A stretch of 64,000 bases of DNA from an uncultured bacterium (lineage in GTDB: Bacteria > Planctomycetota > Phycisphaerae > Phycisphaerales > SM1A02), in the NCBI GenBank assembly GCA_903919715.1, contig CAIXJC010000010.1:62001-126000 (forward strand), written 5' to 3'. Under the pieces are notes generated by a model. That model had not been told where the DNA came from, ran no database searches, and was given only the letters and a program-made list of their open reading frames with translations. The position numbers and the translations under genes are program-made. This document shows, in pieces, positions 1 to 64,000 of this stretch. Position 1 is the first letter of the stretch, and each line of letters starts with the position of its first letter.

Positions 1-1
1 A

Positions 2-997
2 TCCAGCAGACAGTCGAAGGCGAACTCGAATGCCACAATCAACCTTGAAGGATGCTCCGTGCGAGCTCTACGCATCGATCGAGATGCCATCGATTCGCTT
101 GCACAAGTCAATGTACGAACGATCGGTGAATTGTCGAAACTCCCGCGTACTGGAGCGACGATTCGTTACGGCTCAGCTGTACTGCGACGCCTCGACGAAG
201 CGCTCGGCTTTGCTGCCGAATATCTCCAGCCGATTCGGTCAATGCCACCACCGTCGATGGAGCGGGTCTTCGACGGCCCTGTCACCAATCTCGAAGGCAT
301 TCAACTTTCAGTTCGGTTCTTACTGGATGCTCTCTGCGAGCAACTCAATGAGCGCATACGCGGCGGACGAGAATTTGAACTCGTTGCGACATGCGCCGAT
401 GCACCAGCATCATCAGTTCGACTGACTTTGGGAGCGCCAAGTTGCAATGCAAAACACCTCGCCAACATGTTCGCTCCCATGGTCGAGCGCATCAATATGG
501 GTGTGGGAGTCGAATCAATTCGCATTTCCGTTCTGCGAATGGGGCGTCGTGGCGCTGGTGAAGCGGTCGGTGAATGGGTCGACACCTTGACGGCACGGTT
601 GGGAAATCGAGGAGTCTTTCGCGCAGGGTTCGTCGAAGATCATCGACCCGCTCATTCCATTCGTTGGATTCCAGTTTCGCAGTCTGGTTTCGCATTGCGA
701 ATTGCCACTCGAGATGCGATGGTGAAAGCGGTCAGTGCGTGGCGACCTTCGCACCAATTCATGAGACCCGAACAAGTGATCGTCTCTGCGCCATATGCCG
801 CACGAATTGTATTGCGCGGGCGCAGCGTGGCGATACGGCACTGGGTCGGTCCTGAGCGCATCGTTTCGTCTTGGGAATCGAGCCAAACTGACAATTCGGA
901 GGGATGTGATTTCTGGCGCGCTGAAGCAGAAGACGGTCGCTGGTTCTGGCTGCGCCAAGCGCAAAGTGGATGGACGCTCGTCGGCATCTGGAGTTGA
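2..997 (+). CDS. imuB: ImuB-like Y-family polymerase subunit, C-terminal part (5' end outside window)
   Basis: The reading frame is open to the left edge, so the start lies outside the window; a GTG at 59 is only an internal codon. The visible part matches the C-terminal two thirds of ImuB, the catalytically inactive Y-family polymerase paralogue that bridges the sliding clamp and DnaE2 in damage-induced mutagenesis. Supporting signs are the helix-hairpin-like stretch around IGELSKLPRTGATIRYG, the following LRRLDEALGFAAEYLQPI segment, and an end in a W-x-x-VGIW sequence as in other ImuB proteins. It sits 3 bp upstream of dnaE2, which is the standard imuB-dnaE2 order of the ImuA/ImuB/DnaE2 cassette. 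Catalytic-domain residues cannot be judged because they are outside the window. ImuA or a LexA site would be expected further left. Confidence 0.85.
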   Translation, partial: SSRQSKANSNATINLEGCSVRALRIDRDAIDSLAQVNVRTIGELSKLPRTGATIRYGSAVLRRLDEALGFAAEYLQPIRSMPPPSMERVFDGPVTNLEGIQLSVRFLLDALCEQLNERIRGGREFELVATCADAPASSVRLTLGAPSCNAKHLANMFAPMVERINMGVGVESIRISVLRMGRRGAGEAVGEWVDTLTARLGNRGVFRAGFVEDHRPAHSIRWIPVSQSGFALRIATRDAMVKAVSAWRPSHQFMRPEQVIVSAPYAARIVLRGRSVAIRHWVGPERIVSSWESSQTDNSEGCDFWRAEAEDGRWFWLRQAQSGWTLVGIWS

Positions 998-1000
998 TCC

Positions 1001-4264
<3,264 letters not shown>

Positions 4265-4274
4265 CTGCCTTCGA

Positions 4275-5462
4275 TCACCGCTGACCACGACCTCGACTGA
4301 TCAACGTTGTCTGAATCAGAATGTCTGTGGGGCCTTGGCCAGGTTGATCCAACTTGGTCTTCATTCGGCAGAGTGCAATGAATGACGCCGTGCGCCCTCC
4401 ATCACTCGCCTTCGGCTGATAGATGTCCAGTTCATGGGTGATTGGAACACGTTCATTGAATTCATCGTCTGCTCCAAATCCATTCCAGTGTTGATCGATC
4501 TTGCTCGTTGGAGAAATCCCACCGCGAATCTCATCAGCATCAAACGGCACCCACCCGCACCGAGGGATATAGACCTCGCCCCACATGCCCAGTTTCTTCC
4601 CGGAGAGTGCTCCACCTGGATGATTCTTGCGATCGACAAGACCAATGACTGGTCGCGCAGGGAAACCCATCGATCGCAAGAGCGCAACGCAGATGCAAGC
4701 AACATCCGCCTCACTGCCAACTTGCGTAGCAAGCGCCTGCGCACAACCACGGGCTTCGAGACCGCGCGTCCTCGCCCCAAATGGATTGCCTTCATGATGA
4801 TCGCCAGTTCGAAGGGCGCGACTGCCCGAGCGGATGATTTCCTTTGCGGCAAATATGGCAGGCGCATTGGGCGGAATTTTCTGAGCTATGTTTTTTCGTA
4901 ATTCTTGAATCAACGGTTCATTGGGATCAATCCCTTCACTCGTATGCCGCCACCTTTCAACTTCTTCAGGCCACGCTGTCGGCATTGGCACGGCTGATGC
5001 CGCCACCTCATCAAGTTGGCAGGACCATGTCTCAACGATCCATGTCAATTCCATTCGAAGTCGATCTTCTACGAAATTTGGAATTGAAACCTCCACGCGC
5101 GAGTCGCCCCAACGACTTTGCGACACAGTCAGATTCGTGAGAGCGTCTGCAACTGGGACCGAATCGGTTGCCACTCGGGCACGAAACGAACGCGGATCAA
5201 CCTGCCACCATGTATCAAGGACGCTGACTGGTACGACAACAGCTTCTGAAACCACATCATCTTTATGAAACGTCGGGAGTTCGATCGCCAACGTGATCTC
5301 CCACTTGCGAGAATCGATTCGTTGCAGTGGTCCTGTCGGAGGTCGGCCATCTGGTGGCGCAGCGATCCCAGTTTCAACGATTGACTGCTCCGCCAAAGTG
5401 TTCAGCGAAGTGAGTGCGCATGTCATCACAACCGCAGTCACGATCGCGGTCAAACGGTTCAT
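4275..5462 (-). CDS. Exported transglutaminase-fold protein, probably catalytically degenerate
   Basis: A 395-residue protein with a signal peptide (MNRLTAIVTAVVMTCALTSL) and a C-terminal transglutaminase-like core. The start at 5462 is chosen because its ATG overlaps the mlaE stop in an ATGA and begins the signal peptide; the frame stays open further upstream inside mlaE. The fold is recognisable from VALLRSMGFPARPVIG and EVYIPRCGWVPFDADE, which match the usual ALLR-x-x-GIPAR and EVY-x-x-GW-x-P-x-D blocks. By eye alignment the catalytic Cys position (G-x-C-x-D-x-A) reads G-S-E-A-D-V-A, and the catalytic His (H-A-W) reads G-M-W, while the Asp is kept. If the alignment is right it binds rather than cleaves peptides. 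The coupling to an MlaE permease suggests an envelope role, which is inference. Confidence 0.7.
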   Translation of the reverse strand: MNRLTAIVTAVVMTCALTSLNTLAEQSIVETGIAAPPDGRPPTGPLQRIDSRKWEITLAIELPTFHKDDVVSEAVVVPVSVLDTWWQVDPRSFRARVATDSVPVADALTNLTVSQSRWGDSRVEVSIPNFVEDRLRMELTWIVETWSCQLDEVAASAVPMPTAWPEEVERWRHTSEGIDPNEPLIQELRKNIAQKIPPNAPAIFAAKEIIRSGSRALRTGDHHEGNPFGARTRGLEARGCAQALATQVGSEADVACICVALLRSMGFPARPVIGLVDRKNHPGGALSGKKLGMWGEVYIPRCGWVPFDADEIRGGISPTSKIDQHWNGFGADDEFNERVPITHELDIYQPKASDGGRTASFIALCRMKTKLDQPGQGPTDILIQTTLISRGRGQR

Positions 5463-6292
5463 GGCAGAAGACCCGAGCCTCGACCAGTCGCCAAGAAGTA
5501 GAGGGTTCCGAAGAATTGAGCCAACACTAGGTTGATCAAGACGATCGCCAAGAAGCTCGCAACAAATGCGCTGGTTGCAGCTCGACCCACACCTGCGGCG
5601 CCCGCAGAGCATTTAAAGCCCTTAAAACATGCGATAAAACCAATTGCCGCACCGAATGCGACGGACTTGAGCAATCCAGAAACTGGGTCCCACAAATCCA
5701 GTGCCTGAGAAGTAAAAAACCAATAGTCCTCGCTTGAAACTCCGTGGATTCGGACGGTCACAAACCACGCACCCCACGCACCAAGAATATCCGAATAGAT
5801 CGTCAGGAGGGGAGTCATGACGATGCATGCCACAACACGCGGCGCAACCAAGATGCGAAGGGGATCCGCATCCATCGCACGCATTGCGTCAAGCTGTTCA
5901 GTGACCGCCATCGTTCCAAGTTCGGCAGCAAGAGCGCCACCGACCCGCCCAGCAACCATCACCGCGGCCAGCACTGGGCCGATCTGCTTGATGACGGAAA
6001 TGTTGATCACGCTTCCGAGTCTTGATTCTTGTCCAAGTGATGCGAACTGCTCATACCCCTCGAGTGCAAGGATCATTCCGATGAAAGCCCCTGTGATTGC
6101 AACGACTGGAATACTCGCAACGCCGACGGAATAGAATTGTGGTCCAAGGAGCGACCACTTGAGACATCGCAGGGGATGAGCGACGAATCGTGTAAGTACA
6201 TCTAATACAAATTTGATGAACTCGCCGAATCCCGTCACGGAGTCATAGACCCGCCATCCAAACCTCGAAATCTCTAGAACTGCGTCAGCCAC
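5459..6292 (-). CDS. mlaE: MlaE-family ABC transporter permease
   Basis: A 277-residue membrane protein of the MlaE/YrbE permease family, which forms the inner-membrane channel of phospholipid or lipid ABC transporters that connect to an MCE protein. The diagnostic stretch is GPVLAAVMVAGRVGGALAAE followed by LGTMAVTEQLDAMRAMDADP, and several hydrophobic segments fill the C-terminal half. The start is a GTG at 6292. Its stop overlaps the ATG of the transglutaminase-fold gene (ATGA). No MlaF ATPase or MCE-domain MlaD gene lies nearby in the window: the next gene upstream on this strand is the secreted lamin-tail protein, and a terminator intervenes. The permease therefore looks detached from the usual mlaFED order here. 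Confidence 0.88.
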   Translation of the reverse strand: MADAVLEISRFGWRVYDSVTGFGEFIKFVLDVLTRFVAHPLRCLKWSLLGPQFYSVGVASIPVVAITGAFIGMILALEGYEQFASLGQESRLGSVINISVIKQIGPVLAAVMVAGRVGGALAAELGTMAVTEQLDAMRAMDADPLRILVAPRVVACIVMTPLLTIYSDILGAWGAWFVTVRIHGVSSEDYWFFTSQALDLWDPVSGLLKSVAFGAAIGFIACFKGFKCSAGAAGVGRAATSAFVASFLAIVLINLVLAQFFGTLYFLATGRGSGLLP

Positions 6293-6372
6293 GCTCGTAC
6301 GGTATCACGCAGAGTGCGTTCTGAATTGCGCGCTCAACCGTAACCATGCCGATGCGCATCATGCAATGAAAG

Positions 6373-6404
6373 AAAAACCCCCCAGTCATTTGACTGAGGG
6401 GTTT
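6373..6404 (-). terminator. Rho-independent terminator of the lamin-tail gene
   Basis: Inverted repeat with arms AACCCCTCAGTCA and TGACTGGGGGGTT (minus strand), with one mismatched position and a short loop, followed on the minus strand by a T-rich run. It lies about 45 bp past the stop of the gene ending at 6450 and before the mlaE start, so it separates the two transcripts. Confidence 0.85.
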
Positions 6405-6449
6405 GGTTTCTTCAAGAAAAAACAAACAGTGCCTTCGCGGCAACCAAAC

Positions 6450-8711
6450 TTATGGGCAGGCACCCCAACCGCTGAGCAGCGTCGAAAGATCCGCACCATC
6501 GGTCATGCCGTCGCCGGTGATATCGGCAGAAGATGAACCCCAACCCGAAAGCAATGTCGCCAAGTCAGAACCGTTTCGCTGACCGTCAAGGTTGAAGTCA
6601 CCAGGGCATGGCGATCCACAACTGAGGTTCACAACACCTGGCGTGTCCGCATGGGGGACAGGCGCTCCTGCGGTATCCAAAGTTGCGAAGGGACCAATAT
6701 TCCAGCAACCCGTGTCTTCGCAGCGCCAAATATGTCCTGGCATCAATCCACTATCTGGACCGATTGTGTTTGGACCATAGAACCAACCAGTACCGGTTGG
6801 CGGAATGGTTGACGTTTCGACCAGAGCAATCGTGTCAACGACTGAAGACCATGGAGTCACATCAAAAACGCCGTCGCCATAGAGAGGCGCTACGCCAGCA
6901 TCAAGATCCTGATTGAGCGTTCCTGTGAATCCACGCACAAGCATGAACGTGACATTGTCACTGTTCTCAAAGTTGAGAGGGTTCGTTCCAGCGATGACAT
7001 AGTCAATATTGGCTATTCCCCACTGGAAGGTCGCCTCGGACATTGAAAAATGACCGTCTGCAGGGATGGACTTGCCCGTCAAAGGCACAACGCACTCAAT
7101 AACTCCGCTCAGGTTGGTGGCTCCAGCATCGCCGATGACGATCATCGTAATGTCGTTGAGGCTTGTTCCAGGTGCTCCAACAAGTTCAACCCATTCGTTG
7201 TTGTCTGTTCCCGTCTCATCGACGCGAATTTCGCTGAATGCCACGTCGCCCTTCACGCAGGATGCGTGTCCGGTTTGATTGCAACTTGCCACCGCAGCAG
7301 AAGCGCATGCGGCGTCCCATGCGACTGTGCAACAGGTCGGCTGAGTTGTGCAAACGAGTGCACAGCAAACGGAATCGGCACAGTAACGGTTTGGATGAGC
7401 CGACGTGCACGGTCCTGCAGTTGCTTCGCCACACTCCATAACTGGTCCAAGGCCACATGCGCGATTTTGTGCGCCGGGCGTATCGCCACCAGCAAGGTGA
7501 TCAAATGCTCCAATGGACCAAGTTCCATCTGAGAAGCAGCGGAATGCGTGTGCTGTTGTGAACGTAACGTCAGGACCAACAATTGACGTTGAATAAATGC
7601 AGGTCGCATCCAATCCAATCAACGCAACCGAGTCAGCAATGGAAGCCCAAGGCGCCGGACTGTCGATCGCACAGTTGTTGTCAGCATCCGCATCGCCATT
7701 CAGCGCCCCACTAAAACCAGTGACCAATAGGAATGTGACATTGTCGCTGTTTTCAAAGTTCATGGCAGTCGCAGGAACGATGAAATCTGGCACTGCAATT
7801 GTCATTGTTGCCTTTGCGACCAAGAGATATCCAGAAGCAGGGATGATCGCACCATCGAGGGGCGTGACGCTTTCAATGACGCCTGCAATATCCAGATGTG
7901 TTGTCAGCGCATCATCACCGAGAACGATGATCGAATACCCATTCATATTGAATCCAGCTGGACCTTGAATTTCGACATATTCATCATCATCATTTCCAGG
8001 CTGATCGATTCGAAGTTCTGAAATCCGTACCGAAGCCGTACTTCCGCAGGTTGGATTTTCCGCTCCAGGAGAATCTGTCCCAGCAGCCGTGTCAGAGGTT
8101 CCAACTCGCCAAGCACCGCTATCTGCGCAACGCCACACTTGGGCTGGCGATGTACTTCCATCTGGTCCAACTCGGGTTGATGAATAGACGAAATCCGAAG
8201 TGATTCCATCAGGTGTTGCCGTCTGCATCAGTGCAACAGAACTCGCAATTGCAGTCCACGGCTGTAGATCGAGGGCGCCGTCGTTGTTCGTGTCGAGGTC
8301 TTGTCCATCAAATCCGGTGAATCCACTCACCAAGAGGAATGTGACATCGTCTGGATTCTCGAAATTGAGAACTGCAACCTGATTCGGTGTTCCGAGCTGA
8401 AAGGTTGACTCTGCGAGGACGAAGAATCCAGTCGCAGAAAAATTTCCTGAGAGAGCAATGACCGCTTCGATTGTTCCATTTTGAGCAGGAGGGGTTGCGG
8501 CATCATCATCGCCGATAACTACGAGCGTCCAGCCGTTGAGCGATGCGTTGGGCGTTCCCTTGAATTCGACATATTCACTCAAGTCAATTCCGGGTTGGTC
8601 CACCCGAATTTCATTGATGACTGGATCGACAGCGAAGGCATGCGAGCCAAGGCCGATTGAAAAGGAAAGTGCGCAAAGGTTCGTACACAGCCGAATCGTT
8701 CGGGTCGTCAT
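6450..8711 (-). CDS. Secreted protein with three lamin-tail-type repeats and a dockerin-like C-terminus
   Basis: A 753-residue exported protein. The ATG at 8711 is preceded by GGAG at good spacing; a TTG at 8723 is the alternative. After a signal peptide ending near HAFA come three long repeats at about residues 31-222, 228-419 and 490-698. Each opens with an EIRVDQPG...EYVE block and contains FENPDDVTFLLVSGF- and VGPD...WRC-type segments. The EYVE-x-x-G-x-x-x-x-L-x-G-W pattern is that of lamin-tail (LTD) domains. Between repeats 2 and 3 lies a cysteine-rich module (about 422-484, VCCALVC...CCTVAWDAAC) typical of planctomycete surface proteins. The end (about 704-753) holds two calcium-loop/ADLxxLLSGWG units, a dockerin-like module thought to serve surface attachment or sorting in Phycisphaerae. 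Exact function is unknown. Confidence 0.85.
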   Translation of the reverse strand: MTTRTIRLCTNLCALSFSIGLGSHAFAVDPVINEIRVDQPGIDLSEYVEFKGTPNASLNGWTLVVIGDDDAATPPAQNGTIEAVIALSGNFSATGFFVLAESTFQLGTPNQVAVLNFENPDDVTFLLVSGFTGFDGQDLDTNNDGALDLQPWTAIASSVALMQTATPDGITSDFVYSSTRVGPDGSTSPAQVWRCADSGAWRVGTSDTAAGTDSPGAENPTCGSTASVRISELRIDQPGNDDDEYVEIQGPAGFNMNGYSIIVLGDDALTTHLDIAGVIESVTPLDGAIIPASGYLLVAKATMTIAVPDFIVPATAMNFENSDNVTFLLVTGFSGALNGDADADNNCAIDSPAPWASIADSVALIGLDATCIYSTSIVGPDVTFTTAHAFRCFSDGTWSIGAFDHLAGGDTPGAQNRACGLGPVMECGEATAGPCTSAHPNRYCADSVCCALVCTTQPTCCTVAWDAACASAAVASCNQTGHASCVKGDVAFSEIRVDETGTDNNEWVELVGAPGTSLNDITMIVIGDAGATNLSGVIECVVPLTGKSIPADGHFSMSEATFQWGIANIDYVIAGTNPLNFENSDNVTFMLVRGFTGTLNQDLDAGVAPLYGDGVFDVTPWSSVVDTIALVETSTIPPTGTGWFYGPNTIGPDSGLMPGHIWRCEDTGCWNIGPFATLDTAGAPVPHADTPGVVNLSCGSPCPGDFNLDGQRNGSDLATLLSGWGSSSADITGDGMTDGADLSTLLSGWGACP

Positions 8712-8856
8712 ATCTTTCTCCAAAAGTCGTTCTATAGAGCGGTCACATACACGGGGACAATCGCAGTCTAGCCCGAGGCATTAGGAAAGCCAATAAAATC
8801 TTCAAAAAATGAAGTTCGCCAAGTCAATTCGCAGAATCTAAATATTCGATTAAAAA

Positions 8857-8885
8857 GGATCGCACGAAATTATCCGTGCGATCCC
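8857..8885 (-). terminator. Rho-independent terminator of the OmpA-family gene
   Basis: Arms GGATCGCACGG and CGTGCGATCC form a stem of ten base pairs around a short A/T-rich loop, followed on the minus strand by TTTTTA. It lies about 50 bp beyond the stop at 8932 and points with that gene. Confidence 0.88.
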
Positions 8886-8931
8886 TTAGATTTCGATTGA
8901 TTCTGATTGAATTCTTCGAAGCCTTACCTAT

Positions 8932-9807
8932 TTACTTCGTTGGTTCGTCATTCCCTGGCGCGGCCTTCAAGGCTGGAGCAGGGGTCGGAGCAGGAGCAGG
9001 AATGGCCCCAGAATCTGACATTCCACTTGCCATCGTTGTAGGAACGAAATATGGCATGAGATAGACGTCAACGCGGCGATTTTGCGCAGCGCCGTTTGGC
9101 CCATTTGCCACCATAGGGCGGAACTCGCCATAACCAGCGATCAAGAACCGTGCCGCCTGAACACCGTCGTGGTTGAGAGCATCTCGAACTGCAATCGCTC
9201 GATGAGCAGACAAATGCATGTTCGTTGGGTTCTGGGCTGCTGACTTTTTGATCGGAACGTTGTCAGTATGACCAACCACAACAACTTCAAATGGATTGGC
9301 TGCGTCTGAATTCAGAATCGTTGCAAGCTGAGCGAGCGCAGAGAGTGCGCTTGCTTTCAGACCAACTGAACCTGGATCAAACGTGAAGTCCGCGGCGAAG
9401 CGAATCATTCCGCGCTTCTCATCAAACTGAAGAACGTCTGGATATTGCGCAGCGAGCGCAGCAAGAGCGGCGTTCACTTCTGCTGGAAGCGGACCACCAT
9501 TCATGTTTCCAACTTTTTTCAGCAGCGCTTCATAGTCGCCGAGCAATTTGTCGACATCGACGTTTTGCCCTTTTCGTAGCGCTTCGAGACTTGATAAATC
9601 GCCAGCTGCTTGCGCGAGCTGTGATCTCAATCTCGATTCATTTGCGCGAGTGGTCTCGAGATCGCCCTGCGTTCGAAGCAGTTGTTGCTGCTGAGAACGA
9701 TAAGCCAAATCGAGATCGTTGTACTTTTCTTGTGGGACGCAACCAACACTAGCAAGAGCAACAAGTCCGATGAGTGTGGTTCGAAACGACGCTTCCAATG
9801 CGTTCAT
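8932..9807 (-). CDS. OmpA-family outer-membrane lipoprotein (peptidoglycan-binding)
   Basis: A 291-residue lipoprotein with a short signal peptide and lipobox (LASVGC, about residues 18-23). A coiled-coil region follows at about 28-95 (YRSQQQQLLRTQGDLETTRA and beyond), then a C-terminal OmpA/MotB peptidoglycan-binding domain. That domain is recognised by VVVGHTDNVPIKKS, the LSAHRAIAVRDAL helix and the IAGYGEFRP...NRRVDVYLMP ending. The ATG at 9807 has a strong GGAGG eight bases upstream. A Pro/Ala-rich tail closes the protein. It resembles Pal/OmpA-type cell-wall anchors or stand-alone MotB-like proteins; no motA lies beside it, so a flagellar stator role is not supported. Confidence 0.88.
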   Translation of the reverse strand: MNALEASFRTTLIGLVALASVGCVPQEKYNDLDLAYRSQQQQLLRTQGDLETTRANESRLRSQLAQAAGDLSSLEALRKGQNVDVDKLLGDYEALLKKVGNMNGGPLPAEVNAALAALAAQYPDVLQFDEKRGMIRFAADFTFDPGSVGLKASALSALAQLATILNSDAANPFEVVVVGHTDNVPIKKSAAQNPTNMHLSAHRAIAVRDALNHDGVQAARFLIAGYGEFRPMVANGPNGAAQNRRVDVYLMPYFVPTTMASGMSDSGAIPAPAPTPAPALKAAPGNDEPTK

Positions 9808-9880
9808 AGTAGATAACCTCCGTGTTGGCGGGGAGTATAGCGTGTCAATACGGTTCGGGAAGGGGGATCAACAAAAAATC

Positions 9881-9924
9881 CATTGCCACCGACCAGCTCC
9901 CGGCTATCTGGCAATGTCGGTGGC
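9881..9924. promoter_or_regulatory. Overlapping mutually exclusive inverted repeats between divergent genes
   Basis: CATTGCCA (9881-9888) is complementary to TGGCAATG (9909-9916), while GCCACCGAC (9885-9893) is complementary to GTCGGTGGC (9916-9924). The two pairings share the same left-hand bases, so only one can form at a time. The element sits in the 177 bp gap between the divergent OmpA-family and Minf_1886 genes. Operator or attenuator roles are both possible; nothing in the sequence decides. Confidence 0.4.
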
Positions 9925-9984
9925 GAATTGTGCATTTGATTCTGCGGATTCCCGATAAAGTGTGGTATGCCAACGAAGGTAGGA

Positions 9985-10389
9985 ATGCAACAAAATCGAG
10001 ATCAGACCAATCGGCCTCCTTGCCCCTATCCCGTGGCAGCATTGAATTTCGTTCAGGCTGGATTCGGCCATGCGAGCAAGTCGGCCTTGCCGGACTCCAG
10101 CAGCCAACTCTCGACCGACGATCGACACCTCAGCGGGCAACAACTCTGCTTGGGGCTCTTGGAGTTTGCGATTGAACAATATGGGATGATGGCTCCCGTT
10201 GTCCTTCAACGCTGGAATGTTCAGCGCACAGATGACTTTGGACGAATCGTTTTCACTCTGATCGACCTTGGTGTCTTTCGGAAGTCTCCAAATGATTCGA
10301 TCGACGACTTTCGGTCGGTGTATGACTTCGCTGAAGTCTTTGCACAAGACCGTCTCCGCAAACAGATCAGCGCAACGAAGGGCAGTTGA
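9985..10389 (+). CDS. Minf_1886 family protein
   Basis: A roughly 134-residue soluble protein that I recognise as the uncharacterised Minf_1886 family, common in Planctomycetes and Verrucomicrobia. Hallmarks are YPVAALNFVQAGF, HLSGQQLCLGLLEFAIEQYG, and a block from MMAPVVLQRWNVQRTDDFG to the FRSVYDFAEVF ending. The ATG at 9985 is chosen because AAGG lies about five bases upstream; an in-frame ATG at 9967 is possible but has no ribosome-binding site. Its TGA overlaps the next ATG (TGATG), so it is translationally coupled to the AI-2E family permease. Function is unknown in the family; no enzyme motif is visible. Confidence 0.8.
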   Translation: MQQNRDQTNRPPCPYPVAALNFVQAGFGHASKSALPDSSSQLSTDDRHLSGQQLCLGLLEFAIEQYGMMAPVVLQRWNVQRTDDFGRIVFTLIDLGVFRKSPNDSIDDFRSVYDFAEVFAQDRLRKQISATKGS

Positions 10390-11684
10390 TGGATCCGGAA
10401 CTCGGGAAATCGACACCACAATCTGAAAGCACAAACTTTGCGAGACTGCACATTTGGCAAGTGCAGGCCTTTCGTGATGTTCTTGTCATCGCAGTCATCT
10501 TTGGCGCCATATGGGCTGGATATGCACTTCGATTCGTGACGGTGCCACTGCTTCTCGCATTCACGCTTGCATACCTCGTCGAACCATTGGTGGCGTGGCT
10601 CTGCCGTGTGTTGCGATTGTCCAGATCCGTCGCCGTCAGCGCAATCTTGGGAACATTTGGATTGGGAGTCGTGCTCGCTGGATTACTGTTCATTCCAACA
10701 CTCGTGCACCAGACTTCTGAATTCGTTGCAAGTGCGAGGGCTGGGCGATTTGACCTCTGGATCAGCCGCTTTGCAGACATCCTCCCTGCGGAATACCGAA
10801 ATGAAGTCACGCGAGTCCGACATTGGATTGATGATAAATCTGTCGTAAGTTCGACTCCTCTCAATTCGACACTCGGCACAACTGTTGATCCCATTGTGAC
10901 CACAAAGCCAGATGCAAATGGTGATCGACCGCAGGTCACTGCGGACGCAACGAGTCCAACGTCAGAGACACTCTCTCAGACATTACTCAGCCCAACGGCA
11001 CAATCTGCACTTTGGAAATTGCTCGATTTTTCTAGCCTCCTTTTCGCAGCCGTGCTGATTCCATTTTATTTCTGGTTCTTCAGCGTTGGATTCCCAACCG
11101 CCCTGAAATTTCTAGGAAGCATTGTTCCGACTTCACGCCAAGCGAAGATCTTCCATCTAGCGGCGGAGATGGATGCGGCTGTCGCAGGATTTGTCCGAGG
11201 AAGAATTCTCATTGCAGCTGGCATGGGGGTCATGTTCGCCGGCGGTTGGTGGATCAATGGCGTTCCGTATGCGCTGACGCTCGGATTGCTCGCTGGAACG
11301 CTCTCCATCGTGCCGTATCTCGGACTGGTCGTGGTTCTTCCAGCAATTGCACTCTTAGCAGCCAGTCAGCTTGCGATTCCAGAGGCCGATCGTATGGCTT
11401 GGTATTGGATTGTTGGTGGGCCGCCGCTTGTCTTCACGATTGTGCAGTCAATTGAGGGTTACCTGCTCACGCCGATCTTTGCTGGTCGTGCAACCAACCT
11501 TGGACCTGTGTCGATCTTTGTTGCTGTGCTGGCAGGTGCGAGCGTTGCTGGCTTGTATGGGATGCTGCTCGCAATTCCTGTCGCGGCATGCGCAAAGATA
11601 TTGATTCGCGAAACTGTTATGCCATCACTCAGAAATTGGGCGGCAGGACTTTCCGCGGATCCATTGCCGCTCAATCGAGGCTAG
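10389..11684 (+). CDS. AI-2E family transporter (UPF0118/TqsA-like permease)
   Basis: A 431-residue polytopic membrane protein of the AI-2E/UPF0118 exporter family. The N-terminal pair of helices (FGAIWAGYALRFVTVPLL, LLAFTLAYLVEPLVAWL) and the C-terminal cluster (YALTLGLLAGTLSIVPYLG, SIEGYLLTPIFAGRATNLGP, LLAIPVAACAKIL) are family hallmarks. The loop between the halves is longer than usual (about residues 145-210) and rich in Thr/Ser/Pro. Members export small molecules or act as ion antiporters, so the AI-2 substrate is not established. The ATG at 10389 overlaps the preceding stop by one base. Only 8 bp separate its stop from the convergent ffh stop. Confidence 0.88.
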   Translation: MDPELGKSTPQSESTNFARLHIWQVQAFRDVLVIAVIFGAIWAGYALRFVTVPLLLAFTLAYLVEPLVAWLCRVLRLSRSVAVSAILGTFGLGVVLAGLLFIPTLVHQTSEFVASARAGRFDLWISRFADILPAEYRNEVTRVRHWIDDKSVVSSTPLNSTLGTTVDPIVTTKPDANGDRPQVTADATSPTSETLSQTLLSPTAQSALWKLLDFSSLLFAAVLIPFYFWFFSVGFPTALKFLGSIVPTSRQAKIFHLAAEMDAAVAGFVRGRILIAAGMGVMFAGGWWINGVPYALTLGLLAGTLSIVPYLGLVVVLPAIALLAASQLAIPEADRMAWYWIVGGPPLVFTIVQSIEGYLLTPIFAGRATNLGPVSIFVAVLAGASVAGLYGMLLAIPVAACAKILIRETVMPSLRNWAAGLSADPLPLNRG

Positions 11685-11692
11685 CTCGCAAT

Positions 11693-13156
11693 TCAGCGAC
11701 GAGGTCGCTGCTTAAACTTGCTCTTGGCCGCATCAGATTTTCCCGCAGCCAAACCCGCCGCTCCCGGCATTCCACCGCCAGCGGCCATCTCCCGCATTGC
11801 GTTCATCTTTCCCATCATTCCGCCACCGCTCATCTGCTTCATCATTTTCTGCATCATCTCGAACTGCTTGGTCAGACGTCCAACATCGACCGCATTCGTG
11901 CCGCTTCCCGAAGCGATGCGCTTGACGCGACTTCGATCGATGAGCGTCGGCGTCGCACGCTCCTTCTTGGTCATCGAACGAATCATTCCTTCAATTCGAT
12001 CAAATTGTTTCTCATCAATGTCGATGTCCTTGACCATCGAGCCAACGCCAGGAAGAAGTCCCAAAATTTGCTTCAGCGGACCCATCCGCCGAATCGACTT
12101 CAACTGACTGAGGAAATCGTCCATGTCCAACTGACCACGCGACATCTTTTCCGCAAGCTTCTCCGCTTCCTTTTCATCAACCTGACCTTGAGCCTTTTCG
12201 ACGAGGGAGACGACATCGCCCATCCCCAAGATTCGTCCAGCCATTCTTTCTGGATCGAATTCGTCGAGCCCATCCCAGCGCTCGCTCACACCAATAAATT
12301 TGATTGGTGCCCCGGTGACCTGTCGCACAGAAAGCGCCGCACCTCCTCGAGTGTCGGAATCGAGTTTGGTCAGAATGACGCCATCAACATTCAGTTTCTG
12401 ATGAAACGCCTTGGCGCTATTGACTGCGTCTTGGCCAGTCATCGAATCGATGACGAGCAGGATCTCATGAGCTTCAATCGCACGATCGACTGCTTCGAGT
12501 TCGCGCATCAGCGCATCATCGATATGCAGACGACCCGCCGTGTCAACAATCAGCACATCGAATCGATCCGCACGCGCTTTTCGCAAGGCGCGCTGAGCGA
12601 CGCCAACTGCACTCCCAGGCTTCGCTCCTGGTTGATCGGAACATTGATCGGGCTCGCCATAAAATTCAATGCGGCTTCCGCCAGCAGCACTCGCCGCACC
12701 TTCAACGACGAGGCGAAGTTGATCCACCGCTGCGGGGCGCTGCAAATCGCACGCAGCAACAAGCACACTCTTGCCGCGTCGACCGATCCATGCCGCTAGC
12801 TTGCCGCACGTCGTCGTTTTGCCAGCACCTTGAAGTCCACAGAGCATGAGAACAGTGGGGCCAGGCTCGACGAATGAAAGGCGCGTCGCAGTTGTTCCCA
12901 TCAGCGCGACAAGGCGCTTGTGAACAATGCCGATCATCTGTTCTTCTGGCCGCAGACTGCGCAGCACTTCGGCGCCAAGAGCATCCTGCAAGACATCGGC
13001 GCAGAATGACTTCACGATTTCGCGGTTCACGTCCGCATCGAGAAGCGCTGTTTCAATCGTGCTCATCGCATCACGAACATTTGATTCGGAGATACGACCA
13101 CGACCCGTTAGATTTCGGAGTGCGCCCGAGAGATTCTCTGTGAGTGATTCAAACAT
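11693..13156 (-). CDS. ffh: Signal recognition particle GTPase Ffh
   Basis: A 487-residue SRP54 protein that binds signal sequences of nascent membrane proteins together with 4.5S RNA and docks to FtsY. The N-domain (residues 1-90) is followed by the G domain with G1 at 107-115 (GLQGAGKTT), DTAGRLHIDDALMREL, and TKLDSDTRGGAALS. The C-terminal M domain carries the RNA-binding IASGSG segment and a methionine-rich finger (FEMMQKMMKQMSGGGMMGKM). Length fits bacterial Ffh with a short basic tail. It lies 25 bp downstream of polX on the same strand and may be co-transcribed with it. Confidence 0.97.
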   Translation of the reverse strand: MFESLTENLSGALRNLTGRGRISESNVRDAMSTIETALLDADVNREIVKSFCADVLQDALGAEVLRSLRPEEQMIGIVHKRLVALMGTTATRLSFVEPGPTVLMLCGLQGAGKTTTCGKLAAWIGRRGKSVLVAACDLQRPAAVDQLRLVVEGAASAAGGSRIEFYGEPDQCSDQPGAKPGSAVGVAQRALRKARADRFDVLIVDTAGRLHIDDALMRELEAVDRAIEAHEILLVIDSMTGQDAVNSAKAFHQKLNVDGVILTKLDSDTRGGAALSVRQVTGAPIKFIGVSERWDGLDEFDPERMAGRILGMGDVVSLVEKAQGQVDEKEAEKLAEKMSRGQLDMDDFLSQLKSIRRMGPLKQILGLLPGVGSMVKDIDIDEKQFDRIEGMIRSMTKKERATPTLIDRSRVKRIASGSGTNAVDVGRLTKQFEMMQKMMKQMSGGGMMGKMNAMREMAAGGGMPGAAGLAAGKSDAAKSKFKQRPRR

Positions 13157-13181
13157 CGAAGTCCGATCCTAGCGTAGGAAT

Positions 13182-14975
13182 TTATGACGGGCTTGGCGGG
13201 TCGTGGGAAGCACTGTTCTTCACAACCCTCTTCTGAACGAGCCAGCCGCGCAACTTTGCAGCGGACCAGGCATTCACGCACCCCTCGGCGGTCACTCCGC
13301 CACGTCGAGCGGTGGCAATTCCATACCGAAGGCTGTCGGCATCCGTCGCGGAGTGGATGTCGCAATCGATTGCGATCATGCAACCAGCTTGCACTGCGAT
13401 CCGAACATGCAAATCTCGCAGATCAAGACGGGACCAGTGACAATTGATTTCCAGTGCGGTCCCACATTCCTTGGCCGCCTGACAAAGCATTTCCATATCA
13501 GGAGACAATCCTTCACGGCCTTGAATGATTCGGCCAGTGGGATGTCCAACAATGTGAACAAGGGGATGGCGAATTGCGCACAAGAGTCGGTCGGTTGCGG
13601 CCTGGGGCGATTGCTTCAGCGCCGTATGCGGACTCGCAACAACAATATCCAACTTCGCAAGAACCTCGTCGTCGTAATCAAGCCGCCCATCAGCCATGAT
13701 GTCGACTTCACTTCCAGCGAGAATCGAAATGCCGCCGAGTTGTGCCTCAACTTCACGAACCGCATCGATATGCCGCAGCAATCGCTCAACGGTGAGACCG
13801 TTCGCCTGCGCACTCGCTCGACTGTGATCGGTTACCGCAACAGTATGAAAGCCGCGAGCCTTTGCGAGCGATGCCAGTTCCAGAATGCTCATCTCGCCAT
13901 CGCTCGCAGTGGTATGCGAATGCAATTCGGCTTTGATGTCGCTCAGTTCAATCAGTTTCGGCGGCGGCTTTGTCCAATCGCCTCCATGCATCTCGCGCAG
14001 TTCCGGCGGACAATAGGGGAGTTCGAGCGCGCGATAAATCGACTCTTCAGATTCAGCGGCAACGAGCGGAAGTTCGGCGTCGTCTCGACTCTCCTGCGGC
14101 ACACGAAACAATCCGTACTCGTTCAGTCGCATCCCACGCGCGATCGCTCGTTCGCGCAAATAGACATTATGGTCGACGCCTCCCGTGAAATACACGAGTG
14201 CGGCGCCAAAGGCCTTGTCCTGCACAATCCGCAAATCAACTTGGATTCCAGTCGAGAGTTGCACTGCGCATTTTGTATCGCCGTGCGCGAGAACTTTTTT
14301 GATCCCTGGGTAATTCAAGAAAGCCGCTTTCGCAGCAGCAGGATCGTTGCTCGAAACAAGAAGATCAAGGTCGCCAACTGTTTCGCGCCCGCGTCGAGCG
14401 CTCCCTGCAAAGGCAGCACGTACGGTTCCATGCGCCGCACGGAGAATCTTCAGGATTGCTTCGGCAATCGGAATCGCTTCGCCCAATCGATAGCGCACAG
14501 GACCCGCACCAGCGGCATCATGCGCAGCGACTGCATCGCGAAGGTTTGCAATTGTTCGCTCACCCATGCGGTCAACAGTGAGAAGCGCTCCGCTTTCAAT
14601 CGCGGCGCGCAGTTCATCAATGTTTGTGACCTTGGCTGAATCCCAAAGATGCTTGACTGACTTCGGCCCAACGCCTTGCAATGTCAGCAACTCAGTCAGT
14701 CCTGGCGGAACCTTGGAACGCAGCGCTTCCAGTTCGGAAACCTTTCCGACGGTCTCAAGTTCGACGATCTTTGCTGCCGTGCTCTCGCCGATTCCTTCGA
14801 CAGTGCGAAGTTCGGCGGGGGATTCACGCGCGAGTTTTCCAAGTTCGCGCGATTCATTCTCGCACGACCTTGCGGCTTTGCGATATGCATTCACCTTGAA
14901 CGCATTCGCTCCGGTGATCTCCAGCAGATCGGCGATCTGCGAAAAGACGTTGGCACATTCTTGGTTGGTCGCCAC
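13182..14975 (-). CDS. polX: DNA polymerase X with PHP 3'-5' exonuclease domain
   Basis: A 597-residue bacterial/archaeal-type PolX, a gap-filling repair polymerase. Order: N-terminal helix-hairpin-helix domain (IADLLEITGANAFKVNAYRK, LLTLQGVGPKSVKHLW); polymerase-beta-like nucleotidyltransferase with the GS...DLDLLVS metal site (GSARRGRETVGDLDLLVSS); and a C-terminal PHP phosphoesterase (KAELHSHTTASDGEMSILEL, VAVTDHS, GSEVDIMADG) that gives 3'-5' exonuclease activity. The GTG at 14975 is chosen because GAGGAG lies five bases upstream. An ATG at 14990 is possible. The frame stays open through the adjacent tRNA-Arg gene, but that part is not protein. Confidence 0.95.
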   Translation of the reverse strand: MATNQECANVFSQIADLLEITGANAFKVNAYRKAARSCENESRELGKLARESPAELRTVEGIGESTAAKIVELETVGKVSELEALRSKVPPGLTELLTLQGVGPKSVKHLWDSAKVTNIDELRAAIESGALLTVDRMGERTIANLRDAVAAHDAAGAGPVRYRLGEAIPIAEAILKILRAAHGTVRAAFAGSARRGRETVGDLDLLVSSNDPAAAKAAFLNYPGIKKVLAHGDTKCAVQLSTGIQVDLRIVQDKAFGAALVYFTGGVDHNVYLRERAIARGMRLNEYGLFRVPQESRDDAELPLVAAESEESIYRALELPYCPPELREMHGGDWTKPPPKLIELSDIKAELHSHTTASDGEMSILELASLAKARGFHTVAVTDHSRASAQANGLTVERLLRHIDAVREVEAQLGGISILAGSEVDIMADGRLDYDDEVLAKLDIVVASPHTALKQSPQAATDRLLCAIRHPLVHIVGHPTGRIIQGREGLSPDMEMLCQAAKECGTALEINCHWSRLDLRDLHVRIAVQAGCMIAIDCDIHSATDADSLRYGIATARRGGVTAEGCVNAWSAAKLRGWLVQKRVVKNSASHDPPSPS

Positions 14976-15006
14976 CGTAACTCCTCTCATGCGGATAAAA
15001 AAGAAG

Positions 15007-15080
15007 CGCGACCAGCAGGACTTGAACCTGCAACCCCGAGCTTCGTAGGCTCGTGCTCTATCCAATTGAGCTATGGTCGC
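15007..15080 (-). tRNA. tRNA-Arg (anticodon ACG)
   Basis: A full cloverleaf on the minus strand: acceptor arms GCGACCA/TGGTCGC with discriminator G, D-arm GCTC...GAGC, anticodon stem CGAGC/GCTCG with loop CTACGAA (anticodon ACG), and T-arm GCAGG-TTCAAGT-CCTGC. CCA is not encoded. It lies about 30 bp upstream of the polX start and on the same strand. Confidence 0.96.
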
Positions 15081-15152
15081 GAGAAATCGCATCATAGCAC
15101 CGCATAGAAACCATGGATGCCGTCGAACGAAATCGAGAGGTCGTTTCGAGTT

Positions 15153-16784
15153 TTATTGCGACTTCAGAGTGATTGAATCGGGCCCAGCAACCACGCCGGC
15201 CGGCGATTCACTCTGGGACGCCGTCGAAACGATCGGTGCAGATTGCGTGGACTTCCGTGCGGCATCCACCAGAAGCCCAGCGATGGATGGGAGGACAATT
15301 GTTCCCACGCCGCAAACAACCGCGGCAATGAACGGCCAGCGACTCGGCACCGATGTGACCTCCTCGGAGCGAGCCGAGGGAGGGGCAACCAACGGAACGA
15401 TTGCCAACTTCAGGTAGTACAAACCGCTCACTGCGCTATTGAGCACGGCTGCAACAACCAGTCCAAATTGGTCCGCCTCGAATGCGGCGATAAAGAGATA
15501 GATCTTTCCAAAAAATCCTATGAACGGTGGCATTCCAACCAATGATGCAGCGGAAATCGCAAGCATCCATGCCATCACGGGATGTCGCAGTCGCAGGCCA
15601 GCAAGATCGGCAAATGAGTTGATCTCTTCGCCTCGGCGTTCTAATGCCGCAAGCGCAGCAAATGATGCAGTGGTCATGACGCCATACGCAAGCAAGTAGA
15701 AGTAAAGGGCTTCAATACCAGCAGTCGCTCCAGCGATAAGTCCAAGAATCAAATACCCAGAGTGCGCAACGGAGCTGTACGCCAACATCCGTTTGACGGA
15801 TGACTGCAAGAGCGCGCCGATATTTCCAAGCGTCATTGTCAGAATTGCGATCATCCACAAGATCGCAGCGATCGGAGTTGGTAATCCCATGTATGGAATT
15901 CGAACTCCATCCGAATCGATCAGCGTATGACCAGTCCATCCAACGCAAGTCAGAATCAGAACAAGGGCTGTAAATCCAGCAGTCTTTGGCACAAATGCGA
16001 GGAACGCAGTGACGTGCGTCGGCGCTCCTTCATAAACATCTGGAGCATAAAAGTGCATCGGAACAGCAGTGATCTTGAAGCAGAGTCCAAGAATGATGAG
16101 AACAACTCCGATGACCGCAATCGTGTCAATGCCGCTGCCGGCCGATTGTGCTGCCAGCGCATTTCGAATCTCCAAGAACTGCAATGAGCCAGTTGATCCA
16201 TACAAGAGGGCAAAGCCGTAGAGGAAGACCGCAGTGCTCATTGCGCCAAGGAAGAAGTACTTGACCGCAGCTTCTTGGTTGCGATTGCCGGAACCGCCAA
16301 TCGCCACCATGATGTACGTCGGGAGCGAAACGAGTTCAATCGCCAAGAAAAGCCAGATCAGATCCTGCGCATTGCACAGCAACATTGCTCCCATGACACT
16401 CAGCAGGAAGAATGCATAAAACTCGCCACGAACAACCCGCTGTGGATCGAAAGCGATTCGTCCACGTGCCACTGATTCTTCTAAGCGCCGGTCGACCGAT
16501 CCAACCGAAAGGAGCACCAACAAGACGCCCACTCCCGCCAAGAGTGGCTTCACAAATCGACCAAGCATCGGCAGAAGCAGATTTGCGGCATGCGCATTTT
16601 CGTTCGTCCACGTCATTGGCACAGCGGCAATGGATGCAATCAATGCAGCGCAGGTGACGAATGGCAGCGATGCGCGAATACTGTGGTTCTTCGACAGCCC
16701 CATGATGGCGACAGCGACTGCTGCAACGAACAGGATCATCTCTGGAGCGAGGAGAATCAGTCGTGGTGACATCGCGTCGATCAT
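15153..16784 (-). CDS. nuoN: NADH-quinone oxidoreductase subunit N
   Basis: A 543-residue antiporter-like membrane subunit of respiratory complex I. Family signs are AQDLIWLFLAIELVSLPTYI with the conserved Glu of TM5, then EAAVKYFFLGAMSTAVFLYG, CFKITAVPMHFYAPDVYEGA, and RMLAYSSVAHSGYLILGL. About fourteen hydrophobic segments are visible. Its start overlaps the nuoM stop in an ATGA, and it is the last gene of the nuoJKLMN run. A Pro/Ser-rich tail ends the protein. Confidence 0.96.
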   Translation of the reverse strand: MIDAMSPRLILLAPEMILFVAAVAVAIMGLSKNHSIRASLPFVTCAALIASIAAVPMTWTNENAHAANLLLPMLGRFVKPLLAGVGVLLVLLSVGSVDRRLEESVARGRIAFDPQRVVRGEFYAFFLLSVMGAMLLCNAQDLIWLFLAIELVSLPTYIMVAIGGSGNRNQEAAVKYFFLGAMSTAVFLYGFALLYGSTGSLQFLEIRNALAAQSAGSGIDTIAVIGVVLIILGLCFKITAVPMHFYAPDVYEGAPTHVTAFLAFVPKTAGFTALVLILTCVGWTGHTLIDSDGVRIPYMGLPTPIAAILWMIAILTMTLGNIGALLQSSVKRMLAYSSVAHSGYLILGLIAGATAGIEALYFYLLAYGVMTTASFAALAALERRGEEINSFADLAGLRLRHPVMAWMLAISAASLVGMPPFIGFFGKIYLFIAAFEADQFGLVVAAVLNSAVSGLYYLKLAIVPLVAPPSARSEEVTSVPSRWPFIAAVVCGVGTIVLPSIAGLLVDAARKSTQSAPIVSTASQSESPAGVVAGPDSITLKSQ

Positions 16785-18439
16785 TCGTCTCTCGATTCGT
16801 CTGTGGTCTTGACACGAAGCGACGCCAACGGAGCCGTTGTCGACTCAGCCATATATCTCTCGACTTCCTTTGGATAATTCGCAAGCATTTTCTCTGCACA
16901 GGGAGCAATCGCATCGAGCATGGGCTTGGGTTGAAAACCAAGCCAAATGCATGCAATTGCCAGCGGGGTCAAGATTGCAATCTCTCGGAAACTGAGATCT
17001 CGAGGGAGCCGTGTCGATGAATTCGCATGTCCAACACCTGCGTGCGCAGACTCACCGTGCGGTTCGCGCAGGGGACCCCACACAAGTTTCCCAAGAAGGA
17101 TCAACAGATACATCGCTGCAAAAATCAAACCGAGGCCAGCAACGATTGCATACCACGGTCCGAGGACTCCTGGATATCCAGTTTTTCCATCATGCTCCGC
17201 AATGAAGGTCCCACCCAAGCAGAGGAACTCCCCAATAAAACCGTTCAGTCCTGGAAGGCCAATACTGGCCAACGTAAACAAGACCATGAATGATGCCCAC
17301 ACCGGCATTCGCTTTGCGAGACCTCCCACAAGATCAGTGTCCTTCGTGTGGTAACGCTCGTAAAACATTCCGATGCATAGGAAGAGCGCGCCAGTTGAAA
17401 GGCCGTGGTTGACCATATAGAAGACCGCACCCTCAGCGCCGACAGGATTGAGTGCGAAGAGTCCAAGCATGCAGAGTCCAAGATGTGCAACAGATGAATA
17501 CGCAATCAGCTTTTTCGCATCGGTCTGGACCCAGCAGATGAGTGATGCATAGATGATTGCGATGATCGCAAGTATGGCAACGAAACTCATCAAGTCTGCT
17601 CCGCCCGCAGGAGCCATCGGAAGTGCGAACCGGTAGTTGCCGTAGGTTCCAAGTTTGAGCATCGCCGAAGCAAGAATGACCGAACCCGCAGTGGGGGCTT
17701 GATCATGGGCGAGTGGGAGCCATGTGTGCAACGGGAAAAGCGGAACCTTGACTGCGAATCCAACAATGAATGCAGCAAAGAGCCAATATTGATTCGAACT
17801 AGGCAATCGAATTGCCGTCTTGGTCAGCGTGTCGATATCGAAGTCCCAAACTCCAGCGGCCAATCGATGTTCCCATCCAACGTACAGAATTGCCGCCAAC
17901 ATGAACATCGATCCCAAGAATGTGTAGAGGAACATCTTGGTCGCTGCGATGCGCCGTTCGGTTCCGCCGTACACCGCAATGATCAATGTCATCGGCACGA
18001 GTGTGAATTCGTATCCGATGTAGAAAAGAATCGCATCGCGAGCCGCAAAGGCGAGGATGATTGAAGCTCCAAGCACGAGGAACCAACCGTAATACTCCTT
18101 GGTTCGCTCGGTAATTGCACTAAATGATCCAACGATGCACAGCGGCATAAGAAATGCGCTGAGTAGCGCAAGCAGAAGCGATACCGTGTCGAACCCGACA
18201 GCGAAAGTGATCCCCGCATTTGGGATCCAACTTGCTCCAACCGTGTTTGGAAAGTGTTCTGCGTTATGCCATGCGGGAAAATTCCACGCGAACATCGTCA
18301 GTGCTGCGAGCGAAACCATTGTTCCTGCCAACGCTGTCCAACGAGCTGACTTTGCAGGGCCAATCGCAACAATCAGCGCCGTCGCAATTGGGAAAAGGAT
18401 GCTGATCCAAATCAAGAGTATGTCCGTTGAAATGGGCAT
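16781..18439 (-). CDS. nuoM: NADH-quinone oxidoreductase subunit M
   Basis: A 552-residue proton-pumping antiporter-like subunit of complex I. Diagnostic stretches are the RDAILFYIGYEFTLVPMTLI region with the conserved Glu, VKVPLFPLHTWLPLAHDQAP, KKLIAYSSVAHLGLCMLGLF and VNHGLSTGALFLCIGM. A cytoplasmic loop near the C-terminus (EPHGESAHAGVGHANSS) is hydrophilic. It lies 1 bp after nuoL and overlaps nuoN by 4 bp, so the subunits are translationally coupled. Confidence 0.96.
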   Translation of the reverse strand: MPISTDILLIWISILFPIATALIVAIGPAKSARWTALAGTMVSLAALTMFAWNFPAWHNAEHFPNTVGASWIPNAGITFAVGFDTVSLLLALLSAFLMPLCIVGSFSAITERTKEYYGWFLVLGASIILAFAARDAILFYIGYEFTLVPMTLIIAVYGGTERRIAATKMFLYTFLGSMFMLAAILYVGWEHRLAAGVWDFDIDTLTKTAIRLPSSNQYWLFAAFIVGFAVKVPLFPLHTWLPLAHDQAPTAGSVILASAMLKLGTYGNYRFALPMAPAGGADLMSFVAILAIIAIIYASLICWVQTDAKKLIAYSSVAHLGLCMLGLFALNPVGAEGAVFYMVNHGLSTGALFLCIGMFYERYHTKDTDLVGGLAKRMPVWASFMVLFTLASIGLPGLNGFIGEFLCLGGTFIAEHDGKTGYPGVLGPWYAIVAGLGLIFAAMYLLILLGKLVWGPLREPHGESAHAGVGHANSSTRLPRDLSFREIAILTPLAIACIWLGFQPKPMLDAIAPCAEKMLANYPKEVERYMAESTTAPLASLRVKTTDESRDE

Positions 18440-18440
18440 G

Positions 18441-20585
18441 TCAGTTGAATCCTCGCAACCAAATCCATGTCACCCATGCAAGCACGAGTGCAATTCCACC
18501 AGCCATCGTGACCGCATATCCCTGCAACGCTCCACCGTAGAGCGGACGGAAAACTTTTCCAACCGCAATTGGAATCTTTGCAAGACCGTCGACAAGCACA
18601 CCATCGAGGAAATGACGATCGCCAAAATTGAGGATCTGCCCTCCGAGCCACATCGGCAAACGGAAGCACACATGATAGATCTCGTCGACGTACCACTTGT
18701 TTTCCATACAAATCGGAACCCACCGAATCCACCAACGTCGCAAGAGCGCAGCACGAAGTTGATCGGCGGACTTTCGAGAATGCAGATGGAGGTACCAAGC
18801 GATCAAGATGCCGCCGATCGAGGCGGTGCAACCAACCACGGTCAACCCAGTATGCGCATCCATTCCCAGTACTGTTGGATGATTCTCAGATGGTTCAGCG
18901 CTATGCTCGCCAGGGAGTCCTGCGCCTTGGTACGCACTTGACCCTGCGATCATTTGCTGCGCCCAGTTTTCCTTATGAGCGAAGACGTGCTCGTATGCCG
19001 GTACTCCAACGACCACGGCTCCGACCGCAAGAATCAAGAGCACGCCATTGATCGCCCAACGTGGCGCATGTGGATGGAACGCACCGTGCGACTTCGCCGC
19101 GCCAACCGTCGCCTTCGCATCATGGCCACCATCGGAGTGGTGATCCGTCGGTTCGTGATGTTCTTCCGAACCTGGCTCGAAGTGAGTTGGTCCAGCGCAG
19201 ACTCGGAACCAGACGCGGAATGTGTAATACGCCGTCAATGCAGCGGTAAAGAGACCGAGCCAGCCGAGGAACCGGAAATCTGCACGCACGCTTGTCAGAG
19301 CCTGAAGCAGAATTGCATCCTTGGAAAAGAAAGCTGCGGTGTATGGAAATGCTGAGAGCCATAAACATCCAACCAGCATCGTCCACGAAACGATTCGCCA
19401 TCCGGGAATATGTCGAAGACCGCTCAACTTGCGCAAATCGAGTTGCCCTGCAAATCCGTGCATGATCGCTCCAGCTGTCAGAAACAAGAGCGCCTTGAAA
19501 AATGCATGAGTTAATGTGTGATAGCAGGCACCAAATGTCGTCCCGACTCCAAGTCCGAGGAACATGTAACCCAACTGTGAAATAGTTGAGTATGCAAAGA
19601 CGCGCTTGATGTCGTACTGCGCCATGCCAATCGTTGCGGCGAGCAGGGCGGTCAATCCGCCAACCCATGCAACCGTTGCAAGCGCTTGCGGATGAAGTTC
19701 GAAGAAGGGATACATGCGAGCGATCAGATAGACACCCGCAGTCACCATTGTTGCAGCATGAATCAGTGCGGAGACTGGTGTCGGACCTTCCATCGCATCG
19801 GGCAACCACGTAAAGAGCGGAATTTGAGCGCTCTTTCCAAACGCTCCAAGCATCAGAAGGAACGGAATAACTGAAACATCCCAGTCAACTGAACTCTGCC
19901 CACCCTTGTTCATCGCCGCAAACAACTCGGAGTATTGAACCGTTCCATAATTTGCCCACAGCATGAAGATTCCAAAGGCAAGCCCCAAATCTCCAATGCG
20001 ATTCATGATGAACGCTTTCTTGGCCGCAGCGACTGCGCTTGGACGCGAGTAGTCGTATCCAATCAACAGATAGCTTGCCAGACCAACGCCTTCCCATCCC
20101 AAATACAGCATGATGAGATTGTCGCCCATCACAAGTGCACCCATCGAGAAAAGGAAGATGCAAATACCGAAGAAGAAGCGCGAGTATCCAGCGCCGCATT
20201 CGCCCTCCATGTACTCGCTCGCATAAATTGTAATGAGCGTTCCAAGGCCGGTGACGAAGAGCATCCAGTAGAGCGTCAACGTATCGATGTACAGCGCGCA
20301 GTTCGCCGTGAATGACTGGAATGTCCCCGTTCCCCACTGGAAAGTAAGCCACTGGAAAATTGGAACCTGCACGGGTCCCGTATATGACGAGTACGCCTTC
20401 AGAATGATTCCAAATGACGCTGCGAGAGCCACGATTGTGAGGATCGCCGCCGCCTTGCCTTTTACGCGTAGCGCACAACAGAGCGCGCACCCAACAGCGG
20501 CGAGCAGCGGGAGTAGAAGGGCAAGACCTATCCACGACAATTCAGGTGCGATGACCGCTTGAGGGATGGAACCAGTAGGAATCAT
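18441..20585 (-). CDS. nuoL: NADH-quinone oxidoreductase subunit L
   Basis: A 714-residue subunit at the distal end of the complex I membrane arm, including the long lateral helix and C-terminal TM. Signs are YLGWEGVGLASYLLIGYDYS, KSAQIPLFTWLPDAMEGPTP, VSALIHAATMVTAGVYLIAR and KRVFAYSTISQLGYMFLGLG. The ATG at 20585 overlaps the nuoK stop (ATGA); the frame is open a little further but that would lie inside nuoK. A His-rich loop (EEHHEPTDHHSDGGHDA, around residue 480) is unusual and might bind metal, which is speculation. Confidence 0.96.
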   Translation of the reverse strand: MIPTGSIPQAVIAPELSWIGLALLLPLLAAVGCALCCALRVKGKAAAILTIVALAASFGIILKAYSSYTGPVQVPIFQWLTFQWGTGTFQSFTANCALYIDTLTLYWMLFVTGLGTLITIYASEYMEGECGAGYSRFFFGICIFLFSMGALVMGDNLIMLYLGWEGVGLASYLLIGYDYSRPSAVAAAKKAFIMNRIGDLGLAFGIFMLWANYGTVQYSELFAAMNKGGQSSVDWDVSVIPFLLMLGAFGKSAQIPLFTWLPDAMEGPTPVSALIHAATMVTAGVYLIARMYPFFELHPQALATVAWVGGLTALLAATIGMAQYDIKRVFAYSTISQLGYMFLGLGVGTTFGACYHTLTHAFFKALLFLTAGAIMHGFAGQLDLRKLSGLRHIPGWRIVSWTMLVGCLWLSAFPYTAAFFSKDAILLQALTSVRADFRFLGWLGLFTAALTAYYTFRVWFRVCAGPTHFEPGSEEHHEPTDHHSDGGHDAKATVGAAKSHGAFHPHAPRWAINGVLLILAVGAVVVGVPAYEHVFAHKENWAQQMIAGSSAYQGAGLPGEHSAEPSENHPTVLGMDAHTGLTVVGCTASIGGILIAWYLHLHSRKSADQLRAALLRRWWIRWVPICMENKWYVDEIYHVCFRLPMWLGGQILNFGDRHFLDGVLVDGLAKIPIAVGKVFRPLYGGALQGYAVTMAGGIALVLAWVTWIWLRGFN

Positions 20586-20926
20586 GATTCTCCAAGCTCC
20601 GACCACGCGTCCGCACTCAATGTTTCTCGCTTTCGATACAGCAGGACAACCAAGCCAAGCGCAAGTGCTGCTTCAGCCGCTGCAACGGTCAGAATGAATA
20701 TGACGAAGACCTGACCCGAAACATCCATTCGAAGTCGGGCAAATGCGATCATTGCCAAGGCGGCTCCTTGGAACATAAGTTCGGTGCAGAGAAACATGAT
20801 GATCATGTTTCTGCGACAAAGGAAACCCACGAGTCCGATCACAAACAGCAATGCGCTGATTGCAAGTGCGACTGCAATGGATGCATTTGCAGCAATGGTG
20901 AAACCGCTCGCAAGTTCTTGATTCAT
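20582..20926 (-). CDS. nuoK: NADH-quinone oxidoreductase subunit K
   Basis: A 114-residue three-helix subunit of complex I, MrpC-like. The conserved glutamates of TM2 and TM3 appear in CTELMFQGAALAMIAFARL and LTVAAAEAALALGLVVLLYR, and GLVGFLCRRNMIIMFLC is the typical TM1-TM2 link. It overlaps nuoJ and nuoL by 4 bp each in ATGA motifs. It is slightly longer than the usual 100 residues because of an N-terminal extension. Confidence 0.95.
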   Translation of the reverse strand: MNQELASGFTIAANASIAVALAISALLFVIGLVGFLCRRNMIIMFLCTELMFQGAALAMIAFARLRMDVSGQVFVIFILTVAAAEAALALGLVVLLYRKRETLSADAWSELGES

Positions 20927-21900
20927 CGGTTTCCTCTCTGTGGAGAATCTTCAAGGACTTTGCCCATTCCAGCGAGTGCTCGACGATCATCGTCTGCAAT
21001 GTCCGTCTGCCTTCGAGCGAGAACCACCGCGCCAAGCATCGCCATCAGCAGGATGATGCCTGCGAGTTCAAGGCTGACTGGAAATCGAGTCACTAACGCC
21101 ATACCGACGCGGGACGTGTTGTCTGGAAGCAACGAAGGTGCAAGAGTCAGATCCGTCGGGGATGTTTGATTCACGCGCACGACTGAGACGATCGCAGAAT
21201 GATCGGATTGAACAGCGATCATTTGACCGTCCGCTCGGGCGACAACGGCCGTCACAGCAGGATCGGTTCGTCGAGCTTGTTCGAGCAGCAACTTCGGCAT
21301 CATCGAAAGATCGCGCCAGCCTTGACGAACCGCGAGACTTTGATCGATCGTCGACTCTGCTTTGCTTTCGCCGACAGAAAAGATGCTTCCGCCCAGAACG
21401 GCAATCAGCACAAATCCAGCAATTACGGCGCCAGCCGGTTCTCTTGCAATACGGTCGTAATCGATGGCATCGGCCGAACCGATATCAGCAGGCGACTGCT
21501 GCGCAAGCATCAGTACGAACAAATACGTGATGAGAATTGCTCCGGCATAAACAATGACCAAGGAGAAAGCGACGAATTCCGCCGAAAGAAGGACATAAAT
21601 CGCAGCACCGCTGACAACGACCAACACAAAGTAGAGCGCACAAAAGACAGGACGGTGGTGCGTAATCACGCGAACCGCTGACGCCACCGAAATAAATGCG
21701 CAGAGAATCATCGCTCCCAGCGGCCCAAGTTCACTTGTTGGCGTTGGAATGGATCGAACAACAATCACGAGAATCCAAGCAATTCCAGCGAGACCTAGAA
21801 CGCTTGCGCCCATGCGAAATTTTCGCACGCTCTGCATAAGCAGCAGCGCAAGTCCAGCGGCGGCAATCGCACACGCGGCATAAAAAATTGTCGGCACCAT
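20923..21900 (-). CDS. nuoJ: NADH-quinone oxidoreductase subunit J, extended
   Basis: A 325-residue complex I membrane subunit, about twice the usual 165-200. The NuoJ core is clear in HHRPVFCALYFVLVVVSGAA and LSAEFVAFSLVIVYAGAILI followed by TYLFVLMLAQ, which includes the pi-bulge region of TM3. Extra material lies on both sides: two added hydrophobic segments at the N-terminus (residues about 5-65) and a hydrophilic insert of about 80 residues (about 185-270) before the last TM (LELAGIILLMAMLGAVVLAR). It is the first gene of nuoJKLMN; upstream is the divergent pgsA, so nuoA-I must lie elsewhere or be absent. Confidence 0.88.
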   Translation of the reverse strand: MVPTIFYAACAIAAAGLALLLMQSVRKFRMGASVLGLAGIAWILVIVVRSIPTPTSELGPLGAMILCAFISVASAVRVITHHRPVFCALYFVLVVVSGAAIYVLLSAEFVAFSLVIVYAGAILITYLFVLMLAQQSPADIGSADAIDYDRIAREPAGAVIAGFVLIAVLGGSIFSVGESKAESTIDQSLAVRQGWRDLSMMPKLLLEQARRTDPAVTAVVARADGQMIAVQSDHSAIVSVVRVNQTSPTDLTLAPSLLPDNTSRVGMALVTRFPVSLELAGIILLMAMLGAVVLARRQTDIADDDRRALAGMGKVLEDSPQRGNR

Positions 21901-22024
21901 TGCGGCGTCAGTTCTCCGATCTCAAGCGAAACCGAACACATCCGTGTGTCGGTGGAGCGGGGAAGATAATGCCGAATGCGAATGCCTGCAACGACCCGCC
22001 GGCAAGGGGTACTATCGCCATCTG

Positions 22025-22642
22025 ATGAGCCAGCTGCAACGGACCCTTCCCAACACCATCACCGTGGGTCGACTCGTGCTCGCAGTCGTCTTTTTCGCGG
22101 TGATTTCTGGAGTGGCTTGTGAACCGGGCGAAGACCCATCGCGCGCATGGTGGGCTGTCTGGATTTTTATCGTCGCCGCAGTCACCGACGTGCTCGATGG
22201 GTACCTCGCGCGCAGATGGAAGACCGTTTCGCCCTTCGGACGGATTCTCGATCCTGTGGTTGACAAAGTCTTGGTGATCGGCGGCCTTGTTTTTCTTGCC
22301 TCGCCGCCATTTTCCCAAAGCAGCGGGGTGCTCCCATGGATGGTCGTTGTGGTGATCGGCCGCGAGTTACTGGTGACGAGCGTAAGAGCGGTGATCGAGG
22401 CCGAAGGCACTCCTTTTGGTGCGGATTGGGGAGGCAAGATCAAGATGCTTGTGCAGTGCGTTGCGGTTCCGGTTTGCTTTGGAAATGCGGCAATTGAATC
22501 ACGCCGAACATCAACGCTTTTTAATCACTTTGCAGAAATAATGCTCTGGGGAATGATCGTCATCACGATTGCGAGTGCGATTCCTGCCATGATGCGTGCG
22601 GTTCAATTTTTTCGACCCAAGACAAAGGAAGCCGCACGATGA
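22025..22642 (+). CDS. pgsA: CDP-diacylglycerol--glycerol-3-phosphate 3-phosphatidyltransferase
   Basis: A 205-residue integral membrane enzyme that makes phosphatidylglycerol phosphate from CDP-diacylglycerol and glycerol-3-phosphate. The CDP-alcohol phosphotransferase motif D-x2-DG-x2-AR-x8-G-x3-D-x3-D is complete in DVLDGYLARRW...FGRILDPVVDK. The ATG at 22025 (MSQLQRTLPNTITVGR) is chosen because the family always begins with NLPN-x-ITxxR just after the start; the open frame upstream is not conserved-looking. Its stop overlaps pgpA by 4 bp, so the two successive steps of phosphatidylglycerol synthesis are coupled. Confidence 0.95.
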   Translation: MSQLQRTLPNTITVGRLVLAVVFFAVISGVACEPGEDPSRAWWAVWIFIVAAVTDVLDGYLARRWKTVSPFGRILDPVVDKVLVIGGLVFLASPPFSQSSGVLPWMVVVVIGRELLVTSVRAVIEAEGTPFGADWGGKIKMLVQCVAVPVCFGNAAIESRRTSTLFNHFAEIMLWGMIVITIASAIPAMMRAVQFFRPKTKEAAR

Positions 22643-23193
22643 CAAGCGGACAACGAATGCCAAAGGGAATGTCTCCCGTTGGAGTTCTCGCGGTGACTGT
22701 CGGCGGACTGGGGCTTCTTCGCCCTGCATCAGGATCTTGGGGATCACTTCCTCCCGTAGCTGTTGTTTTATTGATCGTCTGGTGCGGTGCACCTTGGTGG
22801 GTGCTCGACATCTCGCTCGCATTCCTCGCCATCACTGGCACCATTGCATGCGTCAAGTACGGAGCAATTGCAGAGCAAGCATTCGGCGCAAAGGACCCCT
22901 CGTCGGTGGTCGCAGACGAGACTGCGGGATGTGCTGTAACACTTCTTGCCGTGCCTTGGTGGATGGTCGCAACGGGCGATCCGAATGCACTCATTCGCAC
23001 GTCGATTGTGTGTGCGACGGGATTCTTCTTTTTTCGGCTCTTCGATGTCTGGAAGCCTGGCTATGTTGGAGATCTGCAATCACAACCACATGGATGGGGA
23101 ATTGTTCTCGACGACCTTGCTGCAGGCGCATGGGCGTGGCCTCCGGTCATTCTTTCTGCTGCGTTTGCGCTACGAAATTGGCCGCAAAATTAG
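22639..23193 (+). CDS. pgpA: Phosphatidylglycerophosphatase A
   Basis: A 184-residue membrane phosphatase that removes the terminal phosphate from phosphatidylglycerol phosphate. Family signs are GLGLLRPASGSWGSLPPVA, DPSSVVADETAGCAVTLL, and FFRLFDVWKPGYVGDLQSQP followed by HGWGIVLDDLAAG, which holds the conserved acidic metal ligands. The ATG overlaps the pgsA stop. The gene converges on the START-like gene with about 50 bp between. Confidence 0.94.
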   Translation: MTSGQRMPKGMSPVGVLAVTVGGLGLLRPASGSWGSLPPVAVVLLIVWCGAPWWVLDISLAFLAITGTIACVKYGAIAEQAFGAKDPSSVVADETAGCAVTLLAVPWWMVATGDPNALIRTSIVCATGFFFFRLFDVWKPGYVGDLQSQPHGWGIVLDDLAAGAWAWPPVILSAAFALRNWPQN

Positions 23194-23242
23194 AAACGCC
23201 TGCGTTCACCAACGCATTTTCGCGCGACTCTAATATAAAGAA

Positions 23243-23704
23243 TTACAGCGGTCGTACGGTTCGCATATCGACGCGCGCTTCAAAGACGGTTCGCAAATTA
23301 CACAAATACCAACGCCAGCTTTCCGCATCCTCAGCCATCGCCATCAGCGCTTCAGGTTCTGCGCTGATCGGTCCCATGCGCAAGACCACCTCGCTCCCGT
23401 TCTCAACCGATGGATGAACAGACCACTCGATACGGACGAACTTGTCGTCAACTCGCGACGGCCAGTTCCATGTAATGCGACCACCCGCATCAAACTCTTC
23501 AATTCCAATCGTCAGCGTTCGCTTGAATTTGCGATCCCACCCAAGAACAACAGAGCCACCCGCTCGAAGATCCACTTGAGCCGCAACAGGAAACCAACGG
23601 ATGAGTCCCGCTTCTGTCGTCAGTGCTGCAAAGACTTCTTCTGGATGTGCAGCAATCGTCTCTCGCAAGACGGTCCAAACTCCTTTTTCATCGCGAATGA
23701 CCAT
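23243..23704 (-). CDS. SRPBCC/AHSA1-type START-like domain protein
   Basis: A 153-residue protein with the Bet v 1/START helix-grip fold of the AHSA1 group: VLRETIAAHPEEVFAALTTE at the N-terminus, then GLIRWFPVAAQVDLRAGGSV and a C-terminal helix with ESWRWYLCNLRTVFEAR. Such proteins bind hydrophobic ligands or act as Hsp90 co-chaperone-like factors, and the ligand cannot be read from sequence. It starts 18 bp after the lysA stop on the same strand, so it is probably co-transcribed with lysA, though no metabolic link is evident. Confidence 0.8.
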   Translation of the reverse strand: MVIRDEKGVWTVLRETIAAHPEEVFAALTTEAGLIRWFPVAAQVDLRAGGSVVLGWDRKFKRTLTIGIEEFDAGGRITWNWPSRVDDKFVRIEWSVHPSVENGSEVVLRMGPISAEPEALMAMAEDAESWRWYLCNLRTVFEARVDMRTVRPL

Positions 23705-23722
23705 TGGGAAGAATCCTACGGT

Positions 23723-25012
23723 TTATGCCATCTCGTGGTGAATTAAATCGTCGTATGTTTCGCGTTCGCGAATCACTCGAAATCGATCACCTTCCACGAG
23801 CACCTCAACGGGAAGCGGGTGGCTGTTGTATCTGCTTGCCATCGACATGCCGTACGCGCCGGCAGTAAAAACCGCCAGCAGATCGCCACGGTTGAGCGGT
23901 GGGAGCATGCGATCTTCCGCCAGAAAATCACCTGTTTCGCAGAGCGGCCCGACGACCTCTGTGCGCTCGAGTCCTGGCAGGAACAGTTCACGAGCGCGAC
24001 GCGGCGGCACGAGGGCTTGATCGACTTCGGTCGGCCAAACAAAGTGGAAAGCTCCATAGTGGCTCGGACGCAGCAGCGTGTGCATGCCGGCATCACATAT
24101 TGCGAAATGACGATCGCCTGATCGTTTCACATACTGAACCTTGGTCAACAACACGCCCGCATTTGCTGCGATTGTTCGACCTGGTTCGAGAATGATTCGC
24201 AGTCCGTTTGCGACACGATCTCGCAATAATGGAATGATCGCTTGCGCATATTCATGAGCCGGGGGCGACTGATCACTCTCATAGTCTGCACCGAAGCCGC
24301 CACCGAGATCAAGTGTGTCGATGTGGAATCCCTGAGCGGCAAGTTCGTCCATCAGAACAAGCGCCTTCGTGACACTTTCCAGATATGGATCCGTCGTATA
24401 AACCGGCGATCCGATGTGTAAGTGAATTCCGCGAAGCGAAACGAACGGGTCGCGTCCATACGCATGAAAAAAAGCGGCGGCGCGTTCGAGATCAACGCCA
24501 AACTTGCTCTCGCGTTTTCCAGTGGATGTGTATCGATGCGTCTTGGGGTCAACGTCTGGATTCACTCGCAGCGCAGCTCCGACATGAATCCCAGTTTCGC
24601 CTGCAATACGCGAAAGATTTTCGAATTCCATTTCGCTTTCGACGTTAAACAAGCCGATCCGCTGCTCGAGCGCATATCGAATTTCCGCGTCGGACTTCCC
24701 AACGCCGGCATAGACAAACTTCTTCGGATCGCCGCCCACTTTGGATGCCCGAAAGAGTTCACCGCCAGAAACCACATCCATTCCTGCCCCAAGTTCCGTC
24801 AAGAGACGCAGGATGGCAAGATTCGAACAGCACTTGACTGAAAAACAGATCAAAGGATTGAGCGGCGCGAAGGCATCGCGCAACCGAATGAAGTGCTGGC
24901 GAAATGTCTCGGCCGAATACACATAACAAGGAGTCCCTGCATGCTCAGCGATTTCTCGCATCGCCACGCCTTCGCAGAAAAGTGAACCGTCGAGATATCG
25001 GAAATCATCCAT
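23723..25012 (-). CDS. lysA: Diaminopimelate decarboxylase
   Basis: A 429-residue PLP-dependent fold-type III decarboxylase catalysing the last step of lysine synthesis, meso-diaminopimelate to L-lysine. The PLP lysine is in CFSVKCCSNLAILRLL, with HLHIGSPV, LDLGGGFGADY, EPGRTIAANAGVL for phosphate binding, and GPLCETGDFLAEDR with the active-site Cys supplied across the dimer. GAYGMSMASRYNSHPLPVEV near the end is also standard. The ATG at 25012 begins the typical MDDFRYLDGSLFCEGV. Length is normal. Confidence 0.96.
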   Translation of the reverse strand: MDDFRYLDGSLFCEGVAMREIAEHAGTPCYVYSAETFRQHFIRLRDAFAPLNPLICFSVKCCSNLAILRLLTELGAGMDVVSGGELFRASKVGGDPKKFVYAGVGKSDAEIRYALEQRIGLFNVESEMEFENLSRIAGETGIHVGAALRVNPDVDPKTHRYTSTGKRESKFGVDLERAAAFFHAYGRDPFVSLRGIHLHIGSPVYTTDPYLESVTKALVLMDELAAQGFHIDTLDLGGGFGADYESDQSPPAHEYAQAIIPLLRDRVANGLRIILEPGRTIAANAGVLLTKVQYVKRSGDRHFAICDAGMHTLLRPSHYGAFHFVWPTEVDQALVPPRRARELFLPGLERTEVVGPLCETGDFLAEDRMLPPLNRGDLLAVFTAGAYGMSMASRYNSHPLPVEVLVEGDRFRVIRERETYDDLIHHEMA

Positions 25013-25072
25013 GTTGTTGTTTCATCAATGCCATTTCAGAATTGAATTGTTTGAGGATAGCCATCGCGCTTC

Positions 25073-25882
25073 TTATTGGGGCGGCGGCGCTTCTTGCTTC
25101 GTCTGAACTCGTCGCATCTGAAAAGCCCAACCAGCAAGTGTCGTCGCTCCGCCAAGAAACAACCAAGCAGCAGGTGACTCGGGACAACGAAACGACGGAA
25201 CAATCGTCTCGATCAAAGGCATTCCGCAGCCAAGGAGCAAGAGTGATCCAAGAGTCGACGCAGCGCCAGCAAGCGCCCAACGACCAAAGAAAATTCCTAA
25301 CCCCAAACCCATGATCGCTCCACCAGCCGTGACTGCAAATAGAAATGTCTGGGTTGCCGACGGTACAAGTTCCCATCGACTCTTGACCAGCGCCGCGATG
25401 CGGCCGCCAGCGCCCGCAAGGCGAGCAAAGTTTTCAGTGCTGTCGCCTTGAGCGCGAGTTTCTCCAAGAATCGAAATGACCGAATCAGTGAAACCGCTGC
25501 GCGCTGCGCGAACGGAAGCCGCTGGGGTCGCCTCATGCGAAGTGCTTGCAGAACTCGTGGAGGTCACCGGAGCCGTCGGAGCGATGCCCCGTTCGACGAG
25601 CAATCCGCCGAAGAGCAATCCGATGATGGTGCCCGCAAAGCCGAAGCCGACCGCAACCGCGGGCCGCACGAAAAGTGCAGCAAGTGCTGCACATGCGACA
25701 GCAGCCGTTGCCGCACAGAGCGCAGGCGACCACTCTGGAATGATCGCATCGTGAATGAATCCACCGAGGCACCATCCCAAGACGCCGCCCGTAAATGCCG
25801 CAATTAAACCGATCAAGCGAACTCCTGCAATAAGCAGAAAGAAGCCCAGTGCGGCAAAGAGAGCAAGAATGAGCGTGGTCAT
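25073..25882 (-). CDS. Polytopic membrane protein of unknown function
   Basis: A 269-residue membrane protein. Hydrophobic stretches occur at about residues 5-25, 28-45, 57-72, 76-95, then 178-200, 205-228 and 235-258, separated by a hydrophilic segment (about 98-160) rich in Ser, Thr and Ala. Glycine-rich helices such as FTGGVLGWCLGGF and FGFAGTIIGLLFGGLLV resemble DUF4203-type proteins, but the match is by general pattern only. It is divergent from the YyaL-type gene with 46 bp between starts and lies about 60 bp upstream of lysA on the same strand. No function is assigned. Confidence 0.7.
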   Translation of the reverse strand: MTTLILALFAALGFFLLIAGVRLIGLIAAFTGGVLGWCLGGFIHDAIIPEWSPALCAATAAVACAALAALFVRPAVAVGFGFAGTIIGLLFGGLLVERGIAPTAPVTSTSSASTSHEATPAASVRAARSGFTDSVISILGETRAQGDSTENFARLAGAGGRIAALVKSRWELVPSATQTFLFAVTAGGAIMGLGLGIFFGRWALAGAASTLGSLLLLGCGMPLIETIVPSFRCPESPAAWLFLGGATTLAGWAFQMRRVQTKQEAPPPQ

Positions 25883-25928
25883 CGTCGTTACAGTATCGGC
25901 GAATGAGCCGATTCCCCTTTGTTGAACG

Positions 25929-28193
25929 TTGCCAATCTGGCGGAATCATTCCGTGAACAAGGAAATACAGAGCCCTGGGTCTGGCGGGTATCGACTTGCG
26001 AGCGAGGACAGCCCGTATCTCTTGCATCATGCCACCAACCCAGTCGAATGGTGGCCATGGTGCCCAGAAGCATTCGCAGTCGCTCGCGAGCGCGATCTCC
26101 CCATCTTTCTTTCGATTGGCTATGCAACATGTCACTGGTGTCATGTGATGGAGCGTGAGAGCTTCGAGAGGGCTGACTGCGCAGCGCGAATGAACAAGTC
26201 CTTTGTGTGTATCAAGGTTGACCGCGAGCAACGACCGGATGTGGATGACATCTATATGCAGGCGTGCCAGATTTACACACAGGCAACCGAAGGGCGGGCA
26301 AGCGGTGGATGGCCGCTCTCGGCATTCTTGGAACCGTTGAGTGGTAGGCCCTTCTTTGTCGGTACCTACTATCCACCCGAACCGGCGTGGGGTCGACCGA
26401 GTTTCCAACAACTTCTCGATTCAATTTCGAGTGCATGGTCCACCCGCAAAGATGAATTGATCGAGCAATCCAAGATGGTTGCCGATGCAGTCACCACTGC
26501 ACTTGCAGCGAATCACGAAGCTGGAAAAATATCACCGTCGCTCGCAGCCCGAGCCGCACTGCAATTGACGCAAATCCATGACCACGATCACGGCGGGTTT
26601 GGATCAGCGCCGAAGTTTCCACAACCCGCATATTTCTCGCTTCTTTTAGCAGCCGGAGGAAAGCAGGGAAGCGAGATCGTTCGCGCGTCGTTGACCAAGA
26701 TGGCTTGCGGAGGAGTCTTCGATCAGGTGGCTGGCGGATTTCACCGCTACGCCGTCGACCAAGCGTGGATGATTCCGCATTTCGAAAAGATGCTGTACGA
26801 CAATGCGCTGCTTGCGCCGCTCTATGCGCAAGTCGCCGCGGAATACAACGATCCGTTTCTCCAGCAGATCTCCGAGCGAACCCTTGCATTTGTTGAAAGC
26901 GAACTCTCCGTTGCGCACGGGGGATTTTATTGCGCGCTCGATGCAGACGTGGGGGAAAAAGAAGGAGTTGGACATGTCTGGACTCCCGACCATGTGCGCA
27001 GAGTGCTCGATCAAGCTGCGATCACAACCGACGAACAAGATCGCTTGCTGAGTGCAACACACATGGATCGTCCAGCGAATTTTCGTGATCCCCATCACCC
27101 GCACGATCCTCCAACGTGGGTCCTGCAAATGAACACGACTGCCGACGCACTTGATGCAATTGTTCAGCGCGGACTCGATGTACTGCATCAGGATCGAAAG
27201 ACGTGGCCGCAGCCGCTGCTTGACGACAAGGTCTTGCTCGGATGGAACGGTTTTATGATCGAAGGATTTGCAGTTGCGGGTTGGTGGCTTGGGAATGATG
27301 CGTGGAAAGCGCGAGCAGAAGAAGCGGCACGCTGGATATTCGACAACATGCGGACACCGCAAGGTTGGATGCGTTGCTGGCGGGGTGGTCGTGTTTCCAT
27401 TCCCGCAACGCTCGAAGACATCGCAGGAATCGCCAACGCGTGCGTCAGCATTTGGCGCAATGGAAAAGATCCCATCTGGATCAAGCGAGCGAGCGAACTG
27501 TATTTGATTGCTCGAGAAGATTTTTTCGACTGCGAAAACGGTCGATGGAGTGACGTTCGCTCCGGCGACTCGATGCTCTTTGTTCGCCCAAGAAGTTGCA
27601 ACGACGGCGCCATTCCATCTGGAGTGGCTTCCATCATGCGACTTGCCCTCGCGCTCATCGAAGCGGGAAACGATGCGCCGCTTCACCAAGACGTCGCCGC
27701 AGCATTCCAAGCCCTTGCAACAAATCTGAACGATCAGCCGTTGTCCATGGCGAACATGCTTGCCCTGTTTCCGCTGGCGCAAACGATTGTGCCAGAGGCG
27801 TTTATAACACGAGACGGAACCACCCATTCCCCATCAGCAACGAGTGTCAGCAACGAAATCGACGGAATGAAAGTTCAGTGGCGGAATGGGTTCGTTGAAG
27901 TGCAACTTGAAGCTGAAGCAGAAGTCCTTGCCAACGATGCGAGCCCGCGAGGCCTTCTCGTCCGCGCCCTCGCTGCAGACCGAGTCGAACTTGATGTTGA
28001 GTATCCCAGTCCATCAGCATCTCACGATGGCGCGAGTTATCTCACTGGATCATTTCAGATTCGTGTGAGGCAGCGAAGCGGCGGTGCCGCTGGCCCAGCA
28101 AAGATCACGCTCAGCGCAAGCATCTGCCGAAAGGGCGTTTGTGCGGCGCCCCAAACGGTTGTACTCGATGCTGACTTCACGAAAGCAGATTAG
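25929..28193 (+). CDS. Thioredoxin-domain protein of the YyaL/SSP411 (DUF255) family
   Basis: A 754-residue protein with an N-terminal thioredoxin-like DUF255 domain and a C-terminal alpha/alpha six-barrel resembling glycosidases or epimerases. The signature [20 protein letters not shown] is followed by [20 protein letters not shown] (the C-H-W-C pair near residue 68), then [33 protein letters not shown], and [20 protein letters not shown]. The role of the family is not settled; redox or folding functions have been suggested. The start is uncertain: TTG at 25929 or GTG at 25953, neither with a clear ribosome-binding site. It runs 9 bp before the asparaginase-like gene. Confidence 0.9.
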
Positions 28194-28202
28194 TCTTCCA
28201 CG

Positions 28203-28766
28203 ATGTTTCGACTTCTGCTCATTTCAACTGGCGGCACCATCGAAAAAACCTACGACGAGTTGGCCGGAGTTCTCACCAATCATTTCAGCGTTCTCGATGT
28301 GATGTTGGCTTCACTTGAACTGCGTGGCGCCACAATTACTCGGCGTGCACTCATGAACAAGGACAGTTTGGACATGACGCCTCAAGATCATCAGGACATC
28401 GCAGACGCCGCGCTCGAAGGAGCCGCTGACTTCGATGGGATCGTTATCGTGCACGGAACAGACCGGCTTGCGGTCACAGGCGAAGCGATCTGGAAACGTT
28501 GGTCTCAGCCTCTTGCGCCACAGAAGGCGCCACAGAAGGCGCCACAGAAGGCGCCACAGAAGGCCATTGTATTGACTGGCGCAATGCGACCGTATGAAAT
28601 GCGCAGGACGGACTCCGTTCAGAATTTGACCGAATCGCTGATTGCCGTGCAGATTCTTCCGCCCGGTGTTTATGCAGTAATGCACAACAAAGTATTGGCT
28701 TTTCCAAACGTGACGAAAGATGTGACCAATGGAACGTTCGTCAAACGTCCGTCAGTTCAAGCATGA
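28203..28766 (+). CDS. Single-domain L-asparaginase homologue with an in-frame APQK repeat
   Basis: A 187-residue protein covering only the N-terminal domain of L-asparaginases. Motif 1 is intact (LLISTGGTIEKT), as is motif 2 (GIVIVHGTDRLAVTGEAIW) and the following IVLTGAMRPYEMRRTD. The second domain (about 130 residues in full-length enzymes) is missing. Short one-domain homologues of 160-180 residues exist in other bacteria, so this need not be a decayed gene. Four copies of Ala-Pro-Gln-Lys sit in the loop between the HGTD helix and the IVLTGA strand, encoded by a perfect 12 bp repeat. Asparaginase activity is not assured. The end overlaps the convergent HdeD-like gene by 10 bp. Confidence 0.82.
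   Translation: MFRLLLISTGGTIEKTYDELAGVLTNHFSVLDVMLASLELRGATITRRALMNKDSLDMTPQDHQDIADAALEGAADFDGIVIVHGTDRLAVTGEAIWKRWSQPLAPQKAPQKAPQKAPQKAIVLTGAMRPYEMRRTDSVQNLTESLIAVQILPPGVYAVMHNKVLAFPNVTKDVTNGTFVKRPSVQA
28515..28562 (+). repeat. Tandem repeat, 12 bp x 4, in frame
   Basis: Four perfect copies of GCGCCACAGAAG encoding Ala-Pro-Gln-Lys inside the asparaginase-like gene. The perfect identity implies recent slippage or duplication, and copy number may differ between strains without breaking the frame. Confidence 0.98.
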
Positions 28767-29326
28767 CGCGATGACGAAAAATGTCGAATGCGCGTGCCAA
28801 TGGCACACATGCGAAACCCGCTGAAGATCAACTGGACTCCAAAGAAAATCGCGAAGACAAAGATCGCTGCCTTTGGCCAAGAGACGATGAATATTCCAGC
28901 CACGACAGCCAGTATTCCGTTGACCAAGACTCCTAGCCACCCATCGTGTCCTCGAAGACCAAATGCGGTTGCGATAATCGCTCCTCCACCGATGATGGTG
29001 AAAGCTCCAGCAAATTCAGTGATGGCTTGAGCTGCTTGTTGCGGAGCATTCACAAATAAAACCCCAAGCACCATTGCCAAGATGGGCCCGACAAAGGCCA
29101 TAACACTTCGGATTCCATGTGAGAGCCCGACAAACGCACTGAACAATCCAAGAACGCCTGCAATTGAAAGCATGATTCCAAACACAAAGAGCCATGCAAA
29201 TACGGCCATGACGGGAACTGTGATCAAAACAAGTCCGCCAAGAATCAGCAAGATTCCATTGATCCATAGAACCCACCACATTGTCGATTTAAGTGCAGGT
29301 TTCATGGATGGAAGCGAAGAAGACAT
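28757..29326 (-). CDS. HdeD-family (DUF308) membrane protein
   Basis: A 189-residue protein with six predicted transmembrane helices in three pairs, the DUF308/HdeD pattern: WWVLWINGILLILGGLVLIT, FVFGIMLSIAGVLGLFSAFV, VMAFVGPILAMVLGVLFV, GAFTIIGGGAIIATAFGLRG, VLVNGILAVVAGIFIVSWP and IFVFAIFFGVQLIFSGFRM. HdeD is linked to acid resistance in Escherichia coli, but most homologues are uncharacterised. The start at 29326 lacks a ribosome-binding site; three 13 bp direct repeats occupy the space immediately upstream. An internal ATG at 29305 is possible. Confidence 0.85.
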   Translation of the reverse strand: MSSSLPSMKPALKSTMWWVLWINGILLILGGLVLITVPVMAVFAWLFVFGIMLSIAGVLGLFSAFVGLSHGIRSVMAFVGPILAMVLGVLFVNAPQQAAQAITEFAGAFTIIGGGAIIATAFGLRGHDGWLGVLVNGILAVVAGIFIVSWPKAAIFVFAIFFGVQLIFSGFRMCAIGTRIRHFSSSRHA

Positions 29327-29334
29327 TCTGTAGA

Positions 29335-29372
29335 AAGGGGTTATAGGAAGGGGTTATAGAAAGTGGTTAAAG
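29335..29372 (-). repeat. Three direct repeats with 13 bp period upstream of the HdeD-like gene
   Basis: AAGGGGTTATAG at 29335-29346 and again at 29348-29359 are identical, and AAGTGGTTAAAG at 29361-29372 matches at 10 of 12 positions. They fill the gap between the smc stop (29390) and the HdeD-like start (29326). A spacing near one helical turn plus 2-3 bp is compatible with iterated protein-binding sites. Confidence 0.75.
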
Positions 29373-29389
29373 AGCTGACCCAATGCGTA

Positions 29390-32300
29390 TCAGTTGTTCG
29401 CCACCGCAGATTCGTCTGAACGTCCAATCGATTCGGCGTTCGATTCATCCCGAGTTTCTTCTTCGGCGATCACTGAATCTGCGATGCGGCCGCCCGCACC
29501 AACCTGCTCGAATCGAACGGTCACACGCTTGGAGACGCCTCGCTGTGGCATGGTGACTCCATGCAGTCTGTGGCATGCCTGCATTGTTCGTTTGTGATGT
29601 GTGATGACGATGAAGTGGCTTTGATCAAGAAAACCGCTGAGCGAATTACAGAACCGTTCGACATTTGCTTCGTCGAGCGCTGCATCAACTTCGTCCAAGA
29701 TGCAGAAGGGGGCTGGTTTGCTCTTGAAGATCGCAAGAAGAAGCGCGACGGTCGTCATGGACTTCTCACCGCCAGAGAGTTGAGTAATAATCCGCGGTTC
29801 CTTGCCGGGTGGCTTTGCTCGAATTTCGATGCCTGACGCAAGCCAGTCAATCGTTCCGTCTTCCATCGGTATCAAGTACATATCAGCGCTTCCGCCGCCA
29901 AACAAGCGCCGGAACATGCCGTTGGTTCCACCAAAGTTCTCTCGAACCATGTTGAACGTCTCTTCGAACTGGACTCGACTTGTCGCATCGAGTTCAACGA
30001 CGAGTCGCTCCAAGTGTGCCTTCGCCGCATCAATGTCCGTCAATTGGCTTGCGAGTTCCTGAGTTCGGCCTTCCAACTCAGTCAATTCTGCCATCGCGTC
30101 AAGATTGACGTTTCCAAGAGTGCGAATTTCGTCGCGCAATTGATCCGCCTCAAGTGCGGCTGTGGTGCGATCAGTCAAGACGAAAGCGCCCGATTCACGC
30201 TCAGCAAGATGGCTTGTCCAAAGCGTTTCAAGTTCGAGACCAAGTTCATCGTGCGCCTGCACGGTCAAGGTTTCCAGACGCATGGCACACTCGCGGCGAG
30301 CCAATTCAGCCTCGCTCCACTGGCGTTCCGTATCGCTCGCTGTTTCACGCAGAGTTCGCAGTGCTTCGCCGGCTGCATCATTTGCCATAACCGCCATCGA
30401 AAGCGATTGCGCCAAGTCAGCGAGTTGAACAGCGATTGCATCATGCTTCTGCTGCGCGCGTTGAGTTACCGAGCGTGATTCAGAAATGGACTCCTCAAGA
30501 GTTTCGACATGAGCTTCACGTCGGCGGAGTTGATCTTCTGCAGTCACGCGTTGCCGCCGAGATTCTTGCAGAGCGGTCTCGATCAAGATCTGCTCGCGAC
30601 GAGCGACTTGAGATCGACTCGTCGTCTCACCCAGCGCCAAGCGTGCCGCCGAGAGAGTCTCCTGAGCGTGATCCAGCACCTGCTGCCGTTCCAATGCCTG
30701 CTCGCGAGCTGACGTCGCATTCGCATCCGCCGTCGTCAACGCCTCATCGGCGATCACGAGTCGCTCGCAAATCGACGATTGCTCTTGCTGAGCCGTTTGA
30801 GCGCGCCGCGCAATTTCCGCCGCTTCAAAGCGCAAGGCGACTTGGTCGCGTTCGATTCGTGTAATCAATTGCTCGGTCCGCTCCGACTGGAATTCGCATT
30901 CAATTGCGGTTCGACGAGCGGTCTGTAGCGCCTTATCTTGTTCCGTATGCCGACCACGCGCTGCGCTTCCGAGCGCTGCGACCCGCGAAGCATCCTCTTC
31001 GATGTCGTGAATCCGCTCGCTCAGAATTTCTATCGATGCCGTTAGTTCGGTCAATTCGGCACGCCGAATAACGGAACCGCCGCTCCCGCCGCGCAAACGG
31101 CCGACGGTCACCGTTCGCAGGTGGTCGATGACTTCGCCAGAAAGCGTCACGAACCGCGCACCCGATGGTTCGCCAGCCGACAACGTTAATGCGGTTGAAA
31201 GATCGTCAACAAGCCATGTCCTTCGAAGCAGCGTGTCGATGAATCCTTGTGCACCGTCTGAGACGCGAATGACCGCTCCCAGAGGTCGGGCGCCTTGTGG
31301 ACATTCAGGTGCATCCGCACCGTGAGAATCATCGATGATCGCCGGGGCAAAAGTAACGCGGCCGTCCAATTCGCACGCATGAGCCAACACGTGAACAAAG
31401 TTTGTCGACGATTCCAACGAACCGTCGACAACGAGGCACTCAAGCCAACTTCCCAGCGCTGCTTCAACAGCGACGGCGTGTGTTCGATCCGTCGAAACAA
31501 GGTCTCCAAGCGCACCACGAATGCCAGGATATTTCTCTTCATCGCCTAGCACCGTTCGCACGGCGCCGCCCAATCCTTCGCGCGCAGACTCCATCTCCTC
31601 AAGAATGAGTCGACGGCTTTCATCTCGCGTTCGTTCGTCGCGAAGTGTCCTCAGTCTTTCACTGATCGCAACGCCTTCTTCTCCATAGGACTCAACATTG
31701 CGAAGTTCCGCCGAGACATCAGCCTGGATTTTTTCAGCAATGGTTTGCGCCTCTGCGCGACGAGTCGCAGCGAGATCTCTCGCGGTCAAATGCGTCTGAA
31801 GTTCACGGTCCTGCTCATTGGCACGAGTTGAAAGTCGCTGAGATTCAGCGCTGATCGAAGACAATCTCTCGTCAGCTGCATGTTGACGGGCAGCAAGACG
31901 AGACTTTTCGCGCTCAAGAGCAAGGTGCTCTTCTCGCCAACGCAAGTCTGCATCGCGCGCCGAAGATGCATCCGCCGCGCACTGCGCGCGCAACTCTGCG
32001 GCAACAGCATTTTGTTCTTCAGCATCCGACACTGCCTTTGCAGCGCTTTCGACTGCCAGGATGAGATCCGCAAGTTGTTCCGCATGCTGGGCAACACGTG
32101 CATCGAGTGCGCCAATCGCCGCTGCATCTTGCTCAAGAGCGCTACGAGTTTCTCCAAGCGACTGCTCGGTGAATTCGATTCGCTGCTGTGCCTGCTTGAC
32201 CGCTGACGCCGCCTCGAAACGATCGCGTTCAAGGCCTTGTTGATTCTGCATCACCAAATCCCGCTCGGACTCTCGAAGCCGCTTCGCATGCTCCGCTTCC

Positions 32301-33214
32301 TCAAGAGTTTGAGTGAGCGAATCCCGCGCAGCTTCGGCAGCAACGACTGCCTGTTCGCATTCGGTCAATTTCGAACGATGTTCGTGGTATTGGTCAAGCG
32401 TCAGTGCGGAGCGCAACGCCCGCCGCCGCGAATCGAGTTCGACAAATCGCTTCGCCTTCTCCGCTTGTCCACGAACAATGCGGAGCCGACGTTCGGCACC
32501 CGACAACTGTTCGCGAAGCACAACCAAGTTCTTCTCGGCAAGTTCTAATTTTCGTGCCGCCTCTTCCTTGCGTGCACGAAACTTAGCGACGCCTGCGGCT
32601 TCCTCAAGAATCGAACGCCGCTCAGCTGGATTTGCCTCGAGCAGTGCAGCGACTTTTCCCTGTTCAATAATCGAATACGCATCGGTCCCGATGCCTGTAT
32701 CCATAAAGAGTTCTTTGATATCGCGTAGTCGAACCTTGCGACCATTAATCAAGTATTCCGAACGACCATCGCTATACAACTTTCGCGTGACATCAACTTC
32801 GTCTGAATCGACGGGGAGCGCACGATGTCGAACCTGCCCACGACGAACGATCGTCTCATCACTTTCGATCGTTGAATCTGGGCTCTCTTCATCTGCGACA
32901 AATTCCGCATCATCTGCTGAACGAGTATCGACCGTGACGGGGGATTGGAGAACGGGGTTTGAGAAGACGAGAGATACCGATGCGCATCCCATCGGCTTTC
33001 GCACTGCGCTCCCAGCAAATATCACATCGACCATGGCGCTTCCGCGCAGACTCTTCGCGCTTCGTTCGCCGAGCACCCACTTGATTGCATCGACCACGTT
33101 GCTCTTGCCACAGCCATTGGGACCAACGATTCCGATGATGGGCTCATCGAATCGAAATTCGGTGTGATCGGCGAAGCTCTTGAAACCGTTCAGTATGAGT
33201 TTGGAAAGACGCAC
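29390..33214 (-). CDS. smc: Chromosome segregation protein SMC
   Basis: A 1274-residue SMC ATPase that compacts and segregates chromosomes with ScpA/ScpB. The N-terminal head has Walker A at about residues 32-40 (GPNGCGKSN). Long coiled coils rich in Glu, Arg and Ala follow (about 165-490 and 680-1000), flanking a central hinge domain (about 515-650, with GVLGD-like and [16 protein letters not shown] segments). The C-terminal head carries the signature [14 protein letters not shown] and Walker [16 protein letters not shown]. The GTG at 33214 is chosen because GGAGG lies five bases upstream; a TTG at 33232 has none. A disordered acidic tail ends the protein. The head has an extra insertion of about 45 residues rich in acidic residues (about 85-130). 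Confidence 0.96.
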
Positions 33215-33282
33215 TCCGACCTCCAGTCGCAACTCTGATCGACCTTACTTCCGTGAAGGTTTGCCCGAAGTGGGCGATGACG

Positions 33283-35151
33283 TTATCGAGGTACGGTAGC
33301 GGTTTTGGAGACGTTTGGATCGACTTGTCCAGAGGAAGTTGCTCCAGGTCCCAACCGAGGGGTCAGCCCAGGAACCATGGTTCCTGCGACTGCCGGCTGA
33401 TCACTTCCCGCAGATTCGTCCTCGATAAATTCTGGTCGATCGGTCCGCTCGGCCTCTGCTCCCGCCTTGGCAATCGCGGCGATGATCCGGTCCTGTTCAA
33501 CCCTGAAAGTCCCCGCGAGATAGCCATTCGATGACAAGGCGTAGAGGGCCCCAATGGTCTGGCTATACGTCATCCCTAGACCTGGTGCGGGATGGGCTGC
33601 GTCGGTGGTATGCCCTAGAAAACGGATGAGTTCCGCAATTTTAACGCTGACCTGATCAACCAAAGGGGTCGACCCTTCCGATCGGCGATAAAAGACGCTC
33701 ACAGTCTCGTCGTTGGCTTCACCTTTGAACATGAGACTTCCGCCCCAGGCACGCAAGCTCATCGGAGTCTTCAGACGCATTTCATCGTCGAAGATCGTAA
33801 TGGCTGGCTGCCCAGACTGGCTGATGTAGATCATTGGATACTTGCTCGGGACGACATCAATGCGAAACTTCTTTCCGACCATTTGGCTCTGTACGATCAA
33901 ATCTCGTCGCTCACGAAGAACCTCGTATGCGGCGAGTCGCACATCCACGTCGCTGTCGTTAAGCAGGGGGCGAAGCCCTAAATCAATCGCTGGGTTGATA
34001 CTCATCCGCTGAAGCAATCGAATTGATGGAACACGCAATTCCGCACTTCCAGATTGAGCCATCGCCAGAAGATGAGGAACGACCAATGCATCGTCGAGGC
34101 GAGCACCTGCTTGCAAGGCGGCAAAGCGCGGTTGCTCTTCGGCGTAGTCATAGAGAGGCCGGATCGCAGTGATGCTCTTGGGACCAAGCGCTTGCCAACG
34201 AAGGCTTGCCGAATTGGCTGCGCCAGGATTGTTCGTCAATGCTCGAGCAATGGCAGTGGCAGTCGCGTCGATTGGTCCAACATTGACAGATGTATGCCGA
34301 AGCAATTCGACAAATTCGTCGGAGTGTGCATACCAAGAGGGTGGCACATCAACCACAATCAATTCACCAGACATCCCAGTAGCCGTCTCGCCACGCTGAG
34401 TTGGTTCTCGCGGGTAGTTTGAATTGATTGCGCTAGCAATCAATCGAGCCCTTGAATGACTCGGCGTCGCCATGACGAGTTTGATCGGAAGTTGCTTGAG
34501 AGACTTCCCGCCGTTGAGAATTCGACCGCTCAATTGATTGACCATCGTTTGAGTTCGATCCGATTCATCCGCAAACGGATTGATGATGATTGGTCCCTTT
34601 GCTTCCGCCATCGCTCGAATTTCACGACTTCCTACGAGCAACACGCCGGGGCGCAAGTCCGTTGTCCACAGCGTTCCACCTTCGAGGCTTGTTGTGCTCG
34701 TTCCTGGCGCCGCATAGACACGCACATCAAAGTTTGTTCCGCGTGGTGCTCCAGCGGGGATAAGCGCTTCCACAATAACGATCGCGGTGTCTTCCGAATT
34801 CAGAAGAGCGTCGGGTGAGAGCCCCTGCGAATTCCCCGACGATTCACCAACGCCGTAACGCATCATCTCGTTCAATATGTATTGACGCACTTCCGCCGGG
34901 GCCGTGCGACTGCCAGTTCCTTTGAGACCAACGACAAATCCATATCCGCGAACCACGACGGGCTGATATCCCATGACGATTGTTTCACTCGCGACCGTGC
35001 CGCGCATGATGGGATCGACGTCCATCGGAATAGGTGGACGAGCGACGCGTTTGGGCGCCAAGGCTGGGTTCGCTTTTTCAATATTGGAACATGCGACCAT
35101 ATTCAGTCCGCACGTCGCGACGAGAATGAGGGAAACAAAAATCAGTCGCAT
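33283..35151 (-). CDS. FlgI-like (P-ring domain) lipoprotein with HEAT-like insert
   Basis: A 622-residue exported protein. The N-terminus is a signal peptide ending in a plausible lipobox (NMVAC, residues 17-21). Residues about 60-300 match the flagellar P-ring protein FlgI: VVVRGYGFVVGLKGTGSRTA, DTAIVIVEALIPAGAPRGTN and FDVRVYAAPGTSTTSLEGGT, then a RLIASAINSNYP block. A helical segment at about 330-420 (VVPHLLAMAQSGSAELRVPS, DSDVDVRLAAYEVLRERRD) looks like HEAT repeats, followed by a separate C-terminal domain. Real FlgI is about 370 residues and is not a lipoprotein. No other flagellar gene is in the window, so a non-flagellar ring or scaffold role is equally possible. It lies downstream of the tRNA-Val and type VII-like operon on the same strand. 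Confidence 0.65.
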   Translation of the reverse strand: MRLIFVSLILVATCGLNMVACSNIEKANPALAPKRVARPPIPMDVDPIMRGTVASETIVMGYQPVVVRGYGFVVGLKGTGSRTAPAEVRQYILNEMMRYGVGESSGNSQGLSPDALLNSEDTAIVIVEALIPAGAPRGTNFDVRVYAAPGTSTTSLEGGTLWTTDLRPGVLLVGSREIRAMAEAKGPIIINPFADESDRTQTMVNQLSGRILNGGKSLKQLPIKLVMATPSHSRARLIASAINSNYPREPTQRGETATGMSGELIVVDVPPSWYAHSDEFVELLRHTSVNVGPIDATATAIARALTNNPGAANSASLRWQALGPKSITAIRPLYDYAEEQPRFAALQAGARLDDALVVPHLLAMAQSGSAELRVPSIRLLQRMSINPAIDLGLRPLLNDSDVDVRLAAYEVLRERRDLIVQSQMVGKKFRIDVVPSKYPMIYISQSGQPAITIFDDEMRLKTPMSLRAWGGSLMFKGEANDETVSVFYRRSEGSTPLVDQVSVKIAELIRFLGHTTDAAHPAPGLGMTYSQTIGALYALSSNGYLAGTFRVEQDRIIAAIAKAGAEAERTDRPEFIEDESAGSDQPAVAGTMVPGLTPRLGPGATSSGQVDPNVSKTATVPR

Positions 35152-35213
35152 GAATCTACTCTGGAAATCGGCACTAGAAAAACTATAAACAGAAACACCA
35201 AACGAAACTCAAA

Positions 35214-35287
35214 TGAGCGCTACAGGATTCGAACCTGTGACACCTGCCATGTAAGGGCAGTGCTCTAGCCAGCTGAGCTAAGCGCCC
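35214..35287 (-). tRNA. tRNA-Val (anticodon TAC)
   Basis: Cloverleaf on the minus strand: acceptor GGGCGCT/AGCGCTC with one G-T pair and discriminator A, anticodon stem CTGCC/GGCAG with loop CTTACAT (anticodon TAC), and T-arm ACAGG-TTCGAAT-CCTGT. CCA is not encoded. It lies between the FtsK-type ATPase and the FlgI-like gene. Confidence 0.96.
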
Positions 35288-35315
35288 GAAGTTTGGGATG
35301 ATAGCGAAGCGAGGA

Positions 35316-38300
35316 TCACCCGCGTGGGAAGAACCCGTCAATCCATTCGCTCGGAGGCCATGCATATGGGCGAAACTTCTCTTGGCTCCCAGTTTCTTCG
35401 CTGTGCAGGATGACCCGCTGGGGACCGAGTCGGCTAGCGATCGGAGAATCGATCAGCGTGCTTGAATCCGAAGCGCTCACTTGGAAGAGCAATCGCCACT
35501 CAAATTCCCGAATCGCATTGCGGTCGAAGGTTCGCGCCAGATTCGTCGCCCCGTCACATGTGATCATGACATGAATCCCCAGAGATGGTCCTTCGCGCAG
35601 AAGTGCTGCAAGCAGCTTGTCCGCCGTTGCAGGTGTATCAGTCGACGAGGAATAACTGAAATCATCTTCATTGCGACGCAGCGAACGGAAGCGGTGGATC
35701 GCATGCACAAGAATGAGGCACGTTGGCGCTTGAGTGCTCTGGTCACTCTGTCGCCGCAGCAATTCAGCGGTCGCCTTTTCAAGAATTGATTCGGCGTCTC
35801 GCAAACCAGCAGATCCACCAGACAAGCCCAGTCGCTCTTGAAGTGCTGGAAGTCGACCGAAGTTTTCGTCGTCGGGCGGCGTGCCGTCGAGCAGGAAGAG
35901 TTGGCATTGCCCAGTTTTGTACTGCGCTGCGAGGGAGACCAACACTCCTGCTGAAATTCCAAGAGCCGCATCTTCACGCTGTCCCACAAGCATGATGTTC
36001 GTGCCAGATTGTCGGCGCAGTACAACAGCGGTGGGATCCTTGATTGAAATCGCATCGCCGAACCAAAGAAGCGGTGGGCCAGAAAACTCCCCACGATCAC
36101 GCTGCATGCGCGCTGTACGAAGGAGACGATTGGAATCCAATTGAGCAGGCGCACTTCCTTCAAACACGATCATCGGCGGACGATTCGATGTCGGATGTTT
36201 TTCGTGATACGCACGGACCTTGGCGAGCATGCGGTCGCGCTCATCATCAGGTAGCCACACAACTTGGAATGGATTGTTCCCCTCAACTAATCCACCAGCA
36301 TCGTTGTAAATCGCCTCTCCAGGGCGCGAGAGCAGACGCGCTGCAACATTGTCATCTGAGAGGATCAACTGCGAGTCTGATTCATTGCACTGCAAGGCGA
36401 TTCGAATGGCCATCTGACCCATCGTTGCGCGTGCGATGGAGTATGCGCCACCGAGCGTTTGCGATCCGAGGATGACGTGAATGCCAAATGCTCGACCCTG
36501 TCGAACCAGACGATCCAACAGCAGTGCCGACTCCTCAGAAACTTTGTCGTCCTCGGTAAAGAGCTCTTGGAATTCATCGACGACTAGCAATGTTCGTGGA
36601 ATCTTTTCCTCAGCGTTCAACCGACGATATCCACCAAGATCCTGCACTGAGCGATCACGAAAGATTTCACCACGTCGGCGGAGTTCCGCGTCAAGCCCAC
36701 GAAGCACTGAAAGGCCGAACTCTCGATCACTCTCGACCGCGACCGCTCGCGCATGCGGCAGTCGGTTGGTCGCATACGTGCGAAACTCAACGCCTTTCTT
36801 GAAGTCGATCAGCCATAATTCGGCTTCATCTGGGCTGTATCGCAAAGCGAGATTGGTGATGAGTGCATGGAGAAGAGTTGACTTTCCGGATCCCGTCTTG
36901 CCCGCGATCAATGCGTGCTGGCTCGTGCCGACACCGAGCGTAATGTTTTGAAGTCGCGTCGCTCCAGATCGTCCCAGGGGGATGCTGATCGAGCGTGCCG
37001 TGGACTCCGACCAGAGTGCGTCTTCACGGGGCGCGATCGCAGAAAAAGGAACTTCAATTCGTTTCGCATTCTTTGCGGTCAATGCGATACGCCTCAACAA
37101 CCCAATCGTCATTTCACTCTCTGGCATCACTCCTGGAGTGAAAGCAAAGTGACTATACGGCTCCGATGCGACAACGAAACGATCATCTTTCCAGTGAATA
37201 CAGAGCGAACGACTACGAATGTCGGCAATATCGATTGCCGATGGAATTGGATGACGTGTGTCGCGAAGAATGACTGTAAACACTCCACAGCGTGCTCCAC
37301 TATTGACGATGCTCGCCAGTCGAAGCGCGGCAATGTCGGACAAGCCCGTCGGGAAGTCGGCCATAACAAGGAATCGGTACGGCTCGGCTATCTCGCCCGC
37401 CTGCTTGTTGTACTGATCAAGGTCTGCGAATTCATTGCGCAGAAATTTCTGAATCACCGTCTCCATGTGTTCACACAAGTCAGTCAACTTTTGCTCGATT
37501 TGCCGTGAATCCGTCCAGATTCGCTCGCCGATGACATGTTCTGCTTCGTCGGTCAAGTGCATGAATGCGGCAAATCCCTCTCCAAGTCCGACAGGATCGA
37601 TGATCGTGAAGCGCGCACGCCCAGGTGGTAATGCCGCCAAGATTCTCAGGACAGTTTCTTGTAAGAGTGCGATCCCAGATTCACGACCCTCTTGTCCAGT
37701 CTCGATCAGCAGCGACGCCCGAGTTGGAAAGGTCAAGGTGATCGGAAGGTGAATGATTCGGGGAGAACCAGCTGGCCATGCAAGTCCTGGATCAGACGGC
37801 AACGCTCCAGGTATCGAATTGAGTGGAACCGTCAGCACTCCAATTTTTGCCGCACCAATCGATGATGGCTGGCCATGAAAATTGGACCACATTGCATCTG
37901 ACCATGCTGGGAAAAGACGGCGATCAAGGCTCATCGTCTTCTGCGTGTCTGCGAAGACTTGATCTCGCGCCTTCTGCCACTCTGATCGCAGCGCCTGCTC
38001 GCGAGCAACCTGCACGCCTTCGATTTCCCTCATACGTCCTTCATGCCGCCGCTTCTCTTCCATGAGCGATTGGTCATATTGACTGTGTGCCTGTTCGAGT
38101 GCAACCGTGGCGGTTTGTTCCGCTTCCGAAATGGCGGTTTCAAGTTGAGCCACCGAATTCCGCCGAAAGCGACTTGCCGTTTCAAGCATGTCTGCACGGC
38201 GCTGCGTAAAGAGACTCTCAACTTCACTCCGCTTGGGATCCAGTGCAGTCTGAGCCAATTCACGCTCATTGCGATGCTTATTTCGAAATGCTCCTTCCTG

Positions 38301-39266
38301 CTGCTTCCGCCGCTCGGAGGCTTGCGCTAATGCGAGTCGTCCAGCCTCACTCGTCACCGCTCCAACTGTCGAGACCGAAACGGCCAAGGGGTAGAGGCGA
38401 ATTCCAGACCAGAGCCAAATCGCGCCTTGCACCAGCAGCACGAGCACAGCGACACCCGATGCGATACGAAGATCGCGTGGACCGTTCTCTCCGAATATCA
38501 GGCCGATGGAAACAAGGATGGAGGACGTCAACAGCAACCACGCCGCCAGATGCCCAGCCCAATTTCGTGCGATTAAATCAAACGGTTTCTTCCGAAGCTG
38601 CTCGAGCGTTGCACAAGCCTGCGCATATTGCTCCCCAAGAGACTCCGTTGGTTGTTGAATCGAATGTGACAATTCACTTGTCGACGAAGCCGTGCTTGAC
38701 GGCAATCGAATGCGTGCCTTTCGAAGCAGCATTTCAATCTGCTTTACTTTCTCAGTGATGTCACGCAAAGATTGATCAATCGCAGCGCGAGCGACTTCGA
38801 ATTCCTGGCGCGGTCGAGGCTCGAGCGATTCATATACTGCGTCTGCGGTCCATGTCGACTCCTCCGTGCTCAGATCAATCTTGTCGAGCTGGGTGTCACG
38901 GAATTCTTCCAAGGAGCGAAGACTCAACCGTTCATTTTCGTCCAACTTTGCAAGTTGCCTCTGAGATCGAATTTCAGCCTCAGACTTTGCAGCAGCCTGT
39001 CGAGCGATGATCGCCTCACGCACCGCACTTCGCACGCCTTTCAAACGAATCAGTTCCGCTTCATGCCTGCGGAGTTCCGGGTCATTTGACTCCAACAAAA
39101 ATTTCGCGAGTGACTGCTCTGCTTCCAATCGCCGAGTGGGAGCAGTCATGAGGGTCTGCAGAATTTGCTCCCCGAATGACGAGAGGTCTTGACCTCGAAG
39201 TGCGAATTCATCCGTGATCGACGGCGCCATCTTTGAATCATAAGACAAATGAACTTCTCCGATCAC
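35316..39266 (-). CDS. Membrane-anchored FtsK/SpoIIIE-type ATPase, EssC/EccC-like
   Basis: A 1316-residue protein resembling the motor ATPase of type VII secretion. Residues about 40-225 are charged coiled coil, two transmembrane helices follow (about 233-256 and 266-290), and a second coiled coil spans about 305-440. Then come three FtsK-like domains: about 510-715, with no Walker A; about 755-1000, with a perfect Walker A (AGKTGSGKST, 789-797) and Walker B (TLLVVDEFQEL, 892-902); and about 1040-1300, where VGQREDAAL replaces the P-loop. One active and several degenerate domains is also the EccC/EssC arrangement. The start is uncertain: GTG at 39266 directly follows the preceding stop, TTG at 39248 has GGAGAAG upstream, ATG at 39230 is third. 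It is last in a four-gene operon with WXG-like proteins. Confidence 0.85.
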   Translation of the reverse strand: MIGEVHLSYDSKMAPSITDEFALRGQDLSSFGEQILQTLMTAPTRRLEAEQSLAKFLLESNDPELRRHEAELIRLKGVRSAVREAIIARQAAAKSEAEIRSQRQLAKLDENERLSLRSLEEFRDTQLDKIDLSTEESTWTADAVYESLEPRPRQEFEVARAAIDQSLRDITEKVKQIEMLLRKARIRLPSSTASSTSELSHSIQQPTESLGEQYAQACATLEQLRKKPFDLIARNWAGHLAAWLLLTSSILVSIGLIFGENGPRDLRIASGVAVLVLLVQGAIWLWSGIRLYPLAVSVSTVGAVTSEAGRLALAQASERRKQQEGAFRNKHRNERELAQTALDPKRSEVESLFTQRRADMLETASRFRRNSVAQLETAISEAEQTATVALEQAHSQYDQSLMEEKRRHEGRMREIEGVQVAREQALRSEWQKARDQVFADTQKTMSLDRRLFPAWSDAMWSNFHGQPSSIGAAKIGVLTVPLNSIPGALPSDPGLAWPAGSPRIIHLPITLTFPTRASLLIETGQEGRESGIALLQETVLRILAALPPGRARFTIIDPVGLGEGFAAFMHLTDEAEHVIGERIWTDSRQIEQKLTDLCEHMETVIQKFLRNEFADLDQYNKQAGEIAEPYRFLVMADFPTGLSDIAALRLASIVNSGARCGVFTVILRDTRHPIPSAIDIADIRSRSLCIHWKDDRFVVASEPYSHFAFTPGVMPESEMTIGLLRRIALTAKNAKRIEVPFSAIAPREDALWSESTARSISIPLGRSGATRLQNITLGVGTSQHALIAGKTGSGKSTLLHALITNLALRYSPDEAELWLIDFKKGVEFRTYATNRLPHARAVAVESDREFGLSVLRGLDAELRRRGEIFRDRSVQDLGGYRRLNAEEKIPRTLLVVDEFQELFTEDDKVSEESALLLDRLVRQGRAFGIHVILGSQTLGGAYSIARATMGQMAIRIALQCNESDSQLILSDDNVAARLLSRPGEAIYNDAGGLVEGNNPFQVVWLPDDERDRMLAKVRAYHEKHPTSNRPPMIVFEGSAPAQLDSNRLLRTARMQRDRGEFSGPPLLWFGDAISIKDPTAVVLRRQSGTNIMLVGQREDAALGISAGVLVSLAAQYKTGQCQLFLLDGTPPDDENFGRLPALQERLGLSGGSAGLRDAESILEKATAELLRRQSDQSTQAPTCLILVHAIHRFRSLRRNEDDFSYSSSTDTPATADKLLAALLREGPSLGIHVMITCDGATNLARTFDRNAIREFEWRLLFQVSASDSSTLIDSPIASRLGPQRVILHSEETGSQEKFRPYAWPPSEWIDGFFPRG

Positions 39267-39488
39267 TCAATCGCCTGCATCACAGTCGCGCCGCGCCCGA
39301 GCGATTGCCTCGGCAAGTTGTTCAATGGCAAGGATGGCGACCCGAACAGCATCACTGGCGGGCTGAACTGCCTCCCGATCGATCGAATCGCTCGCCGCGT
39401 CTCTCCATTCTGGCCGAAGAGCAGCCCACTGTTCATTCAGCACCCGCAATGTGTCCTTGATTTTTGATTTGTTTGTCCCGTCACTCAT
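39267..39488 (-). CDS. Small helical W-x-D protein of the type VII-like operon
   Basis: A 73-residue protein made of two predicted helices joined by EWRD (W28). Trp at a turn followed by one residue and then Asp resembles the W-x-G turn of WXG100 substrates, and the WRD sequence is shared with the WXG100-like protein encoded two genes upstream. The ATG at 39488 is chosen because it overlaps the stop of the preceding gene (ATGAGTGA, 8 bp); a longer in-frame reading would overlap that gene by 71 bp. The TGA abuts the GTG of the FtsK-type ATPase. It may be a chaperone or second substrate; this is inference from size and context. Confidence 0.7.
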   Translation of the reverse strand: MSDGTNKSKIKDTLRVLNEQWAALRPEWRDAASDSIDREAVQPASDAVRVAILAIEQLAEAIARARRDCDAGD

Positions 39489-40104
39489 TTGGATCGGCTC
39501 CAGCAAGTGAATCCGATCCGCCGCGGCGCATCGCAGATGCCGAGTCGGCATCGATCAGCGGCTTGGATACTCCATCGTCAGATCCGAGCGCCCCACCGAT
39601 GGACGGATCGACTTTTTCCGGTGATATTGAAATGTACGAATCAATGGCCTGCGCCATTCGATTCAGCGATACCACCGCCGCGGGGACAATTTGATCGACA
39701 TAGGTCGAGAGGGGCCCCAGACCCGCTCGAAACAGAGCGAGCACCCGCTGGTACTCGATTGCCCAACGGCGCAATTGACGAAGGCAATCTTCAGCGTGTT
39801 GAACGGCGCGCTCCGAACGGGTGACCGCCTTGCGTTCATCGACCGTCGAAGGCGGGCGTCCGTCAGCCGTCATCTGCATCTGTTTGCGCACAAGCGCAGA
39901 GCGATCGATGTTTAGTTTTTCAGTTCGAACGCGCCGTTGGCGTTCCCAGTGAGCTGGACCCTCGACATTCAACCACATTGCGAATCGCTCCGCATCCGAT
40001 TGTGATTCCTCGATCGCTGTTGCGAAGCCTCGACCAGCTTTGATCAGCATTGCCTTCGCCTCCATCAAGGTTCTGGTGTCGCGAAGATTTGCACCCGAGT
40101 CCAT
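39481..40104 (-). CDS. Helical coiled-coil protein of the type VII-like operon
   Basis: A 207-residue, almost wholly helical protein without signal peptide or transmembrane helix. It has two Trp-containing helices (AMWLNVEGPAHWERQRRVR), a charged central coil with many Arg, and a C-terminal helix (IVPAAVVSLNRMAQAIDSYI) before a disordered Ser/Gly/Asp tail. I do not recognise a named family. It lies between the WXG100-like gene (11 bp gap upstream) and the small W-x-D gene (8 bp overlap downstream), so it belongs to the operon. Size and helicity would fit an adaptor, chaperone or longer ESX-type partner. Those are guesses from context. Confidence 0.7.
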   Translation of the reverse strand: MDSGANLRDTRTLMEAKAMLIKAGRGFATAIEESQSDAERFAMWLNVEGPAHWERQRRVRTEKLNIDRSALVRKQMQMTADGRPPSTVDERKAVTRSERAVQHAEDCLRQLRRWAIEYQRVLALFRAGLGPLSTYVDQIVPAAVVSLNRMAQAIDSYISISPEKVDPSIGGALGSDDGVSKPLIDADSASAMRRGGSDSLAGADPNE

Positions 40105-40115
40105 GAAATGCTCGT

Positions 40116-40388
40116 TTAGCGCTGTTGGAGATATTCATCGATGCGGTCTGCCTTGCGCATCAGAAATGGAATGTGCTCTTCGCTCGATTTCATTAAGCGT
40201 TGCAGGACCTTCAGTGTCTGGTCGAACTCCTCTGCAAACTTCTGCTGCTCCTGATCCCGCCACGATTGAGCAAGCGTGTTCATCCGACCGCCGATTGTCG
40301 AAATGCCCGACTGCAAGTCTTGGTTGAATTTGCGTAAATCAGCGGCGAAACGACGAAGTTCATTGGGATCGACAACTGCTTTTGCCAT
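40116..40388 (-). CDS. WXG100-like small helical protein (type VII secretion target)
   Basis: A 90-residue protein with the size and layout of WXG100 (EsxA/ESAT-6) proteins: two long amphipathic helices (about 8-38 and 46-88) with a central turn SWRDQEQQKF at residues 42-51. The Trp (W43) is in the canonical place; the turn is W-x-D rather than W-x-G. A helix-2 F-x-E-x-F pattern (KFAEEF) follows, as in many family members. Such proteins are secreted as dimers by FtsK-type ATPases, and one is encoded three genes downstream. The gene heads the operon, with only 31 bp to the divergent dehydrogenase start. Confidence 0.85.
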   Translation of the reverse strand: MAKAVVDPNELRRFAADLRKFNQDLQSGISTIGGRMNTLAQSWRDQEQQKFAEEFDQTLKVLQRLMKSSEEHIPFLMRKADRIDEYLQQR

Positions 40389-40419
40389 GCAAGAAGTGTA
40401 GCGGTGCTAGCCTGACCGA

Positions 40420-41859
40420 ATGCAAGATCGAAATCTCATCGGCGGCGAATGGCGGACGGCTCACAGTCGAGAGACATTCCCAGTTCATGATGCAGCAACT
40501 GGAGAACTCTTAGCGAACGTTCCGCGCTGCGGCGCATCGGAAGCCAAGGATGCGATTGACGCTGCCACGGCTGCACTGCGCGGATGGAGTGGAGTTTCTC
40601 CAACCGAACGCGCCGTTTTCCTGACCTCCATCGCCCAAGCGCTGCGTGAACGTCGAACCCAACTTGCGGAGATCATCACGGCAGAATGCGGTAAGCCGCT
40701 CGATGAGGCGCAAGGGGAGGTGGATTATGGCGCCGACTATTTCCTCTCTGCAGCGGACGAAGCGAATCGTTTACAGAGCGAGACGATCAAGTCTCGCCGA
40801 CCTGATCGAGCGATGATTGCCATTCCAGAGCCCGTTGGCGTCGTCGCTGCCATCACGCCATGGAACTTTCCACTTGCAATGCTTGCCCGCAAAACGGCAC
40901 CAGCACTTGCTGTTGGATGCACGCAAGTCGTCAAGCCCGCCGAGTTAACACCGCTGACAGCCCTCGCCTATGGCCAATTGCTAATCGACGTCGGACTGCC
41001 CGCTGGCGTGGTGAATGTGATCACGGGCGATCCAGCGGTAATCGGTCAGGCATGGCTTGGGGATGGAAGAGTCCGAAAATTATCCTTTACGGGATCGACC
41101 GCCGTTGGACGTTTGCTGATGAAATTGGCAGCAGATCAAGTGGTCCGACTCTCACTCGAGCTCGGCGGTCACGCACCCTTCATCGTTTTCAGTGATGCGG
41201 ACATTCCAACTGCCGTTGCAGCAGCCGTGAATGGAAAGTTCCGCGTCGCAGGTCAGACATGTGTTTGTCCAAATCGATTCATCGTGGCAAATGAGGTTTA
41301 TGACGAGTTCGTCTCCAAGTTCGCTGCATCTGCAAGCAGTTTGAAAATCGGCCGAGGGCGGGATGCTGGCGTCCGGGTTGGACCACTCATTGATGACCGA
41401 GCAGTCACCAGAATTCGCAATCAAATTCAGGATGCGGTCGCCCGAGGCGCGACGATTGTCACAGGCGGTACGACCGTCCCAGTCGAAGGATGCTTGGACC
41501 GATTCTTTGCGCCGACAGTCCTTGCCAATGCGACCTCTGACATGCTCTGCTTTCGCGAAGAGACATTTGGACCACTTGCTCCAGTGGCAACGTTCCAAAC
41601 GGAAGCACAAGCTATCGAAATCGCAAACGCCACGCCTTATGGGTTGGCGAGTTACGTTTTCTCAAGCGATTCAGCTCGAATCGAACGCATCACCCGTCAA
41701 CTGAACTACGGAATAGTCGGCGTGAACACAGGAGTGATCAGCGACGCCTACGCACCATTTGGTGGCCGTGGATGGTCAGGCTTCGGCCGCGAGGGCGGTC
41801 GATGGGGGATCGAGGAATACATCTCGTGGAAGTATGTCTGCGCATCGGTGAATGCGTAA
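40420..41859 (+). CDS. gabD: NAD(P)-dependent succinate-semialdehyde dehydrogenase (aldehyde dehydrogenase family)
   Basis: A 479-residue aldehyde dehydrogenase closest in pattern to GabD-type succinate-semialdehyde dehydrogenases. ITPWNFPLAMLARKTAPALA and VKPAELTPLTALA bind the cofactor, LSFTGSTAVGR is the Rossmann turn, LELGGHAPFIV holds the general-base Glu, and GQTCVCPNRFIV the nucleophilic Cys. The CVCPNR sequence and the CFREETFGPLAPV and FGGRGWSGFGREGG blocks fit the GabD group, which oxidises succinate semialdehyde to succinate. No GABA transaminase gene is adjacent, so the substrate is not certain. The stop lies 3 bp from the convergent rpoD stop. Confidence 0.88.
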   Translation: MQDRNLIGGEWRTAHSRETFPVHDAATGELLANVPRCGASEAKDAIDAATAALRGWSGVSPTERAVFLTSIAQALRERRTQLAEIITAECGKPLDEAQGEVDYGADYFLSAADEANRLQSETIKSRRPDRAMIAIPEPVGVVAAITPWNFPLAMLARKTAPALAVGCTQVVKPAELTPLTALAYGQLLIDVGLPAGVVNVITGDPAVIGQAWLGDGRVRKLSFTGSTAVGRLLMKLAADQVVRLSLELGGHAPFIVFSDADIPTAVAAAVNGKFRVAGQTCVCPNRFIVANEVYDEFVSKFAASASSLKIGRGRDAGVRVGPLIDDRAVTRIRNQIQDAVARGATIVTGGTTVPVEGCLDRFFAPTVLANATSDMLCFREETFGPLAPVATFQTEAQAIEIANATPYGLASYVFSSDSARIERITRQLNYGIVGVNTGVISDAYAPFGGRGWSGFGREGGRWGIEEYISWKYVCASVNA

Positions 41860-41862
41860 AAA

Positions 41863-43776
41863 TCATTCCGCCGTTGGTGGAACCTCGATATCGCCTTCTT
41901 CATCACCCTGCATAAAACTCGTGAGCCGTTGTCGGCGCACTGGGTGTTGAAGTTTGCGAAGCGCCTTGCTCTCGACTTGTCGAACGCGCTCACGCGTGAC
42001 CTTGAAAATGCGACCGACCTCTTCCAAGGTGTACGTGTAACCATCTCCAATGCCGTAACGAAGTTTCAATATCTCACGTTCGCGGTAGGTGAGGGTCTTC
42101 AAGACGTCATTGATTCGCGTACGCAACATTTCGCTCGCTGCTGAGATGCTTGGCGCCTCTTGACGTTCGTCTTCGATGAAATCACCGAAGTGAGAATCTT
42201 CACTCTCGCCGACTGGTCGATCAAGCGAAATCGGATGACGCGAAATCTTCAACACGCGCTTCACTTCTTCGACGGGCATCTTCGCCTTTGCTGCGATTTC
42301 GTCATGATTTGGTTCATGTCCGAGCTCCTGCAAGAGATGCTTCTGGATATTGCGAAGCTTCGACATCGTTTCAATCATGTGAACCGGTACGCGGATTGTT
42401 CGGGCATGATCCGCAATCGCACGAGTAATCGCCTGACGAATCCACCACGTCGCATACGTCGAGAACTTGTAGCCACGCTTGTATTCATACTTATCAACGG
42501 CTCGCATCAGACCCGTGTTGCCTTCCTGAATGATGTCCAGGAACGGCAATCCGCGGTTGCGATACTTCTTGGCGATCGAAACGACAAGGCGCAGATTTCC
42601 GCCAGAAAGGGCACGCTTCGCGAGTTCGTGCTCGACGAAGATCTGTCCAATGGCACGAACGCGCTTGGCGAGGTCCGTCGGTGATTCGAGCACCAAATTC
42701 TGAAGTCCTGCAAGTTCTTCTCGCCGCACTTGAGAGTCCTCGGCGTCATAACGCTCTGGATTCTTATCGCTCCGCTCGATGAGTCGAGCCAACTCCTCGC
42801 ACTTGCGATTCACGGAATTGAGTTTGCGCATCAGCGGCTGAATGCGTCCGGTACGAAGGCAGCATTCCTCAATCAGCGTCGAAATTCGCCGACGATTTGC
42901 CCACAACTTTTGACGGATGGACTCGACGCGGTCTTCAGGAAGTCCGCCAGCTTCGAGCTGACTCCACAACTTATTATTCTGGTCGAGCTTTATGCGAACC
43001 GTCGTGAGGTTGTACGGAATACGCGACGCAATCCGATCCTTCGCATTTGACTCCGCGGTGGAAATACGCATCGTTCGATCGAACGGGAGCGTCCCTTCAT
43101 GGACCTGCTGCAGAATGTCAACCGCTTGGGAAGCACAATATTCGCTCTCCAATACCATTCGGCGAAAGATGTAGCGACTCATTTCAATCTTCTTCGCAAG
43201 ACGGATTTCTTCCTCGCGAGTCAAGAGTGGAATGGATCCCATCTGAGTGAGGTACATCCGAATCGGATCATCAATTCGAACTGGATTTGTCTCGGCGATT
43301 GCCAAATCAAGCGATCCTTGGAGATCGTCATCGAGTCCATCGTCCTCCATCGCGAATGCATCAGCGCTACTGGCAACGCCACCATCTTGTTGGCGAACTT
43401 TGAGTCGTGCAGCAGCAACAGCTGCTGCCGCAGCGCCTACAAGTGGTCGCGGCGCCGCCGGAATAGCGGGGGTTGCAGGAGGATGATCTGCACCTTGGGC
43501 GCGTCGAACCTTCTTGTCCGTATCGCGCAAAAAGCGCAAATCTGTTTGAAGTTGAGCAGGAAAGGCGCGATGCCCAGCACGGCGCATTTCGATTTCGTCG
43601 ATGAGCACAATGTTGTTCTGTGCAAGCAACACCAACAACTCGTCGAGTGGATACGGATCGATAAAGTCATCTGGAAGGCATGTATTCAGTTCTTCGTAAC
43701 TGATCCATCCGCGCTTGCGGCCGGCATGAACGAGGGAACGAAGAACGGGGTGTAATTCTTGAAGGACAAGACTCAT
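41863..43776 (-). CDS. rpoD: Primary RNA polymerase sigma factor RpoD (sigma-70)
   Basis: A 637-residue group 1 sigma factor. It has an N-terminal region-1.1-like domain (about 1-100), then an Ala/Pro-rich linker (about 100-155), region 1.2 ([20 protein letters not shown]), and a long non-conserved region. Region 2 follows ([60 protein letters not shown]), then region 3 ([17 protein letters not shown]) and region 4 ([37 protein letters not shown]). The ATG at 43776 has AAGGAG eight bases upstream; a TTG at 43782 is too close to it. It follows dnaG by 86 bp on the same strand, the classic dnaG-rpoD order, without rpsU. Confidence 0.97.
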
Positions 43777-43862
43777 GATCAATACTCCTTAATTCAATAC
43801 TCGCGTCGGTATTTCCCGACCAGTATTGCTGGGTGAAAAAAGAACACAAAACACTTGCATCG

Positions 43863-45761
43863 TCATGATGCGCTCCTCGCCGTCCTGGCGATTGCAGAAG
43901 GTCGTGGACCTGCGGCACGGATCAATCCAAGCCGCTGAGCCAATTCCTCGGGTGTCGTAGCAGTCGGTGCCGATGCGAGATGAAGGCGGCGATTGAGTCG
44001 ATCAAGCGCACGCGCGGCAGTGATCAGACCGATACGCGCATCCGTTTCCCGCTCAAATCGTCTCGTTCCGAGCATGTACAAATCGGTTGCCAGAGTCTTC
44101 ATCGCCGGATCCGAAAGTTCCGCAAGCAGATCCTGCACTGCGAATTTCTTTCCATCTTCGAGCCAATGAAAAATAGGCGTGTAAAGCGTTCGTGCTGCGA
44201 CATCTTCGAGTGAGGAAGGCACGATGAACTCGCTCAACGGAGCGGCATCGCCTTCTTCGTGAGAGATGCGAATGTCGCTCGTCGACGGCCAAGCAATCAA
44301 GATCGAGAGGAAATCTCTTTCGGCACTTCCGCGTGCGTTCGCGGCTGGAATCTCAATAGGCTCGATCGTTGCCACAGCGTCACGCGGTGGCGCGGCACGA
44401 CGGCTCGCATTCAGAACACTTTCGATTTCGGCGACAGGAACGCCACTCGTTGCAGCGATCGAATCGATCACGAATCTGCGGCGAATACCATCGAGCGTCC
44501 CAAGACCGAGTGAGACGAGTTTCGCCAACATCGCTTCCACTGTTTTCTGACGCGCTGAGAGTCCAGGACGGGCATCCAATTCCTGCCGAAAGTTTCCGAC
44601 GAGGTGGGTCAACGCATCTTGTGATTGTTCGATCGCCTGATCAAATCGCTCTCGTCCGCCAGGCTGGCGAAGTAATTCATCGGGATCGAGTTGATCGGGA
44701 AGCGTGCAGATCTTCAGATCGACGGGAGCTGCGAAGAAAATTTCCAGAGCGCGATCCGCAGCGCGTTGACCAGCGGAGTCGCCATCAAACAGAAGCACGA
44801 TCGTGTCGCAGAGTCGTTGGAGAACGCGGGCATGATCACGCGTCAGTGCGGTGCCAAGAGTTGCGACGACATTTTCGATTCCCGCTCGATGACATGCGAT
44901 GACGTCCGTATAGCCCTCGGTGATGATCGCCGTGCGAGAGTGGATGATCGCGCGCTTTGCCAAGTGAATTCCATACAAGGACTTTGATTTGTGAAACAGC
45001 GCACTTTCAGGGCTATTTAAGTACTTCGGCTCGTCCTCAGGGTCGATGGATCGAGCGCCGAATGCGATGCATCGACCAAGTTCGTCCGCAATCGGAAACA
45101 TCACACGATTGCGGAATCCATCGACGAGCGATCCACGACGTCGCAGAAGACCTGCAGCCTCGAATGAAGCTCGCATAACAGCAGGATCAACCGCGTCTTC
45201 GCCGCTCTGGCTTTGATGCGAAGCAAGTTTTTCAACATAGTTCGCCAATCCATCCCCGGCGGCAGGTGCTGCACCGAGACCGAACCGTTCAATCATGTCT
45301 GCACTGATCCCACGATCTGCAAGAGCTTTTCTTGCTGCAGTTCCCAGCGTGGAATCGCTCAAAGTCCTACCGAAGAATCTCAACGCCGCATCGTTTGCAC
45401 GACGAAGCGATGCAGGACTCTGCGGATCCGCCGCACGAGGAGAGTCTGATCCTCTTGCTTGAAGTTGAATCCCCGCGCGCTGCGCAAGAAAACGGAGCGC
45501 CTCCAAGAAATCCATGCGGTGATAGTTCACCATGAAGTCAATTGCATTTCCGCTCGCGCCGCATGCGAAACAGTTATAAAACGCATTGCCTTTGTGAGTG
45601 ACGACTGAAAATGACGGCCGGCGATCTTCGTGAAACGGACAAAGCCCCATATGCTCGCGACCCTTTGGCCGAAGCACAACTGACTCGCCCACGAGGGACA
45701 CGAGGTCAGTCAGCTCGAGAACACGGTCTCGGTCGGATGAATCTGAGCGGGAGGGGATCAT
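43863..45761 (-). CDS. dnaG: DNA primase
   Basis: A 632-residue replicative primase. The N-terminal zinc ribbon reads CPFHEDRRPSFSV...NCFACGASGNAIDF with the CHC2 ligands. A catalytic core follows (YLNSPESALFHKSKSLYGIH), then TOPRIM motifs (IITEGYTDVIACHRAGI with the metal-binding Glu, LLFDGDSAGQRAADRAL with Asp-x-Asp) and a C-terminal DnaB-interaction region (about 430-600) that is poorly conserved. The ATG at 45761 has A/T-rich upstream sequence and no strong ribosome-binding site. A 549 bp non-coding stretch precedes it. Confidence 0.97.
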   Translation of the reverse strand: MIPSRSDSSDRDRVLELTDLVSLVGESVVLRPKGREHMGLCPFHEDRRPSFSVVTHKGNAFYNCFACGASGNAIDFMVNYHRMDFLEALRFLAQRAGIQLQARGSDSPRAADPQSPASLRRANDAALRFFGRTLSDSTLGTAARKALADRGISADMIERFGLGAAPAAGDGLANYVEKLASHQSQSGEDAVDPAVMRASFEAAGLLRRRGSLVDGFRNRVMFPIADELGRCIAFGARSIDPEDEPKYLNSPESALFHKSKSLYGIHLAKRAIIHSRTAIITEGYTDVIACHRAGIENVVATLGTALTRDHARVLQRLCDTIVLLFDGDSAGQRAADRALEIFFAAPVDLKICTLPDQLDPDELLRQPGGRERFDQAIEQSQDALTHLVGNFRQELDARPGLSARQKTVEAMLAKLVSLGLGTLDGIRRRFVIDSIAATSGVPVAEIESVLNASRRAAPPRDAVATIEPIEIPAANARGSAERDFLSILIAWPSTSDIRISHEEGDAAPLSEFIVPSSLEDVAARTLYTPIFHWLEDGKKFAVQDLLAELSDPAMKTLATDLYMLGTRRFERETDARIGLITAARALDRLNRRLHLASAPTATTPEELAQRLGLIRAAGPRPSAIARTARSAS

Positions 45762-46310
45762 TTTTAAAAACGAAACGATTTGGAAGCCTATGCCTGTGAT
45801 GGTTGACGATTCTTTTTCTAACGCCGTTTTCTAGACAATTCCGAGTCCTTCGGAATACTGCGATTTTCTCTTGAAAATTTGAATCCGTCCGATTTCTGAA
45901 GCAGAACATCTTGAGTCACAAGAGCGAAACCAGCCATCGAATGAAGATGGTTGGAACCCCTAAACAAGTCTTCTGATCCAAAACCGAAACCGCTGGATCC
46001 AAACTCAAACAAGTGGCGGTTCGGACTGAGGCGTCACCGAAGCGACGGACCATCCAAACCAATGTCACCGGGAAACCGGCTTCTAGCAGGGAGTTTTTGC
46101 CCAAGTCTCAAAGCGCCAGCCGTGGCATTTTGGATTGACTTGGAGGGCGTGAAGTCCTCTGCGATCGGAATGACACTACACCCGAAAAACGCATTCGTCA
46201 AGAAAACAAACGAAAAAAATTTACGATAATCAAATCAAAGCGTTTATTCACTTGCGTGAACGCTTCAAATCTACGCCTTCTCCAATGAATCCGACCCCAA
46301 ATCAAGAAAA
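45762..46310. other. 549 bp non-coding gap between rpmB and dnaG, rich in hairpins
   Basis: No convincing gene is visible on either strand; short open frames here are unlike known proteins. It holds several inverted repeats: ATTCCGA/TCGGAAT (45838-45856), CCAGCCATC/GATGGTTGG (about 45930-45953) and a GAAA loop closed by CCGG/CCGG (about 46069-46080), plus a bulged stem near 46238-46265 just past rpmB. The dnaG promoter should lie here. The density of stems would fit a non-coding RNA or long leader on the minus strand. I could not match it to RNase P, tmRNA or SRP RNA by eye. Confidence 0.45.
46238..46265 (-). terminator. Possible terminator of rpmB
   Basis: Arms AAGCG (46238-46242) and CGCTT (46261-46265), with inner arms TTCAC and GTGAA and a small bulge, form a hairpin about 46 bp after the rpmB stop. 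The minus-strand sequence after it is T-rich (TTTGATTTGATT) but not an uninterrupted run. Confidence 0.4.
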
Positions 46311-46583
46311 TCAGGCTGAAACAGCTAGTTTTCTTGTGTAGGCGAATTTTCGTCGAATTGGCTTAACCACCAATCCAGTGCGAATTGCACGAGTGCTTGC
46401 CAATAATCGCACTGGCTTGCCATCAACCAACGCTTTCACTCGCTGCAAATTCGGTCTGAATTTACGCTTGGTAACGCTGGTGGTCTTGATGCCGACTCCA
46501 CCGAGGTACTTCGCCTTACCACGACGGGTAATTCGGTTTCCAGTGGTTGTACGGGCTCCAGTAAAAAAGCAAACGCGTGGCAT
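46311..46583 (-). CDS. rpmB: 50S ribosomal protein L28
   Basis: A 90-residue ribosomal protein L28 of the large subunit. It starts with PRVCFFTGARTTTGNRITRR, the typical L28 N-terminus, and contains TKRKFRPNLQRVKALVDGKP and VKPIRRKFAYTRKLA in the right order. Only one of the zinc-site cysteines seen in some L28 paralogues is present, so this is the non-zinc form. The ATG at 46583 follows GGAGAGAAC. It stands alone, with msrC-clpX upstream on the same strand and no other ribosomal protein gene beside it. Confidence 0.95.
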   Translation of the reverse strand: MPRVCFFTGARTTTGNRITRRGKAKYLGGVGIKTTSVTKRKFRPNLQRVKALVDGKPVRLLASTRAIRTGLVVKPIRRKFAYTRKLAVSA

Positions 46584-46647
46584 GTGTTCTCTCCGAGGGG
46601 TCGAGAAGAATACTCAAACCCGTAAAGAAATGCAAGTCTCCCCAAAG

Positions 46648-47127
46648 TTACTGGCAAGAAAGTCCAGACAATTGGAGGACTTTGGCCAAATTGTTCTGGC
46701 ATTCAAGGTCGAAATGACCAATTCGGTGGCTATCTGCATCTAAAACCCCCCAAACGGAACCGTCCAAATTGAAGCAGGGAAGGACCAGTTCGCTTTGATC
46801 GAGCGGGTCGCATGCAATGTAGCCCGTTCCAAGTTCACGAACATCACGAACAAGAAAGGGCAAACGCGCTAAGAGGCATCGCCCGCACGCACCGTGCAAC
46901 CCAATCGGACTGCACGCAGGCTTGTCGCGGCGTGGCCCTAAAACAAGGCGACATTCTGCGTCCTGGCTTGGACAGTCCACATAAAAACCAATCCACGACA
47001 ACCCGGTGGGTGAGAGTGTGGTCCACAAGAGATCGACTAACGCACTCATGCGCTCGGTGCGATCCGCCGTGATGTCACGAATTCGACCCGCGCGAACCAG
47101 AATCTCTTGCCAATGCGTCGTGGTCAC
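46648..47127 (-). CDS. msrC: GAF-domain free methionine-(R)-sulfoxide reductase
   Basis: A 159-residue stand-alone GAF-domain protein of the fRMsr group, which reduces free methionine-R-sulfoxide. Family blocks are [32 protein letters not shown] and [20 protein letters not shown]. The three redox-related cysteines found in the family (PAC, GAC and IAC) are all present, so activity is likely. It starts with a GTG overlapping the clpX stop by 4 bp (GTGA), hence it is translationally coupled to clpX and is the last gene of the tig-clpX run. A protein quality control and oxidative stress link is inferred. Confidence 0.85.
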
Positions 47128-48545
47128 GCGCTTTCACGCGTGCGTTGCCGCACGGATTCCAAATCGATTTTTCCTTGACGAATTGATGCCTCGTCGATTC
47201 GGTATGTCGTATTGGCATTATCGAGTTCAGGAAGTTGGTACATCAGATCCGTCATAAGTTCATCGACGACTGCACGCAATCCGCGTGCTCCTGTTTGCCG
47301 TTCCATTGCACGGTCTGCGATTGCTTCAAGAGCACCAATAGTAAATTCGAGCGATGTGTTCTCGAGACGGAAGAGATGCTGATACTGCTTCACAAGCGCA
47401 TTCTTCGGTTCGGTCAAGATCTGAATCATCGCAGCGCGATTGAGTGGCATCAATGCGCAGAGCACTGGCAGACGGCCAATCAACTCTGGAATGAGACCGA
47501 ATTCCAACAAGTCATCTGGCTGAATTTGACTCAACATCGCGCTGTCATCTTCGGCCTTCGTGATCGTATGAACTCCATCCGTCGAGAAGCCAATGCGCCG
47601 CTTCCCGATACGTCGTCGGACAATGTCGTCGATGCCAACGAATGATCCGCCGCAGATAAAGAGAATATGGGTGGTATCGAGTTGGATGTACTGCTGCTCA
47701 GGGTGCTTCCGTCCACCTTGCGGTGGAACATTGGCAACGGTTCCTTCGAGCATCTTCAGGAGCGATTGCTGTACGCCCTCGCCGGAAACATCGCGCGTAA
47801 TGGAAACATTGCCGCTCGTCTTGCCGATCTTGTCGATCTCATCGATGTAGATGATTCCGCGCTGTGCAGCCTCCACATCGAAGTCTGCCGCTTGCAGCAA
47901 TTTCAGCAGAAGATTCTCAACATCTTCTCCGACATAGCCAGCCTCGGTCAACGTCGTCGCATCACCAATGGCGAATGGCACATTGAGAATTCGCGCGAGC
48001 GTTCGCGCAAGCAGCGTCTTGCCCGTTCCAGTTGGACCGACGAGCAAGACATTGCTCTTATCCAATTCGACAGGCGCATCGGAATTGTCAATTTGTGTCA
48101 ACCGCTTGTAGTGATTGTGCACTGCGACCGACAACGAAATCTTTGCGCGATCTTGATCGATCACATATTGATCAAGATATTCCTTGATTTGTCGCGGCGA
48201 AGGAATCTGCGTCAGCGCCGGAGCGGCGCCAGTGACTCGACGCTTTTCCTGCTTAAAAATGTTTTGGCAAAGATCCGTGCAATTTGCACAGATATAGACA
48301 TCGTTTGGACCTTCGACCATCGGTCCAACTTCACGACTTGTCTTGCCGCAAAAACTGCATGTAGTGACTTTCTTCCCGCGAAAACCGCCGTCGCCACCGG
48401 AACCACCAGATCCAACTGATCCGCCTCCGCCGCTCGTTGCTGGTCCCGACGAACCGAGTCCGCCATCGCGCGATCCGCCTCGGCGACCGCCGTTTCCTGG
48501 AGCTGCCGCGGAAGTCGAGAGTTGTTTCTTTGAAAGTTTTTTCAT
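47124..48545 (-). CDS. clpX: ATP-dependent Clp protease ATP-binding subunit ClpX
   Basis: A 473-residue AAA+ unfoldase that feeds substrates to ClpP. The C4 zinc-binding domain is [17 protein letters not shown]...CANCTDLC. Walker A is [13 protein letters not shown], Walker [13 protein letters not shown], the pore-loop region [15 protein letters not shown], and the ClpP-contacting IGF motif is present as RIGFS. The ATG at 48545 (MKKLSKKQ) is 1 bp after the upstream gene. A Gly/Ser-rich segment of about 50 residues (about 10-58) precedes the zinc domain; normal ClpX proteins have only about 10 residues there. No clpP lies in this operon or window. Confidence 0.96.
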
Positions 48546-48546
48546 T

Positions 48547-48891
48547 TTATTTGCGCTTGTTCGGAGTGTACTTCGCATCACTCGATTTGGCTGCCGATTG
48601 CTTCTTCACTTGTGCAATCATCGCATCGCGGGCAGACTGGAATTCCAACGGAGTAATATCGCCAGACTCGAGCATGTCTCGAAGATCTCCAAGTGTAAAT
48701 CCAATCGGATCATTACTGTCTCGCCGCATCCAGCGGCGAATGAAGTACATGCACAAGACCCCGAAAAACACAATTGCGATCAGCCAACCCAACACGGGCA
48801 AGATTGATCCGCCCACATCCCCGACATTCGTCATGGACGGAACTTGAGCCAGGAATTGACCATTTGCCAAGGATGTGATCATCATCGGCAT
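48547..48891 (-). CDS. Small single-pass membrane protein with SHOCT-like C-terminus
   Basis: A protein of about 114 residues with a single transmembrane helix ([20 protein letters not shown], about 31-50) and a basic stretch (RRWMRR) on the cytoplasmic side. The short C-terminal domain ([20 protein letters not shown]) resembles SHOCT or similar two-helix modules with the L-x-x-x-GxIT-x-x-E-F pattern. The start could be 48891, 48885 or 48882; AGGAG lies nearest to all three. It sits between tig and clpX with gaps of 13 and 1 bp, exactly where clpP is found in most bacteria. Function is unknown. Confidence 0.75.
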
Positions 48892-48904
48892 GCGCTCCTG
48901 ACGT

Positions 48905-50389
48905 TCAATCCTGCGACTTCCCCTTGGCTTCTTTCGCAGGCTTCGCCGTATCGCTCTTGCTCGCAACTGCTTTTTTCGGTGTGGACACGGTCGCAGCGGG
49001 AGCGGACTTGCCCTTGGCCTTTGCCTCGGCTTCCTCATTCCACTGCACCGCTGGAATATCCGAAATCACAGCCTTCGCAATCACTCGATCGGCTGACTTG
49101 TGCTCACGGATTTGCAGGGCGATTTCGCCGACGCGGTTTTCTTTATCGAGTTCTGCTCTCATGGCATCTGGCCGCATACCTCGCGAACGTGCGATCGCCG
49201 CAATTCGTCCATTCACTTCGCCTTCGGTTGCCTCGACGCCGAGCGTTTCAGCGAGTTTCCCAAGAAGGAAAAACAACTTGAGTCGCCGACGAGTTTCGTC
49301 CGCAGTGGCACTTCGAATTGCTGCAAGGCGGGTTTCGACAACCTCTGAGTCTGTACCACGGTAGAGCATTTCCAATCGTTGACGCTCGAGGTCGCGGCCG
49401 ATCTGCGCCTCGGAGAGGCGAACAGGCAATTCAAAGTCGACTTTCCCAGCGAGTTGTTCAAAGACTTGATCGCGCAGCGCACTCCGCTGTTCGTCATCGC
49501 GTCGGCGCTCCAGCACTCCCTTGAGATTCTCGCGCATCAGTTCAACCGTTTCCACTCCGAGCTTGGATGCGATTTCTTCGCGAGTCGAAGGAGCAATTCG
49601 TTCAGCTGCGTTGATCGTGTACTCGACGGAAAGAGGCTTGCCCCGAATCTCAACAATCTCATGACTTTCTGGTCCATCGAGTTGAATCGTGACCACATCT
49701 CCGACTTTTTTGCCGACGAGAATTGCATCGAGTCCTTCGACGAGCAACCCGAGGAATGGACCTTTTCCCGCATCGTCTTCTGCAGGAACAACCGCGAGTG
49801 CGTTCTCAGTTTCAAAGAAAACCTTGTCGTCTCCCTTGAGTCGTACAACAGCTTTGCCAACCATACGGTCGAGCGGTTGGAATGGACCTTCAATTTGGGC
49901 TGGTGCGCCCAGTCTGTATGAAAGCCGTTCAATTTCTTCTTCGACGTGCTTCGGTTCGATATCCAGAATTGGTCGGCGTAGCGCCAAGCCTTCCCATGTT
50001 GGAAGTTCAAATTCTGGCATGACTTCCACTTCAAGCGAGAGCGTGAAATCTTTGCCGCGGACCAGTTCTCCATCGACCGCTCCAGGCGCGAGCTCTGGCT
50101 GACCAATCGGACGAATCTTGTTCGCCTCCAGAGCGTTCTGATATGCCTGCGAAACTAATTGCTGGCGAGCCTCTTGGAGGACGGCATCGCCAAAGCGCTT
50201 TTCCAAAAGACTGCGAGGCACATGTCCCTTGCGAAAACCTGCAACGACGGCCTGTGATGCAAGGCCAGAAAAAGCGCTCTCAATTTGCTGGTCGACCTTC
50301 GCCGTTGGAATGGTGATGTCAATTCGCTTCAGCGCAGGGCCGGCGTCAGTGATTCGAACGGTATTTTCAACGGTCGGTGCGGTGCTCAT
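48905..50389 (-). CDS. tig: Trigger factor
   Basis: A 494-residue ribosome-associated chaperone and peptidyl-prolyl isomerase. The N-terminal ribosome-binding domain includes FRKGHVPRSLLEKRFGDAVL, the F-R-x-G-x-x-P signature. The PPIase domain (about 160-260) is divergent in sequence, and the C-terminal helical arms follow (RLEMLYRGTDSEVVETRLAA, EGEVNGRIAAIARSRGM). A Lys/Ala-rich tail (about 455-494) is longer than usual. The ATG at 50389 is chosen from the AAGGACC upstream and the family's usual N-terminus; the open frame extends further. First gene of the tig-clpX-msrC operon. Confidence 0.95.
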   Translation of the reverse strand: MSTAPTVENTVRITDAGPALKRIDITIPTAKVDQQIESAFSGLASQAVVAGFRKGHVPRSLLEKRFGDAVLQEARQQLVSQAYQNALEANKIRPIGQPELAPGAVDGELVRGKDFTLSLEVEVMPEFELPTWEGLALRRPILDIEPKHVEEEIERLSYRLGAPAQIEGPFQPLDRMVGKAVVRLKGDDKVFFETENALAVVPAEDDAGKGPFLGLLVEGLDAILVGKKVGDVVTIQLDGPESHEIVEIRGKPLSVEYTINAAERIAPSTREEIASKLGVETVELMRENLKGVLERRRDDEQRSALRDQVFEQLAGKVDFELPVRLSEAQIGRDLERQRLEMLYRGTDSEVVETRLAAIRSATADETRRRLKLFFLLGKLAETLGVEATEGEVNGRIAAIARSRGMRPDAMRAELDKENRVGEIALQIREHKSADRVIAKAVISDIPAVQWNEEAEAKAKGKSAPAATVSTPKKAVASKSDTAKPAKEAKGKSQD

Positions 50390-50463
50390 GATGGTCCTTG
50401 TTTCAGATGAAAGAATCAATTGCGAAGAATCCCAAGATTGCGAAGAGCCCAAGAGTATAAGAA

Positions 50464-50490
50464 AAGCCCCTGGCTTTGCACCAGGGGCTT
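50464..50490 (-). terminator. Rho-independent terminator of glnN
   Basis: Perfect ten-base arms AAGCCCCTGG and CCAGGGGCTT with a short loop, followed on the minus strand by TTTTCTT. It lies about 40 bp after the glnN stop (50529) and ahead of the tig start. Confidence 0.9.
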
Positions 50491-50528
50491 GAAATCTTCT
50501 CGTGGCAGTTCTCGCTGGAGTTCGTGAC

Positions 50529-52682
50529 TCAGCGAATCAGCAACATTGAGGCGTAATCGGGCATCGGCCAGATATCTGCTGGCACGATCCGCTCGAGAGC
50601 ATCACTGAGCTCTCGAACTTTGCCGATTGCAGGTACGACGACATCTCGACAATGGCGAACGCGCTTTTCGATGGCTTGTACATCCTTCGAAGTTGCAGAA
50701 TCGAGTGCGGAAGCAGCCGAGCGCAAAGCCGCGACCTGTCCGGCGAGATCCCGCAGTGCCGCCTCGCTCTCAGGGCAGGGCACACCCGCATGCTGGGTCG
50801 AAGCAACGACATCAGCCAACTCACCTTGGGCGCGCAACCCAGCAGGCAAAATCTGAGTGACAGCCATTTGAACGAGCGTGCGACCTTCGATCTGGACAAT
50901 CTTGCAATACTGCTCCATCTGAATTTCATATCGTGCATGAAGTTCGCGCTGAGAAAGCACGCCGTATTGAGCGAACAATTTTTCAGCCTTCTTCGTCGCC
51001 AGAGCTGGCAATGCGTCCGCCGTCGATGGGAAGTTCGGCAGCCCACGCTTGAGCGCTTCTGCATGCCATTCTGCGCTGTAGCCGTTTCCATCGAAACAAA
51101 CTCGCCGATGCGTCTTCACGATTTCCTTCAGCAAACTGCGAACAACCGTCTCCATCTTCGCCGGGGAAGGGTTCTTCCCAAGTTTCGTTTCGAGCGCTGT
51201 CGCAATAAAATCAAAGCTTTCCGCGATGATGGTGTTGAGAACCGTATTGGGCCATGCGACTGACTGCGACGAACCAACAGCACGAAACTCGAACTTATTT
51301 CCAGTAAATGCAAATGGACTTGTCCGATTGCGATCACTGGAATGACGAGGAATTTGCGGCAAGGTTCGCGCACCCAAGTCGAGATCTGCCGTCTTCGCTG
51401 ACTTCTTTGATTCGCCCCCAACGATTTGATCGAGGATGCTGGTCAACATCTCGCCGAGATAGATCGACATAATCGCTGGCGGCGCTTCGTTGGCTCCGAG
51501 CCGGTGGTCATTGTGAGCCGTTGCGATCGAAACGCGCAGCAAATCTGCGTGAATATCGACTGCGCGAATGATCGCTGCCAAACAAACCATGAACTGCATG
51601 TTGGGGTGAGTGTCGTCCCGAGGATCCAGCAAATTGACCCCAGTATCTGTGGACATCGACCAATTATTGTGCTTGCCAGAACCGTTGATTCCCGCGAATG
51701 GCTTTTCGTGAAGCAGGCATTCGAATCCGTGCTTGCGCGCGACGGATCTCAAGACATGCATCGTGGTCATCTGATGGTCAACCGCCACGTTTGAGTTTTC
51801 AAATGTTGGTGCGAGTTCGTACTGACCAGGCGCAACTTCGTTGTGGCGCGTCTTGACGGGAATACCCAATTCGAACAAGCGCTCCTCGCACTCGGTCATG
51901 TACGCCAAAACGGCTTCAGGAATCGCCCCAAAGTAATGATCTTCTAACTGCTGACCCTTGGGCGGCTGAGCGCCGATCAACGTCCGACCGCACACCACGA
52001 GATCGAGCCGCTGCAGGAAGAGTTCTCGGTCCACCAGAAAATATTCTTGTTCGCAGCCGAGCGTCGCAATTGCGTTGGATGTTTTCGTGTCGCCAAACAA
52101 ACGCACGATGCGCAGCGCATGCTTGGAAACTGCGTCGATTGAACGAAGGAGCGGCGTCTTTTGATCAAGCGCTTCGCCGGTCCATGAAACAAACGCAGTT
52201 GGAATACACAAGGTCTTATTCCCATCACTCCCACGCAGCAAGAAGACTGGACTCGTCGCATCCCATGCCGTATAGCCACGCGCTTCATATGTGTCGCGTA
52301 TTCCACCCGACGGGAAACTCGATGCGTCTGGCTCACCCTGAATCAGAGCATCGCCGGAGAATTTTTCGATCGCACCGCCGTCTCCTGTTGGAGAAAGAAA
52401 TGCGTCGTGCTTCTCGGCCGTCAATCCCGTGAGCGGTTGGAACCAGTGACAGTAGTGGGTCGCTCCATGTTCAAGCGCCCATTCCTTGATCGCAGAAGCG
52501 ACCGTGTTAGCGATCGATCGGTCGAGCGAAAGATTTCGCTGCATCGTTCGCTGCAGATTCATAAAAACCTCTGGCGGCAATCGCTTGAGCATCACATCGC
52601 CGCTGAAGGTGAGTGAGCCAAAGTAATCCGAAGCGCGAGTCGATGTCTGCGTGTCCATAGGCATTGTGAATGGTCTGTTCAT
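50529..52682 (-). CDS. glnN: Type III glutamine synthetase
   Basis: A 717-residue glutamine synthetase of the GSIII class (about 700-730 residues, distinct from GSI and GSII). It opens with [20 protein letters not shown], followed by [20 protein letters not shown] and [20 protein letters not shown], all GSIII hallmarks. [20 protein letters not shown] and [20 protein letters not shown] form the active site. It converts glutamate, ammonia and ATP to glutamine. The ATG at 52682 has a GAGAAAG upstream. No glnB or amt gene is adjacent, so nitrogen regulation cannot be read from the context. Confidence 0.97.
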
Positions 52683-52760
52683 TCGATCTTTCTCGTCCGT
52701 GAATGCGAAAAGGCGGCTCCGCGAGCTGCGTACGGATCATCATCCAAGATTCTTCCCATG

Positions 52761-52793
52761 GGCGCAAGGGGGAGAAACCCCAATCTTTGCGCC
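52761..52793 (-). terminator. Possible terminator hairpin after corA
   Basis: Arms GGCGCAA and TTGCGCC enclose inner arms GGGG and CCCC right at the corA stop codon. No T-run follows on the minus strand, so this may be a processing or structural hairpin instead. Confidence 0.35.
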
Positions 52794-53896
52794 TACTTTT
52801 TCGACAAGGTGCGGGGGCCCATCATCGTGGACCGAAACCACCCGCGGCGCCAGAACATCAACAAAAACGCACCGGTCGTCGTTCCCATCAGCGCGAGGGC
52901 GGAATAGTAACCATACTTCCAGTGAATTTCCGGCATGAATTCGAAGTTCATTCCATACAGACCAGCGATGAACGTGATCGGAATGAAGATCGTTGCGATC
53001 ATTGTCAGAACCTTCGTCACCTCGCCGAGCTTCGCATTCGCGATGGCGATTGCAAGCTCCATCAGATCCGAAGCCATGTTTCGATAGGAATCGAGCATGT
53101 CGATAAGCCGCATCACGTGATCAAGTGCGTTGCGCAAGTAAATGCGGTGCTCCATATCGAACCATGATTCCATTGTCATCATCGCTGTGAGCGCATCCCG
53201 CATCGGCCAAATCGCTTGACGCACACGCGAAAGATCATGCTTGGCATCGCGAATGGCGTACATGTCGGGTGCAGATCTGCTGTCAACAATTTCTTCTTCA
53301 ATCAAGTCAACGCGTTCTCCAAGCGCATTCACAATCGGAAAATAGTGATCGATGACTGCATCAAATATGGCAAATGCAAGATAAGGCGAACCCTTCTCGC
53401 GAACGCGTCCTTCGTGATGTCGAAGGCGCCGCCGCACGTGCTCGAGGCAATCGCCATCCGCTCGTTCTTGGACGGTGACTACAAATTGTGGCCCGACGAA
53501 CATCGCCAACTGTTCCGTATCGAAAACGCCATCGGTTTCCATCGGCATTGGAACGACGATAAAGAGAATGCTGCCGAACGGCTCCACCTTTGCGCGCTGA
53601 GTTGGATGCTGAACATCCTCGAGTGCGAGCGGATGAATGGAAAAGAGTTGGCCAAGTTCGGCAAGGCACTTGGCATCGGGCGTACCGTCGATGTTGAGCC
53701 AGAGCATCGGCAGGTTTTCTCGAAGCTTCTCAATCTCATCAAGTGACGCCACTTTCTGTTCGACAAACCGAGTCGCATCCCAAGCGAAGATTTCCATCTC
53801 GAATGGAGCGACAGCGATCGTTCGTTCGAGTGATCCTGGAACAACTCCCACCGGATGGATCTCTTGACGCTCGGGCGATTTTCGTCGTTCGTGCAT
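52793..53896 (-). CDS. corA: CorA family magnesium/cobalt transporter
   Basis: A 367-residue CorA-type divalent cation channel. A large cytoplasmic domain (about 1-285) is followed by two C-terminal transmembrane helices, the first ending in the YGMN motif that forms the selectivity mouth (GLYGMNFEFMPEIHWKYGY). The LTVLTMIATIFIPITFIAGL-like pore helix is present as KVLTMIATIFIPITFIAGLY. The length is that of TM-type CorA proteins. It stands alone on the minus strand between the phosphodiesterase and glnN. Confidence 0.95.
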   Translation of the reverse strand: MHERRKSPERQEIHPVGVVPGSLERTIAVAPFEMEIFAWDATRFVEQKVASLDEIEKLRENLPMLWLNIDGTPDAKCLAELGQLFSIHPLALEDVQHPTQRAKVEPFGSILFIVVPMPMETDGVFDTEQLAMFVGPQFVVTVQERADGDCLEHVRRRLRHHEGRVREKGSPYLAFAIFDAVIDHYFPIVNALGERVDLIEEEIVDSRSAPDMYAIRDAKHDLSRVRQAIWPMRDALTAMMTMESWFDMEHRIYLRNALDHVMRLIDMLDSYRNMASDLMELAIAIANAKLGEVTKVLTMIATIFIPITFIAGLYGMNFEFMPEIHWKYGYYSALALMGTTTGAFLLMFWRRGWFRSTMMGPRTLSKK

Positions 53897-53966
53897 TTGG
53901 GGTGATCGTACTTGTTCACAGATTCAACGGACGCGGCGGGAGGGTTCAACCTTTCGCGGAAAACAA

Positions 53967-54485
53967 TTAGGCAATTGTCACAAATTCAACCTTTTTGCTC
54001 GCTGGGGTGACGATCGCAACAGTATGAGAATTTGCCCGCTGCAAGGCACCGGGGTTGACCAGACGAGTCGAATCGACAACTGCGTCACGTTTGACATGCG
54101 TATGCCCATAAAAGAACCATGCCGGATGGGAATCCAAGGCTCGACGGACCCACTCGTCCTGGTCACCGTGCGTGAACGCAACTCGCATTCCGTCGACGAC
54201 TATTTCACCAAGCGGATGATGAACGGTGATGCCAATTGATCGGGCATACCCTTCAAGATCGCTTGGTTCATCGCAATTGCCGAAGACGACATGAGCGTCC
54301 AGTCCGGCGAGCGGATCGAGGCATTCAATTGACTCAAAGTCGCCACAGTGAATAAAGGTCGTGGCTCCGAGTCGAGAGAGTTCGTCGACCGCCATTCGAG
54401 TTCGTCGCGCTTGCCCATGACTGTCCGACAACACTCCGATTCGCGTGGCGCCTGCGGGCACCAATTTGCTTTTGCTAGCCTTCAC
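53967..54485 (-). CDS. YfcE/MJ0936-type metallophosphodiesterase
   Basis: A 172-residue calcineurin-like phosphoesterase. The metal ligands appear as VLSDSHG (D-x-H), FIHCGDFES (GD), VFGNCDEP (GN-x-D replacing the usual GNCD), FTHGDQDEW (HG) and YGHTHVKRDA (GHTH). The small one-domain size matches the YfcE/MJ0936 phosphodiesterase group, whose natural substrates are largely unknown. The start at 54485 is divergent from gltX with 36 bp between them. Confidence 0.9.
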   Translation of the reverse strand: MKASKSKLVPAGATRIGVLSDSHGQARRTRMAVDELSRLGATTFIHCGDFESIECLDPLAGLDAHVVFGNCDEPSDLEGYARSIGITVHHPLGEIVVDGMRVAFTHGDQDEWVRRALDSHPAWFFYGHTHVKRDAVVDSTRLVNPGALQRANSHTVAIVTPASKKVEFVTIA

Positions 54486-54521
54486 GACTTCATCTTAGTC
54501 TGCTTGATCCGAGATCCACTT

Positions 54522-56177
54522 ATGAGTTCCACTTCCAACACCATCGTGACGCGCTTCGCACCGAGTCCATCTGGACATCTCCACGTCGGAGGGGCGCGCA
54601 CGGCACTCTTCTGCTGGGCTTTCGCGAAGGGAAAAGGTGGGACATTTGTGCTGCGAATTGAGGACACCGACCAGAAGCGTTCAAGCGATGCCGCGAGCAT
54701 CGGCTTCGTGAAGGATTTGCTTTGGCTTGGAATCGACTGGGACGAGGGACCGATTTATGAAGGATGTGGCGGTGGCGACCGTGGACCGTACTTTCAAGCG
54801 CAGAGACTCGACATATACCGGAAATACTTTGATGCTCTCCTTGCCAGCGGCAAGGCGTATTACGCATTTGAAACGACTGAAGAACTGACGGCGTTACGGG
54901 ACGCAGCGAAAGCGCAGAACCAACCATTTCGCTACACGGGAGATGCGGCGCGTGCGTTGAGCGCCGACAAGGTCGCAGAATTTCTCAAGGCGGGTCGACC
55001 CGCTGTGATTCGCTTTCACACTCCGCCAAACCCCATCACGATTCGCGACGAAATTTTGGGCGAGGCGATTATCCCCGCAGGCGAGACGGATGACTTCGTC
55101 ATTTGCAAAGCCGACGGTTTTCCGACCTATCACTTTGCGGTCGTCGTCGACGATGAACTGATGGGAGTAACACATGTCCTGCGCGCGCAAGAGCATTTTA
55201 ATAACACGGCCAAGCACATCGTGTTGCAAGACGCGCTCGGATTTCGCAGGCCTGTTTATGGCCACTTACCACTGATCTTTAATCCCGATGGGTCGAAGAT
55301 GTCCAAGCGCGACAAGGACAAAGTTCTACGCAAAGCAATCGCCGAGCGGGGGATCACTTCGCCGCCGCCTCACACCGTCGATCCTGCTCTCTTCGCCGTG
55401 TGGATCAAGGATAAAAACGTGCAGTTGGAAATCGCCTCAGCAACCGCACTTGCCAGCGCACTTGGAGTCGTACTTCCCGAAATCAATGTCGATGATTTTC
55501 GACGCTCGGGATATTTGCCAGAAGTCATCTGCAACTTCTTGTCTCTCAATGGCTGGAGCCCTGGCGGGGATTTGGAGAAATTTGACACTGAGTTTCTTAA
55601 GAGCCACTTCGACCTTCAGCGTGTCGTCAAGACGCCAGCGAAATTCGACCGATCAAAATTGCTTGCGTTCAATTTGCACGCACTTCAAGTGATGCCTCGT
55701 GAGGAATTTGTTAAAAAGGTCGCCATCCACGGACGTACGTTTCATCCCGATTTTATGGCACGGGTGACCGAGACGCAGTTCCGCTCCCTCTGTGACGCAA
55801 GCCAGGAGAGAAGCAAGACACTCGACGACCTGTTTCGAACAAATGGGTTCATCACCATCGCAGACGATTTGCTCGAATGGGATGCGAAGGCAGTGAAAAA
55901 AGTTCTTCAGGGGACGTCGCCGAACGGGCGTGACCATCTCACGGCGATCAGCAAGATTTTGGCGCAGTGCGACGACTGGTCGGTACAGGGCCTTGAGAGC
56001 GCGATGAAGCCATATCTGGAGACCGCCGCGGGCGGGAATCTTGGGACGATCGCTCAGCCTCTGCGAGTTGCGCTCTGCGGTGGCACGGTCAGTCCGCCAA
56101 TCTTCGACACGCTGGCAATTCTCGGCAAGGCGAGTTCAATCAAGCGGATCGATCGCTGCGTCGCTGCCCACGAGTAA
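54522..56177 (+). CDS. gltX: Glutamate--tRNA ligase
   Basis: A 551-residue class I aminoacyl-tRNA synthetase that charges tRNA-Glu. The HIGH-type motif is PSPSGHLHVGGARTALF, LRIEDTDQKRS is typical of GluRS, and the KMSKS motif reads GSKMSKRDKDK. The catalytic core continues with GLRIEDTD- and YHFAVVVDDELMGVTHVLR-type segments, and the C-terminal anticodon-binding domain is present. The ATG at 54522 starts MSSTSNTIVTRFAPSPSG as in the family; the frame is open 174 bp further upstream, but that overlaps the divergent phosphodiesterase. An insertion in the KMSKS neighbourhood (about 265-330) makes it somewhat longer than the usual 470-510. Confidence 0.95.
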   Translation: MSSTSNTIVTRFAPSPSGHLHVGGARTALFCWAFAKGKGGTFVLRIEDTDQKRSSDAASIGFVKDLLWLGIDWDEGPIYEGCGGGDRGPYFQAQRLDIYRKYFDALLASGKAYYAFETTEELTALRDAAKAQNQPFRYTGDAARALSADKVAEFLKAGRPAVIRFHTPPNPITIRDEILGEAIIPAGETDDFVICKADGFPTYHFAVVVDDELMGVTHVLRAQEHFNNTAKHIVLQDALGFRRPVYGHLPLIFNPDGSKMSKRDKDKVLRKAIAERGITSPPPHTVDPALFAVWIKDKNVQLEIASATALASALGVVLPEINVDDFRRSGYLPEVICNFLSLNGWSPGGDLEKFDTEFLKSHFDLQRVVKTPAKFDRSKLLAFNLHALQVMPREEFVKKVAIHGRTFHPDFMARVTETQFRSLCDASQERSKTLDDLFRTNGFITIADDLLEWDAKAVKKVLQGTSPNGRDHLTAISKILAQCDDWSVQGLESAMKPYLETAAGGNLGTIAQPLRVALCGGTVSPPIFDTLAILGKASSIKRIDRCVAAHE

Positions 56178-56228
56178 CGAACAAGCATCTTGCCCATTCG
56201 TACGCATCGCCGTAGGATGTGATTCAAC

Positions 56229-56302
56229 GGACCGTTGGCGCAGTTGGCTAGCGCGCCTCCATGACACGGAGGAGGTCACTGGTTCGAGCCCAGTACGGTT
56301 CA
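56229..56302 (+). tRNA. tRNA-Val (anticodon GAC)
   Basis: Cloverleaf on the plus strand: acceptor GGACCGT/ACGGTTC with discriminator A, D-arm GCGC...GCGC, anticodon stem CCTCC/GGAGG with loop ATGACAC (anticodon GAC), and T-arm ACTGG-TTCGAGC-CCAGT. CCA is not encoded. It follows gltX by about 50 bp. Confidence 0.95.
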
Positions 56303-56312
56303 TTCTGTTCTT

Positions 56313-56342
56313 TTCCCCCTTTCAAAAACATGAAAGGGGGAA
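56313..56342 (+). terminator. Hairpin after tRNA-Val, probable terminator
   Basis: A perfect 12 bp stem, TTCCCCCTTTCA with TGAAAGGGGGAA, and a six-base loop lies 10 bp past the tRNA. There is no T-run after it on the plus strand, so it could instead be a 3' processing structure or act in both directions. Confidence 0.55.
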
Positions 56343-56456
56343 GCGTAGGGGGCGCGGGATTTCGAGCGGCGCAACCAAATCACTCAACTTATCGCTCGCC
56401 ACATGTCCGTTGCGGATTGTTTCAGTTGCATATTTAGTACGCAACATCCAAAGCGA

Positions 56457-58661
56457 CTATTCGCCCCACGCGGCGATCACGAGTGCGAGATCTGCCGCAT
56501 TCACGACTCCATCGTGATTGATATCCGAAGCAGCGTTCGAAGAACCCCAGGCGCTCAGCAGTGTGGTGAGATCAACCGCATCAACCCGCCCATCTTGGTT
56601 GATATCCGCAAGGGAGACCGCACCTCCGTGCCACAGGAATTCCGAAGGGATGATCTGACTCGATACTCCTGGTCCGCTCCAAGCGAAAGTCAATCCTGCA
56701 CCACCACCATTTTCGAAGAATTCCAAATGGATCGGATACATGCCTGCGGTAAATGCCAACTGCGCAGACTTCGTGAGCATGCCATGGAGACCGTCGTTCT
56801 CAATGACAACTTCAGTGCCAATTGAAAGTCGCGATCCATCATCAGATGAAATTGATAGGGTCCAAATCCCAGATGCCGGAACCTTGAGCCAACCGTCGTA
56901 GACCGCTCCGACGAAATCAGCGCGACCACTGCCTGCGAAGTTTCCATCCGTACTTGGGAAGTAAATGGGGGTGACAATCTCCTGCTGATATGGCGTCAGC
57001 GTGCTCCAGTTCGGCAGGGCGCTTCCATCCGTCAATGCGTAATAACTACAACTCATTCCGGGCGTTTCACCGACTGGACTCGTTGGTTCCCGCAGCGCAG
57101 CAAGAGTTGCGGTAATAGTCGCCTGAGAAACAGCGCCAGAAATAGGTTCGCGCAGTCGATAGGCAATCGTGCGACGTCCAGGTGTTGCGGTGGATAGCGA
57201 TGTCATTCGCACCACATCACGTCCTGCTGGACCTGCGCCAGCCACAACAACGATGGGATCTCCCATCGAACTTAAAGGTGCAGCCCAATCGATCACCAGT
57301 GCATCCATATTCGCGTCGTAATCATTGTTGAGTGCATCGATGTCGAATGATTCGCCCACGAAATAACGTGCGATGTCGTCACGCGCAACGGGCGGTTGAG
57401 GTGTCATCGCCGCAATCGCTTGTTCGGCGGCGGCCTTCAGATTGATGCGACCAAACCCCCACTCGACGGTGTTGCTTGCGCCTCCCCAAGGATCACATGC
57501 GTGCAGGAGAATGTACTCGGCATGGATTGCGGAAAGCGCTGGATTGACAGAGCGAACAACGCCTAACGCGCCATTCGCCACTGGGGTCGCCATGCTCGTC
57601 CCACTCCATGCCTGATAGCTGCCATCCGCCGTCGTACTAAGAATTGCGACCCCAGGAGCGAAGAGATCAACTCCGAGTCCGTAGCTAGAAAACCAAGCAC
57701 GCTGATCATTCTGGTCACTCGCACCGACGACGAGCACATTGCCAAAATCCCAGCCCGCATGATCCGTCGAAGAATTTCCCGCCGCCCACAAGAGCGATGC
57801 GTTGAGCGAATGTATGTATGCACCCGTCGTTTCAATTGCGTCGTATCCGATGCCCGAATAGCTCGCACTGATGACTTTCGCACCGTGCTCGGCGGCCCAT
57901 CGTTGACCTTCTAAGAGAGCATCGAACGACGCTCCACCATTGGGAGCCTCGCTGACTCGAATCGGCATAACCGAAAGTGACCAACCAACTCCAGCCACGC
58001 CAACGCCATTCTCGCCCGTCGCCGCAGCACAACCTGCAACATGCGTTCCGTGTCCGTGCACATCCGTCATATCGCCGCCATCAATTTCTGCGACATGCGA
58101 GACAGCGTTGTATCCACCGACGCGGTGCGTCAGATCTTCGTGAGGGACGATTCCCGTATCCGTCACTGCAACGACCACACTCGGAGATCCCGAGGAGATA
58201 TTCCATGCTTCTGGCGACTTCATCATCGCGTGATGCCACTGCTCACTCAATCGAGGATCGTTTGGGATCGCCACTGGATAGACAATCCAATTCGGGTGCG
58301 CATACTGAAAAAGCCCCGTCGACATCAACCCTTGGGCAGAACGGTTTTCCGCACTTCCGATCCGCTCAGGGCTCAGACCAACCGCGAGGATGAATTCATC
58401 GGTTTCAAGATGATGGCGTAAGACTTGATTTGCAATGAGTCCAAGAGCGACTGCACGCTGCGAATTGTCCAACCCTTGCTTCGGCCGAACGATGAGTTCG
58501 CCAGAAAATTCGAGTTCGCCAGAGACTGCGGCATACGGAGGGGCGATCCCATGCGATACCTGCGATACCTGCGATCCATGCGATCCCGCAGCTGCAACTG
58601 GCGCTTGCGTCGCACCGAAACAGACGCCCGCGACGAGTCCAAATGCAATTGCGTATGTCAT
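56457..58661 (-). CDS. Secreted subtilisin-family protease with PA14 and dockerin-like modules
   Basis: A 734-residue exported serine protease of the S8 family. After a signal peptide (about 1-25) and prodomain-like segment (about 50-130), the catalytic triad is D168 (VVVAVTDTGI), H204 (HGHGTHVAG) and S356 (SGTSMATPVANG), with the oxyanion Asn in LLWAAGNSS. A cadherin-like region (about 430-520, RDDIARYFVGESFDIDALNN) is followed by a PA14 carbohydrate-binding-type domain (about 540-670, SSDDGSRLSIGTEVVIENDG). The end is a dockerin-like pair (DINQDGRVDAVDLTTLLSAW). A 9 bp repeat encodes the Ser/His/Gln/Val-rich segment at about 27-38. It is divergent from ppk2. Confidence 0.93.
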   Translation of the reverse strand: MTYAIAFGLVAGVCFGATQAPVAAAGSHGSQVSQVSHGIAPPYAAVSGELEFSGELIVRPKQGLDNSQRAVALGLIANQVLRHHLETDEFILAVGLSPERIGSAENRSAQGLMSTGLFQYAHPNWIVYPVAIPNDPRLSEQWHHAMMKSPEAWNISSGSPSVVVAVTDTGIVPHEDLTHRVGGYNAVSHVAEIDGGDMTDVHGHGTHVAGCAAATGENGVGVAGVGWSLSVMPIRVSEAPNGGASFDALLEGQRWAAEHGAKVISASYSGIGYDAIETTGAYIHSLNASLLWAAGNSSTDHAGWDFGNVLVVGASDQNDQRAWFSSYGLGVDLFAPGVAILSTTADGSYQAWSGTSMATPVANGALGVVRSVNPALSAIHAEYILLHACDPWGGASNTVEWGFGRINLKAAAEQAIAAMTPQPPVARDDIARYFVGESFDIDALNNDYDANMDALVIDWAAPLSSMGDPIVVVAGAGPAGRDVVRMTSLSTATPGRRTIAYRLREPISGAVSQATITATLAALREPTSPVGETPGMSCSYYALTDGSALPNWSTLTPYQQEIVTPIYFPSTDGNFAGSGRADFVGAVYDGWLKVPASGIWTLSISSDDGSRLSIGTEVVIENDGLHGMLTKSAQLAFTAGMYPIHLEFFENGGGAGLTFAWSGPGVSSQIIPSEFLWHGGAVSLADINQDGRVDAVDLTTLLSAWGSSNAASDINHDGVVNAADLALVIAAWGE
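58551..58586 (-). repeat. Tandem repeat, 9 bp x 4, in the subtilase N-terminus
   Basis: Four 9 bp units of the form (A/C)TGCGAT(A/C)C on the plus strand, coding for Gly-Ser-His/Gln and Val-Ser-Gln/His triplets just after the signal peptide of the subtilase. One further degenerate copy may precede it. In-frame copy number changes would be tolerated. Confidence 0.9.
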
Positions 58662-58704
58662 GAGCGGAGTTTACTCCACACAAGACGGTCTTCCAATCTT
58701 TGAC

Positions 58705-58737
58705 AGAATTTCGTCACCATCCACATGACGAAATTCT
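58705..58737 (+). promoter_or_regulatory. Perfect 12 bp inverted repeat upstream of ppk2
   Basis: AGAATTTCGTCA at 58705-58716 and TGACGAAATTCT at 58726-58737 are exact complements with a nine-base spacer, followed by TTT on the plus strand. It lies in the 98 bp gap between the divergent subtilase and ppk2. It overlaps TTGACA (58699-58704) at its left edge, which may be a -35 box. It could be an operator or a promoter-proximal terminator. Confidence 0.6.
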
Positions 58738-58759
58738 TTTTCTGTTACAACATCCGCAT

Positions 58760-59665
58760 ATGAAAACCGAAGAAATACTTAGGGCTGCGAAGTCACTTCG
58801 AGAAAAATATGCAGTGACGGACGGCGAATCCTTTCGCCTAAAAAACTGCAATCCAAATGAAACAGATGGCTTGCCTGGGATTCGAAAGATTGACTCCAAA
58901 GAACTTCTCGACGATGGAGTTCGGATGATGGCTGATTTACAGGACATGCTCTATGCGCAAGATCATTGGTCGATCCTGCTGATTTTCCAGGCGATGGACG
59001 CTGCTGGCAAGGACGGGATCATCAAACATGTGATGTCTGGAGTCAATCCGCAAGGCTGCGAAGTGCATTCATTCAAGTCGCCATCAACGGAAGAGTTGGA
59101 CCATGACTACATGTGGCGATCGATGAGGCGTTTGCCAGCGCGAGGCATGATCGGGATCTTTAATCGTTCGTATTACGAAGAGGTTCTCGTGGTGCGAGTA
59201 CATCCCGAAATTCTTCAGAGCCAGAAGATCCCAGCAGAACTGATTGGGAAAAACATTTTTGAGAAGCGTCAGGCAGATATTCGCCAGATGGAAGCTTTTA
59301 TGTCTCGAAACGGAACCGTCGTGCGCAAATTCTTTCTCCACGTCTCCAAGGAAGAGCAGAAGAAACGGTTTCTGGAACGAATTGACACACCCGAAAAGAA
59401 TTGGAAATTTTCGCCAACGGACGTCAAGGAACGGCAGCACTGGGATCAATACATGGAAGCCTATGAATCAATGATTCAAACGACATCTTCAACCCAAGCG
59501 CCATGGCACATAATTCCCGCCGACAACAAGTGGTACACGCGAGTCGTTGTCTCAGGAATCATCATTGACACACTTGCTTCACTCAACCTGCACTATCCCC
59601 AAGTCGACGAGAAGCGAAAGGCCCAACTGCAAGAAGTTCGCGCGACGTTGATGGCCGAAAAATAA
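58760..59665 (+). CDS. ppk2: Polyphosphate kinase 2 (PPK2 family)
   Basis: A 301-residue PPK2-family nucleotide phosphotransferase that transfers phosphate between polyphosphate and nucleotides. The P-loop (IFQAMDAAGKDGIIKHVMSG) and the R/Y motif (GIFNRSYYEEVLVVRVHP) are complete, and the lid region HPEILQSQKIP is present. One-domain size (about 270-310) fits class I or III. Signs for class I (NDP) versus III (NMP/NDP) cannot be decided by eye. The ATG at 58760 starts MKTEEIL; an upstream in-frame start would lie inside the inverted repeat. Confidence 0.92.
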   Translation: MKTEEILRAAKSLREKYAVTDGESFRLKNCNPNETDGLPGIRKIDSKELLDDGVRMMADLQDMLYAQDHWSILLIFQAMDAAGKDGIIKHVMSGVNPQGCEVHSFKSPSTEELDHDYMWRSMRRLPARGMIGIFNRSYYEEVLVVRVHPEILQSQKIPAELIGKNIFEKRQADIRQMEAFMSRNGTVVRKFFLHVSKEEQKKRFLERIDTPEKNWKFSPTDVKERQHWDQYMEAYESMIQTTSSTQAPWHIIPADNKWYTRVVVSGIIIDTLASLNLHYPQVDEKRKAQLQEVRATLMAEK

Positions 59666-59716
59666 GGTTCGTCACGCAGGAGATCGACAGGCCAGAGAAG
59701 CCACGAAAAGAAAACT

Positions 59717-61513
59717 CTATTTCCGTTTCCCGCTCATCTCGTCTTTGAACGCCATCACAGCTTTCGCATTCGCGCCGGTCGCTGGTTCTTTCGCCAACAC
59801 CATCTCTTGCGCCTGCGCAATCAACTCAGCTGCCATTGCGTCATTGCCTTGCTTCTCTGCGATTCGTGCTCGCAGTGCGATCGCGACGGCACGATTGACG
59901 TCTCCGTTGGGCGAAAGGCGAGAGTACATATCGACTGCAGCTTGTGAATTCTCGAGCGCTGCATCAATCTCTCCCATATCCAGCGACACCCATGCCAAAC
60001 AATTGAGTGTTCGCGCAGTACCCACGTGGTCACCAGCGTGTAAGCGCTTGCGCATATCAAGTGCTCGGACTAGCAGGGGTTGTGCAAGGTCATTTCTTCC
60101 AAGCGCTTGTTCGGCCAATGCAAGACTGGTGAGCCCCGCAGCGATGCTGGGATGATCGGACTTCAAGATGCGCTCTTTCATTGACACCGATTGCCGAAAG
60201 AGACGCTCTGCCTCTGCAGATCTTCCCAGAGATTGCACAACACTGGCAAGATTATTCAAACCATCTGCGACGACCAGGTTGTCACCCGAATGGAATTTCC
60301 TTTCCATATCAAGCGCCTTCACCAAGAGAGATTCCGCTTTCACATATTCGCCAAGCGATTGGCTTACGCCAGCAAGGCTGATCAGATCTGCCGCAATATC
60401 GGGATGATCGCCACTGCATAAAGCAGACTTCATTGCAAGCGCTTGTTCATAGAGTCTCTGAGAATCAGCCAAGTGACCGCTTTCATCATGAATCTGCGCC
60501 AACTGATGAAGTTCGCGCGCAAGGTTCCAGTTATTCTTTGGACCGATTCGAGTCAACATCGCAACAGCTTGTTCCGCATGAGCCTGAGCTTCGGGCAATT
60601 TGTTTTGAGCGCGCTCGAGCTGAGCAACGTTACTCAGAGCAGCGGCAACGACGACTTGATCGCCGCTCTCGAGGCGCTGATACATCGCAAGAGACTCTCG
60701 TGCGAGTGGCTCCGCACCTGCGAGGTCACCAAGAAAAATCCGCACAGTCGATGCATCGCCGATGGCATCTGCAAGGTCAGTGTGGTCTCCCTGAAAAATC
60801 TTGCGGCGATACCGAAGCACGTCATCTAGAACGGGTTCGGCCTGTGCGTAGTCTCCGCCATTCATCAGAATGGACGCAATGGTTGACTCGAGTTGCGCTT
60901 TCGCATCGAGATCATCGTCGAGTCCGCCGCTCTTCAACTCGCTGAGCGCCGCTGACATCACGCTGTTCACCGTCGCATCAGATCGACCGACGGTGTCGGG
61001 AGCAAATGAATGAAATGCACGCTCCATAAATTCACGGATTCGGTGCGATCGTTTCGAGACAAGTGCCAGTTCATCGAGTGCGCGTTTGCCATTTTCTTGC
61101 GCCAACAAAAGTTCAGCTGGTGCACTTTCAGTCCGATTCGTTGGCACGGCGAGACCGCTCGGTTGCGCCGAAGTGATGGTTGCGGCGAGTTGGTCAAGCT
61201 CTGCTTGAACCGCAGCCACACGCGCCGTGGCCTCTTCCGCTCGCTTCTCTGCTTCAGCGATTCGAGTCTCAGGCGTAGCCGCCGCATCCAATTTCAACTT
61301 GATCGCTGCGAAAGCTGCTTCGTTCGACTGATCTCGTTCACGCTCAACCTCCGCAACGCGAGAGGCAGATCGTGCATTGGAAATACCCAGAACGACACAT
61401 GCAACCGACAAGAACAAAACGGCAATCCAAAGAATTGTTGTGGGGCGAACTTCGCCGCGGGGCGCACGCTCGATGCGGCAACGAATAGAAGTCTTAGGGA
61501 TATGGGGAATCAT
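59717..61513 (-). CDS. Membrane-anchored tetratricopeptide repeat protein
   Basis: A 598-residue protein with one transmembrane helix near the N-terminus (about 25-43, TILWIAVLFLSVACVVLGIS), then a coiled coil (about 50-110), then about nine TPR units of about 42 residues (about 185-560). The repeats have the kinesin-light-chain pattern: Q-A-L-x-M-K-S-A-L-x-S-G-D-H-P-D-I-A-x-x-L. Such proteins form scaffolds for protein interaction. The ATG at 61513 is chosen because it begins the basic segment before the helix; the frame is open about 80 bp more. It follows the DUF3553 gene by 90 bp on the same strand. Confidence 0.88.
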   Translation of the reverse strand: MIPHIPKTSIRCRIERAPRGEVRPTTILWIAVLFLSVACVVLGISNARSASRVAEVERERDQSNEAAFAAIKLKLDAAATPETRIAEAEKRAEEATARVAAVQAELDQLAATITSAQPSGLAVPTNRTESAPAELLLAQENGKRALDELALVSKRSHRIREFMERAFHSFAPDTVGRSDATVNSVMSAALSELKSGGLDDDLDAKAQLESTIASILMNGGDYAQAEPVLDDVLRYRRKIFQGDHTDLADAIGDASTVRIFLGDLAGAEPLARESLAMYQRLESGDQVVVAAALSNVAQLERAQNKLPEAQAHAEQAVAMLTRIGPKNNWNLARELHQLAQIHDESGHLADSQRLYEQALAMKSALCSGDHPDIAADLISLAGVSQSLGEYVKAESLLVKALDMERKFHSGDNLVVADGLNNLASVVQSLGRSAEAERLFRQSVSMKERILKSDHPSIAAGLTSLALAEQALGRNDLAQPLLVRALDMRKRLHAGDHVGTARTLNCLAWVSLDMGEIDAALENSQAAVDMYSRLSPNGDVNRAVAIALRARIAEKQGNDAMAAELIAQAQEMVLAKEPATGANAKAVMAFKDEMSGKRK

Positions 61514-61603
61514 CTTTGCGTCAAATAGTATCGAAGGAAGAAAGTCACATGTGCATGAGCACGCAAGAACCATGCGAGGCTTCTTGGTCGACAAATACGT
61601 TCG

Positions 61604-62236
61604 CTACTTGAGAAGCCCCTGTTGCCTACGAACAGCCTTGACTGCAAGCGGGGGGGCGGTCAGCAGAACTTGGTCAACAACGATTCTTTCTCGGCGTAAC
61701 TCAGCAAGCAGTTTGAGGAGATGCGCGTCCAAATTGAACATCCATCTCTTATAAAGTTGCTCGAGTTCTTGGCGGTTAAATCGAGACATCGGATCATCGA
61801 GTCCGCTCTGTGCAATGGACCATTCCACCAAACGAGCAGGAGTTCCGTCAAAGCGATAAAGCTTGAGCGTCACTTCGAGTCGACGACGAGGGTTCGCAAA
61901 GGGATCTGTCGCTTCGCCGGGAAGCGCCATCATTAAATCATCAGCGGATTGCTTCGAAATCGCCCCGAGCCATCCGCCACCCTTGGCAACGTCAAAATCT
62001 GTTACCGATGGCCGAGAGTGGACGCCGCTCGAAAAATTGGGTTCATCAATGATTTCGAGCCCGGCGGCACTTGCGAGCAATGTCTTCTCGCCGATCGATG
62101 GAAAACGAACCCAGACTCGCAGGTCGGTTGACTCACCGCGCGTGACGACTTCGATCTTCGAGACGACACCAATCCCCCATTCTGGTCGGGAGGGATGACG
62201 AACACGATCACCCTTTTTGTATGTTGCTTCAATCAT
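61604..62236 (-). CDS. DUF3553 domain protein
   Basis: A 210-residue soluble protein whose N-terminus (about 5-60) matches the DUF3553 SH3-like domain: YKKGDRVRHPSRPEWGIGVV followed by VRFPSIGEKTLL. In other bacteria this domain is found at the end of UvrD-type helicases or as a stand-alone protein, where it resembles transcription-coupled factors such as CarD. The rest (about 90-210) is a separate helical domain (PRRRLEVTLKLYRFDGTPAR, DPMSRFNRQELEQLYKRWMF) of unknown role. It is divergent from ymdB with 62 bp between starts. Confidence 0.8.
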   Translation of the reverse strand: MIEATYKKGDRVRHPSRPEWGIGVVSKIEVVTRGESTDLRVWVRFPSIGEKTLLASAAGLEIIDEPNFSSGVHSRPSVTDFDVAKGGGWLGAISKQSADDLMMALPGEATDPFANPRRRLEVTLKLYRFDGTPARLVEWSIAQSGLDDPMSRFNRQELEQLYKRWMFNLDAHLLKLLAELRRERIVVDQVLLTAPPLAVKAVRRQQGLLK

Positions 62237-62298
62237 TCAGCGGCGTTCGCGCAACAACCAAATCAGTCATGATTCGCGACGCCATGTAGAGTGTAACC

Positions 62299-63129
62299 AT
62301 GCAAGGTGGAATTGTGATCGCTTTTTTGGGAGATTGTGTCGGGCAACCTGGGCGTCGGGCACTCCAACACGCAATCCCGATTATCCGTGGAACCTCCACG
62401 CCACACGCAATTGTGATCAACGGGGAGAACCTGCGAAATGGATCTGGAATCACGCCAGATTTGTATCGCGACCTTCGCAAGATGGGGGCCGATGCGGTCA
62501 CCTTGGGCGATCATGTCTTCCGAGACGCTCGAATCACTCCAGTCCTCGAGGATCCGGCAGAGCCTATTTCTCGCCCGGCGAATCTTGCGGCGAAAGCTCC
62601 TGGGAAGCGCTGGATTCGGATTCCCGCGACTGCGGAACGCCCCCGAGATATCTTTGTCGTCACGGTTCTGGGGCGGATTTTCATGTCGTTGCATGCGGAC
62701 GATCCGTTTGCCACCGTCGACGCTGTTCTTGCGGGACTACCGGAACGGTCCCCAATCGTGATTGTTGAAGCCCATATGGAGGCGACTTCCGAGAAAGCGG
62801 CACTGGCACATCACTTAGATGGCCGCGTCGCTGCGGTGATTGGAACACATACCCACATTCCAACGGCAGACGCTCGCATTCTGGCTGGTGGAACTGCGTT
62901 CATTACTGATGTTGGAATGTGCGGACCATATGCGAGCATCATTGGTCGAGATCCCAAAGGGGTTCTTCGCGCCATGACGACAGGAGTGCACACAAACTTT
63001 GAGATGGGAGAAGGGGGCGAACGTGCGTGCGGTTGCATCGTCGAGATCGATCCTGCGAGTGGACGCGCAGTCCGAATCGAACGGATCGATATCCCGCTTG
63101 ATCAGCAGGCAACGCCAGGTCGCATTTGA
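62299..63129 (+). CDS. ymdB: YmdB-type metallophosphoesterase (TIGR00282 family)
   Basis: A 276-residue phosphoesterase of the YmdB group, cyclic-nucleotide phosphodiesterases in Bacillus. Metal ligands appear as FLGDCVGQPGR, INGENLRNGSG, TLGDHVF (usually TxGNH; here Asp for Asn), VEAHMEATSEK and GTHTHIPTAD. The later GMCGPYASIIG block is also characteristic. The TLGDHVF change is within the metal site, so activity should be checked. It overlaps the convergent FUSC-type gene by 28 bp. Confidence 0.9.
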   Translation: MQGGIVIAFLGDCVGQPGRRALQHAIPIIRGTSTPHAIVINGENLRNGSGITPDLYRDLRKMGADAVTLGDHVFRDARITPVLEDPAEPISRPANLAAKAPGKRWIRIPATAERPRDIFVVTVLGRIFMSLHADDPFATVDAVLAGLPERSPIVIVEAHMEATSEKAALAHHLDGRVAAVIGTHTHIPTADARILAGGTAFITDVGMCGPYASIIGRDPKGVLRAMTTGVHTNFEMGEGGERACGCIVEIDPASGRAVRIERIDIPLDQQATPGRI

Positions 63130-64000
63130 GTTGACTCCCCAAGTGCGGAGTCGCTGACAATAATCTTTTTGAACTCGACCAAGACACTTCGCAGTGCAGG
63201 CAGTTCCGCATTGCCGCGATCAAGGAATGTCGTCCACGCCGTGTGAGAGTTGCCGCCCATTGGCAGAGGAACAAAGTCCGCATCCGTCTGATCTCGTAGC
63301 AGCCGACAACAGCGCTCCAAATTATCCGCATACGCCAACGCAATGGGAATGTTGTCTCGCAGTGTCTGCTCCTCCATGCCCTGGGAGTCGAGCAAGAGCA
63401 AGAATTCTGAACAGAGTTGATGCGTGAGCGATGCCGCACGCAAACGCATTTCGATGCCACTAATCGGGCAGAATGACTCGAACTGAGAGTCATTCTGGAG
63501 TTTCATAAAACGCGCATATTCGTCCTCAATCTTGAGATTCGTCCGCTGAATCGTCTTGAGCGAAACAACTCCCTCCGTCCGGGCTCGCATCACCGCAGAA
63601 ACTGCTTGCAGCATCTCCGCGAGACTTCCTGCAAGTCCGTCAACTGCCCGTGCGCGCCAAAGCAATCGATACACAGCAAACGAGACAAATACTCCCATCG
63701 TCACGGCAAGGGAGAAATTCATTGTGGGAAAGAGGTTGATATCTGGCCCAAGCACCTGCAGCAATGAGAAATCGAAAACAATCATCACTTGGAGCGCGGG
63801 CGTACTGACGCGCTGCGATCCATGCATGCCGTATCCCGCCCAAAACAGGACTGGAGCGAAGATCAAAAGAAAACCAGCGAGCGTCGTGACCATTGGCATA
63901 AAAAAGATGACGGCACAGATGGAGAGCGTGAATCCCATCACAACACCCAAGAACCGAAGGCTGCCGATCATGAGGGTGCCGCCAAATGTTGTTTGAACCA
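63102..64000 (-). CDS. FUSC-type membrane protein, C-terminal part (5' end outside window)
   Basis: The frame is open to the right edge, so this is the last 299 residues or so of a longer protein; an ATG at 63971 is internal because the preceding residues (VQTTFGGTLM) continue a family block. Four hydrophobic segments (GVVMGFTLSICAVIFFMPMV, LAGFLLIFAPVLFWAGYG, VMIVFDFSLLQVLG, FSLAVTMGVFVSFAVYRLLW) precede a cytoplasmic helical domain. This is the layout of the C-terminal half of FUSC/aromatic acid exporter family proteins. The substrate is unknown. No MFP partner gene is visible. Confidence 0.7.
   Translation of the reverse strand, partial: VQTTFGGTLMIGSLRFLGVVMGFTLSICAVIFFMPMVTTLAGFLLIFAPVLFWAGYGMHGSQRVSTPALQVMIVFDFSLLQVLGPDINLFPTMNFSLAVTMGVFVSFAVYRLLWRARAVDGLAGSLAEMLQAVSAVMRARTEGVVSLKTIQRTNLKIEDEYARFMKLQNDSQFESFCPISGIEMRLRAASLTHQLCSEFLLLLDSQGMEEQTLRDNIPIALAYADNLERCCRLLRDQTDADFVPLPMGGNSHTAWTTFLDRGNAELPALRSVLVEFKKIIVSDSALGESTQMRPGVAC

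Follow-up and report, generated by a model that had tools for sequence, protein, structure and literature searches.

A four-gene WXG100 and EccC/EssC-like ATPase locus in planctomycetes, a candidate relative of the type VII secretion motors

The window, a stretch of 64,000 nucleotides from an uncultured planctomycete, carries four genes on its minus strand that encode, in gene order, a 90-residue WXG100 protein, a 207-residue protein (p207), a 73-residue protein (p73) and an FtsK/SpoIIIE-type ATPase (Table 1). The genes are spaced by an 11-bp gap, an 8-bp overlap and 0 bp, respectively. The first-pass annotation had described them as tightly packed on one strand, and its coordinates, gaps and overlap were reproduced to the base in an ORF check.

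Table 1. Positions of the genes and protein features in the window.
Feature	Position	Strand	Product or residues	Basis and remarks
WXG100 gene	40116-40388	minus	90 aa	ORF list; W43-x-D45 and tail with invariant P74, L76, R78, K79, A80 and Y86 (alignment)
p207 gene	39481-40104	minus	207 aa, helical, proposed carrier or partner	ORF list; AlphaFold2 model, co-occurrence with the other three
p73 gene	39267-39488	minus	73 aa, small diverged WXG100-like protein	ORF list; invariant W21 and W28-x-D30 (alignment)
ATPase gene	35316-39266	minus	1316 aa, GTG start, FtsK/SpoIIIE-type	ORF list; PF01580, 115 bits
Two transmembrane helices	38409-38549	minus	ATPase residues 240-258 and 268-286	Hydropathy
First ATPase-like domain	37032-37769 (limits approximate)	minus		Without Walker A; conserved DP.GLG..F
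Walker A, GKTGSGKS	36879-36902	minus	ATPase residues 789-796	Middle domain
Walker B, DEF	36570-36578	minus	ATPase residues 897-899	Middle domain
Third, degenerate ATPase domain	35316-36134 (limits approximate)	minus

The 90-residue protein scored 36.6 bits with PF06013, above the gathering cut-off of 27.3, and all 28 aligned family members matched the same Pfam family at E ≤ 0.01. On this profile evidence it is a true WXG100 protein, in line with the WXG100-like call of the first-pass annotation, and the absence of WXG100 similarity that would have refuted that call did not occur. At the hairpin turn, W-x-D is present in 28/28 rows and the literal W-x-G in none (0/28), and the C-terminal tail is strongly conserved in the alignment. 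The top match of the WXG100 profile among solved structures was HP0062 of Helicobacter pylori (3fx7, E = 1.5e-10; also solved as 2GTS). This best solved relative similarly has a WRD at the hairpin bend, and is reported in PMC3397514 to cluster with an FtsK/SpoIIIE protein.

The first-pass annotation had also named a second W-x-D protein, and the motif is indeed present in all 30 rows of the p73 alignment. The window p73 matched TIGR03930 (E = 0.0038), while its PF06013 score (14.2 bits) fell below the gathering cut-off of 27.3. Within the p73 family, 22 of the 30 rows matched PF06013 at E ≤ 0.1 (best 1.1e-4), and the p73 profile picked up WXG100 reading frames as well. Judged from these matches, p73 is a diverged WXG100 protein; its profile found nothing specific among solved structures. 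For p207, claimed to be helical, AlphaFold2 (mean pLDDT 83, pTM 0.58) modelled a long two-helix hairpin, formed by antiparallel helices at residues 10-76 and 88-160 and followed by a low-confidence tail. The protein had no Pfam match at E ≤ 0.01, LXG families included; the 36 aligned members together matched four unrelated Pfam families, in one member each. Foldseek returned 658 matches at E ≤ 10, of which not one reached E ≤ 0.001; coiled coils and similarly long helical proteins make up most of the 50 listed. The profile search against solved structures gave nothing specific. Across the 36 rows, p207 ranges from 167 to 243 aa, with no long toxin-like extension. The five alignments used throughout (A1-A5; 28, 28, 36, 30 and 43 rows) were hand-picked from loci with the gene, and one row of A3 (L037) apparently begins in the wrong frame.

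The ATPase consists of an N-terminal coiled region, two transmembrane helices, a coiled stalk and three ATPase domains that look degenerate, active and degenerate, in that order. Its profile matched EccC (4nh0, E = 1.4e-32), EccC5 (7np7) and YukB (9qks), and Foldseek also found 4nh0 (E = 3.7e-29). A further profile match, to apolipoprotein A-I over the coiled stretch, was taken as compositional. The best-scoring NCBIfam models were TIGR03924 (110.7 bits against a curated cut-off of 509), TIGR03925 (115.2 against 347) and TIGR03928 (102.8 against 778), with FtsK models scoring lower. The proposed EccC/EssC assignment therefore stands in profile and fold matches to EccC, but the protein remains far below the curated EccC/EssC cut-offs. 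It shares with the EccC/EssC structures the transmembrane pair, the stalk, a dead DUF-like domain, and an intact followed by a dead ATPase domain. The first ATPase-like domain is likely the counterpart of the EccC DUF domain, as the latter is described in PMC11154593, and the third weakly matches EssC in its second ATPase region (TIGR03928 positions 924-970, E = 0.034). In contrast to EccC/EssC, there are only three RecA-like, ATPase-type domains, and the profile order suggests DUF, D1 and D2 without D3; therefore, the last EccC domain is probably missing. No FHA domain was found among the Pfam matches of the ATPase at E ≤ 1. By its profile and motif features, this is an ATPase of the EccC/EssC type; it has two transmembrane helices, and of its ATPase domains only the middle one is intact.

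Of the 28 aligned ATPases, 22 have the transmembrane hairpin where it is expected; it is cleanly absent from the other six, in which the rest of the protein is kept. This absence is an argument for a machine that does not secrete at all, in which the ATPase would use the WXG100/p73/p207 bundle as an adaptor or scaffold, in the cell or at the inner membrane face, perhaps as a chaperone or in envelope or chromosome organisation. However, in a second ATPase set, which overlaps the first by at least six identical proteins, at least two hydrophobic segments lie at the hairpin position in 33 of 36 evaluable rows and one in a further two; the sole row without any is truncated. Moreover, the nearest folds are those of secretion ATPases. 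We regard this non-secretory alternative as unlikely, if still a serious one.

A total of 58 related loci were gathered by an exact short-peptide scan, with uneven sampling. In 39 of these, the same order is found on one strand with no more than 3 kb between the WXG100 gene and the matched ATPase start, which argues that the four-gene set is non-random. Of the remaining 19, 17 are interrupted by contig ends; the other two (L036 and L043) lack the small genes, with over 6 kb of sequence preceding the ATPase. Counting only the 41 loci with sufficient upstream DNA, the order WXG100-p207-p73-ATPase is kept in 39. As judged from the neighbourhood listings, no further gene next to the set is common to different lineages. 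A survey of 294 genomes of the phylum found all four genes in 39 and none in 252, while two genomes (G107 and G219) had two of the four genes each and one (G283) had a single weak match, to p207. Second matches were seen for p207 in G289 (weak) and for WXG100 in G110 and G232 (weak and partial); these and the G283 match are omitted from the final tally. Up to 18 first-look candidates per genome were scored for WXG100 and up to 11 for p207, so that many genomes were partly scored; for the other two genes the limits were 20 and two. In eight of the 39 four-gene genomes the genes are scattered over two to four sites, as in G105, where a single contig of 6.76 Mb carries them at four, and the link between them is therefore functional and not only positional. 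The set is thus kept together in a minority of the two-membraned planctomycetes and their relatives. An Omp85 protein in the genome of the window fits the outer membrane that had been predicted.

The patchy spread over genomes, the FtsK/SpoIIIE domain, the tRNA-Val gene directly downstream of the set and the existence of plasmid relatives could point to a mobile element or to a DNA-translocating (FtsK or conjugation) module. Against this, the genes that flank the set in the window (rpoD, dnaG, an aldehyde dehydrogenase gene, a FlgI-domain gene and smc) are shared by 11 to 13 of the 13 closest loci, and these neighbours are not the DNA-translocation genes that would have refuted the first-pass reading. 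Six of the seven families with at least two members form single clades on the ATPase tree, which comprises the window, four named loci and, out of 40 other genomes in which an ATPase was matched, 36 (G079, G219, G271 and G279, with short or broken sequences, are omitted, and of the two G076 matches only C138 is included). A tblastn search with WXG100 at E ≤ 0.1 matched two plasmids out of 72,556 and no phage out of 50,697, although it overlooked two plasmid copies (Helicobacter and Deinococcus) that the profile found, and the FtsK matches of the ATPase score below its EccC matches. The planctomycete four-gene form looks mostly vertically inherited on these comparisons, and we give both the mobile-element and the DNA-translocation readings of the window's form a low probability; that the set is such a module seems very improbable.

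Among close relatives, the median identity is 96% for WXG100 and 60% for the ATPase. WXG100 identity exceeds that of RpoD in 10 of 12 close loci (the exceptions being L010 and L056), even though third codon positions are merely 41-62% identical. In those ten loci, a WXG100 protein of 90 residues has notably changed less than the primary sigma factor. In distant alignment rows, WXG100 is only 41-56% identical to the window protein. The unusually slow change among close relatives points to a core function and not to a weapon; it would also suit a fixed internal part of a non-secretory machine. It argues against a type VII system that exports toxins encoded elsewhere in the genome, since there is no effector-style diversification of WXG100. 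The genome of the window has one WXG100 match at E ≤ 0.001, and the second p207 and WXG100 matches in the survey are rare and weak. Counting against secretion in general, the YxxxD/E export motif was found in the last 30 residues of 0/28 WXG100, 0/30 p73 and 1/36 p207 proteins, and FxxxD in none of their tails. As expected from the claim that canonical partners are missing, YukC/EssB and YukD/EccD had no match at E ≤ 0.001 in the genome, which is 94% complete (the B. subtilis control was positive).

Relatives occur on plasmids (Caballeronia pSBC2-5, Rhodococcus AH-ZY2, Helicobacter sp. NHP19-012 and Deinococcus SJTR, the four examined from 626 ATPase-matching plasmid records) and on islands (second copies in G508 and G297, and G492). 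Their WXG100 and ATPase proteins are recognised by the profiles of the four-gene form, and gene order is similar in the Caballeronia, Helicobacter, G508 and G297 loci, but the proteins in the p207 slot are longer. On the Helicobacter plasmid, this slot holds a WHH nuclease, accompanied by an SMI1/KNR4 gene, and a 314-aa Rhodococcus protein starts with p207-like helices (23.4 bits); both speak for a toxin-exporting system. For each slot protein, similarity to p207 was compared with that of 500 plain shuffles and of 500 more that keep the heptads. Homology is supported for Rhodococcus and Deinococcus (0/500 in both kinds) and borderline for Caballeronia (1/500 and 2/500). The Helicobacter protein was rejected as a p207 homologue (-1.6 bits; 375/500 and 378/500 shuffles as high), a point against the toxin-export reading. 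Overall, we consider toxin export by the planctomycete system improbable. The plasmid proteins of about 76 aa gave mixed scores: that of Helicobacter reached 5.8 bits with the WXG100 profile (0/500 shuffles) and 2.2 with the p73 profile (9/500), while shuffles scored as high in 4/500 and 6/500 cases for Rhodococcus and in 52/500 and 15/500 for Caballeronia; only their position agrees well. When scanned at the same hydropathy threshold (1.2) as the four-gene ATPases, six of the seven plasmid and island ATPases had no transmembrane pair upstream of the active site, and L143 had two weak segments; the Deinococcus protein has no Walker A pattern. CARF, VWA, PP2C and kinase genes follow the set in some of these relatives. 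Both the missing helices and these neighbours favor the non-secretory alternative.

Searches of the literature, with subscription journals mostly outside their scope, brought up no paper dedicated to WXG100 systems of planctomycetes. Such systems in other phyla were reportedly the subject of a 2011 note by Sutcliffe. Footnote 6 to Table 1 of Zhang et al. 2012 (PMC3482391) lists a solo WXG protein with a three-domain YueA-like ATPase, naming planctomycetes and verrucomicrobia, and calls it a mobile version of the T7SS, a label that would favor a mobile element. The system of the footnote agrees with ours in the WXG protein and in three HerA/FtsK domains of which the middle one alone is active. 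It is described as mobile, whereas the four-gene form looks mostly vertical, and the footnote does not mention p207, p73, the four-gene co-occurrence or the conservation of WXG100. The novelty implied by the first-pass annotation is therefore reduced: the WXG100 and ATPase pair has been known since 2012, and the four-gene detail is additional. In the LXG, Lap1 and Lap2 proteins of T7SSb, as presented in PMC9600955, a helical domain of about 200 aa similarly stands beside two small helix-turn-helix proteins. Unlike these, the planctomycete set shows no toxin domain and no FxxxD, and the likeness is one of make-up.

The reading we tentatively favor, to which we give close to an even chance, is that the set is a relative of the type VII systems (EccC/EssC plus WXG100) with four components and a membrane anchor, reduced to a motor and a cargo complex. 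It would act as a pared-down motor of the type VII kind, and secretion is plausible, though six of the 28 ATPases lack the membrane helices. WXG100, p73 and p207 would pack together as a bundle of helices, comparable to the LXG-Lap1-Lap2 or PE-PPE complexes, and the conserved WXG100 tail would dock on the C-terminal dead ATPase domain. A ring of six ATPases may then use the pore made by its own transmembrane and stalk segments to push the bundle across or into the inner membrane, a step that would proceed without EccB/D/E or EssA/B/EsaA. In planctomycetes, the product would be the bundle itself and no toxin, and it may remain in the periplasm.

The type VII motor is usually studied inside a many-protein complex, and the four-gene version would offer a minimal WXG100-motor system. 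It also makes the 2012 remark on mobile T7SS testable, by setting a chromosomal, toxin-free form against the plasmid forms. A bolder possibility, which we hold to be doubtful, is that of a toxin-free housekeeping engine of type VII character in two-membraned bacteria, with four obligate partners, the simplest known WXG100 machine. In it, one motor with a transmembrane/stalk ring of its own would act on a single, slowly evolving WXG100/p73/p207 bundle, which would also be the product. If this were true, some lineages would run the engine without a membrane anchor, the pairing of WXG100 with its motor may predate secretion and extend beyond it, and the plasmid systems that carry toxins would have branched off from it, with the p207 slot converted to a weapon.

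ORF calls confirmed the four genes at the positions and with the spacing assigned to them by the first-pass annotation, and placed them on the minus strand (see the table below). The 90-residue protein, described there as WXG100-like, matched PF06013 with 36.6 bits against a cut-off of 27.3, and the same family was matched by all 28 aligned relatives. In this 28-row alignment the 90 matched residues are free of gaps and 20 positions are invariant, including D7-P8, W43-x-D45, P74, R78-K79-A80 and Y86. The alignable 90 residues end directly at the stop codon in 39 of the 39 loci listed. Among solved structures, the WXG100 profile was nearest to Helicobacter pylori HP0062 (E = 1.5e-10); EsxB and EsxA structures came next. 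According to the accessible part of PMC3397514, HP0062 carries WRD at its bend and is reported to cluster with an FtsK/SpoIIIE protein. The 73-residue protein (p73) scored 14.2 bits with PF06013, under the 27.3 cut-off. Since 22 of 30 p73 relatives match PF06013 at E ≤ 0.1, all 30 have W-x-D, and the p73 profile weakly matches WXG100 frames as well (13.6–23.4 bits, eight loci), p73 is best read, from its sequence, as a putative shortened second WXG100 protein. A Pfam search with the 207-residue protein (p207) returned no convincing family; its predicted model (mean pLDDT 83) comprises a 67-residue and a 73-residue helix, plus a tail predicted with low confidence.

Coordinates of the four-gene set, its surroundings and related loci (L, locus; G, genome)
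Feature	Source	Coordinates	Strand	Remarks
Four-gene set	window	35316-40388	-	
tRNA-Val	window	35214-35287	-	directly downstream of ATPase gene
622-residue protein	window	33283-35151	-	FlgI match over residues 60-291 only, 79.7 bits
smc	window	29390-33232		near four-gene set
ATPase, p73, p207, WXG100	L147 (G548)	7001-16617		near smc-like gene, same strand
Second WXG100-ATPase island	L141 (G508)	6666-17003		apart from four-gene copy
Second WXG100-ATPase island	L143 (G297)	5616-17004		apart from four-gene copy

The 1316-residue protein is an ATPase of the FtsK/SpoIIIE type (Pfam, 115 bits). Against NCBIfam, EccCb, EccCa and EssC were the top-scoring models, all far under their curated cut-offs, and the FtsK model reached 32 bits, well below these three. 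The solved relatives that best matched the ATPase profile were EccC (4nh0), EccC5 (7np7) and YukB (9qks), with the middle domain aligning to residues 276–461 of the 4nh0 chain, 493–669 of EccC5 and 651–845 of YukB. When a model of 1117 residues (mean pLDDT 82) was searched with Foldseek, EccC and EssC structures filled the top eight places, ahead of FtsK. Walker A (GKTGSGKST) and Walker B (DEF) are confined to the middle domain; the first domain lacks a P-loop but keeps the conserved motif DP.GLG..F, and domain three is degenerate as well. EccC, as described in the available text of PMC11154593, has a dead ATPase domain (DUF) before D1, which is active, and degenerate D2 and D3 domains. Because of this layout and the order of the EssC model matches (440–659 with the middle domain and 924–970 with the third, the latter at an E-value of only 0.034), the window ATPase most likely corresponds to DUF-D1-D2 without D3.

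A short-peptide scan of GTDB contigs yielded 58 loci, mostly labelled as planctomycetes, with two from Lentisphaerae, one from Verrucomicrobiia and one from an Akkermansia-labelled MAG. By profile, 39 of the 58 have the order WXG100-p207-p73-ATPase on a single strand. In 17 of the remainder the contig ends upstream of the ATPase, and in L036 and L043 the small genes are absent from more than 6 kb upstream of it. Other gene families common to many loci were, as judged from the listings, overlapping frames or lineage-specific neighbours. Among 294 genomes drawn from the window's phylum, Planctomycetota to judge by how its relatives are labelled, profiles matched WXG100 in 40, the ATPase in 41, p207 in 40 and p73 in 40, with all four in 39. 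G107 has WXG100 and the ATPase only, fragmented G219 the ATPase and p73 only, and the sole match in G283 is a weak p207 (5.3e-4) in a 769-residue frame; a recheck of four genomes with no matches (G002, G034, G127 and G287) found neither p207 nor p73. The four genes form one cluster in 25 of the 39 complete genomes. Among the other 14, the separations in G076, G139, G124, G280, G271 and G279 may be contig breaks, because an ATPase match is no more than about 600 bases from where a contig stops. (G076 has two ATPase matches, on contigs C126 (L149) and C138 (L099), and a single set of small genes, on C160 (L150).) In G251, G216, G152, G105, G137, G194, G087 and G024 the genes look really dispersed; in G105 they lie at 0.23, 0.71, 1.94 and 2.66 Mb of a single contig. 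That the four genes are found together though unlinked points to one function. In a survey of the phylum of G294, which carries the Verrucomicrobiia locus L052, WXG100 was matched in 16 of 288 genomes: G492 is of the island type described below, and among the other 15 the surroundings were read in four (L142, L145–L147), each of which has all four genes. The four-gene system is thus a minority trait. G548, from this Verrucomicrobiia-centred survey, has its set near an smc-like gene, as does the window.

Identity to the window was measured over 13 close loci, fewer for some proteins. WXG100 has a median of 95.6% (13 loci), compared with 88.9% for L28 (9), 86.8% for RpoD (12), 77.6% for SMC (11), 75.7% for DnaG (11), 67.6% for p207 and 60.3% for the ATPase; the WXG100 genes agree with the window's at just 41–62% of their third codon positions. 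Where a locus has both proteins (12 loci), WXG100 is more conserved than RpoD in 10 and less conserved in L010 (81 versus 86%) and L056 (80 versus 85%). At greater distance the contrast is smaller, with WXG100 41–56% and full-length ATPases 33–40% identical to the window, and the extreme conservation holds within the window's own lineage. Such slow change is not expected of a secreted weapon.

In tblastn searches of 72,556 plasmids, the ATPase matched 626 records, none at 80% coverage, and WXG100 gave two matches. Profiles clearly matched an ATPase (232.8–536.5 bits) and WXG100 (26.6–83.8 bits) on plasmids of Caballeronia, Rhodococcus, Helicobacter sp. NHP19-012 and Deinococcus, where longer proteins fill the slot beside WXG100. 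The Helicobacter slot protein carries a WHH nuclease domain (44.6 bits against a cut-off of 25.1) and is followed by an SMI1/KNR4 gene. This relative favours toxin export, which the slow change of WXG100 in the window's lineage makes improbable. The Caballeronia set is followed by genes annotated CARF, VWA, PP2C and kinase, and the second islands of G508 and G297 resemble it in their VWA-, PP2C- and kinase-like neighbours (named by eye); these islands are perhaps an intracellular conflict system. The transmembrane pair upstream of the active site is absent from six of seven plasmid and island ATPases (the seventh, L143, has two weak segments), and the Deinococcus ATPase lacks the Walker A pattern. 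Given these features, the 2012 phrase "mobile versions of T7SS", applied to solo WXG and ATPase systems in the accessible section of PMC3482391, fits the plasmid and island forms better than the planctomycete form.

A mobile element or DNA motor is suggested for the window by the tRNA-Val gene adjoining the ATPase gene, since tRNA genes are common integration sites. No integrase was found among the scanned genes neighbouring the two; housekeeping genes lie there instead. Each of the window's neighbours (smc, the FlgI-domain gene, aldehyde dehydrogenase, rpoD and dnaG) recurs in 11–13 of the 13 closest loci and is absent from the more distant loci listed. On the ATPase tree (41 rows), families f30, f15, f68, f72, f1 and f78 form one clade each (support 93 for f78, 97 or more for the others), and the four Verrucomicrobia and Lentisphaerae rows cluster. 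Family f52 is not one clade, requiring three changes, two forced by starred branches. The neighbours shared by the close loci and the mostly single-clade families suggest largely vertical inheritance and make a mobile or DNA motor very improbable, although a few transfers may have occurred. Within the window's order, four of the 15 surveyed genomes, the window's own included, have the set; loss is therefore common.

A search of the window's 94%-complete genome, with B. subtilis as positive control, detected neither YukC/EssB nor YukD/EccD. Because the two companion proteins and the export motif were sought and not found, and curated cut-offs were not reached, the four-gene set is not to be classed among type VII secretion systems in the strict sense. 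The set is a WXG100/EccC-derived variant, already the subject of one sentence in the portion of PMC3482391 available. Its four-part make-up, unlinked co-occurrence and slow WXG100 change were not found described in the literature searched.

Omp85 is encoded in the window's genome, so the cell likely has an outer membrane. At a hydropathy threshold of 1.2, a transmembrane hairpin is seen in 22 of the 28 aligned ATPases; from the remaining six, which are otherwise intact (L014, L016, L028, L030, L033 and L050), it is absent cleanly and in frame. A second set, which shares at least six rows with the first (the window, L052, L041, L020, L032 and G169, whose contig is identified with that of L040 by length) and is not independent of it, showed two or more hydrophobic segments in 33 of 36 evaluable rows, one in two, and none in G280, which is truncated. 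Of all the results, the absent hairpin speaks most strongly against a purely secretory reading. It favours a non-secretory role for these four components, which we consider unlikely, since the closest folds to the ATPase are those of EccC and EssC. Best supported, at slightly less than even confidence, is a machine in which the ATPase motor would act on a helical bundle of WXG100, p73 and p207, working as a pared-down type VII system that exports into the inner membrane or across it.
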